Virus record (IMG/VR): IMGVR_UViG_3300050821_014180
Span: 1-30,780 of that record
Origin: a virus
DNA: 30,780 nt
Reading direction: 5' to 3' (one strand)
Shown here: positions 1 through 30,780 of the stretch, in pieces
Layout of the letters: every line of letters starts with the position of its first letter
How positions within the stretch are numbered: the first letter of the stretch is position 1
Translations under genes and position numbers: made by a program
Notes under the pieces: model-generated
Database searches by the model: none
Told to the model about the DNA's origin: nothing
Seen by the model: the letters and a program-made list of their open reading frames with translations, nothing else

Positions 1-456
1 TTTCCTGAGAACCAGGGAACTAAAGATTTTGCTCACGAAAAGAACACTAAGGCTCCTGAAGGAGCCGCGACCGGTGCAACTTCCGGCGCCGTCATAGGGG
101 GAACCTTGGGTTGGCTCGTCGGCATAGGGGCTTTGGCCATTCCCGGTCTCGGTCCTTTCATTGCGGCCGGTCCGATCATGGCAGCTCTTGCCGGTGCAGG
201 CGCGGGAGGCGTTGTCGGCGGTCTTGCTGGAGCGCTGGTTGGAATGGGTATCCCTGAGTACGAAGCGAAACGATATGAAGGGCGCGTAAAAGAAGGCGGT
301 ATCCTGCTCTCAGTTCATTCCGACAATTCCGAGTGGACCAAGAAGGCCAAGGAGATCTTGGAGCACACCGGCGCACAGGATATCTCCTCTGCTGGCGAGG
401 CGGCCGCTGATTTTCAGAAAACTGACAAACCCATGACACGAAGCGCGAAGATCTAA
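1..456 (+). CDS. Glycine-rich general-stress-type protein, 5' end outside window (host)
   Basis: The reading frame is open from base 1, so the N-terminus lies outside the window; 151 residues are visible. The centre is a glycine/alanine-rich hydrophobic stretch (about residues 22-80) of the glycine-zipper kind, with motifs such as GATSGAVIGG and AGAGAGGVVGG. It is followed by a short alpha/beta C-terminal part containing YEGRVKEGGILLSVH and an acidic tail. This layout is that of bacterial stress or low-temperature-induced proteins with a YflT/DUF1269-like fold around a glycine zipper, often seen in Acidobacteriota. The role is membrane-associated stress response by analogy only. A strong terminator follows. 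It is host DNA left of the element's left junction. Confidence 0.7.
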   Translation, partial: FPENQGTKDFAHEKNTKAPEGAATGATSGAVIGGTLGWLVGIGALAIPGLGPFIAAGPIMAALAGAGAGGVVGGLAGALVGMGIPEYEAKRYEGRVKEGGILLSVHSDNSEWTKKAKEILEHTGAQDISSAGEAAADFQKTDKPMTRSAKI

Positions 457-487
457 GAATTGCTCGCAGACTGCCTCACTGCTATGA

Positions 488-528
488 GCCCTGCCCGACT
501 CACACCCCCGGGCAGGGCGCTCTTTTTT
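488..528 (+). terminator. Rho-independent terminator of the stress-protein gene
   Basis: A perfect 10-bp stem (GCCCTGCCCG at 488-497 with CGGGCAGGGC at 509-518) and an 11-nt loop are followed by a T-rich run at 521-528. It begins 32 bases after the stop codon of the preceding gene. Confidence 0.88.
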
Positions 529-560
529 GGTTTGGTGCGCTCCACCATTGCGCATCGATG

Positions 561-570
561 GTGCCGGGGG
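561..570. repeat. Left attachment core (attL)
   Basis: GTGCCGGGGG is identical to the 3' end of the tRNA-Phe gene (minus strand) at the right junction. Immediately left of it, bases 559-560 complete TGG, the complement of CCA, so the displaced original tRNA 3' end appears to lie here. The bases to the right (571-582) still match the tRNA T-arm at about two thirds of positions, which fits an attP site resembling its target. Confidence 0.65.
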
Positions 571-882
571 ACGGAATTGCACCCAACGTCTAGCCTCAAT
601 ATCGAGTTTTCCATCCAGCTCGCTGCATGAGCCGGCCAGACCTAGTAGAGCAGGTGTTCATCGCTCCGATGGCGTACGGATCGGAGAGCCGCGAGCGTGG
701 AGAGCGAGGAGCGGATTCTCGCGTTTTTGCGACAGCATCTACGATCACGGCGTCGATGGAGTTCTCTAGCTTTTTCCTCTTCTGATCCCGCTGTGTCCGC
801 GTTCTGAGGAATCGGTACACTAACGGGGTGTGATTACCACCGAAGTGAATCAAGCCCACAACAAAGTCGGAGGCAGGAGCCT

Positions 883-1845
883 ATGCCTAGCACAGTCAAG
901 TCCGTCGCGTACATTCACACGGCGGATATCGACCCGACGATCACGAAAAGCGGAACGACGTGGGAAGGGCTGATCAACATCTGCGTAGCGTCCGCGGAGC
1001 AGGCGCTTGAGACGCCGCCGAACGGATACACCTCCACGCAAAGGAACTCGCTGACCGATCTCTTTGGGTCGATGCGCTCCACGCATCGCTCCATCCGCCT
1101 CCTCCTGCAGCAGGGCGACGAGATGCCGGAATCCGTAGATGCGCTCGTGCTCGCCCGACTGCAACTCGAAGGGCTCTATACAGTGTGCCTGTTAGTCGAG
1201 AGTCCGGAGAACGTGAACAGGTTCGTCCGAGAGGCGTGGAAGCGGCAGTACATCCGGTATCTGTTGGTCCAGGAAGAGATGAAGAGTCTTCCCCGGTTCG
1301 CCGAGATGGATGTTTTGGAGCTTTCGCGCCTGCTGAAGCTCGCGTCGGTGTGGGGCATCACGGAAGAGGAGCGGCTCACCATCGAGTATCGCGAGCTTCA
1401 CACCACTCCGCCGGCCGGATTCTTCCCGAAGCCCATCGCCCAGTTTCCGACACCTGGTGTTGCGATTGCGGAGATCTCCGCTGGCACCAAGCGGAAGATG
1501 CTTGAGCGGCTGTATATCGAATACCAGGACCTCTGTGCCTATGCTCACGGCCGCCCCATCGCTAGCATGTCGAAAGCCGTTTTTGATGGCCGGTCGCCGC
1601 TTCGCCAGATGTTTAGCGAAGCCAAGATCAAGAACACGTTCGAGCAGCGGGTGTCTGCGGATACCCAGGTGTACAGCCTCTTGAGCGTGGCACAGTCCGC
1701 GGCCGAACTGACGATGCTCTATCCGAACGACACCGAGCTCGCAACCGCCGTGATCCGCGCTTGGAATGAGCTCCACAATTCGCACTTCCTCGCAAACGCC
1801 GTCTGGAACATCCGGACGAAGGCGTTACTCGGCGTGGTTGGCTAG
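883..1845 (+). CDS. Uncharacterised 320-residue protein
   Basis: A complete gene with a purine-rich ribosome binding site (AGGAG about 8 bases before the ATG). I do not recognise it with certainty. The protein is soluble and mostly helical, without signal peptide or membrane segments. It has a central LQLEGLYTVCLLVE segment and a later YIEYQDLCAYAHGRP segment. These features recall the DUF5677/HEPN-like helical proteins found in accessory regions, but this is only an impression. It is the first gene inside the left junction and is followed by the regulator gene, with one copy of the dispersed palindrome between them. Cargo or superinfection-related functions are possible but not shown. Confidence 0.6.
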   Translation: MPSTVKSVAYIHTADIDPTITKSGTTWEGLINICVASAEQALETPPNGYTSTQRNSLTDLFGSMRSTHRSIRLLLQQGDEMPESVDALVLARLQLEGLYTVCLLVESPENVNRFVREAWKRQYIRYLLVQEEMKSLPRFAEMDVLELSRLLKLASVWGITEEERLTIEYRELHTTPPAGFFPKPIAQFPTPGVAIAEISAGTKRKMLERLYIEYQDLCAYAHGRPIASMSKAVFDGRSPLRQMFSEAKIKNTFEQRVSADTQVYSLLSVAQSAAELTMLYPNDTELATAVIRAWNELHNSHFLANAVWNIRTKALLGVVG

Positions 1846-1864
1846 CCGCCGCAAACCTCGCTTG

Positions 1865-1880
1865 TTTCCAACGTTGGAGT
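1865..1880. promoter_or_regulatory. Dispersed palindrome, copy 1 (upstream of regulator)
   Basis: TTTCCAACGTTGGAGT contains the perfect 12-bp palindrome TCCAACGTTGGA (1867-1878). It lies between genes, 130-150 bases before the likely start of the Xre-type regulator, where an operator for self-regulation would be expected. Confidence 0.65.
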
Positions 1881-2011
1881 AACCCTCTCCTCAAGAGAAA
1901 TTCGAATGTAGTGTGTCTTTTGGAGAAGGAAAGCCCGCCGAGAATTGGAGCAGCGGGATTTTTTTAGGACGCTGTCGTGAAGAAATCAACAAAGTGCGAG
2001 GAGTTCGGCCA

Positions 2012-2287
2012 GTGTTAGCAAATCTTAAAACTGCCATCTCTGTACGCGGGTTCACTCAAGATGAACTCGCAATCGATGTTTTGAAAATCACGCCGAGCTT
2101 TCTTTCGATGATCATCCACGAGCAGCGCCGCGCGGACACATCACTCAAAGCACGAATAGCTAAGGCCCTTCAGTGCGATGAGCAGTGGCTCTTCAGTTCC
2201 GTCACGCGCGTTCCCGGACCAGCCACTTCTGCGAGGTCAGAAGAGAACGTCGAAATGCCGGCCGTGGCCCTCGCCGGCGGGAGGTGA
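2012..2287 (+). CDS. Xre-type helix-turn-helix regulator
   Basis: A helix-turn-helix of the Cro/CI-Xre type occupies most of the protein: a first helix around LANLKTAISVRG, then FTQDELAIDVLKITPSFLSMI, where the recognition helix follows the TPSFLSMI turn, and an RRADTSLKARIAKAL helix. The frame is open further upstream (ATG at 1913), but the GTG at 2012 has a GAGGAG ribosome binding site 8 bases upstream and gives a compact 91-residue repressor, so I prefer it. It is the first plausible master regulator of the element. A copy of the dispersed palindrome lies in its promoter region, so it is a candidate binder of that repeat. It overlaps the ribosome binding site of the next gene, implying co-transcription. 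Confidence 0.7.
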   Translation: MLANLKTAISVRGFTQDELAIDVLKITPSFLSMIIHEQRRADTSLKARIAKALQCDEQWLFSSVTRVPGPATSARSEENVEMPAVALAGGR

Positions 2288-2290
2288 AAA

Positions 2291-2857
2291 ATGGGCATGA
2301 GCAACCATATTTCGCAATTTCGTGATCGCGATCGAGCAACACCAGAAACACCTGCTCTGCGGCGCCGGTTGTTTGGGAAAGTACGCCACAGAATTTCCAC
2401 TCTGGTTCATCTGTTCTTTGCCCGATGTTCAGCACTTCACAAAGCGCGCCCATCAGAAAGCTGGTCAAAGCGAATCAATGTGCACAAGCGCGTGGGGCTC
2501 GCGATCTATCTCTTCCAAGTACTCGCATGTCGTGCAGAAGGGTGGGGGCCAGACACGTGGGGAAGTGTTTGTGGTGGCCATGCGATATCTGACGAAGCTC
2601 TCGCCGAACGGCTCGAAATCTCCAAGTGGAGGCTGAGGCTGTGGCGTAGCCGTCTCTGCAAAGAAGGCCTCGTGGAACGCAGGCAGGTGCAAGAAGGTGG
2701 ACTGGCGTATTACCTCGCGCCCATGAGGCGCTTCGAAACTTTCGCCGACATGCTGGTCGCTCCGTTTGATTTCGAAGTCGAGGAAAAGCAAGCGAGTTTG
2801 GACGCCCTTGACGAGGCCGCAAAAGACGCCAGCGCGAAAAAGAAACCCATTCAGTAA
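2291..2857 (+). CDS. Winged-helix-like DNA-binding protein
   Basis: The start is supported by a strong GGGAGGTG ribosome binding site that overlaps the end of the upstream regulator gene. The 188-residue protein has a basic N-terminal half and a central segment (ISDEALAERLEISKWRLRLW, then KEGLVERRQVQEGGLAYYL). This matches a winged helix-turn-helix: helix-turn-helix, then the hairpin wing with charged turns, as in phage replication or regulatory proteins. The C-terminal 40 residues are acidic to basic low complexity. It sits in an apparent operon with the upstream regulator. The exact role, replication or regulation, cannot be told from sequence. Confidence 0.6.
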   Translation: MGMSNHISQFRDRDRATPETPALRRRLFGKVRHRISTLVHLFFARCSALHKARPSESWSKRINVHKRVGLAIYLFQVLACRAEGWGPDTWGSVCGGHAISDEALAERLEISKWRLRLWRSRLCKEGLVERRQVQEGGLAYYLAPMRRFETFADMLVAPFDFEVEEKQASLDALDEAAKDASAKKKPIQ

Positions 2858-2897
2858 GTCACCCGAGGATAAAAAATTGTGCCACCTGTTCCATGAC

Positions 2898-4217
2898 ATG
2901 GCCGCACGAGCGGATGAAATCAATCCGGGAGATCACATTGTCGGTGGAGATAACGAATCCGGCATGGGGATGCGCAGGAGGCTATCCAATCCAACCCTCT
3001 CTAATCCATGGGATGACGGCACGCAATCGGGAAACCAAGACGAAGCACCGCTTCGCCGTAACAGCGCCATCTCTGATCCTTCGGACCTAGAAAGCCCAGA
3101 AACCTCCGCGCCGCTCTACAACATCCGGCGCCCGACCCCGCTCGGCCAATTCGCGAAAATCGCCATGCCCATACTGATCGGGGCTGGCATTGGCGCGACC
3201 TCCAATTCCCACCAGCCCGGAGCCGGCTTCCGGAACTCAGAGGATTTCTTCAATACCCTTCGCCGGCAGCAGATGGAGGCAAAGCAAAACCAGATTCTCA
3301 ACGCCGATCGCGTCAGCCAACAGCAAGAGCGCCAAGCCAACGCACGCCGCGCCGATGCCACTGCGAACTACGAAATGAATCGACCTACCTTTACCGAGGG
3401 AACATTGGTGAAGGGCATCGACAGCGAGCCTCAGAGCCCCACTAACGGCAAGCTCGTGTACATGCAGCGTAATCCTAAGACTGGAAAGCTGGAGTCCACC
3501 GGCCAACTCGTGCCGGAGTCGGAAAAGTGGTCTGTCCAAGACACCGATCAAGGCTTGATGCGCGTGAACTTGGAAACGGGCGATGTTAAGCCATTGAGGA
3601 ACCCTTCAACTGCGACAGGACAGCGGCCGGTTTCAGCACTGACCGATGAAGAAGAGCCATTAGAAGGCGAAGAGCGGTCCAATGTCGGAGTGACCGGCGC
3701 TCTTCCTTATATGAGCGAGGGTCCTTCGATCGTAGCAACGGGCCAGTCACCGATGGCCAGGGGAATGGGAGCAGTCGGCGGTGCCGGAAATGTGCTTCAT
3801 CGTCGCGGCAAGGAAGTCGATACCGATCCTAAGCCGCGAGCGGAAGTGGTTACGGACGAAAAAGGCGTGCAGACGACGCAGTACCGCGACATGAATTCCA
3901 GAAGCAAAACCTACGGACAGGTTATCAATGTGCCGCACGAAGCCACGCGTCAACCCAAGCCGAAAAACGTCGTCACGAAACCCAAACCTGAAGACGTCGA
4001 GGCGATGGCCCAGGAAGCCCTGAAGTCCGAAAACGGAGACGCAGACAAGGCTATTGATCGCATTACCAAAGCGCAGATTCCCGATGGCGTGAAGCAGTTT
4101 GTAAGACAGCGGATTCGCGAAATAAAAAGGCCCGGCCAGAAGAAAAGCGTCCTCGACAAGTACGGGATAACTCCCAGCGATCTCGCTACTGCCACCGGCA
4201 AAAATGGCGGACGATAA
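2898..4217 (+). CDS. Disordered phage linker or internal-virion-like protein
   Basis: The protein (439 residues from the ATG at 2898; the frame is open upstream to a TTG at 2766) is mostly low complexity and charged. One short hydrophobic stretch (about residues 86-103, LGQFAKIAMPILIGAGIG) is followed by a Q/R-rich helix. A small folded part (GKLVYMQRNPKTGKLESTG, then SVQDTDQGLMRVNLETGDVKPL) looks like two beta-hairpin repeats. The C-terminus is a K/P-rich tail. There is no clear ribosome binding site, so the start is uncertain. The stop overlaps the start of the giant polyvalent gene by 14 bases, implying coupling. By position and composition it resembles an internal virion protein partner, but no family is recognised. 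Confidence 0.55.
   Translation: MAARADEINPGDHIVGGDNESGMGMRRRLSNPTLSNPWDDGTQSGNQDEAPLRRNSAISDPSDLESPETSAPLYNIRRPTPLGQFAKIAMPILIGAGIGATSNSHQPGAGFRNSEDFFNTLRRQQMEAKQNQILNADRVSQQQERQANARRADATANYEMNRPTFTEGTLVKGIDSEPQSPTNGKLVYMQRNPKTGKLESTGQLVPESEKWSVQDTDQGLMRVNLETGDVKPLRNPSTATGQRPVSALTDEEEPLEGEERSNVGVTGALPYMSEGPSIVATGQSPMARGMGAVGGAGNVLHRRGKEVDTDPKPRAEVVTDEKGVQTTQYRDMNSRSKTYGQVINVPHEATRQPKPKNVVTKPKPEDVEAMAQEALKSENGDADKAIDRITKAQIPDGVKQFVRQRIREIKRPGQKKSVLDKYGITPSDLATATGKNGGR
3676..3691. repeat. Dispersed palindrome, copy 2 (degenerate)
   Basis: GGTCCAATGTCGGAGT within the linker protein gene. It is the same phase as other coding copies and encodes SNVGV. One arm has a T-to-C change. Confidence 0.45.
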
Positions 4218-7200
4218 CGACCTACAGGGGTGGCTCCGAGCCATCCGCAGCGCGGGCCATGGTGGAGGAGGAGCCACCGTCGCAGAGCCTGAAGACGAAG
4301 AACTGTCGCCTTCCGACGAGCGCCAACCATCGCTGAGCGAAATGCTCAGCGCCATCCGCAATGCAAAGTCGGCCGAATCAGAAGCAGAGAAAGCAGCGCG
4401 CGCTCACGTCACGCCCAGCACCACGGCTGGTCCAACATTAGACCAAGCGATATCGCCCGAAACTCCCGCGCGGGTTACCCGCATGGGCGAAGGAGTCGGT
4501 CGGTCGATGATTCCCTTTGAGCCGCCCACCACCGCACCGCCTCCTCCGCATTTGGTGCGCGGACCTTTCGGACAGCCCATACCCCCCGAGCCCGTTGAAG
4601 AAGAATTAGAGGGTGAAGCTTATTCGGAACGCGAGGCGGCTGAGCAGTCGGAAGAAGAAAAGCAGCGCCTGGAAAGGCTCGATCCGCTCTCGCGCATTGT
4701 GGTCGCGTCTACAACGACGCCGAACACGATGCTGGGCCCGCAGATCCCGACCGGACCGCCGACATTCGGCCAGCAAGTTGAGGCCGGCGTGCTGCACGGT
4801 GCCACAGGAATGCGTCCCGACCTTGCCGCAAGGGTCGCGCGGGGCACCGGTGAACGGCCGCTGGCTCTCGAAGCGGCCATCTCGCCATCTGCAACGGGTA
4901 TCGCGCCTGCAATCGAACGCGGCGTACTCAGCGGCGCATCGGGGCTTTTGAGTCCCGATAACCTGGCGCTACTCGCCTCGATGGAAGGCATGGGCGGAGT
5001 CCTTGGGAACCTGGCGCGACAATCGAGCGGATTGTACGAAGCCGCAGAGACGGCGGCGGAAGCGGAAGATTGGGCGAGGTCGGGGGAAGCGCTGGCCAAG
5101 GCCGAAAAGATTGCAGCCCGGGCCAAGCCGCTCGCGGCGATTCATGCAGCCATCAATCCCTACTTCACGTACCAGATGGCGCAGGGGCTTTATGGGGACG
5201 TGAAGGGACTGAAGAAAGCGATCGATCAAGGCGACTGGCAGACCGCCGCTGAACTCCTGGGTGAGGCGATACCGAATGGAATTTTTACTGCGGAAGGCGT
5301 CCGCAATATTTACGCAGGCGTCGCGCGGGTCAGTGCCGGAATCGAGGCGCGGTCAACAGCACGCGAGGCGGCTCGTCGATCACCGGCAACGACGCCTGAA
5401 GCTGAGCCGGTTGAAGCAACGCGCCAGTTGGTCGCTGGCGAGCCAGAAGAAGCGCCTGCAGAATCCGCTGAGACTCCGACGCCCAACGTACCGGAAACGT
5501 CAAGCGCATCGCCAGAGGCGCCCGCAGCGCGAGCCACGGCCCCTGGACAACAAGTCCCGGAACGCGAAGGGACTGAACCTGAGTTCCCGCTCGACCAGTC
5601 GTTAGAGGCAATCCGCAATGCCAAGCGCCCGGGCGAAGCTGTCGAAGAGCCGAAACTACCGGAGCGCAAAACAATTTCGCCCAATGCGCCGCCAGAAGAA
5701 AAGCTCGCCACAGATTTGGAGAATGCGGCCGCAGAAATCCGCGGCGTCCGACGAGAAGAACCATCGCAGGCAGTTGGCGAGGAAGCGGTTGGTGCCTCCA
5801 CTCAAGAAATTCCTGCCGAACTTTTGGACAAAGCGAGAGCGCTTGACGACCGTGAGCGCAATTCAACGATAGCGATTCAACGGCGCTTGCGTGTTGGGTA
5901 CGACATGGCATCGCGCATCAAAGAGCAACTGGCGAACGAGCCTCCGCAAACCGCTGAGGGTCAAGAGGTTACAGAGCCGCACTCCAATGTTGGAGTGACT
6001 GAACCGCAAGTCACTACAACTAAAGGGATTGCGGCGCCGCGGTCTAATGTTGGACTACCTGAACCGCAGCCGATCAATCCTCAAGAAGTCGCGGATCTCG
6101 AACATGAACTCGGGCGACCAGTAAGAGCGGAAGATGTAAACGCTATCCGCCGGCGCCAAGCGGCCGCTGCTAACGTCGAAGCAGGTCTCCGTGGCGAACG
6201 TAGCGACGAGGCGGCGCGGATTCGAGAGCAACACCGCGCCACCCTGCCGTCATTCGCGCCGGGGGATGAAGTTGGCGCACTCGGCGAAGACGCGCGCGCG
6301 AAAGCGGACGAAGTACGTGAAGTTAATCCTGGATTGGCGCAGGTATTCGAAAAACTGGCATCCGGCAAGTACGAGTTCAACGAGCTCAGGGATTACGTCG
6401 ACGAGAATGTCGCCGATCCGTCAACGCACGCTGAACTTTCGGAAGCGGTAGATGGGCTGGAAAGAACTTGGGCCGCCGAACCAGAAGCAGGAGAATCCGC
6501 TCACACAGCTTTAGAGAACGCCCCTCCCGGCGGGTTCACCGAAGCAGATCGTGTTCCTGAACCACCAATCGTAGAATTCCGTCGTCAGGCCAGAGATATT
6601 GCGCGAACGTTGCCTGCAGTGCCTGAGGGCTACACGCGGTTATGGCGTGGCAATCGCGCCGGAGAAGAAGGGCGCAATCCGCAGTTTACAAATGATCTGC
6701 CCGGCATAGCGCTTCCCTTCCAAAAAGCCTACGGAGGCCAGATCACCTATGTAGATGTTCTATCCGAAGACCTCGACAAATATGAGCAGAGCGTCGGTGC
6801 GGCACCGGGTGCGGAGTTTGTCTTGCCGTCTCGACTTGCTAAATCGGCAAAAACTGTTGCGATCGGACCGGTGGGTGTCGGGCTTCCCGAGGAACCTCCC
6901 AGCGCAAACATTGAAAGGCCACGGGGCCAAGCTGCTACAAGTCTGCCGTTCGAACCGCTGGGCCGAGCGGCCGCGTTTGAGTCGCGCATGCCCACGACTC
7001 CGCCCAGCAAGGAACCAGAGAGTGCTACACTCCCAGAAGGAGAGGAACCAACCTATGAGCCCGCAATTGAGTCCTTGGGCGATTCAGGCGAAAGAGCACT
7101 GGAAGAAGTACCGTCCGAAGCTACATCGCGAGCTTCAGGAGAAGGGCCTGCTCGACCAGAGGGCGGAGAAGGCGGCACAGCAGACACAGGACGAATTGGA

Positions 7201-10200
7201 CGAACTCCTGAGCGAGGGAATGAATTACGACCAAGCTTGGGAGTTGGTGAGGGAAAAGTACCTGTTTCTGCCGAGCGAGGAGGACGTGCCGAAACTGGGC
7301 GAGGACAGCGCATCTCCCCCGCTGCAACAGCCGGAAATGACTACCGCATCACGGACGCCGACCAAATCGGAGAAGGTGGCGAGCGCACAAAGTATGCCGA
7401 CAACGTCGCTGCCATCCGAACTCTCAAGCAAATCGAGCTAGACGGGCGACAGGCCACACCGGAAGAGCAATCGAAACTCGTCAAATATGTTGGCTGGGGC
7501 GGTCTCTCGCAAGTTTTCAGCGACCCTTACTCCCGGAAGTGGGGCGACGAATACCAAGAACTCAAAGACCTGCTCACTGACGAGGAATACGAAGCGGCAC
7601 GCGCTTCTACCCCCAATGCTCACTACACTTCCCTTCCAGTCGTTCGCGGAATATGGGATGCGGTTCGCCGTCTCGGTTTCTCCGAGGGGCGTCTTTTGGA
7701 GCCATCCGCAGGCGTTGGCCATTTCCTCGGGCTCATGCCGGATGATTTCCCGGCGCGTCGCACCGCGATCGAACTCGATAACCTAACCGGGCGAATCCTC
7801 AAGCAGCTTTATCAAACCGCCGACGTTCGCATCCAGGGCTTCGAGAAGTTCCGCATTCCCAACGGCTTTTTCGACCTCGCTGTTGGGAACGTTCCCTTCG
7901 GTGATTACAAAGTTCACGATCCCGACTACGCAGCGCATCGGCTGAACATCCACAATTATTTCATTCTAAAAACGCTCGACAAGTTGCGTCCCAACGGCGT
8001 CGCCGCTCTCATCACCAGTTCGTACACACTGGATTCGTCTTCGGACAAGGCGCGAAAGCTCTTTGCTGATCGCGCCGACCTCGTGGGCGCCATTCGCCTG
8101 CCCAATAATGCCTTCAAAGGAAACGCTGGAACTGAAGTCACCACGGACGTCCTGTTTTTCCGAAAGCGTGCCGAGGACGAGAAACCTAGCGGCGAGAAGT
8201 TCCTCGACGTTGGAACGATCAAGGACTCGAAGGGCAAGGAGCTGCCGCTCAACGAGTATTTCATCGCCCATCCCGAAATGATGCTCGGCAAGATGGAGCG
8301 CGCCGGCACGATGTACAGCAGTGGTGAACCGGCGCTGATTCCGCGTCCCGGCCAGGATCTGGCCGCAGAACTCGCGAAAGCAATCGCGAAACTTCCCGAG
8401 AAGATCATGGGAGCAGCGCCCACTCCGGAGGCAGCCACGATTGAGGCCGCTGCCGAAGGGATACCGGAATACGGCGACACGAAGCCCGGTGGACTGAAGA
8501 TCAAAAGCGGCAAGGTCTATCGCCGGGCTGGGGAAACGCTGCAGCTCGAAAGCGGTTTTCCGAAATCAGCCTATCCGCGCCTGAAGGACATGCTACGGCT
8601 GCGCGATGCTGAGCGCGAACTGCTAACCGCAGAATTGAACGATCGGCCAACCAGAGAATTGTCGGACCTGCGCGGACGCCTGAATCGGTTCTACGACGGC
8701 TTCGTTCAAAAGCATGGATATCTGCATAGCCGAGCGAACCTCCGCGCTATGCCGCAGGACCCTGATCTGCCATTTTTGCTGGCGCTCGAGGATTACGATC
8801 CCAAGGAAAAGAAGGCTGCCAAAGCCGACATCTTCACCAAGCGCACGGTAGCGCCACGGAAGCCCGTAGAGCACGTCGAGACGGCCAAAGAGGCCATGCT
8901 GGTCTCGCTCGCCGAGAAGGGGCGCCTCGACTTTGATCACATGGCGCAGATCACCGGGCGAACTCAGGAGGAGTTGCAAGACGATCTGCGCGCCGATGGG
9001 TTGGTCTTCCACAGCCCTGAAGGCCACTGGGAAACCTCAGACAGCTATCTCTCTGGAAACGTGCGGAAGAAGTTGGCTGAAGCGCAATCAGCGGTCGAGG
9101 CCGATCCCGCGTTCAGGGAGAATGTCGAGGCGCTTGAAAGAGTCCAACCCAAAGATTTGACACCAGGAGAAATTGGAGCACGACTCGGTGCCCCATGGGT
9201 TCCCGCGGACGAAGTTGAGGGATTCGTGCGGCACATTCTCGGAGATCCGCACGCCGACGTAACGGTCAGACACGTTGAATCTGAAGGCTTGTGGACGGTC
9301 TCAGCATTTGCTCCCGTCGGGCGCTACGCCGGCGCGCAGCAACGGTGGGGGACCGCGCGGGTGAATCCGGTCGACCTCATTGACCTGGCGCTCAACCAGA
9401 GGGCCCCGGTTATCTACGACAAAGGGCCTGACGACACCCGCGTCATCAACGAATCCGAAACGCTGGCCGCAAAGGAAAAAGCTGAGGAGCTGCACAAAGA
9501 GTTCAAGAATTACCTGCTGCTCGAGCCTGAACGCGGTGCGAGGCTCTCGCGTCTCTACAACGAGCGGATGAACAATTGGCGCAATCGGGAATACGACGGT
9601 TCCCACCTTACCCTGCCAGGCATGTCAGCAGAGATAAAACTGACGCCAATCCAGAAAGGCGACATCTGGCGCGCCATCAGCGGCGGCAACTTGGGCCTTT
9701 ATGAGCCAGTCGGCGCCGGCAAGACGTTCATCATGGCGGCAACAGCGATGGAATGGCGGCGCTTGGGACTCGCCCGCAAGCCGATGATCGTTGTGCCCAA
9801 CCATATGGTCGAGCAGTGGGGTTACGACTTCCGCAGGCTCTATCCCGGTTCGAATGCGCTGATCGCCACTAAGGAAGACTTCTCGGCCGAGAATCGAAAA
9901 GAGTTTTCCTCGCGCATCGCTACTGGCGACTGGGACGCCGTTGTGATGGGTCACAACTCCTTCGGAAAGATCGGCGTGAGCGACGAAACGTTCGATGCCT
10001 TCATGAACGAGCAGGTCGACGCGTTGCACGCCTATCTGGACGAACTACGACAAGCCGAAGGGAAGAAAGGCCAGACCGTCAAAGAGATCGAGAAGTCTCT
10101 GAAACGTCTCGAGGAGCGCATCGCTCGCCGCCACGCTGAGGACCAAAAAGACCGGACGATCACCCTGGAGGATCTTGGTATCGACGGCCTGCTCGTAGAC

Positions 10201-13200
10201 GAAGCGCACGCGTTCAAGAGCCTCTTCTTCCCTACCAAGATGGGCCGCGTGCCGGGAGTGCCGCGGAGCGATTCCAACCGAGCGCTGGACATGCAGCTCA
10301 AGTCCCAGTACATCTCGCGACTGAATAACGGCAAGGGCTTGGTCTTCGCCACGGGCACGCCCATCAGCAACACCATGGCCGAAATGTGGAACATGATGCG
10401 GTACCTCGACGATGGCCGCCTGAGAGAGTTAGGGCTCCAGCACTTCGACGCGTGGGCGGCGCAGTTCGGGGAAATCGTTCAGAACCTCGAAGTTCGTCCA
10501 GAAGACCCAACGAAGATGCGCGTGCACGCGCGCTTCGCCAAGTTCTCCAACCTTCCGGAGCTCATCACGCTGTTCCGTAACACCGGCGCGATGCACTCCC
10601 AGGAAGAACTGAAGCTTCCCAAACCAAAAATGAGCGGCGGGAAGCCCAAGGTCAATGAGATCGAACCCAGCGAGGCTCAGGAGAACTTCATCCAGGAACT
10701 CGGAAAGCGCGCGGAAGCCATTCGCAAACGCGAGGTGTCGCCCGACGAAGACAACATGCTGAAGGTGACCACCGACGGGCGCAAGGCCGCCCTGGACATG
10801 CGCATGGTGGATTCCGGCGCGGCTGACGATCCAGATAGCAAGCTCAACCAGGTTGTTCGAAACGTCGCGCGCATCTACCACGAGCAGAATGAGAAGAAGG
10901 GCACGCAACTTTTGATGCTCGACATGGGCGTTCCCACGAAGACGCCCGGCACGTTCAATGCATATCAGGACATCAAGAACAAACTCGTGGGGCACGGCAT
11001 TCCCGCGGACGAAATCCAGTTCATCCATAGCTTCGAGAAGGACGCTGCGAAACAAGGCCTCTTTGACGACATGAACGATGGGAACGTCCGAATCCTGCTC
11101 GGTTCGACTGAGAAGGTTGGCGTCGGGACCAACATTCAGAAGCGCCTGTTTGCTTTGCATCACGTCGACGCGCCGTGGCGGCCGTCCGATATCGAGCAAC
11201 GTGAGGGACGCATTCTTCGCCAGGGCAATACCAATCCCGAGGTGGAAATCCATCGCTACGTGACCAAGCGCACGTTCGACGCCTACATGTGGCAACTCCT
11301 CCAGAACAAGAACAATTTCATCACCCAGGCCATGCATAACCAGACCGATGCCCGGGAAATTGAGGATGTGGATGGACGCTCACTGAGCTACGCCGAAGCA
11401 AAAGCCTTGGCCACTGGAAACCCGTTGGTGATGGAGAAGATTAGAACTGACCTGGACGTCGCCAAACTTCAGAAACTTGCACACGCCCACGACGTTCAGC
11501 AGTTCAATAATCGCCGCGAGATCGGAGGCTTGCCGACGCGCATTCAGGGACAGAAGGATGCGATTTCGCTTTATAAGCGTGACCAAAAGAGCGCCGCGGA
11601 TCTGCCCGAGCAGTTTGCGATCACGCTGGACGGCAAAGGTTACAGCGACCGCAAAGAAGCCGGCGCGACGCTGAACGAACTCCTGAAGCAGAACGGTGGG
11701 CAAGACACGCCGGTTAGGATCGGTAAATTTGGACCGTTCACGGTTTTCGCAGGGTCCTCCGGCGGGCGGTTGGCGGGAGCGCGTAGCTATGATTTCTCGC
11801 CCAACTACGAGAATCCGTTGGGCACGGTCCAGAGTTTGGAATCCGGGATACGCCGGATTCCTGACTACATCGAAGCGCGCCAACTGAGCCTTGAGAACCT
11901 GGAAAAAGAATTGGCCGAGCGTAAGCAGGAAGCCGATAAGCCCTTCGCTCGCCAGAAAGAACTAAACACGCTGCTCGCAAGGCAACGCGAGATCGACGAT
12001 CAGCTCAAGGTCAAGGATGTGGGCGAAGCGAACGAACCATCTGGTCTTAAAGACGAGGAAGGTGGAGTGCCGCTGAGTTTCTTGGGATTGCAGGGGCTTT
12101 ACGATCAACTCGCACGAGCAATCCGTACCGTGCTGGGCAAAGAGGAAGCACCATCGGAACCTGAGCCTGCGCCAGAGGAAATCTCCGAAACCGGGATACC
12201 GTTTGAAGCACCGTCCCACTCCAATGTTGGAGTTGAGCGCACCACACTCAACCGCGGAGCACGCCCGGGCGAGCGTGCCATCAACATCCGTCTCGATAAG
12301 CTGAATGCGCCCGACGAAGTTCTCGACGAGATCCGCCAAATCGCCAAAGACCGCGCTGCTGAGATTAACGAACAACGCCGCGGCAAGATTTCCAATGCAC
12401 AGCTTCGGGAGATGGCTGCAGAGGTTGGTCTCGACGTCGACAAGATTTCCAAACTCCCTAAGGGGCGTGCGCTGAATCCTGAGGAACTCCTGGCGGCACG
12501 CATGGCCCTGCTATCGCTCGGGGATGAAGTCCGCAAAGCCGCCGCCGCCGCGAGGGAGAGCGATAGCTCTGAGAATCTCTTGCGCCTATGGGAAGCCCAA
12601 CACAAGTTGGCAGCCGTCCAGAAATCCGTGAGTGGGGCAGTAGCGGAAGCCGGCCGGGCCCTTCAGCAACAGAAAATCATCGCTGGGGCTCTGCGCAGTA
12701 GAGATCGATCAAATATCGAACGCGTCCTTGAGCAGCTCGGGGGGCGTGAACTCACGGAAGAGGAGTTGCGGTTGCTTTCGGAAATTCCGGAGGACGACCG
12801 CGCCGGCTACTACAAGTTCCTGCGCAACGCCACGCGATTCGATTCTTACGACAAACTGCGCGCCTATTGGATGGCGAACATCCTCTCCACGCCCCACGCG
12901 TTCGAACGTAAAGCGCTGGGCGATTTGGTGAGCATGGGGATGCAGACCGCCGCACGGTTTGCCCGCGCCGGCGTCGACATCCCTGTCAGCAAACTCCAAG
13001 GGCGCACGCGAGAGTTCTATTTCCGTGACGCAATGGCTGAGACAGCGGCGATGATCCGCGCTCTTCCGGAAGGAGCTCGAAATGCCGCTTACGCAATCGC
13101 CAATGGCTTCTCACCGGAACAGGCAGAAGTGTTGGAAGCTCCGAGACGTTACGAACTGCCGGGTGGGACAAAGAATCCGCTGAACTACCCGGGCAGGATG

Positions 13201-14607
13201 CTCTCGGCAGCCACGACGATGATGAAGACCATGATTTTGCGGGGCTCCATCAAAGGGCAAGCCGTGCGTCAGGCAATAAAAGAGGGCGCCAAGGGGGCAG
13301 CGCTGGCTCAGCGAGCGGCGCAACTAATCGACGATCCGAGCGAAGCAATAATGGCCCAAGCCATGAAAGATGCGGCCATTCAGACTTTCACAGAAAGGCC
13401 GGATGCTCTCGCCAGAATGGCCATTCGACTCCGCGAACTCGCCGTGCCTAAGGATTTTCCTGTGGTAGGCGGAGTGCAACCGTTCGCGTTTGTTATTCCG
13501 TTCATTCAGGTGCCGTGGAACATCGCTAAGACTTCGGTACGGTTCTCGCCATTAGGAGCTGTACGTGCGGCTCGAAGTTCGGCCCGTGGGAAGCCCGAAT
13601 CCTCGAACATCCTCGGACAGGCACTCGTCGGTTCGCTGATCATGGCTGCGCTGGCCGCAGCCGCAGCTGAGGGAAAACTAACCGGAGCGGCACCGAAGAA
13701 TGCCAACGACCGAGACGCGTGGTACTCAGCTGGCAACGAACCGTATAGCATCAAGATCGGTAATCACTGGGTGAACTACCTGCGCGGCACAGGCGCGCTG
13801 GCACTACTCACGGCAGCCGTGGCTGGATTCCATGATTCATTCCGTGAGGACAACAAAGCGCCCACCTCGGAGAAAATTTCACAAGTTGCAGCGCTGCTCG
13901 GCAAAGCCTTCGTCGAACAGTCCTTTTTTCAAGGTATGTCGAACATGCTGAACGCACTCGAGGAGCCGGAGCGCTATGGCGAGAGATTCAGTACCGATAT
14001 CGCCGAGGGCTTCGTGCCGTTCTCAGGTGCTTTGCGCACGGCAGAGCAGGCGCTCGATCCGAAGATCCGCAATCCCCAGGGCATGTACGAGCACATCGCG
14101 TCTGGCATTCCCATCTTGAGCAAAACCGTCCCACCGCGCCTCGATGCCCTAGGCCGTGAGGTAAAGAGCGGTAGTTCTGGACTGGCGGCGCTGGCACCCA
14201 TGCCGATCAGTAAAGCCGCTCCAGAATCGAGCGTCGACACAGAGCTCGCGAGATTGCATGGCGTCGGATTGCGAAACATTGGATTCGCGGCCCGGGCTCT
14301 CACAGTCGGAAACCAGAAGATCGAACTCTCGCGCCCAGAACAAGCCGAGTATCAGCGCATGCGCGGTTCGCTGCTTCGCATGATCCTCGAACGGATGTTT
14401 GCCAGTCATGGTTACCAGGATCTGCAGGACGATCAGAAGGTGGAGGAGGTCCAGGAGGCCACGCGGCAAGCGGAACAATTCGCCCGCGAGCAGATGGTTG
14501 CGAGGGTGGTGAAGCACCGAAATGAAGAGAAGGCTGCGAAATCGACCGGCATCCCTTACGAGCCGCCGAGCCAGTTGAGCATAACCAGCCCGACAGGGTT
14601 GCAGTAG
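4204..14607 (+). CDS. Giant polyvalent protein: FtsK-gamma-like, ART-like, N6-methyltransferase, helicase, C-terminal phage domain
   Basis: 3467 residues. Residues 1-530 are mostly disordered with three AIRNAK/AIRSAG repeats. Residues 539-575 (TIAIQRRLRVGYDMASRI) match the FtsK gamma winged helix. Residues 795-890 (LWRGNRAGEEG, ITYVDVLSEDLDKY) look like an ADP-ribosyltransferase fold. Residues 1080-1300 are an N6-adenine methyltransferase: SAM motif LEPSAGVGHF at 1165-1174 and catalytic NVPF at 1229-1232. Residues 1800-2360 form an SF2/SNF2-type helicase: Walker A GAGKT 1837-1841, DEAH 1999-2002, ATGTP 2049-2053, motif VI QREGRILRQG from 2332. Residues 2700-3430 are helical, with PFIQVPWNIAKTSVRFSPLG near 3099-3118, like LPD38-type phage domains. 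The methylase-helicase pairing is that of P1 DarB-type antirestriction proteins injected with phage DNA. DNA protection after entry is therefore likely, by family. Confidence 0.88.
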   Translation: MADDNDLQGWLRAIRSAGHGGGGATVAEPEDEELSPSDERQPSLSEMLSAIRNAKSAESEAEKAARAHVTPSTTAGPTLDQAISPETPARVTRMGEGVGRSMIPFEPPTTAPPPPHLVRGPFGQPIPPEPVEEELEGEAYSEREAAEQSEEEKQRLERLDPLSRIVVASTTTPNTMLGPQIPTGPPTFGQQVEAGVLHGATGMRPDLAARVARGTGERPLALEAAISPSATGIAPAIERGVLSGASGLLSPDNLALLASMEGMGGVLGNLARQSSGLYEAAETAAEAEDWARSGEALAKAEKIAARAKPLAAIHAAINPYFTYQMAQGLYGDVKGLKKAIDQGDWQTAAELLGEAIPNGIFTAEGVRNIYAGVARVSAGIEARSTAREAARRSPATTPEAEPVEATRQLVAGEPEEAPAESAETPTPNVPETSSASPEAPAARATAPGQQVPEREGTEPEFPLDQSLEAIRNAKRPGEAVEEPKLPERKTISPNAPPEEKLATDLENAAAEIRGVRREEPSQAVGEEAVGASTQEIPAELLDKARALDDRERNSTIAIQRRLRVGYDMASRIKEQLANEPPQTAEGQEVTEPHSNVGVTEPQVTTTKGIAAPRSNVGLPEPQPINPQEVADLEHELGRPVRAEDVNAIRRRQAAAANVEAGLRGERSDEAARIREQHRATLPSFAPGDEVGALGEDARAKADEVREVNPGLAQVFEKLASGKYEFNELRDYVDENVADPSTHAELSEAVDGLERTWAAEPEAGESAHTALENAPPGGFTEADRVPEPPIVEFRRQARDIARTLPAVPEGYTRLWRGNRAGEEGRNPQFTNDLPGIALPFQKAYGGQITYVDVLSEDLDKYEQSVGAAPGAEFVLPSRLAKSAKTVAIGPVGVGLPEEPPSANIERPRGQAATSLPFEPLGRAAAFESRMPTTPPSKEPESATLPEGEEPTYEPAIESLGDSGERALEEVPSEATSRASGEGPARPEGGEGGTADTGRIGRTPERGNELRPSLGVGEGKVPVSAERGGRAETGRGQRISPAATAGNDYRITDADQIGEGGERTKYADNVAAIRTLKQIELDGRQATPEEQSKLVKYVGWGGLSQVFSDPYSRKWGDEYQELKDLLTDEEYEAARASTPNAHYTSLPVVRGIWDAVRRLGFSEGRLLEPSAGVGHFLGLMPDDFPARRTAIELDNLTGRILKQLYQTADVRIQGFEKFRIPNGFFDLAVGNVPFGDYKVHDPDYAAHRLNIHNYFILKTLDKLRPNGVAALITSSYTLDSSSDKARKLFADRADLVGAIRLPNNAFKGNAGTEVTTDVLFFRKRAEDEKPSGEKFLDVGTIKDSKGKELPLNEYFIAHPEMMLGKMERAGTMYSSGEPALIPRPGQDLAAELAKAIAKLPEKIMGAAPTPEAATIEAAAEGIPEYGDTKPGGLKIKSGKVYRRAGETLQLESGFPKSAYPRLKDMLRLRDAERELLTAELNDRPTRELSDLRGRLNRFYDGFVQKHGYLHSRANLRAMPQDPDLPFLLALEDYDPKEKKAAKADIFTKRTVAPRKPVEHVETAKEAMLVSLAEKGRLDFDHMAQITGRTQEELQDDLRADGLVFHSPEGHWETSDSYLSGNVRKKLAEAQSAVEADPAFRENVEALERVQPKDLTPGEIGARLGAPWVPADEVEGFVRHILGDPHADVTVRHVESEGLWTVSAFAPVGRYAGAQQRWGTARVNPVDLIDLALNQRAPVIYDKGPDDTRVINESETLAAKEKAEELHKEFKNYLLLEPERGARLSRLYNERMNNWRNREYDGSHLTLPGMSAEIKLTPIQKGDIWRAISGGNLGLYEPVGAGKTFIMAATAMEWRRLGLARKPMIVVPNHMVEQWGYDFRRLYPGSNALIATKEDFSAENRKEFSSRIATGDWDAVVMGHNSFGKIGVSDETFDAFMNEQVDALHAYLDELRQAEGKKGQTVKEIEKSLKRLEERIARRHAEDQKDRTITLEDLGIDGLLVDEAHAFKSLFFPTKMGRVPGVPRSDSNRALDMQLKSQYISRLNNGKGLVFATGTPISNTMAEMWNMMRYLDDGRLRELGLQHFDAWAAQFGEIVQNLEVRPEDPTKMRVHARFAKFSNLPELITLFRNTGAMHSQEELKLPKPKMSGGKPKVNEIEPSEAQENFIQELGKRAEAIRKREVSPDEDNMLKVTTDGRKAALDMRMVDSGAADDPDSKLNQVVRNVARIYHEQNEKKGTQLLMLDMGVPTKTPGTFNAYQDIKNKLVGHGIPADEIQFIHSFEKDAAKQGLFDDMNDGNVRILLGSTEKVGVGTNIQKRLFALHHVDAPWRPSDIEQREGRILRQGNTNPEVEIHRYVTKRTFDAYMWQLLQNKNNFITQAMHNQTDAREIEDVDGRSLSYAEAKALATGNPLVMEKIRTDLDVAKLQKLAHAHDVQQFNNRREIGGLPTRIQGQKDAISLYKRDQKSAADLPEQFAITLDGKGYSDRKEAGATLNELLKQNGGQDTPVRIGKFGPFTVFAGSSGGRLAGARSYDFSPNYENPLGTVQSLESGIRRIPDYIEARQLSLENLEKELAERKQEADKPFARQKELNTLLARQREIDDQLKVKDVGEANEPSGLKDEEGGVPLSFLGLQGLYDQLARAIRTVLGKEEAPSEPEPAPEEISETGIPFEAPSHSNVGVERTTLNRGARPGERAINIRLDKLNAPDEVLDEIRQIAKDRAAEINEQRRGKISNAQLREMAAEVGLDVDKISKLPKGRALNPEELLAARMALLSLGDEVRKAAAAARESDSSENLLRLWEAQHKLAAVQKSVSGAVAEAGRALQQQKIIAGALRSRDRSNIERVLEQLGGRELTEEELRLLSEIPEDDRAGYYKFLRNATRFDSYDKLRAYWMANILSTPHAFERKALGDLVSMGMQTAARFARAGVDIPVSKLQGRTREFYFRDAMAETAAMIRALPEGARNAAYAIANGFSPEQAEVLEAPRRYELPGGTKNPLNYPGRMLSAATTMMKTMILRGSIKGQAVRQAIKEGAKGAALAQRAAQLIDDPSEAIMAQAMKDAAIQTFTERPDALARMAIRLRELAVPKDFPVVGGVQPFAFVIPFIQVPWNIAKTSVRFSPLGAVRAARSSARGKPESSNILGQALVGSLIMAALAAAAAEGKLTGAAPKNANDRDAWYSAGNEPYSIKIGNHWVNYLRGTGALALLTAAVAGFHDSFREDNKAPTSEKISQVAALLGKAFVEQSFFQGMSNMLNALEEPERYGERFSTDIAEGFVPFSGALRTAEQALDPKIRNPQGMYEHIASGIPILSKTVPPRLDALGREVKSGSSGLAALAPMPISKAAPESSVDTELARLHGVGLRNIGFAARALTVGNQKIELSRPEQAEYQRMRGSLLRMILERMFASHGYQDLQDDQKVEEVQEATRQAEQFAREQMVARVVKHRNEEKAAKSTGIPYEPPSQLSITSPTGLQ
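5980..5997. repeat. Dispersed palindrome, copy 3 (full)
   Basis: CACTCCAATGTTGGAGTG: 8-bp arms with a 2-base centre, encoding HSNVGV inside the polyvalent gene, downstream of the FtsK-gamma-like module. Confidence 0.7.
6041..6056. repeat. Dispersed palindrome, copy 4 (variant)
   Basis: GGTCTAATGTTGGACT, 60 bases after the previous copy (start to start), encoding SNVGL. Its reverse complement nearly matches the copy at 23700. Confidence 0.5.
7055..7441 (+). CDS. Out-of-frame gene nested inside the polyvalent gene
   Basis: A 128-residue frame in +2 relative to the window (the polyvalent gene is in +1). It starts at an ATG preceded by AAGGAGAGG about 10 bases upstream. The first 75 residues look like a real globular helical protein: PWAIQAKEHWKKYRPKLHRE, then a helix with EKAAQQTQDELDELLSEGM, then NYDQAWELVREKYLFLPSEE. 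This pattern, with HWKKYRP and AWELVREKYLFLP, resembles short phage/plasmid helical proteins I have seen annotated as hypothetical; the function is unknown. In the polyvalent frame the same bases give a Gly/Glu/Arg-rich low-complexity linker between the ART-like and methyltransferase parts. It is therefore the small frame, not the large one, that looks ancestral here. Confidence 0.65.
   Translation: MSPQLSPWAIQAKEHWKKYRPKLHRELQEKGLLDQRAEKAAQQTQDELDELLSEGMNYDQAWELVREKYLFLPSEEDVPKLGEDSASPPLQQPEMTTASRTPTKSEKVASAQSMPTTSLPSELSSKSS
12218..12233. repeat. Dispersed palindrome, copy 5
   Basis: ACTCCAATGTTGGAGT within the polyvalent gene, in the linker after the helicase, encoding SNVGV directly after a GIPFEAP motif. 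Confidence 0.7.
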
Positions 14608-14627
14608 TTACTCCAACTTTGGAGTAA
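14608..14627. promoter_or_regulatory. Dispersed palindrome, copy 6 (intergenic)
   Basis: Arms TTACTCCAA and TTGGAGTAA (9 bp) flank a 2-base centre. It starts immediately after the stop codon of the polyvalent gene and ends 40 bases before the next start codon. No T-run follows, so it is not a typical terminator; an operator or protein-binding site is more likely. Confidence 0.65.
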
Positions 14628-14667
14628 GTCCGTCGGGTATGATCGCCGCTCAGAAAGGAGATTCAAG

Positions 14668-15069
14668 ATGAGAGCCCCCACCGCTCGAGTCACATTCCTG
14701 TTGGTGTTCACCTTCATCGCCTCGATCGCATGGCCGAACGACAAGATTCCTAAAACCTACCCCGAGCATGGCGCAGTCGTGGCAACGCGCCTAGATTCAT
14801 ATTCCGCGACGCTGCCAGTCCGCACGAACCCTTACGGAGGACCATACGGGCGAGTTCAGGGCGGCAACTCGGTGCGCCGTCACATTCCTGTGGCGCGCAT
14901 CGAAACCGAAACAATGATCTATGAGTTGGAGGGAAAGCCAGCAATGTCAGTTGGAAGTGCCGTTGCCTTTCGCATCGAGAAGGACCGTGCGTTCGTGAGC
15001 CTCGAAAACGGCAAGGAGCAGAAGTACTTAATCGTGGGCACAGAACTGAAAGCGAGCGGGCGGCAGTGA
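14668..15069 (+). CDS. Small secreted protein
   Basis: An AAGGAG ribosome binding site lies 8 bases before the ATG. The N-terminus is a signal peptide: MRAPTAR, then the hydrophobic core VTFLLVFTFIASIAW, with likely cleavage shortly after. The mature part of about 110 residues is basic and looks beta-rich (YELEGKPAMSVGSAVAFRIE, DRAFVSLENGKEQKYLIVG). Proteins of this type are common in Acidobacteriota genomes and lack an assigned function. Its stop overlaps the next start (GTGA), so the two are translated together. The position between an injected-protein gene and the terminase genes is where some phages carry lysis genes, but it has no lysis-protein hallmarks. Confidence 0.7.
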   Translation: MRAPTARVTFLLVFTFIASIAWPNDKIPKTYPEHGAVVATRLDSYSATLPVRTNPYGGPYGRVQGGNSVRRHIPVARIETETMIYELEGKPAMSVGSAVAFRIEKDRAFVSLENGKEQKYLIVGTELKASGRQ

Positions 15070-16100
15070 TCAAGAGGAAGGCCAAGCGCATAGATAAGAC
15101 TGATTTCAGCGAATTATTCGCAATGCTTCCAGCCACAGAGAATCCCGTACAGACCTCCTTGGACGACGTTCCAGTGATCGTCCACGAGGATCACCGTTGG
15201 CTGTTGCCAATAGCCTACTTTGCACAAGAGAAAAAGCTGCTACCGAAGCCATGCACGCTAACCGTCTTCGACCAACACGATGATGGAGTCAAGCCGGACT
15301 GCACACCGGGATTACTCGATCCGAACATCAGTTTGCGAGCCCTTATTGATCTGTGCCAAGCACCGCCAAGACAGTCAACAGCCGTAGCGCCAGAATTATC
15401 TCGGCATCTCCGCCCCTTAGACGACGACTGGGTGAAAGCGGGAATGGAGTTGGGCATTTTCGGTGATGCTGTGATATTCGGGGGATGGGAGCGTGGCGGC
15501 CGCCGGGACTCTTCACAGCTTTACACAGACAAAGCGACTGGGAAACCGCATAGCATCAAGATAGTCAGCCTTCCAAAAGCAGCGCTTTCGTTCAAGGGGG
15601 AACTCTCTGATTGGGCAAGGGAGTTTGAGCCTATTTGGAAAATTCTCGGGTGGACACAGAAAGGCGGCTTTCACTTTGAGGATGGACTTCCGAAAGCTCT
15701 ATTGAGCATCGACCTGGACTGCTTCGCCTGTAGTTGCCATGGGCAAACTTTCTCGTGGCCCACCAAGCTCTTTGAAGCCGAATTTCTCTCACCGACATAT
15801 TGTTCGGAGTGGACGGGTAAGCGATTTCTTCATTCGCTTATTGCTAAGGCCGGCATCGTCGCGATCGCTCGTGAATCAGAGTGTACGGGAGGGCCAGAAG
15901 AATCACAGTTGATCCTTGAGGGGCTGAACTCCCATGCCTTCGACGGGGAGCTATTTCGCCACGGTCTCGGTCAATCTGTGAGCTTAAGGCAGCGCCTCGA
16001 AGAAAGCGGCAGGAAGCAGGCGGAGGAGAGGAAGCGAGTCGGTGCCGAACCGCCTCCACTTCCATTACGACGGCGCCCCAAACCGGGAAGAGTTCAATGA
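15066..16100 (+). CDS. UPF0489-like protein (arginase-like metal site)
   Basis: The start is GTG in a GTGA overlap with the preceding gene. The 344-residue protein begins with a short basic stretch, then VPVIVHEDHRWLLPIAYFAQ (HEDH at 40-43), FDQHDDGV (HDD at 71-73) and SIDLDCFAC (DLD at 216-218). Such conserved His/Asp clusters at strand ends are typical of UPF0489 proteins, which are thought to have an arginase/ureohydrolase-like fold with a metal pair. The substrate is unknown. The tail from about residue 310 is basic and proline-rich. The stop overlaps the TerS start (ATGA), so it is part of the packaging operon, an unusual place for this family. Confidence 0.6.
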   Translation: MIKRKAKRIDKTDFSELFAMLPATENPVQTSLDDVPVIVHEDHRWLLPIAYFAQEKKLLPKPCTLTVFDQHDDGVKPDCTPGLLDPNISLRALIDLCQAPPRQSTAVAPELSRHLRPLDDDWVKAGMELGIFGDAVIFGGWERGGRRDSSQLYTDKATGKPHSIKIVSLPKAALSFKGELSDWAREFEPIWKILGWTQKGGFHFEDGLPKALLSIDLDCFACSCHGQTFSWPTKLFEAEFLSPTYCSEWTGKRFLHSLIAKAGIVAIARESECTGGPEESQLILEGLNSHAFDGELFRHGLGQSVSLRQRLEESGRKQAEERKRVGAEPPPLPLRRRPKPGRVQ

Positions 16101-16546
16101 CAGCCAAAGCTAAGGGGCCAAAAGGGGCCAATACGAAAGCACCGCAGGTGCAGCAAGCCGTCATCTCCCAAAGGCTTCAGGGAGACTCTAAGAGAAAGAT
16201 TGCGCGGGATTTGGACATTGACCGTAAAACCGTGGACCGCATCCTTTCCGAAAGCCAGATCGAGGAGGCAGTGGCCCAAGGCCGGAGTCGGCTCGTTGAA
16301 CTTGTACCGAAGGCCCTTCAGGTGATCGAAGCAGCTCTTGAGCAGGGGCTTCAGGCCGACGGAGTACCCAGGAACGCACTGGAAGCCGCCATCAACGTTG
16401 TGAAAGGTTCGGGTACGTATGAGGAACGGAGCCGCACGCGCGGGGATGTCTATGTCCACGATGAATACGCCAAGGCCGACCGAGGCGAGCTTGAATCCCA
16501 ACTCCGGGAACGACTGCAAGCCATCGGATCGAGCCGCCCTAATTGA
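16097..16546 (+). CDS. Terminase small subunit (probable)
   Basis: 149 residues. The N-terminal helix-turn-helix (QQAVISQRLQGDSKRKIARD, then LDIDRKTVDRIL, about residues 20-55) fits the DNA-binding domain of small terminase subunits or Hin-like resolvases. It is followed by a helical oligomerisation-like region (LVPKALQVIEAALEQGL). Small terminases recognise packaging sites on phage DNA and regulate the large subunit. The call rests mainly on its place directly before the terminase ATPase gene, which it overlaps by about 128 bases if the ATG at 16419 is used. It begins in an ATGA overlap with the gene before. A general regulator is the alternative. Confidence 0.65.
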   Translation: MTAKAKGPKGANTKAPQVQQAVISQRLQGDSKRKIARDLDIDRKTVDRILSESQIEEAVAQGRSRLVELVPKALQVIEAALEQGLQADGVPRNALEAAINVVKGSGTYEERSRTRGDVYVHDEYAKADRGELESQLRERLQAIGSSRPN

Positions 16547-17183
16547 TGCACTCCGAATAGCAGACGAGCTTGAGCGACGCCACTGTTCTGAGGACCCGGA
16601 ATATTGGCTGTTCAAGTACGCCCGCACGCGAGACGAGCACGATCCCGATGTTGCCGCGAAGCCGTTCCCCGATAAGAAATACCTGCGCGAAATCGTACGG
16701 TTCTTTCTGAAGCACCGCATGAACCTCTACGAGAAATCCCGGCAGATGATGGTCACCTGGACCCTCTGCGCGCTCTACACACACGACGCGCAGTTCCACA
16801 CCAACCGGCTGCACTTCATTCAATCGAAGAAGGAGGAGGACTCGGATCGGCTGATCCAGCGCTGCTTAACCATTTACGAAAACCAGCCGGCATTTCTGAG
16901 AAACGCGCATCGGGCAGAATATTCGTACTGCCATCTCCGTTTCTTCCGGTCCGGCAACAAAGCGCTCCCGTATTCCGAAATCTGGGGCATCCCTCAAGGC
17001 GGCGATGTGATTCGCCAGCACACTGGTTCCGGTCTGTTCATTGACGAAGGCGGGTTCCAAGTTGACTTGGAGGCCTCGGTGGGTGCTGCTCAGCCGATGC
17101 TGAAAGGCGGCGGCCGGTTGGACATCGTCAGTTCGGCTGAGCCTGGCTACTTCGAAGAGCTTGTTGAGGACCGCGTGAAATGA
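16419..17183 (+). CDS. Terminase large subunit, ATPase half
   Basis: 254 residues. The ATPase motor of phage packaging: terminase-type Walker A region KSRQMMVTW (106-114) and Walker B LFIDE (206-210), with an upstream adenine-site-like segment FLKHRMNLYE. The HFIQSKKEEDSDRL helix and the IVSSAEPGYF coupling motif also match TerL. The protein stops at residue 254, where a normal TerL of about 500-550 residues would continue into its nuclease; that part is in the next gene, overlapping by ATGA. The start is uncertain because several in-frame ATGs (16419, 16446, 16452, 16461) lie inside the TerS gene and none has a strong ribosome binding site. Confidence 0.85.
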   Translation: MRNGAARAGMSMSTMNTPRPTEASLNPNSGNDCKPSDRAALIDALRIADELERRHCSEDPEYWLFKYARTRDEHDPDVAAKPFPDKKYLREIVRFFLKHRMNLYEKSRQMMVTWTLCALYTHDAQFHTNRLHFIQSKKEEDSDRLIQRCLTIYENQPAFLRNAHRAEYSYCHLRFFRSGNKALPYSEIWGIPQGGDVIRQHTGSGLFIDEGGFQVDLEASVGAAQPMLKGGGRLDIVSSAEPGYFEELVEDRVK

Positions 17184-18061
17184 TCAAGGGAGTATCGACG
17201 CGAACTACTTCGATCGGTTACGACATCATGCGCCTGCACTACTCTGCCGATCCCGACAAAGATCCGGCCACGGAAACCGGCCGCCGTTGGCTCGAACAAG
17301 CAAAGACCGGAATGAGCGATGCGCGCTGGCGGAAGGAATTCGAAATTGACTATGGCGCACTCGGTGGCCAGCGCGTTTTTCCTGAGTTCGAAGAGACTAC
17401 CCATGTGGTCGAGCTATTCAAAATGGAGCCGGACGCCTGGACGATCTGGATGGCGTGCGATCCCCACCCGCGGACGCCGCATGCTTTCCTTTGGCTAGGG
17501 ATCAATCGCGAGGGCGAAATGGTCGTGCCATTCTCGTTTTGGCCTCAAGACGCGGTCCGGAACGATTTCCACGCCACTGTGGCGTGGTACACAGAGAAAG
17601 TGGCCCTGATCGAGAAGTATCTCGGGCCCCACAAGTACAGGCGCGTCATGGACTCTGCAGGCAAGGGAATGAATGCCGACGAGGAGCACAGCTACTTCGA
17701 CGCCTACGAAGCCGCTGGCCTCTATTTCGAGCCTGCGAAAAAAAACAGGGACCTCAGCGGATTCGAATTAATCAATGCGGCGCTCAAGCCCACGCCGGTC
17801 ATCGTCGGCGACGAACAGAAACTAGAGCCGCTGCTCACGTTCATGAAAGGCAACGACGAGCTGGTTTGGCAAATCAGCCACCTGCGATTTGCCGAATGGC
17901 GAGGGAACGTGGTGGACAAGGACCCTCCCGAAAAGGCTCAGGAGAAGCGGCGCCACCTAGTGGACTGCTTGGCATATATCCTGCTGGATGAGCCTTACTT
18001 CGCTGAACCCAAACGCGAACAATCTCAGTGGAAACCCAGGTACAAGGGGATCGCTTATTGA
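17180..18061 (+). CDS. Terminase large subunit, nuclease half
   Basis: 293 residues with the RNase-H-like nuclease fold of TerL. Acidic residues in the expected places are D94 (MACDPHPRTPHAFLWLG), D158 (RVMDSAGKG) and D262 (HLVDCLAYIL). The N-terminal LHYSADPDKDP segment is the usual bridge between the TerL ATPase and nuclease domains. The ATG lies in an ATGA overlap with the ATPase gene, in the -1 frame relative to it. Together the two give 547 residues, a normal TerL length. This is either a natural split into two subunits, a frameshift site, or one sequencing indel. The nuclease cuts concatemers at the start and end of packaging. Confidence 0.82.
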   Translation: MIKGVSTRTTSIGYDIMRLHYSADPDKDPATETGRRWLEQAKTGMSDARWRKEFEIDYGALGGQRVFPEFEETTHVVELFKMEPDAWTIWMACDPHPRTPHAFLWLGINREGEMVVPFSFWPQDAVRNDFHATVAWYTEKVALIEKYLGPHKYRRVMDSAGKGMNADEEHSYFDAYEAAGLYFEPAKKNRDLSGFELINAALKPTPVIVGDEQKLEPLLTFMKGNDELVWQISHLRFAEWRGNVVDKDPPEKAQEKRRHLVDCLAYILLDEPYFAEPKREQSQWKPRYKGIAY

Positions 18062-18203
18062 GCTATTCCTAGACTCTTTCCCAAATTCTAAGGGCCTTCG
18101 CGCATTCGCTTCAAGCAGCTCCTTCATCGTTCCGCCTCAGCGTGCGCGTAAGGAAGCTTTACACAATGATGGCTGAAGAATATGCTTCGGGCCTCAAATC
18201 AGC

Positions 18204-18812
18204 ATGTTTTCTGACTCGACGAAGGATTTGTTTACGGCGCTTGGAGCGGCAGCTGGCGGCCTTTCGTTCCTTCGGCTTCTCGTGAGCGATGTTCGAGATC
18301 GGTACACGAAACCACGCCTCTCAATCGAGTTCAGTTTGCCGGAAGATTTAAGAGAATGGAATGTCCATGGTGCCGCCCGAAAACAGAAAGTCGCGACCGT
18401 TCACGTTCGCAACAAGCGTCGAACTCCGGCTGTTGAATGCGCAGCTGTGTTAAGGGTGATTTCCGAACCTCTAGGCGTAACCATTGGCGAGAGAGAATAC
18501 TCGCTGCACTGGGCTGACACAGATTATACGATGCACTCCAATGTGGCAGTTCATGTGGACATCGGACTTGAACGTCGCCGCTTGGATGTGGCATTTACTA
18601 TTCTTCCTGATGGACAGCCTTCACGCGAGGGCGCATGGGCTGGAATTCCAATCGCTCTGTCAGCTCCAACCCAGGCCACGCAAGCGTACTTACCTCCAGG
18701 GGAATATCGTTTCCGTTTAATAGTGGCATGCGCAAACGGCAAGGCGACCGCAAGGGAGTTTATCGTCAATTCCCCTAGAGACTGGAAGGCTCTCTTAATG
18801 CGTCCCGCATAA
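18204..18812 (+). CDS. Uncharacterised protein with N-terminal hydrophobic helix and beta-sandwich-like domain
   Basis: 202 residues. After MFSDSTKD comes a moderately hydrophobic helix (LFTALGAAAGGLSFLRLLV), then a basic turn and about 150 residues rich in beta strands (PRLSIEF, KVATVHVRNKR, YRFRLIVACANGK). The pattern suggests a membrane-anchored immunoglobulin-like domain, but no family is recognised. There is no clear ribosome binding site at this ATG. The gene carries a degraded match to the dispersed palindrome at 18535-18550 (encoding HSNVAV). It lies between the packaging genes and the protease gene and may be cargo. Confidence 0.55.
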   Translation: MFSDSTKDLFTALGAAAGGLSFLRLLVSDVRDRYTKPRLSIEFSLPEDLREWNVHGAARKQKVATVHVRNKRRTPAVECAAVLRVISEPLGVTIGEREYSLHWADTDYTMHSNVAVHVDIGLERRRLDVAFTILPDGQPSREGAWAGIPIALSAPTQATQAYLPPGEYRFRLIVACANGKATAREFIVNSPRDWKALLMRPA

Positions 18813-19151
18813 AGAATCGGGTCCAACTCGCCTGTCGAGCTACTGCCAAAATCATTTGATTCCGGAACACCAAGAACCTCACATTGCGGTCACGTGGATT
18901 CAATCACTTGTGGGATCTGGCGCGAAAGGGTTTTCGGAACAATCAAACTCGCTGGCCAAAACCTATAGATTCGGAGGCGCGCTGCGCGTAGTCTTCGAGT
19001 CGAGCGCTCAGAAAAAGACCGGAACCTCTCGGCTCCGGCCCGTAAAAAGGGTCGTTTTGGTTTGATGCGGTGTGCTCAGCTACATCGAGCGCCTCCGAGT
19101 GCGTAACGGAGGTTCATTGGTGCTATCATAGCCGCCCGCGAACGCCGAGCA
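18813..19151. other. Intergenic stretch without a convincing gene
   Basis: I see no gene with a plausible start and composition here. It contains a weak hairpin at 19019-19038 (CCGGAACC / GGCTCCGG with one mismatch) followed by only short T runs, which may end the upstream transcript. A possible -10-like TGCTATCAT lies at 19120-19128, about 25 bases before the protease start codon. Confidence 0.4.
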
Positions 19152-20126
19152 ATGCCACCAATCAACGTCACGCCCCAAACGATCATTGCGCAACTCGGCA
19201 TCGCTAGCGCTGTACCTCTTATTACCGCGATCGAACAGAAGCGAGGAACACGAGTCATTTGCCTCGTTTATAACGAAGCTCCACCTTTTCCGGCGGCCTT
19301 GGCTTTTCCGGTCATTCCTACGTTCGAGAATGTTCTGGCGCAGATGGGCAAGGTCCCGAAGCTGGATTTACTTCTCAGAACAACGGGTGGGGTAACCGAA
19401 GTCCCTTGGCGAATCATCAGCCTTTTGAGGGAATTTACAGATGAACTCGGCGTTATCGTATCGAGAATTGCGCTCAGCGCGGGCTGTCACATAGCGATAG
19501 GAGCCGACCATCTAGTGATGGGCCCATTCGCTACGCTTGGTTCGGTCGATCCCACGAGACAGCACCAACTGCTACCGTTGGACCCGAAGACAAAAGAACC
19601 CATACCAACATCGGTTCAAGACCTGAAACACTGCATTCAGTTCGTTCGCGAGCAGTTGGGCGAATCGTACCCTCAGCAGAACTTGGCGCTGATTATCTCA
19701 GAACTGTTCAAGTACATTAATCCATTAGCACTCGGTGCGCTTGAGCAAAGTTATAACCTGTCACGCCTGATCACGGAAAAGGTACTTAAAAGGCGAAAGA
19801 CTCCGCCGCCAGAGGAAAAGGTTAAGAAGATCGTGGACATTTTGTCGGGTCTGTATTTTTCACATTCATTTTTGATCTCGCGCAATGAAGTCGAGACAGA
19901 CCTGGGCTTGACTGTTACGAGACCTGACGATGAACTGAGCGCGAGGATTGGTGCCTATGAGAATTACTACCTCGCTGAATTTCAAAAGATGGTTCCGGCA
20001 GCGCCAGGAGCGGCTGAGAAAGTTCATGTCGGAGGTCTTTTGGAGACCACTGCAGGTGGATGGGTGATTTCACAATTGATCAAGGCCGATAAAGTAACCA
20101 ACGACCCTTGGCTAAAATTTCGGTAG
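19152..20126 (+). CDS. SDH-family Clp-fold serine protease
   Basis: 324 residues with the crotonase/ClpP fold of the serine dehydrogenase proteinase family (PF01972 type, related to SppA). The oxyanion-type turn is LLLRTTGGVTEVPWRI (about 74-89). The nucleophile region is IALSAGCHIAIGADHLVMGP with Ser109 in the SAG turn, and ATLGSVDP follows, as in this family. The helical C-terminal half (NPLALGALEQSYNLSRLI) matches the family's oligomerisation part. There is no signal peptide, so it is cytoplasmic or membrane-peripheral. It is followed 22 bases later by a small peptide gene, likely in one operon. In mobile elements such proteases may be cargo or defence; the role here is not shown by the sequence. 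Confidence 0.8.
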   Translation: MPPINVTPQTIIAQLGIASAVPLITAIEQKRGTRVICLVYNEAPPFPAALAFPVIPTFENVLAQMGKVPKLDLLLRTTGGVTEVPWRIISLLREFTDELGVIVSRIALSAGCHIAIGADHLVMGPFATLGSVDPTRQHQLLPLDPKTKEPIPTSVQDLKHCIQFVREQLGESYPQQNLALIISELFKYINPLALGALEQSYNLSRLITEKVLKRRKTPPPEEKVKKIVDILSGLYFSHSFLISRNEVETDLGLTVTRPDDELSARIGAYENYYLAEFQKMVPAAPGAAEKVHVGGLLETTAGGWVISQLIKADKVTNDPWLKFR

Positions 20127-20148
20127 ACTAAAAGAGGAGTGAACGAAC

Positions 20149-20316
20149 ATGGAAGCTATCGAATCGAAGAATTTCACATACGTTTCGATTATGACCCTTC
20201 GAAATACTTTTCCTAAGGTTCAAGGACAGCCGGCTGCTACCAGCTCTGAAAAGTCGTCAGAATCCGTCAAGGCCCAACCAAGCTCTCATCAAAAGAAGAG
20301 GAGTTCAAAACCCTAA
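20149..20316 (+). CDS. 55-residue Ser/Lys-rich peptide downstream of protease
   Basis: A short gene with a strong AGAGGAG ribosome binding site 9 bases before the ATG, 22 bases after the protease stop. The N-terminal 23 residues (IESKNFTYVSIMTLRNTF) look foldable. The rest is Ser/Lys/Gln-rich and disordered, ending KKRSSKP. No family is recognised. The spacing and ribosome binding site suggest co-translation with the SDH protease, so it could be an adaptor, substrate or inhibitor of it; this is only positional reasoning. Confidence 0.55.
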   Translation: MEAIESKNFTYVSIMTLRNTFPKVQGQPAATSSEKSSESVKAQPSSHQKKRSSKP

Positions 20317-20365
20317 GAAGTCCGTAGCTGGCCCGTATCGTTAGGCGCTCACCTGCCAGTTCGTT

Positions 20366-20406
20366 CGAGAGTCTTGCTTCCGCAGGGCGCAAACGCATGA
20401 CTCTCG
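20366..20406. other. Inverted repeat between converging genes
   Basis: CGAGAGTC (20366-20373) pairs perfectly with GACTCTCG (20399-20406); an inner TTGC/GCAA pairing is possible. It lies between the plus-strand peptide gene and the end of the minus-strand ligase remnant, where a two-way terminator would sit, but T-runs are missing. Confidence 0.3.
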
Positions 20407-20430
20407 GTCAGTCCGAAGAAGTGACGCGCG

Positions 20431-21113
20431 CTAAGCTGGCGGTTCCGGCGCTACCCTTGCTTCGGTGTGCTTGCCGTGCTCCCTGAACTTGTCAAACATC
20501 TCCCGCCGCCCGCGCTTCTGTGTGTAATCGGGATTTAAAACCTTGAACCAACTCTGCGGCTTATTCGTGTACGGCGCCACCTTGTGCTTGGCGACGATGC
20601 CCTCGCAATCACGGTCGCAGATTGCGCGGAAGAAATCCACGCCTCGGCTCTCGATGTCGTCGGCATAAAGCAGACGTTCGTTTCGGCTGGCGCGAATCAG
20701 GCGCCGTAGTCTGAGCTTCCGTTCGGTCAGTGGCAATCCGCGGAGATCTTCGCCGTCGAGTCACAGCAAATCGAAGGCGTAGAACGCTGCATCCTGGCGC
20801 CGGCGGCGCATCAGGTCCAGGAATTGGCTGCGGCCGTCGGCACTGAGGCAAACCAGCTCACCGTCGAGGATCGCGTTTTTGACCGGCAAGTCTGCCAGGG
20901 CTGCTGTGAGCGCACGGAAAGACTTGTAAATGATCTGCTTGCGGCTGATCAGGCGGCAGTTGCCGTCTTCGATGTAGGCCAGGGCCCGAAAGCCATCATG
21001 CTTCAGCTCGAAAATCCAATCAAGCCATCATGCTTCAGCTCGAAAATCCAATCAAGATTATCGAACGGTTGCGCTATCCGCGCCGGGTTGATCGGTTGGA
21101 TGCGCGGCAGCAT
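20431..21113 (-). pseudogene. ATP-dependent DNA ligase, inactivated
   Basis: Read on the minus strand from an ATG at 21113, the protein begins MLPRIQPINPARIAQPFDNL and reaches the ligase active-site motif ELKHDG, where K of KxDG would be adenylated. A tandem 32-bp duplication (20991-21054) then shifts the frame. After it the frame continues FRALAYIEDGNCRLISRKQ and ILDGELVCL, meets an in-frame TGA (20761-20763) where related proteins have Trp (FDLL-stop-LDGEDLRGLPL), and goes on to EGIVAKHKVAPY and SWFKVLNPDYTQ before its normal-looking end. It resembles the LigD-type or stand-alone ligases of Acidobacteriota. Two independent lesions make it a pseudogene. The 5' end overlaps the neighbouring small gene. 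Confidence 0.85.
20991..21054. repeat. Perfect 2 x 32-bp tandem duplication
   Basis: Two identical 32-base units (20991-21022 and 21023-21054) cover the ligase motif I region. As 32 is not a multiple of three, the duplication breaks the reading frame. The units are identical, so the event is recent. Confidence 0.95.
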
Positions 21114-21348
21114 TCACTTTATTATCGGAGCGCACGGAAAGCTTGTCCAATAGGCTCGGGAGCACGTCATCGGCGAGGTGATCCATGAACTTCGCCATGG
21201 TGTGGATGCGTTTCTGGCAGGCAGGACAGCCCGGAACGACAACACCGTTGCCGCCCTGGGCGACGCTGGGTGGGTTCTCCACGAACGTATCGAAGGAGTG
21301 GCGGCGAATCTCAGTCTGCAACGCCCGCAATAATTCTGATTTTTTCAT
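21058..21348 (-). CDS. Small conserved-looking protein with a CxxC motif
   Basis: 96 residues: an N-terminal helix (KKSELLRALQTEIRRHSFDT), then a glycine-rich GVVVPGCPACQKRIHTMAKF segment with a CxxC pair, then an LADDVLPSLLDKL helix. The pattern looks like a small protein seen in Acidobacteriota genomes; the function is unknown. The CPAC pair could bind metal or be redox-active. It lies directly upstream of the broken ligase gene and overlaps its 5' end by 56 bases, so the C-terminal tail (after about residue 78) may have been altered when the two were joined. Confidence 0.6.
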   Translation of the reverse strand: MKKSELLRALQTEIRRHSFDTFVENPPSVAQGGNGVVVPGCPACQKRIHTMAKFMDHLADDVLPSLLDKLSVRSDNKVNAAAHPTDQPGADSATVR

Positions 21349-21355
21349 CCAGCTA

Positions 21356-21991
21356 TCATACTCGGCACTCGGTCCGTCGTCGCTGCGTTCCTAAATCCCT
21401 TTCCAGAGTTTTGGAACCCCCTCCGGCAGCACGATGCAGAGTGGCAAGCCCAACCCCTAGCTGAGTAGAGATGGCACGCCAGCTTGCTCCTTGCCCGCGG
21501 AGCGTGGCGACCGTGGAAACGTCCAGAACCTTCGCCGGCCGACCAAGCCGTTTCCCCTTCGCGCGCGCATTCCGCAGGCCAGCCTTCACACGTTCCACGA
21601 TCAGACTCCGTTCGAGCTCCGCCACGGCGCCCAGAACCGTGAACACCATCCTTCCCGCAGGAGTGCTGGTATCCACGCCCTCGGTGAGGCTCACAAATTC
21701 AATCCCTAGGGCCTGAAACGTCTCCAAGGCCCGTAGCAGGTGAGACACCGATCGCGCAAACCTGTCGAACTTCCACACCACCACCACGTCGAACTTGCGC
21801 TTGTGAGCATCGGCCATAAGCCTATCGAGTTGCGGTCGCTTCTCTTTCGCGCCGGAGATGCCGACGTCCACGTATTCCTCAGTCAGAGTCCACCCGCGGC
21901 GTGGGATAAACTCCTGGAGCTCACGCGTCTGGAGGCGCGGGTCCTGACCGTTGTTAGCTGTACTTACTCTGGCGTAAATGACAGCGCGCAT
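21356..21991 (-). CDS. Small serine recombinase (resolvase/invertase family)
   Basis: 211 residues from the ATG at 21991, which has a GGGAAG ribosome binding site; an ATG 18 bases further upstream is less likely. The catalytic domain shows AVIYARVST with nucleophile Ser10, DVGISGAKEKRPQLDRLM and the VVWKFDRFARS arginine motif. The long E helix follows (VAELERSLIVERVKAGL), then GRPAK and a C-terminal helix-turn-helix (GASWRAISTQLGVGLATLHR). This is the Tn3/Hin-type resolvase layout. It is the last of three closely spaced minus-strand genes beginning with the tyrosine recombinase and might act with them, or it may resolve or invert DNA independently of the large integrase. Confidence 0.88.
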   Translation of the reverse strand: MRAVIYARVSTANNGQDPRLQTRELQEFIPRRGWTLTEEYVDVGISGAKEKRPQLDRLMADAHKRKFDVVVVWKFDRFARSVSHLLRALETFQALGIEFVSLTEGVDTSTPAGRMVFTVLGAVAELERSLIVERVKAGLRNARAKGKRLGRPAKVLDVSTVATLRGQGASWRAISTQLGVGLATLHRAAGGGSKTLERDLGTQRRRTECRV

Positions 21992-21995
21992 AGGT

Positions 21996-22391
21996 TCACT
22001 TCCCTTCATGTGCTTTCATCAACTCAGAAACGATCGCCTTCAGTTCTTGACCGACTTTCGCGTAGCAGGGCGCGCAGAATCCGATGGCACCGTGCGGGCG
22101 TTCCCTGGTCTTACACAATAGGCATCCGTGACGCTCAAAGCGCACGGCCCAAACCCTTCTCTCCGGCACGGTTTGCAGGCGACGAATCTCATAAGCTTCC
22201 TGCCGGCTACGAAAGAATGGCTCAAAGACGAATTGATCCCGGGCGGCGAGGACCTCGGCAACTTTCTTCTGGACCAAGTTGTCAATCAGCTTCATTCCTC
22301 GGTGATCGCGGAGCCTCTCTACGTCGCTCGGAGCTAAGATCTCAATCGCGGGTTGGTCTGGCGGCGCTGCTGGCGCTTCATTTCTTTTCAT
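21996..22391 (-). CDS. Zinc-finger-like protein between two recombinase genes
   Basis: 131 residues from the ATG at 22391, which overlaps the end of the tyrosine recombinase gene by 14 bases; the stop lies 4 bases before the resolvase start. The N-terminal part is proline-rich (APAAPPDQPAIEIL), followed by a helical region (MKLIDNLVQKKVAEVLAARD). A C-terminal metal-binding-like pair comes next: CLLCKTRERPHGAIGFCAPC. No family is recognised. The tight packing with both recombinases suggests an accessory DNA-binding or scaffolding role in recombination. Confidence 0.65.
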   Translation of the reverse strand: MKRNEAPAAPPDQPAIEILAPSDVERLRDHRGMKLIDNLVQKKVAEVLAARDQFVFEPFFRSRQEAYEIRRLQTVPERRVWAVRFERHGCLLCKTRERPHGAIGFCAPCYAKVGQELKAIVSELMKAHEGK

Positions 22392-23682
22392 TTGGCTGCT
22401 CCTTTGCCCATCGTGGGTGACAGGTCTCCATCGTCTTTCGCATGTGGGCAAAACTAACGTGGGTGTAAATCTGGGTCGTCGAGATCGACACATGCCCGAG
22501 CAATTCTTGAATGGTACGCAGATCGGCGCCGCCCTCTAGCAGATGTGTAGCAAAACTGTGACGCAGCATGTGCGGGTGAACATGCCGCAGCCCGGCTTTC
22601 TTGGCCAGCCGTGCAACGATTCTCCCGATCTCATCGACAGTAATCGCGCGGACCGGCAAATGTCGGCGGTAGGTAAATGCGCGAGGACCGAGAACCCCCT
22701 CTTGGTCGGCGAGAAGTTCCTTCGCCTTCTTCCGCGCCAGTTCTACAGTCGGGAATTCACTAAGAGTCCCAATGCGCTTGCCGCGGTGTTTGTGTGCTTT
22801 GCCTGATCCTTCCCACCAATAGACGTACCAAGTTTTTCCATCTTGCAGTGATACTCCACCCCACTGGCTCCGTACCTGCTGGGTCTGGATTGGTGTCGTA
22901 AAGACCGGCCCGGTACTGCGGTTCTTCAAATAGGTGCGCAAATACTTGATGGCCCGCGGTACGAGAGGCACAAGACGCTCCTTTTGTCCCTTTCCGAGAA
23001 CGCGCACGCAACGCTCACTCCAGTTAATGTTTTCGACCCGCATACCGGCCACTTCGCTCCTGCGGCATCCAGTTACGTAGAGAGTTTCTAGAAGGGCACG
23101 GTCATGCAGCGTTCGAGCCGCACCGATAAGTCGGTTCACCTGATCCTCAGTAAGAACTTCAGGCAGAGGCCGATGCAACCGCCGCATCTTCATTTGCCGG
23201 GCGGGGTTGAATGGAATTAGGCCGTGATCCACGGCTCGGTCCAGGAAAGCACGCAATGCGTACAGGCGAAGGTTTATCGTTTCGCGCGACGCGCCACGTG
23301 ACAGCAACCAGTGAAGCCATTCCCTGAGATCTGGCGCTTTAATCGTGCGCAGGTCTGGGCCTCGGAAGAAGTCGAACCAGTCGATGAGCGCGAAACGGTA
23401 GGACCTTAACGTACTCTCACTGTAGTCGCGCTGCTTCCCGTAGATAAAAAAATCCTGAATCAACTCCATGATGCTCCACCGGGACGGCTCGCTCGATGCG
23501 GCTTGTGCCGTTCGTTCGAATGTTTCGCGCTCCCAGCGCGCCATCGTCCAGCGCTTCAGCGAATCAGAAATACTCGAGGGAGTACATGGCACAAGAGCGG
23601 CAACCCTCTCGACGGCCGGTTTCTTCGTTTCATCATCGCGGTCGGGCATAAGCGTTTCCTCCAAATACTCAAAAAGTGCCAT
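22378..23682 (-). CDS. Tyrosine recombinase with an inserted AP2-like domain
   Basis: 434 residues. The N-terminal 70 residues include a helix-turn-helix-like start (VERVAALVPCTPSSISDSLK). A SAM-like core-binding domain follows (70-165), then a XerC/D-type catalytic domain: R207 in TGCRRSE, K231 in GKGQKER, H371 and R374 in HPHMLRHSF, H397 in LLGH and nucleophile Y406 in TQIYTH. Between the lysine and the HxxR motif there is an extra segment of about 75 residues (about 268-345). It contains GKTWYVYWWEGSGKAHKHRG, GTLSEFPT and ARKKAKELL, like the three-stranded arm-binding/AP2 domain that is normally at the N-terminus of integrases. An operator-like palindrome precedes the start. The function could be mobility of a sub-island. 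Confidence 0.85.
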   Translation of the reverse strand: MALFEYLEETLMPDRDDETKKPAVERVAALVPCTPSSISDSLKRWTMARWERETFERTAQAASSEPSRWSIMELIQDFFIYGKQRDYSESTLRSYRFALIDWFDFFRGPDLRTIKAPDLREWLHWLLSRGASRETINLRLYALRAFLDRAVDHGLIPFNPARQMKMRRLHRPLPEVLTEDQVNRLIGAARTLHDRALLETLYVTGCRRSEVAGMRVENINWSERCVRVLGKGQKERLVPLVPRAIKYLRTYLKNRSTGPVFTTPIQTQQVRSQWGGVSLQDGKTWYVYWWEGSGKAHKHRGKRIGTLSEFPTVELARKKAKELLADQEGVLGPRAFTYRRHLPVRAITVDEIGRIVARLAKKAGLRHVHPHMLRHSFATHLLEGGADLRTIQELLGHVSISTTQIYTHVSFAHMRKTMETCHPRWAKEQPNEKK

Positions 23683-23699
23683 TTGGCGTGGGTTTTGTT

Positions 23700-23715
23700 A
23701 GTCCAACATTAGACT
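23700..23715. promoter_or_regulatory. Dispersed palindrome, copy 7 (before tyrosine recombinase gene)
   Basis: AGTCCAACATTAGACT lies between the stop of the upstream gene and the tyrosine recombinase start at 23682. It is nearly the reverse complement of the copy at 6041. The position suits an operator or a site read by the regulator. Confidence 0.55.
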
Positions 23716-24013
23716 AACTCGCCAAGGGAGTTCCCAACTGCATCAGCTTTTCGGACTTCCGAAACCACTTCCGTTTGGCGCGACTCTTCGAAATGCCATT
23801 GGCAATGGCGTCAGGCGACACCAGCTCCGCCTCTTCGAACCGGTAAATGTGCTGCTCGATTGTTGTGAATGGGATTGCTATCCGCCGCCGGTCCTTCGCT
23901 AAGAACAGCACACCATCGGGCGAAGAGTCCGGGCCTAAATCAACCGAATGGCAGACGTACCTCCATCCCTCCTTGCGGGCTTGCTCACGGCTTCTTGGCA
24001 ATCCGCTGTTCAT
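23714..24013 (-). CDS. Uncharacterised 99-residue basic protein
   Basis: The ATG at 24013 overlaps the stop of the preceding membrane-protein gene (ATGA). The protein reads SREQARKEGWRYVCHSVDLG, then a beta-rich VLFLAKDRRRIAIPFTTIEQ and a basic C-terminal helix (KSRAKRKWFRKSEKLMQ). No family is recognised. The open frame continues upstream to 24271, but that extension is Ser/Gly/Cys-rich and overlaps the membrane protein gene in another frame, so the shorter start is preferred. The FTTIEQHIYRFEEAELVSPD segment has the alternating pattern of an alpha/beta regulator domain. Confidence 0.6.
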   Translation of the reverse strand: MNSGLPRSREQARKEGWRYVCHSVDLGPDSSPDGVLFLAKDRRRIAIPFTTIEQHIYRFEEAELVSPDAIANGISKSRAKRKWFRKSEKLMQLGTPLAS

Positions 24014-24204
24014 GCTGGACCTCGCATCGTCCACACTAAGAAGAGAGCGGCTGCAGCGAGCTCGATGATCCACGCAGCCGATGAACAGCCACAGCGAATC
24101 AAAGCGATCCCGGCAACCGTGGCAGGAGCGATTGCTGCCGTTGCCACTCCAGCCCGCTGCGCCCGCGTCAGCCGAGATTGAAGCTGATCCCATCGTTTCG
24201 ACAT
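24010..24204 (-). CDS. Small two-helix membrane protein
   Basis: 64 residues with a GGAGG ribosome binding site 6 bases before the ATG. The N-terminus is charged (MSKRWDQLQSRLTRAQR). It is followed by two hydrophobic segments (AGVATAAIAPATVAGIALI and AAWIIELAAAALFLVW), giving a likely hairpin in the inner membrane. It overlaps the next gene by ATGA. Small membrane proteins like this in mobile elements may be holin-like, exclusion or toxin-type; the sequence does not decide. Confidence 0.62.
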   Translation of the reverse strand: MSKRWDQLQSRLTRAQRAGVATAAIAPATVAGIALIRCGCSSAAWIIELAAAALFLVWTMRGPA

Positions 24205-24316
24205 CGTTCCCTCCGTTACCCTGGCCGGCGGTTTCCATCGTCAGCGCCACTCCGCCGCGCACGAATGCCATGTGGCGGACGCGCGAACGGAGAACGGACG
24301 CCCGCGCGTTTCGGAG

Positions 24317-24742
24317 TTAGCTGAACGTGATGGAAACGCTGCGCGTTGGTTTCGTGGCTGCGAGGACGCGCGCGCAGTACATGGCGCCGTCCATCTTCAG
24401 CCGCTCAGCCAGCCGAATGGCGACTTCTTTCCACGAGACGTTTCTACGGAAGTGCTCTTCGAGTGTGGCGCTATGATCGCCTTCTTCGACGAGTGCGCCC
24501 TGCTCAATACGCTCGCGGATCGACTGTTCGGCCTGCCTTACCTGGTTCTCAAGCTGATCGAGCCGACCACGGAGCGAAATGAACATCGCGAGTTCGGTTT
24601 GAGAAATGACTTCAGGTGCGGGGACTACTTGCGGACGTGTAACGATTACCTGCGGACCTTCGTACGGCAATGAGTGAGGCATTCCCTGTGGAACTACTTG
24701 CGGACGCGCGGACTGCGAATGTAGATTTGATGCAGAGGCCAT
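24317..24742 (-). CDS. Coiled-coil protein of 141 residues
   Basis: An AAAGGAGGG ribosome binding site lies about 9 bases upstream of the ATG. The N-terminal 45 residues are proline/valine/glutamine-rich (RPQVV repeated twice with variants: ARPQVVPQG, TRPQVVPAP). A coiled-coil helix follows (LRGRLDQLENQVRQAEQSIRE), then a helical C-terminal region (WKEVAIRLAERLKMDG). No known family. It follows the MerR-type regulator on the same strand by about 70 bases and is likely controlled by the promoter at 25037-25065. Confidence 0.6.
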   Translation of the reverse strand: MASASNLHSQSARPQVVPQGMPHSLPYEGPQVIVTRPQVVPAPEVISQTELAMFISLRGRLDQLENQVRQAEQSIRERIEQGALVEEGDHSATLEEHFRRNVSWKEVAIRLAERLKMDGAMYCARVLAATKPTRSVSITFS

Positions 24743-24810
24743 GGGAGATAACCCTCCTTTGGTTTTTAGCCCGGGCGAGGAGGTCGCACTCCGCGTCTGG
24801 GCGCTTTTTT

Positions 24811-25026
24811 CTACTGCTTAGACTTCGGTTTCCTTCCGGGCTTTTGCGTCGCCTTGAAGCGGCGCACCTTTTTCAGATCCGCATCAGTCCAGCGCCAAAG
24901 TGTACGACCCTTGAGCGGGACTGATTGCGAGGCCCGGACCTTCCCCTCCGAAAGCCACCGCTGCAAGGTCAGCCGATGAACGCCGACCCTCTTGGCGGCT
25001 TCCTCTGTTGAGTAGGTATCCGGCAT
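24811..25026 (-). CDS. MerR/excisionase-type DNA-binding protein
   Basis: 71 residues. A helix-turn-helix of the MerR/excisionase type: YSTEEAAKRVGVHRLTLQRW, then the wing-like LSEGKVRASQ and GRTLWRWTDADLKKVR, and a basic tail (KPGRKPKSKQ). Proteins of this form act as excisionases or small regulators. It is the first gene of the minus-strand block that includes the tyrosine recombinase, and its promoter overlaps a short inverted repeat. It therefore probably regulates its own expression and may serve as directionality factor for one of the recombinases. Confidence 0.8.
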   Translation of the reverse strand: MPDTYSTEEAAKRVGVHRLTLQRWLSEGKVRASQSVPLKGRTLWRWTDADLKKVRRFKATQKPGRKPKSKQ

Positions 25027-25036
25027 CGCACAACAT

Positions 25037-25065
25037 CATGTAGCACATTGTTCTTGACCCGTCAA
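25037..25065 (-). promoter_or_regulatory. Promoter of the MerR-type gene with overlapping operator-like repeat
   Basis: On the minus strand TTGACG (25060-25065) lies 17 bases before an extended -10, TGC-TACATG (TACATG at 25037-25042). The -10 overlaps ATGTAGCACAT (25038-25048, arms ATGT/ACAT). The predicted transcription start is about 3-4 bases before the ATG, so the message could be leaderless. The -35 is part of TTGAC-CC-GTCAA (25054-25065), which also offers a -35 on the other strand. Confidence 0.5.
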
Positions 25066-25089
25066 TGGAAATTTGCGAGACTCCACGAC

Positions 25090-26133
25090 ATGGAAGTGGA
25101 AGAAGCCACCCTCGGAAATGAAATCCGCAATTACCGTCAGCGGATGCGCTTAGCTCCTAACCCTGTGGCCCAGGCTCTAGGCCTCACCATCGATGAGCTA
25201 TTGAAGCTCGAGACTGACAATCAACCCTTGTCGCCAGAGCAGGCTCAGAGGTGGAACATTTTTAGGTCTGTCACGAGGAAAAGCAGGGGGCACGTTCGAC
25301 GTGCGGCTCCGATGAAGGATTTGCCGTGGTCTGGTCCCCGCCCGAAATGCCAAGAGTGCGGTCTTGAGTTGGTACAGCGAAAATGTTTTTATTCGAGGCG
25401 AGCCGAGCAGGATGTATGCCAGCTTGCCTGCAGAACGGACGGATGCTCGCGATACGATGAGCCAATTTCTTTCACGTTGGATGGCCATCCCATATCGCTT
25501 CCCGCGAGGTTGAAACTACCGTTCGAACGGCCACTGTGTGCCGAATGCAGACGCCCATTGCTTAAGCATGGAGCACCACAAAACCGTCAGGAACTTGGCA
25601 TGCTCCAGCGTATGTACTGCAACAATTCAAATTGCGGAGAGCACTTTGGACCTCATTGGTTTGACAGCGCCGGGAAAGAAGTGTCTCTGCCTCATACGCG
25701 AAAGACCCGTCCACCGTTCGCTTATCCCTCGTGTGCGTGGTGTGGCGGTGCTACGGTCTCGTTGAGTTCGCGCGAAAGCCGCGGGCGAGGAGTTTATTGG
25801 GTCTTCCGCTGCAAGGTTTGTTCCAAATGCTCATGGACGACGGACGGGACAGACGTAAAGAAGAGCAGCAGATCAGACAAGGGTCCTCGTGCGGCTCAAG
25901 TGCGAAGCAGACGCCCAGGCGCTCCACATGCTGGCGGACGGCCTCCGCAAAAGACTCAACTCTTCGAATCGGCGAGGAAACTTCGCGAGCAAGGATTACG
26001 TTGGACCCAGATCGCCCAGCAACTCGACCCCAAAGGCTTCGCCGATGACTCGCGGGCCGCTGCCGAGCGAATGCGACTAGGAGTGAAATATCTGGGCCTG
26101 CCAAGGCGGCACGCCACCGGTGCCTCTGCGTAG
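25090..26133 (+). CDS. Multi-zinc-ribbon protein with N-terminal helix-turn-helix-like region
   Basis: 347 residues from the ATG at 25090 (the frame is open to a TTG at 25048, which would run through the promoter). The N-terminal 45 residues resemble an Xre-type helix-turn-helix (GNEIRNYRQRMRLAPNPVAQ, then LGLTIDELLKLE). Several Cys pairs follow: CQECGL with CQLACRTDGC; CAECRR with CNNSNC; CAWCGG with CKVCSKC. This suggests three zinc ribbons in a row, each followed by an aromatic strand. The C-terminal region has another helix-turn-helix-like stretch (RKLREQGLRWTQIAQQL). The layout resembles DNA- or RNA-binding adaptors; no family is recognised. It is divergent from the MerR-type gene. Confidence 0.7.
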   Translation: MEVEEATLGNEIRNYRQRMRLAPNPVAQALGLTIDELLKLETDNQPLSPEQAQRWNIFRSVTRKSRGHVRRAAPMKDLPWSGPRPKCQECGLELVQRKCFYSRRAEQDVCQLACRTDGCSRYDEPISFTLDGHPISLPARLKLPFERPLCAECRRPLLKHGAPQNRQELGMLQRMYCNNSNCGEHFGPHWFDSAGKEVSLPHTRKTRPPFAYPSCAWCGGATVSLSSRESRGRGVYWVFRCKVCSKCSWTTDGTDVKKSSRSDKGPRAAQVRSRRPGAPHAGGRPPQKTQLFESARKLREQGLRWTQIAQQLDPKGFADDSRAAAERMRLGVKYLGLPRRHATGASA

Positions 26134-26169
26134 AAAACTGTTTTCTACGCACTATTTTGCGTAGAAAAC
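26128..26169. repeat. Three copies of GCGTAGAAAA, two of them forming a hairpin
   Basis: GCGTAGAAAA (26128-26137), its exact inverse TTTTCTACGC (26141-26150) and a third copy GCGTAGAAAAC (26159-26169). The first copy includes the stop codon of the zinc-ribbon gene. A strong 10-bp hairpin forms, but no T-run follows. This could be an operator with an extra half-site, or a terminator part. Confidence 0.6.
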
Positions 26170-26356
26170 TACCCCTCCAGAATTCTCCCTTTGATCCCTT
26201 CTCGGCTTACCCAGTAGTGTCAACAACGCTTCACAGATGTGCGCCAGCGTCGCCTGTATGTGGAACACCTGGCGCTAAAGCTTTCGGCTCTAAAACACGA
26301 ACAGCCAGGAGGCAAATCCTGGCTGTTCAAAGTCGGCTCGCTGATGAGACTAACCA
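26134..26356. other. Regulatory stretch before the early operon
   Basis: It holds the GCGTAGAAAA repeats and the 12-bp hairpin. Open frames crossing it lack ribosome binding sites and share no visible motifs, so I do not call a gene. Confidence 0.4.
26299..26328. other. Perfect 12-bp hairpin before the early operon
   Basis: GAACAGCCAGGA (26299-26310) pairs perfectly with TCCTGGCTGTTC (26317-26328) around a 6-base loop. It lies 28 bases before the first gene of the early operon. The plus-strand side lacks a T-run; on the minus strand it is followed by GTGTTTT. It may be an RNA control element or a partial terminator. Confidence 0.45.
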
Positions 26357-26572
26357 ATGCAGACGTTAGCAGAAGTACACCGGGAAGTTCAAGCTTTACC
26401 CGTCGAAATCAAGATTCCGGATTCGGGCCTTTCCCCTCATGATCGCCGCGCCCTTCTCAGTGCGGCCCTACGGCTGTTCCTCCACAGGATTCGCCATAAC
26501 CTTCCGGTCCACAAGAGCGAACTGTTGCACTTGGTGGAATGCGGCGATGACGATCTGGAGGTGGCCGCGTGA
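26357..26572 (+). CDS. Uncharacterised 71-residue early protein
   Basis: First gene of the early operon. The N-terminal part (LAEVHREVQALPVEIKIPD) is followed by helices (PHDRRALLSAALRLFLHRIR, HKSELLHLVECGDDDLEVAA). There is no recognised family and no clear ribosome binding site, but the next gene starts in a GTGA overlap with its stop, which supports expression. Operons of small proteins like this usually precede replication genes in phages. Confidence 0.55.
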   Translation: MQTLAEVHREVQALPVEIKIPDSGLSPHDRRALLSAALRLFLHRIRHNLPVHKSELLHLVECGDDDLEVAA

Positions 26573-26937
26573 CTGCCGACGCCAGACACAGCCAGGTCCG
26601 CGAGTCCGGTCAACGTGGGCGAATTCTCGAATTGCTCCAAGAACGCGGCACGGAAGGCGCTACAAACATCGAGCTGAACGAAATTTGCTTCCGCTATGGT
26701 GCCCGCCTCTGGGAATTGCGACGTGCCGGCCACAACATCCGCACCGAGAACTTAGGCGACGGCTTATTCCGGTTCGTGCTCATTTCCTCGGAATCTCACA
26801 ACTCCAACATTGGAGTGAGCGAGGATGTCACCTCCCGGGGCGACATCAAGCCAGCACACCTGAACGATTACGCTCGTCGCGCGCGCGAAGTTCGCGACCG
26901 GGCCATGATGCCGTTGTTTGCCGGAAGGCGGATGTGA
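26569..26937 (+). CDS. Small winged-helix-like protein
   Basis: 122 residues from a GTG in a GTGA overlap. The segment GRILELLQERGTEGATNIEL, NEICFRYGARLWELRRAGHN, IRTENLGDGLFRF reads as helix, helix-turn-helix and wing. It matches a small phage helix-turn-helix family in which the ARLWELRRAGHNI stretch is characteristic. It contains a copy of the dispersed palindrome (26801-26816, encoding SNIGV). Probable DNA-binding replication accessory or regulator. Confidence 0.65.
   Translation: MTADARHSQVRESGQRGRILELLQERGTEGATNIELNEICFRYGARLWELRRAGHNIRTENLGDGLFRFVLISSESHNSNIGVSEDVTSRGDIKPAHLNDYARRAREVRDRAMMPLFAGRRM
26801..26816. repeat. Dispersed palindrome, copy 8
   Basis: ACTCCAACATTGGAGT inside the small winged-helix gene, encoding SNIGV. 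The centre is the reverse complement of the TG centre seen in other copies. Confidence 0.7.
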
Positions 26938-27938
26938 TGCCAAGCGGCAAGCGTGATCCTGCCGCCATTCCTGAGGGCCGATTCTTCTGTAGCGTCGAAT
27001 GGCACCTTCAGCAATTGAAGTCCCGCCTCGCCTGCCCCCTTTATAGCTGGGGGCGCCGACTATCGACAACATCCGGCGTCTTTTCCGCGTCCGCAGAGCA
27101 CGTAGCCGAATACTTTGGCGTGAACCGCAAGACGGCTCTCTCTACTTTGAGAGAACTCGCGGAACTTGGTTTTTTCATAATTGATCGAATTGAACGCGGA
27201 AAGCCAAACACGTACAAGACGATCGATCACGATGAATGGGCAGAGCACAATCCCGGCCGCTGCGTTGAGAAAGCCTCGTTTCCCTGGGAGGGGCAGGGCG
27301 ACCGCCTCGGCTGCCACCTCTACCAGATCAGCGGCGGACGTGTGAAGTTTTGGCCTAGGCAGATGACGGGATTGCGCAATCTGGGGTTTTCCGACGAGCA
27401 GATCATTGAACAGTTCCGCACTTTCATGGTCGAAGCCGACTACACAGGAAGACGTTGGAAGCACGCCTATTACGATTTTCGCACCCGTTTGAAGGTCCAC
27501 TCCAACGTTGGAGTAGAGGAAGAGGGTGGATTTCCAGACATGAGGGACATCCTGCGCGCACAGAAAATGAGAAGCATCGAGTCCAGTCCAACGGACTCGG
27601 TAGGAGTCCAGTCCAGCGGACACCCACCAGTCCAGTCGAACGGACTACACCAGTCCAGCCGAACGGACCCAAGTAGTCGAAGTAGTTCTCGAAAGGAAGT
27701 AGACGAATCTGAATTAACGATACCCGCTCCGCGGCGCGTAGTTAGCTACCCTTCTTTTAAGAATAAAGAAAAAGCAGCAGCACAAAAAAAAGAAGAAAAG
27801 CCTTACCCCCAACAAACGCCCCAGGAGTGCGAGGCCAGAGTAAAACTGCTTCAGGACCAAGCGCGCCAACTTAAAGAGGCGGAGGCCGAGCAAAAGATCC
27901 CCGTGATCCGGTTTTCGGAGCTCGCTGCGGCACGATGA
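26937..27938 (+). CDS. Replication-initiator-like protein (lambda-O-like layout)
   Basis: 333 residues from the ATG at 26937, which overlaps the previous stop by one base (TGATG). The N-terminal domain contains a winged helix: SGVFSASAEHVAEYFGVNRK, TALSTLRELAELGFFIIDRI, then the wing ERGKPNTYKTI (about residues 45-100). A middle domain follows (KFWPRQMTGLRNLGFSDEQI, FRTFMVEADYTGRRWKHAYYD). Then come a low-complexity linker (about 200-275) encoded by the iterons, a Lys/Glu/Ala-rich helix and a short C-terminus. DNA-binding domain, iteron-bearing middle and partner-binding tail are the plan of lambda O, though no sequence kinship to O is claimed. It sits in a chain of overlapping small early genes. 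Confidence 0.6.
   Translation: MPSGKRDPAAIPEGRFFCSVEWHLQQLKSRLACPLYSWGRRLSTTSGVFSASAEHVAEYFGVNRKTALSTLRELAELGFFIIDRIERGKPNTYKTIDHDEWAEHNPGRCVEKASFPWEGQGDRLGCHLYQISGGRVKFWPRQMTGLRNLGFSDEQIIEQFRTFMVEADYTGRRWKHAYYDFRTRLKVHSNVGVEEEGGFPDMRDILRAQKMRSIESSPTDSVGVQSSGHPPVQSNGLHQSSRTDPSSRSSSRKEVDESELTIPAPRRVVSYPSFKNKEKAAAQKKEEKPYPQQTPQECEARVKLLQDQARQLKEAEAEQKIPVIRFSELAAAR
27499..27514. repeat. Dispersed palindrome, copy 9
   Basis: ACTCCAACGTTGGAGT, a perfect 16-bp palindrome, inside the initiator-like gene about 65 bases before the iterons; it encodes SNVGV. Confidence 0.7.
27580..27670. repeat. Four 19-bp iterons (candidate replication origin)
   Basis: Copies start at 27580, 27605, 27629 and 27652. 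The first is AGTCCAGTCCAACGGACTC; the others differ at a few positions. Spacers are 6, 5 and 4 bases. Each has inverted ends (AGTCC/GGACT in the best copies). They lie inside the initiator-like gene. An A/T- and purine-rich run follows, clearest at 27755-27800, which could be the unwinding region. Confidence 0.65.
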
Positions 27939-28159
27939 GTGCGAAACGCAAATCCGGACCGCGTAAGTGGGGGCGGCTTTTGGTGACCGCCGAAACATAC
28001 GAATTCTTGTCGAACCTCGGTCGCAAAGGGGCCTCAGGCCGCGAGACTCCAGAGCGTCGTTCTCGAGCAGACGCCAAACACTCCAATGTTGGAGTGAAAA
28101 CCTTGGCTCGCAAGCGGTGTTCGGAAAACCCCTCTTCTGGCGTGGCTGTAAATGGCTGA
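27935..28159 (+). CDS. Uncharacterised 74-residue basic protein
   Basis: It starts in an ATGA overlap with the initiator-like gene. The N-terminus is basic (SAKRKSGPRKWGRLLVTAET), then short helices and basic stretches (RRSRADAKHSNVGVKTLARK). It contains a full copy of the dispersed palindrome. No family is recognised. Its stop overlaps the next small gene. The high charge suggests nucleic-acid binding. Confidence 0.5.
   Translation: MSAKRKSGPRKWGRLLVTAETYEFLSNLGRKGASGRETPERRSRADAKHSNVGVKTLARKRCSENPSSGVAVNG
28079..28096. repeat. Dispersed palindrome, copy 10 (full)
   Basis: CACTCCAATGTTGGAGTG, identical to the 5980 copy, encoding HSNVGV in the basic protein gene. Confidence 0.7.
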
Positions 28160-28226
28160 AAACGTGAGGGCAGAAAAGGCGCCGTTGGTGTTCGGGAATG
28201 TACTGATTCCGGAACGATTGGAGTAA
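28152..28226 (+). CDS. 24-residue peptide in the overlapping early operon
   Basis: ATG at 28152 overlaps the stop of the preceding gene, and its TAA overlaps the ATG of the next (TAATG at 28224-28228). The peptide is MAENVRAEKAPLVFGNVLIP followed by ERLE. It is very short, but the end-to-end overlaps with both neighbours are those of a translated gene. It may also serve only to carry ribosomes onward. Confidence 0.4.
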   Translation: MAENVRAEKAPLVFGNVLIPERLE

Positions 28227-28432
28227 TGGCGAAGACTTCAAAACTCGCGACCATGCCGGGTCCGGCGATCGAGCCGGAGTTGAAGGAATTTATCGACAAG
28301 TGTCTCGTCCCGATTTTGGTCCGGGAAGCGCTTACAGAACTTCAGCAAGAGAATCACGTTGCACCAGATGTGAAGCCCGTAGCACAATCCTGCCGGCAGA
28401 TCCTTCCGGCCACAGCCGAGGTAGCCGAATGA
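28226..28432 (+). CDS. Small protein directly before the serine recombinase
   Basis: 68 residues with overlapping junctions on both sides (TAATG at the start, ATGA at the end). It contains a helical segment (EPELKEFIDKCLVPILVREA, LTELQQENH) and a short variable C-terminus. No family is recognised. Small proteins co-translated with large serine recombinases can be directionality factors, so this is a candidate, by position only. Confidence 0.6.
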   Translation: MAKTSKLATMPGPAIEPELKEFIDKCLVPILVREALTELQQENHVAPDVKPVAQSCRQILPATAEVAE

Positions 28433-30177
28433 GCCAACTCCGCTGCGCCGCTTACAGCCGCGTCAGCAGTGATAGGCAGAACCCACTCTCAATTGATGAT
28501 CAGATTCGAAAATGCAAAGAGTTTGCCGGACACGAGAGATGGCGTGTACTCGAGGAGCACATCTACTCCGATGAAGCAATCTCTGGGACGACCGATGACC
28601 GCCCGGGCCTTCAGCGACTTCTTGCTGCGCTGAAGCAGCGACCCTGCCCCTTTGATGTTCTGCTCGTAGATGACACAAGCCGTCTTTCCCGAAATGCCAA
28701 GGACACGCTCACTATCTACGAGAAGTTGACCTTTGCCGGCGTGCGCCTAGTCGCGATCAGCCAGGGAATCGACTCCCAGAATGAGCAAGCCGGTGTGTTG
28801 ATGCAGGTTCATGGCATCGTCGATAGCGTTTACGTGAAAGAGCTGGCCACGAAAACGCGCCGCGGCATGGAGGGCGCGTTCTTGCGGGGCAATCACACAG
28901 GAGGACGTTGCTTCGGATATCGGAATGTTCCGATCGAGGATTCGACGCGCACCGATGAGCATGGGCGCCCAGTGATTCTCGGTGTACGGCTCGAAGTGAA
29001 CGAAGCCCAGGCCGCTGTAGTTCGCCGGATATTTGAACTCTATGCCGGCGGATCTAGCCTGAAGCGGATCACGAAGCTGCTCAACTCTGAAGGCGTGGCC
29101 TCACCACAGCCGCAAGCTGGAAGAATTTCCCGCTCCTGGTGCCCTTCGTCGTTGCGGGTGATCCTCCACAATGACCGATACCGTGGGCTAGTAATTTGGA
29201 ATAAAACCAAAAAGGTTCGGGATACTGAGAGCGGCCGAAAGCTTGCTCGGGCACGCGCGCAGAAGGAATGGGTAATGCAAGACGTTCCCGAGCAACGCAT
29301 CATCGCGGACGAGCTCTGGAATGCCGTGCAGGTGCGCCAGGAGCTTGTGAAGCGCGTCTATGAAGCGGCCGGCAAGCGTGCGGGGTTGCTCCGATCCTCG
29401 GCGATGAACGTGCCGTATCTGTTTTCGGGACTCCTCAGATGCAAGGTCTGCGGTGCCAACCTGCAGATCGTTTCGGGTCGTGGTCGGAACCATCAGTCGC
29501 AAACCTACGGTTGCCCCATGAACTTTCACCGCGGCGATTCCGTGTGTTCAAATCGCGTGAGGGTGCGCCGTGACGTTCTCGAGCGCGAACTTCTCCAGGG
29601 TCTTCAGTCCAAAGTTCTTCGCGAGGAGGTCATCGACTACGTATTGGACCAGTTCGAAAAGCAGCTCGTCAGGGAAATCGACGGCATCAGCGGAGAAATG
29701 GACCGCATGAAAAAGCGGAAAGTAGAGTTGCAATCGGAGATCAGGAGGCTCACCGCCGGGCTCGCAACCGGATTCCATTCGCCGGCGGTTATGGCCGAAA
29801 TCACGAAACGCGAGCAAGAGATTTCGGATATCTCCGACCGCCTGCTCTCTTCGAAACCCGAATCCGTACGGTCGAGGATCGCTGCGCTGAAACAGAACGT
29901 CGCGAAACGAACGCATGACCTGCGCCAGTGCTTGAACAATGACCCTATAACGGCGCGTGCCTACCTTACCAAGCACGTCGAGAAGATCGAGATGGACCCG
30001 GAGGGCGGAATCTACGTAGCCTCCGGAAGTTGGAATTTGCTGGGCAGCGATACGCTGGGTGCAGAACGGACGTTGGGAATGTGCCGGGGGGCAGAGTTGA
30101 ACTGCCTACGCCGGCCTTTTCAGGGCCGCGCTCTACCGGTGAGCTACCCCGGCACCGGAGGAATCCAAAAATTGTAG
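28429..30177 (+). CDS. Large serine recombinase (element integrase)
   Basis: 582 residues from the ATG at 28429 (ATGA overlap with the small upstream gene). The resolvase domain has YSRVSSDRQ with nucleophile Ser13, SDEAISGTTDDRPGLQRLL and LVDDTSRLSRN. The recombinase domain spans about 180-300. The zinc ribbon starts with CKVC at 338-341 and pairs with CPMNFHRGDSVC. A coiled coil follows (VLDQFEKQLVREIDGISGEM, DRMKKRKVELQSEI), the usual integration-control region. The last 30 residues (from MCRGAELN) are read from the tRNA-Phe gene, so they belong to the host side of the junction; the excised form would end differently (MCRGTELHPT onward). It probably catalyses insertion at tRNA-Phe. Confidence 0.9.
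   Translation: MSQLRCAAYSRVSSDRQNPLSIDDQIRKCKEFAGHERWRVLEEHIYSDEAISGTTDDRPGLQRLLAALKQRPCPFDVLLVDDTSRLSRNAKDTLTIYEKLTFAGVRLVAISQGIDSQNEQAGVLMQVHGIVDSVYVKELATKTRRGMEGAFLRGNHTGGRCFGYRNVPIEDSTRTDEHGRPVILGVRLEVNEAQAAVVRRIFELYAGGSSLKRITKLLNSEGVASPQPQAGRISRSWCPSSLRVILHNDRYRGLVIWNKTKKVRDTESGRKLARARAQKEWVMQDVPEQRIIADELWNAVQVRQELVKRVYEAAGKRAGLLRSSAMNVPYLFSGLLRCKVCGANLQIVSGRGRNHQSQTYGCPMNFHRGDSVCSNRVRVRRDVLERELLQGLQSKVLREEVIDYVLDQFEKQLVREIDGISGEMDRMKKRKVELQSEIRRLTAGLATGFHSPAVMAEITKREQEISDISDRLLSSKPESVRSRIAALKQNVAKRTHDLRQCLNNDPITARAYLTKHVEKIEMDPEGGIYVASGSWNLLGSDTLGAERTLGMCRGAELNCLRRPFQGRALPVSYPGTGGIQKL
30081..30090. repeat. Right attachment core (attR) at tRNA 3' end
   Basis: GTGCCGGGGG, same as 561-570. 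It covers the 3' strand of the tRNA-Phe acceptor stem (30083-30089), the discriminator base and one base beyond. Confidence 0.65.
30082..30153 (-). tRNA. tRNA-Phe(GAA)
   Basis: On the minus strand a full cloverleaf of 72 bases: acceptor GCCGGGG/CCCCGGC, D-arm GCTC/GAGC, anticodon stem CGGCC/GGCCG with loop CTGAAAA (anticodon GAA), T-arm GGCAG-TTCAACT-CTGCC and discriminator A. The gene no longer encodes CCA (next bases are CAT); the displaced left copy does. The last part of the serine recombinase reading frame overlaps it on the other strand. Confidence 0.95.
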
Positions 30178-30199
30178 CGGCGCAGAGTTGCGATGTCGA
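30171..30199 (-). promoter_or_regulatory. tRNA-Phe promoter
   Basis: On the minus strand TCGACA (30194-30199), 17-bp spacer, TACAAT (30171-30176), 18 bases before the tRNA 5' end. The stop codon of the serine recombinase lies inside the -10 box. Confidence 0.65.
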
Positions 30200-30249
30200 G
30201 ACCGAATCCACTCGTCTCGCAACCGCGATGCGACTTTTTGGGTGAGGAT

Positions 30250-30780
30250 TTACTTCAGCGACGCGTCGAACTCCCGCATCCAGTCTTTCTTCTTCAGCAC
30301 TTCGCGAGGCTTGGTACCGTCGGCGGCTCCGACGATGCCATCTTTCTCCATGATGTCGATCAGCCGCGCCGCCCGGCCATAACCGATGCGCAGCCGCCGT
30401 TGCAGAGTCGAAGTCGAAGCGCGTCCCATCTCGCAGACCACGCGCACGGCCTCCTGATAAAGTTCGTCATCCACCTCATCCTCGCCTCCCTCACCGGCGG
30501 CCTCAGCGCTCGTTTCTTCCTTCGGAGCTTCCAGGAGCTTCTGGTTGTAGATGGCCTTGGCCTGCGATCGCCAGAAATCGCAGAGTGAGACGATTTCATC
30601 TTCGGTTACCAGCGGTCCGTGAATGCGGTGCAGCCGCGATGACCCTGCCGGCAGGTAGAGCATGTCGCCGCGGCCCAGCAGAGATTCTGAGCCGTTCGCG
30701 TCCAGAATCGTCCGCGAATCCACCTTGCTCGCCACGCGGAACGAGATGCGCGCCGGGAAGTTCGCTTTGATCAGCCCGGT
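30250..30780 (-). CDS. ftsK: DNA translocase FtsK, C-terminal part (host; 5' end outside window)
   Basis: Reading on the minus strand from the window edge: the end of the motor domain (ANFPARISFRVASKVDSRTI, LDANGSESLLGRGDMLYLP), then a linker with an acidic run (AAGEGGEDEVDDE). The gamma winged helix follows (TSTLQRRLRIGYGRAARLID), and the end is REVLKKKDWMREFDASLK. FtsK pumps chromosome DNA through the septum and activates XerCD at dif; gamma reads KOPS sites. The start lies beyond the window. tRNA-Phe follows on the same strand. Confidence 0.95.
   Translation of the reverse strand, partial: TGLIKANFPARISFRVASKVDSRTILDANGSESLLGRGDMLYLPAGSSRLHRIHGPLVTEDEIVSLCDFWRSQAKAIYNQKLLEAPKEETSAEAAGEGGEDEVDDELYQEAVRVVCEMGRASTSTLQRRLRIGYGRAARLIDIMEKDGIVGAADGTKPREVLKKKDWMREFDASLK

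Follow-up and report, generated by a model that had tools for sequence, protein, structure and literature searches.

A putative TnpV-like gene nested out of frame in the DarB-like polyvalent gene of a virus, in a place and frame shared with phages, plasmids and integrated elements

Out-of-frame genes hidden in phage methylases are known, and so is a hidden anti-restriction gene. In ShiLan and Pacc40, HNH homing endonucleases are encoded out of frame within the methylase gene, the frame of which contains a stop-free stretch without a recognisable domain, and these endonucleases are patchily distributed among close relatives (PMC11855218). The anti-restriction gene ardD lies antisense within tniA of Tn5053 and its activity has been shown experimentally (PMC3533173). 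In phage P1, DarB is a virion protein that works together with small Dar proteins, and Ulx is among the Dar proteins that are packaged and ejected together (PMC12810830). A DarB homologue has also been found in the virions of phage JC1 (PMC9144972). The DarB-like LPD36-methylase-SNF2 polyvalent proteins, the kind encoded by the enclosing gene of the present study, have been described as well (PMC5512222), and a term search of that description gave no mention of an overlapping gene. In the open-licence literature we found no account of a small gene lying within darB. The literature presents TnpV as a gene that stands alone in transposons and integrative elements, and the open-licence literature on it yielded no description of its nesting in another gene or in darB.

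The window, by which we mean the whole stretch of DNA that was analysed, is a virus record of 30,780 bases. Its nested gene shares with the hidden genes of ShiLan and Pacc40 the position out of frame within a phage methylase gene and the stop-free, domainless stretch in the host frame. However, the protein is helical and not of the HNH type, its place and frame are fixed across phyla, and its starts are preceded by strong Shine-Dalgarno (SD) sites. A hidden homing endonuclease of the ShiLan type was considered and rejected, as Pfam detected no HNH domain in the window protein, and none appears in the families listed for 43 relatives. Like ardD, the gene is hidden inside another gene of a mobile element, but ardD is antisense and resides in a different host gene. 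Ulx of P1 is comparable as a small protein of the Dar system that is encoded beside darB, with ulx directly downstream of it, and that is packaged with DarB. However, ulx is a separate gene, the darB gene of P1 contains no nested gene, and the profile of the small protein did not match P1 Ulx. The new part is the fixed place and frame across phyla.

The features of the locus are as follows.

4204..14607, plus strand: DarB-like polyvalent gene, 3,467 amino acids (open reading frame list, PHROG matches)
7037..7045, plus strand: SD site AAGGAGAGG of the nested gene, hybridisation energy -8.4 (sequence)
7055..7441, plus strand: nested small gene, 128 amino acids, +1 relative frame (frame, homologues, selection)
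7073..7264, plus strand: predicted folded helical core of the nested protein, residues 7-70 (AlphaFold2 model)
7054..7335, plus strand: linker in the darB frame above the nested core, rich in Gly, Ala, Glu, Arg and Ser, stop-free and otherwise unconstrained (conservation, substitutions, codon preference)
7336..7441, plus strand: conserved LPD36 start in the darB frame above the tail of the nested protein, residues about 95-128, predicted to be disordered (LPD36 coordinates, low model confidence of the tail)

The enclosing gene codes for a giant anti-restriction protein of a kind that is injected. The protein consists of a variable N-terminal part, a disordered linker, an LPD36-methylase-SNF2 helicase core and a C-terminal part resembling an internal virion protein. 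PHROG family phrog_10089 ('DarB-like antirestriction') covers its amino acids 942-2613 (E=0), the helicase family phrog_62 is matched as well, and phrog_6651 (internal virion protein) corresponds to amino acids 2993-3424, while the Pfam matches to Eco57I, SNF2 and Helicase_C are weak and below threshold. By these matches, the methylase-SNF2 core is assigned to the DarB families. Outside this gene, the window also carries a serine-integrase gene at 28300-30177.

The small frame lies entirely within darB on the same strand, in the relation (7055-4204) mod 3 = 1, and upstream of its ATG it is open back to 6755. A preliminary description of this DNA, made from the sequence alone, had proposed a recognisable gene of 128 residues with its own ATG and SD site, a foldable helical core and a low-complexity polyvalent frame above it. 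Inspection of the sequence and its reading frames found the first exactly as claimed, the predicted fold (residues 7-70, pLDDT 94-97) bears out the helical core, and the darB frame is indeed an unconstrained low-complexity linker (SEATSRASGEGPARPEGGEGGTADTGRIG). The description was also right that an ordered part of the methyltransferase starts within the overlap, but placed this near 7370, whereas LPD36 ('NDYRITDAD') begins slightly earlier, at nt 7336. Its suggested refutation, the lack of homologues in the databases, did not come about: conserved homologues exist in named phages, and 91 nested loci were found.

The homologues are widespread. With tblastn, 20 phage records were matched that represent ten distinct phages (hosts: Vibrio, Agrobacterium, Erwinia, Pseudomonas, Klebsiella, Sinorhizobium, Ochrobactrum), and every match lies within a DarB-like gene. 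The offset from the annotated DarB start is 1 in all eight phages with an annotated and correctly oriented DarB coding sequence. In Itty13, DarB is annotated on the wrong strand, yet it is open in the same +1 relation, and in the Sinorhizobium phage PBC5 the region is frameshifted, indels just upstream joining the small frame to upstream darB. A search of viral contigs with the window protein as single sequence gave no match and a plasmid search with its core gave none either; a profile built from 11 phage homologues was needed to find the viral-contig relatives. This profile identified 68 viral and 20 genomic loci. Altogether 91 of 99 loci, including the window, are nested in an open darB in the same relation, corresponding to 74 distinct cores, and on either side darB continues without a stop for hundreds to thousands of codons, except where a contig ends. 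The loci outside the 91 are PBC5, counted twice, and six copies without an open darB. A search with the methylase part returned 80 DarB-like loci, 54 of which match the small-gene profile, all at +1, a share that is no prevalence since the query was drawn from carriers. At this position, most of the remaining loci possess another small +1 reading frame preceded by an SD site; a minority of DarB-like genes, including that of P1, has no nested gene. Dozens of phages, plasmids and integrated elements that are only distantly related carry the nested gene at this position and in this frame, and the arrangement is ancient and common to several phyla rather than particular to the window.

The length of the reading frame alone is unconvincing as proof of a gene, since under synonymous shuffling of darB the small frame stays open in 12% of the trials for the window and in about half for other loci. 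The translation signals and the substitutions are more informative. An SD motif precedes 73 of the 74 nested starts, compared with 15% of the control out-of-frame ATGs (p 9e-42 for the SD energies), and the start codons are ATG in 69 and GTG in five copies. The comparison of substitution rates in both frames, which the preliminary description had suggested, revealed an excess at the third positions of the small frame (259/224/449 for positions 1/2/3 in 27 disjoint pairs, p 9e-21). Downstream, at a distance of a few hundred bases, the darB core displays the ordinary pattern in its own frame (796/572/2444). Each third codon position of the small gene coincides with a first position of darB, so that selection in the overlap acts on the small protein and leaves darB unconstrained apart from the need to avoid stops. 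The same excess recurs in the other nested families (60/55/129, 49/30/82 and 106/70/144). Moreover, in each distance class the small-frame proteins are more alike than the darB-frame ones (identities 0.93 against 0.83, 0.82 against 0.66 and 0.66 against 0.46), and both comparisons show purifying selection in the nested frame. Finally, the 74 nested copies contain no stop in the darB frame, where about 1.5 per copy would be expected from the small protein; this expectation is, if anything, an underestimate, since the pooled codon usage stems mostly from nested copies. Among the six copies without an open darB, five carry one to seven such stops.

Taken together, 7055-7441 is very probably a genuine coding gene nested out of frame in darB, belonging to a TnpV-like superfamily and expressed by internal initiation: it lies wholly inside a same-strand coding frame, both frames are open, and its start and ribosome binding site are conserved. 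From these signals and the selection we infer that the small gene is translated, with internal initiation at its own SD site on the darB message as the simplest expression route. Two other readings of these data can be given little room. If the frame were a mere shadow of darB coding, GC-rich repetitive linkers would yield long alternative frames and their conservation would be a by-product. The shuffling results fit such an effect, but the polarity is reversed, with the better conserved protein in the small frame at all distances and the third-position excess on its side; SD sites mark the nested starts, and standalone homologues have stops in the darB frame. The substitution pattern refutes this reading, which we consider extremely improbable. 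The small product could instead be a fusion with the N-terminal part of DarB, made by ribosomal frameshifting, as the continuous frame of PBC5 might suggest. PBC5, however, differs from its relatives by the indels just upstream, which makes it a single frameshifted genome or the result of a sequencing error. Both the starts and their SD sites are conserved, and 14 of the 74 nested copies have five or fewer open small-frame codons before the start, which leaves almost no room for a frameshift there. We have rejected this second reading, too, as very unlikely.

The relationship to TnpV emerges via gut-phage contigs, in which TnpV-like proteins occupy the +1 slot in DarB-like genes. In hhalign comparisons, the window family matches this gut-phage nested family (97%, E 2e-11), and the latter matches TnpV (PF14198; 90%, E 2e-6), while the direct comparison of the window family with TnpV is weak (44%). 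The Pfam search of the window protein gave no TnpV match at E<=1, but 30 of 43 relatives have one (best 3.6e-5), and two relatives scored singly against TnpV remained under the 27-bit cut-off. Size, the order of helices in the predicted helical core and a conserved region around a tyrosine/tryptophan-proline-leucine-glycine motif are common to both, although the window protein is below the Pfam threshold. By these profile comparisons, the window family appears to be part of a TnpV-like superfamily, with homology recognised through the gut-phage relatives and without membership in TnpV itself. Bacillota-type DarB-like genes contain a bona fide TnpV (E about 1e-43), again nested at +1, as in locus L201:

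4418-4777, within 3568-12597: TnpV nested in the DarB-like gene of L201, +1 relation (TnpV match)

Plasmid records from Subdoligranulum, Cohnella and Monoglobus also contain a TnpV nested in DarB-like genes, and in other elements TnpV occurs alone, with no darB beside it. A third nested family occupies the same slot and frame in Pseudomonas phage 8P, an Acidovorax plasmid and a Cupriavidus plasmid; its comparison with the window protein did not indicate homology (hhalign 2%).

The AlphaFold2 model, based on 50 homologues, predicts four helices (residues 7-19, 21-30, 33-53 and 58-70), followed by a C-terminal tail of low confidence that is predicted to be disordered. The predicted TnpV of locus L126 has the same helix order, and the helix lengths agree as well (13, 10 and 21-27 residues, then the last helix), while the Foldseek link is weak. 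No solved structural relative was found in the PDB. Above the darB linker lies the helical core, and the tail, from about residue 95 onwards, covers the LPD36 start, so that, according to the model, the DNA is shared by partition, with the small protein folded over the linker and DarB ordered over the tail of the small protein.

The codon preference, measured against the non-overlapping part of the same darB gene, suggests which frame came first. Per codon it amounts to 0.153 in the small frame, -0.392 in the darB frame and -0.290 in the third frame, compared with 0.262 for ordinary darB sequence in its own frame, and in 67 of 70 copies the small frame exceeds the darB frame. By this measure the small frame would be the older or dominant one, and the darB frame would be the younger, a disordered linker free of stops through which the variable N-terminal domains are connected with the methylase-helicase core. 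Given the small protein, about 1.4 stops have to be cleared in the darB frame and about 5.1 in the third frame; this would favour the +1 relation whenever the gene had to be read through. Phages, some plasmids and Bacillota elements have retained this ancient arrangement in their DarB-like genes, always in the +1 relation. The preliminary description had proposed that three ancestral genes were fused by readthrough of an alternative frame. Codon preference agrees with a second frame read through an existing gene, but no unfused three-gene locus or ancestor was found among the homologous loci. Two plasmids that looked unfused, those of Acidovorax and Cupriavidus, proved to be nested as well, the annotation having trimmed the methylase start, and in L129 the N-terminus of darB is short, but the small gene is nevertheless nested. 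Conservation of the linker in other polyvalent proteins, which would have spoken against the proposal, turned out to be secondary to the small gene, whose frame is the better conserved of the two at every distance. The DarB protein of P1 starts directly at the methylase part, with neither linker nor nested gene.

The best reading is an old TnpV-like gene that either came to be read in a second frame, by which upstream domains were joined to the methylase-helicase, or was inserted at this place. Insertion into an existing linker is as possible a route as fusion through the small gene. That the gene is a cassette inserted into a pre-existing darB linker, and that darB did not grow through neighbouring genes, is a real possibility falling somewhat short of probable. 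Out-of-frame insertions in phage methylases, such as the hidden HNH endonuclease of ShiLan, have been described (PMC11855218), TnpV is carried about by transposons and by integrative mobilizable elements (PMC3158075, PMC9815147), and the codon preference fits, as it does equally for either route; but across phyla there is a single relative frame and a nearly constant location ahead of the methylase, which looks like inheritance and not like repeated insertion. This question concerns the route of origin only and is compatible with the rest of the best explanation.

In regard to function, searches of Pfam, NCBIfam and PDB assigned none to the nested protein. By analogy, it may tentatively be regarded as a small partner of the methylase-helicase or as a co-delivered anti-restriction factor; such a role is favoured by the packaging of Ulx beside DarB in P1 and by the DarB homologue in JC1 virions. 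However, since TnpV also occurs without an adjacent darB, a strictly DarB-specific role is doubtful. The main rival is a recombination accessory of the excisionase type, as proposed for TnpV, with the location in darB being only a matter of genomic economy. The TnpV of Tn4451 was postulated, from its resemblance to lambda Xis, to act in excision (PMC3158075), TnpV directly follows a recombinase gene in a Campylobacter plasmid, and the window has its own serine integrase. Nevertheless, that role is postulated in its source (PMC3158075), in the phages examined the gene stays with darB and not with recombinases, two standalone copies lie beside restriction genes, and the model is a helical bundle in a family with negative net charge (median -6). 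We therefore regard the excision role as rather unlikely.

Standalone copies were found in Corticibacter, Variovorax, a Hyphomicrobiales MAG, a Marinimicrobia MAG and Pseudidiomarina, with no darB remnant in the flanks examined; only at locus L027 does a remnant lie next to such a copy. According to the neighbouring gene names, which were read from translations without a family search, the Variovorax copy adjoins hsdM, and the copy of Pseudidiomarina is fused to a membrane part and lies beside McrB-like genes. In a tree based on few columns, the standalone copies are scattered singly among the nested ones, which suggests that they have escaped and serve a function of their own.

Prokaryotic elements rarely show long same-strand dual coding that is conserved, with clean evidence of selection, across phyla; in the present case one of the largest phage proteins has it as a fixed feature. 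The nested gene explains the odd Gly/Arg/Glu-rich linkers of polyvalent proteins, and the uncharacterised TnpV family gains a new and testable setting, anti-restriction. It is conceivable, as a tentative generalisation, that giant conflict proteins as a class inherit a hidden companion gene, TnpV-like or of a second type, in the linker before the methylase-helicase; the companion would be co-translated and needed for packaging, restraint or anti-restriction, and the disordered linkers would be second readings of an older gene. There is also a systematic fault in annotation, as gene callers pick one frame, so that either the small gene is missed or the start of the giant gene is cut. In carriers the nested gene is almost always overlooked, and it is annotated in no phage record that the window family matched.

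The slot that the small gene occupies, ahead of the methylase part of the DarB-like gene darB, is also occupied by a second nested +1 family (ATEIANRWMLGWPKRV...HEIAELYGLS), which is apparently unrelated to the small-gene family of the window. Compared loci carrying it:

L160, L163, L167, L168, L172, L176-L179 and L191-L193, second nested +1 family
L192 7604-15826 and L191 from about 1323, plasmid loci among these (Acidovorax pACP4.3, Cupriavidus)

On both plasmids the small ORF has been retained in the annotation (WP_162290891.1, WP_158664432.1), and the annotated N-6 methylase starts hundreds of codons too late. For phage Itty13 (NC_070969.1), the annotation fills the darB region with three hypothetical proteins that lie on the wrong strand.

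In phage PBC5 (NC_003324.1), the upstream half of darB runs uninterrupted into the small frame, because there are indels just upstream. The small protein is also included in the C-terminus of phrog_938 ('endolysin', 2,185 positions), and this part of the PHROG apparently derives from the PBC5 record.

Beyond the nested copies, a standalone relative of the small protein exists in Pseudidiomarina (locus L099, 5974-6762), where it is fused to a predicted membrane region and adjoins restriction-like and McrB-like genes; possibly, the domain is used there in a defence island. Record G320 holds two TnpV genes (L208 and L203), one of them nested in a DarB-like frame and the other standalone.

Judged from its gene content, the window element is probably a temperate phage, since it contains:

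28300-30177, large serine-integrase gene (phrog_95, E 2e-92)
16419-17183, short terminase-like ORF (phrog_5989, E 1e-10)

Follow-up and report, generated by a model that had tools for sequence, protein, structure and literature searches.

A candidate replication origin of lambda-like layout in an O-like initiator gene of an acidobacterial prophage

Short repeats inside a gene for a putative phage replication initiator raise the question of whether the gene also contains the origin at which its product acts. The window analyzed here is an entire 30,780-bp viral record from IMG/VR (IMGVR_UViG_3300050821_014180, positions 1 to 30,780). An initial annotation made from the letters alone described four 19-bp units with 4- to 6-base spacers from 27580 onward, placed them in the linker of a winged-helix protein ahead of an A/T- and purine-rich stretch, and proposed that the element replicates from this site with its own initiator in the manner of lambda. 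The analysis below supports an initiator encoded by the element itself, with an origin whose layout resembles that of lambda, and revises two details of the arrangement.

Iterons and A/T-rich tract in the initiator-like gene

The four repeats are present and are 18 to 19-bp units of the word AGTCCAGYCSARCGGAC (Table 1). They are spaced 25, 24 and 23 bp from start to start, separated by 4 to 6 nt, and the copies are 76 to 100% identical over 21 nt. A de novo scan for four copies in 130 bp found this site and no other in the 30.8 kb, and a 4-copy array appeared in none of 100 dinucleotide shuffles. No fifth copy of the 17-bp consensus occurs in the window even when 3 mismatches are allowed. Every iteron contains the imperfect dyad AGTCC...GGACT, and the scores of two of the four fall above the 95% level of random 24-mers but below the 99% level.

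Table 1. Features of the initiator-like gene and its repeats (window coordinates).
Feature	Position	Strand	Basis and remarks
Initiator-like gene P0001	26937..27938	+	333 aa; PHROG 678 match; homologues L101, L102, L103
Winged-helix region, residues 31-107	27027..27257	+	PHROG 678 match; weak Pfam matches
Second conserved domain, about residues 108-190, unnamed	27258..27506	+	Homologue alignments; shared part ends here
C-terminal extension through iterons and A/T tract	27507..27935	+	Alignment: no counterpart in homologues L101 and L103
Iteron 1, AGTCCAGTCCAACGGACT, imperfect dyad	27580..27597	+	Repeat and dyad scan
Iteron 2, AGTCCAGTCCAGCGGACA	27605..27622	+	Repeat scan
Iteron 3, AGTCCAGTCGAACGGACT, imperfect dyad	27629..27646	+	Repeat and dyad scan
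Iteron 4, AGTCCAGCCGAACGGACC	27652..27669	+	Repeat scan
A/T- and purine-rich tract, candidate DNA unwinding element	27755..27799	+	Lowest-GC 45-mer of window

Repeats within a reading frame might merely reflect a repetitive, flexible linker in the protein. The encoded stretch is rich in Ser, Pro and Gln and contains pairs of similar short motifs (SSPTD and SSRTD; VQSSG and VQSNG), which speaks for that explanation. Synonymous recoding of the gene gave a null array score of 28.9 ± 1.5 with a maximum of 35, and none of the 300 recodings approached the observed score of 47. The codon phases of iterons 1 to 4 are 1, 2, 2 and 1, which sets copies 1 and 4 apart from copies 2 and 3. The repetition therefore resides in the DNA and not in the protein. 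The arrays of two homologous loci described below (L101 and L103) lie outside the gene altogether, and these three observations together refute the linker explanation, to which we give next to no weight.

The A/T- and purine-rich stretch also proved real. Of the 45 nt of the tract 36 are purines, 29 of these being A, and its GC content is 24.4%; the lowest-GC 60-mer of the window lies at 27739-27798. Its position on the 3' side of the iterons is as in lambda, but it begins 85 bp from iteron 4 and does not adjoin the array as the lambda tract does. GC skew shows no clear switch at the site.

The gene product matches PHROG 678, 'replication initiation O-like', weakly (E 5e-5), a match found in three of the four members of the initiator family formed by the window's protein and its three homologues. 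Still weaker matches connect the product to other phage initiator and DnaD-like families, and Pfam matches to HTH_36, TrmB and Crp HTH fall below the cut-off. Neither PHROGs nor Pfam has a separate family for the second conserved domain. Alignment with the homologues defines a conserved core of about residues 10-190, which finishes before the iteron array; the array starts about 640 bp into the gene and about 60-75 bp past the end of the core. The placement of the array within an O-like winged-helix gene thus stands, but a place in a linker between two conserved domains, as in lambda O, is not supported, since the core ends earlier and the nearest array-bearing homologues stop there. Past the core the frame continues for another 143 codons without a stop, as it does in only 6 of 5000 shuffles. 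The stop codon and the ATG that starts the following ORF (27935) overlap. The two ORFs downstream (27935-28159 and 28226-28432) have no PHROG match and include no recognizable P-like loader gene, and no phage helicase loader or replicative helicase was found in the element.

Arrays beside related initiators

Relatives were sought in 399 acidobacterial genomes, those of the host's class, which yielded three homologues: L101 (42% identity), L102 (35%) and L103 (29%). No relative was found in viral contigs searched with the single protein and a four-member profile, or in protein scans of a phage collection and of genome contigs. Five further hits (L096-L100) were dropped as weak and partial; on inspection three of them, L096, L098 and L099, belong to cellular loci that are unrelated.

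The L101 and L103 proteins are clear homologues of the initiator core, and both loci carry an array at the place equivalent to that in the window. The difference is in the gene, which in both ends where the conserved core ends (196 and 195 aa, respectively) and leaves the array just 3' of the stop codon. In L101, CGGACAAAAATGTCCG-type units occupy 2106-2206 and begin about 35 bp after the stop; in L103, GTGCACCCGTAGAGGTTCAC-type units with a period of 22 occupy 2068-2167 and begin about 17 bp after it. The period in the two loci is about 22-24, and their words are unrelated to the iterons of the window. L102 has no array in a contig of only 8.4 kb, where a transposase-like ORF adjoins the gene. 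The L103 element encodes an integrase, a large terminase and a neck-type protein, and the initiator family therefore sits in prophages. A topoisomerase-like protein and an antirestriction protein are encoded near L101.

A wider sample was assembled by profile search, PHROG 678 matches and the three homologues. It comprised 37 further distinct O-like ORFs, 38 with that of the window, and both the gene and the DNA 3' of it were scanned. At strict thresholds an array was detected in 17 of the 38 (13 in-gene and 4 just 3' of the stop), compared with none of 181 host-locus control ORFs in the in-gene test. Four more arrays (L101, L111, L242 and L260) fell below the strict thresholds, for a total of 21. 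The iteron words differ between loci, the spacing is mostly 21-30 bp, and the units tend to be dyads, with a mean dyad score of 3.84 versus 1.86 in random 26-mers. Eleven of the 21 have the GC minimum of their locus, taken over 40-mers, 2-105 bp beyond the array on its 3' side, the polarity seen in lambda; a simple binomial calculation gives about 1e-9, for loci that are not phylogenetically independent and with a 110-bp distance limit set after looking. Lysine-rich linkers may contribute in part to this 3' A/T minimum. The initial annotation would have been contradicted by related proteins lacking the repeats, and arrays accompany two of the three nearest homologues and roughly half of the larger set, where some of the hits without an array are short or doubtful initiators. 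In other acidobacterial genomes, near-perfect palindromic iterons (TTATCAAAATTGATAA in L114, GGCACCAGATCTGGTG in L255 and GGGGGCGAATCCGCCC in L261) are spaced by about 23-24 bp just 3' of short O-like ORFs.

These comparisons suggest that the position of the origin past the conserved core is fixed and that the frame in the window runs through it. The window ORF appears to read through an origin sited at a conserved place. One possible but doubtful scenario is that the origin stays put after the core while the stop codon moves. In the short family members the origin would lie outside the gene, and the phage in the window would have extended its frame through the iterons and the unwinding tract, so that the origin encodes a protein tail. 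Gene-internal origins such as that of lambda could then arise by loss of a stop codon and read-through into a 3'-flanking origin.

The same data bear on the reading of the array as an autoregulatory operator, at which the winged-helix protein or another phage regulator would govern its own operon while the site has no role as an origin. Repressors are common among winged-helix proteins. A PDB sequence search with the initiator returned MarR/SlyA-like winged-helix regulators as the best matches, all weak. A dimeric regulator would fit dyad repeats, and the element already has another phage-specific palindrome at scattered positions. An operator is hard to reconcile with an array about 640 bp into the gene, and in array-bearing relatives the repeats are mid-gene or just after the gene in scans of the gene and its 3' DNA. 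At least four copies at 20-26-bp spacing with a one-sided A/T minimum are, moreover, origin-like. We regard an operator as unlikely.

The integrated element

The right end of the window (30081-30780) aligns at 86% identity to QHYS01000017 (L016), from a group-2 acidobacterium. The alignment begins exactly at the 3' end of tRNA-Phe and continues into the 3' part of a gene that we take to be ftsK (94% protein identity). Position 30081 is therefore the right prophage boundary. A sequence at 561-579, GTGCCGGGGGACGGAATTG, resembles the tRNA-Phe end at 30081-30099 in the same orientation with 3 mismatches (0.02 expected by chance), and is a possible left attachment site by this similarity.

The element carries two integration systems, a tyrosine integrase (22378-23682) and a large serine recombinase (28300-30177). 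The reading frame of the latter crosses the boundary at 30081 into the tRNA-Phe gene on the opposite strand, and its C-terminal end would consequently differ between the integrated and circular forms. An ORF of 3467 aa at 4204-14607 has weak methylase (Eco57I), SNF2/ResIII helicase and helicase C-terminal matches, and seven viral contigs encode relatives with 33-42% identity over about 1400-1670 residues. A second short ORF (2291-2857) matches replication-initiation and DnaD-like families weakly (PHROG 270, E 0.004).

The scattered palindrome is the 16-bp sequence ACTCCAANNTTGGAGT, which has six copies in the element (at 5981, 12218, 14610, 26801, 27499 and 28080) and degenerate copies at 1865 and 18535. 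Three copies lie within or beside the initiator gene, and the five in-gene copies share one codon phase, xAC TCC AAN NTT GGA GTx. The palindrome does not occur in eight related host genomes (about 39 Mb), and the viral contigs scanned with it gave one site per stretch, equal to the chance expectation. It looks like a dispersed phage-specific binding site, putatively an operator or stoperator-like element.

Integration bears on one other reading of the array, namely that it serves a plasmid-like prophage in partition, as a centromere-like site, or in incompatibility. Iteron arrays occur also in plasmid partition and copy-control sites, which gives the idea some footing. No partition gene was recognized among the scanned proteins, the element is integrated at a tRNA gene, and a partition site would leave both the A/T tract and the tie to an initiator gene unexplained. 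This reading is very improbable.

A proposed theta origin and its known counterparts

The array and A/T tract are far beyond chance expectation, the repetition lies at the DNA level, the geometry matches that of the lambda origin, and arrays recur beside related initiators, all of which supports an iteron origin. We consider it highly likely that the site is the theta-replication origin, with lambda-type iterons and an unwinding element, of a temperate phage that has inserted at tRNA-Phe in a group-2 acidobacterium. Binding of the initiator, DNA melting, loading of the helicase and use of the site as an origin are steps that we infer. If it acts as lambda O and SPP1 gp38 do, the 26937-27938 product would bind the four dyad iterons through its winged-helix domain, probably as one dimer on each. 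The resulting nucleoprotein complex would strain the A/T-rich tract on its 3' side until it melts, and the replicative helicase would be loaded there, either by a separate loader or by that of the host. We likewise infer that the 26937-27938 product is the protein that uses this site.

Lambdoid origins lie in the middle of O, with an A/T-rich region flanking the iterons (PMC7466680). In the lambda genome (NC_001416) the origin spans 39034-39118 and the annotated iterons start at 39034, 39054, 39078 and 39101. The same array detector recovers them with a score of 38 against a null of 28.2 ± 1.3. Both phages have four 18-19-bp imperfect-dyad iterons within a winged-helix initiator gene, with a spacing of 25/24/23 in the window and 20/24/23 in lambda, and both have a purine-rich tract of 24% GC on the 3' side. 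In lambda gene O the lowest-GC 45-mer, with the same 24.4%, follows iteron 4 directly, whereas the tract in the window element is 85 bp off. The array in the window further differs from that of lambda O in coming after the conserved core, with the ORF reading through the origin, and the window element has no recognizable P gene beside the initiator. Beyond the O-like PHROG match there is no detectable homology between lambda O and the window's initiator; hhalign with a family profile of only four sequences gave a probability of 0.2% over 11-12 columns.

SPP1 oriL lies within gene 38, which encodes the origin-binding protein, and has direct repeats and an A/T-rich unwinding element (PMC6316719). 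The window resembles it in having repeats and a candidate for such an element inside the initiator gene. SPP1 differs in its second origin (oriR) and in encoding its own loader gp39 and helicase gp40, none of which was recognized in the window.

The locus thus has the initiator gene, DNA-level array and A/T-rich region of a gene-internal iteron origin of the lambda and SPP1 oriL kind. It also shares with the lambda O/P module an O-like winged-helix protein, about four in-gene dyad iterons and a 3' A/T-rich region. It cannot be filed as a member of that module, because lambda O homology is not detectable and no recognizable P-like loader gene lies directly downstream. By analogy the origin would work like ori-lambda, and we do not assign it to the lambda O/P family.

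What is new is a further example of the origin layout already known from lambda, and the related viruses that share this layout each have their own iteron word. A search of the literature turned up no replication origin described for acidobacterial phages, and the site is a concrete, testable candidate for one. The signature of an O-like winged-helix gene, iterons in-gene or just 3' of it and an A/T minimum 3' of the iterons points to candidate origins in many prophages of Acidobacteriota. Mini-replicon vectors could be built on such origins for these soil bacteria, which are hard to work with, and the in-gene and 3'-flanking variants together bear on how an overlap of coding sequence and origin arises.
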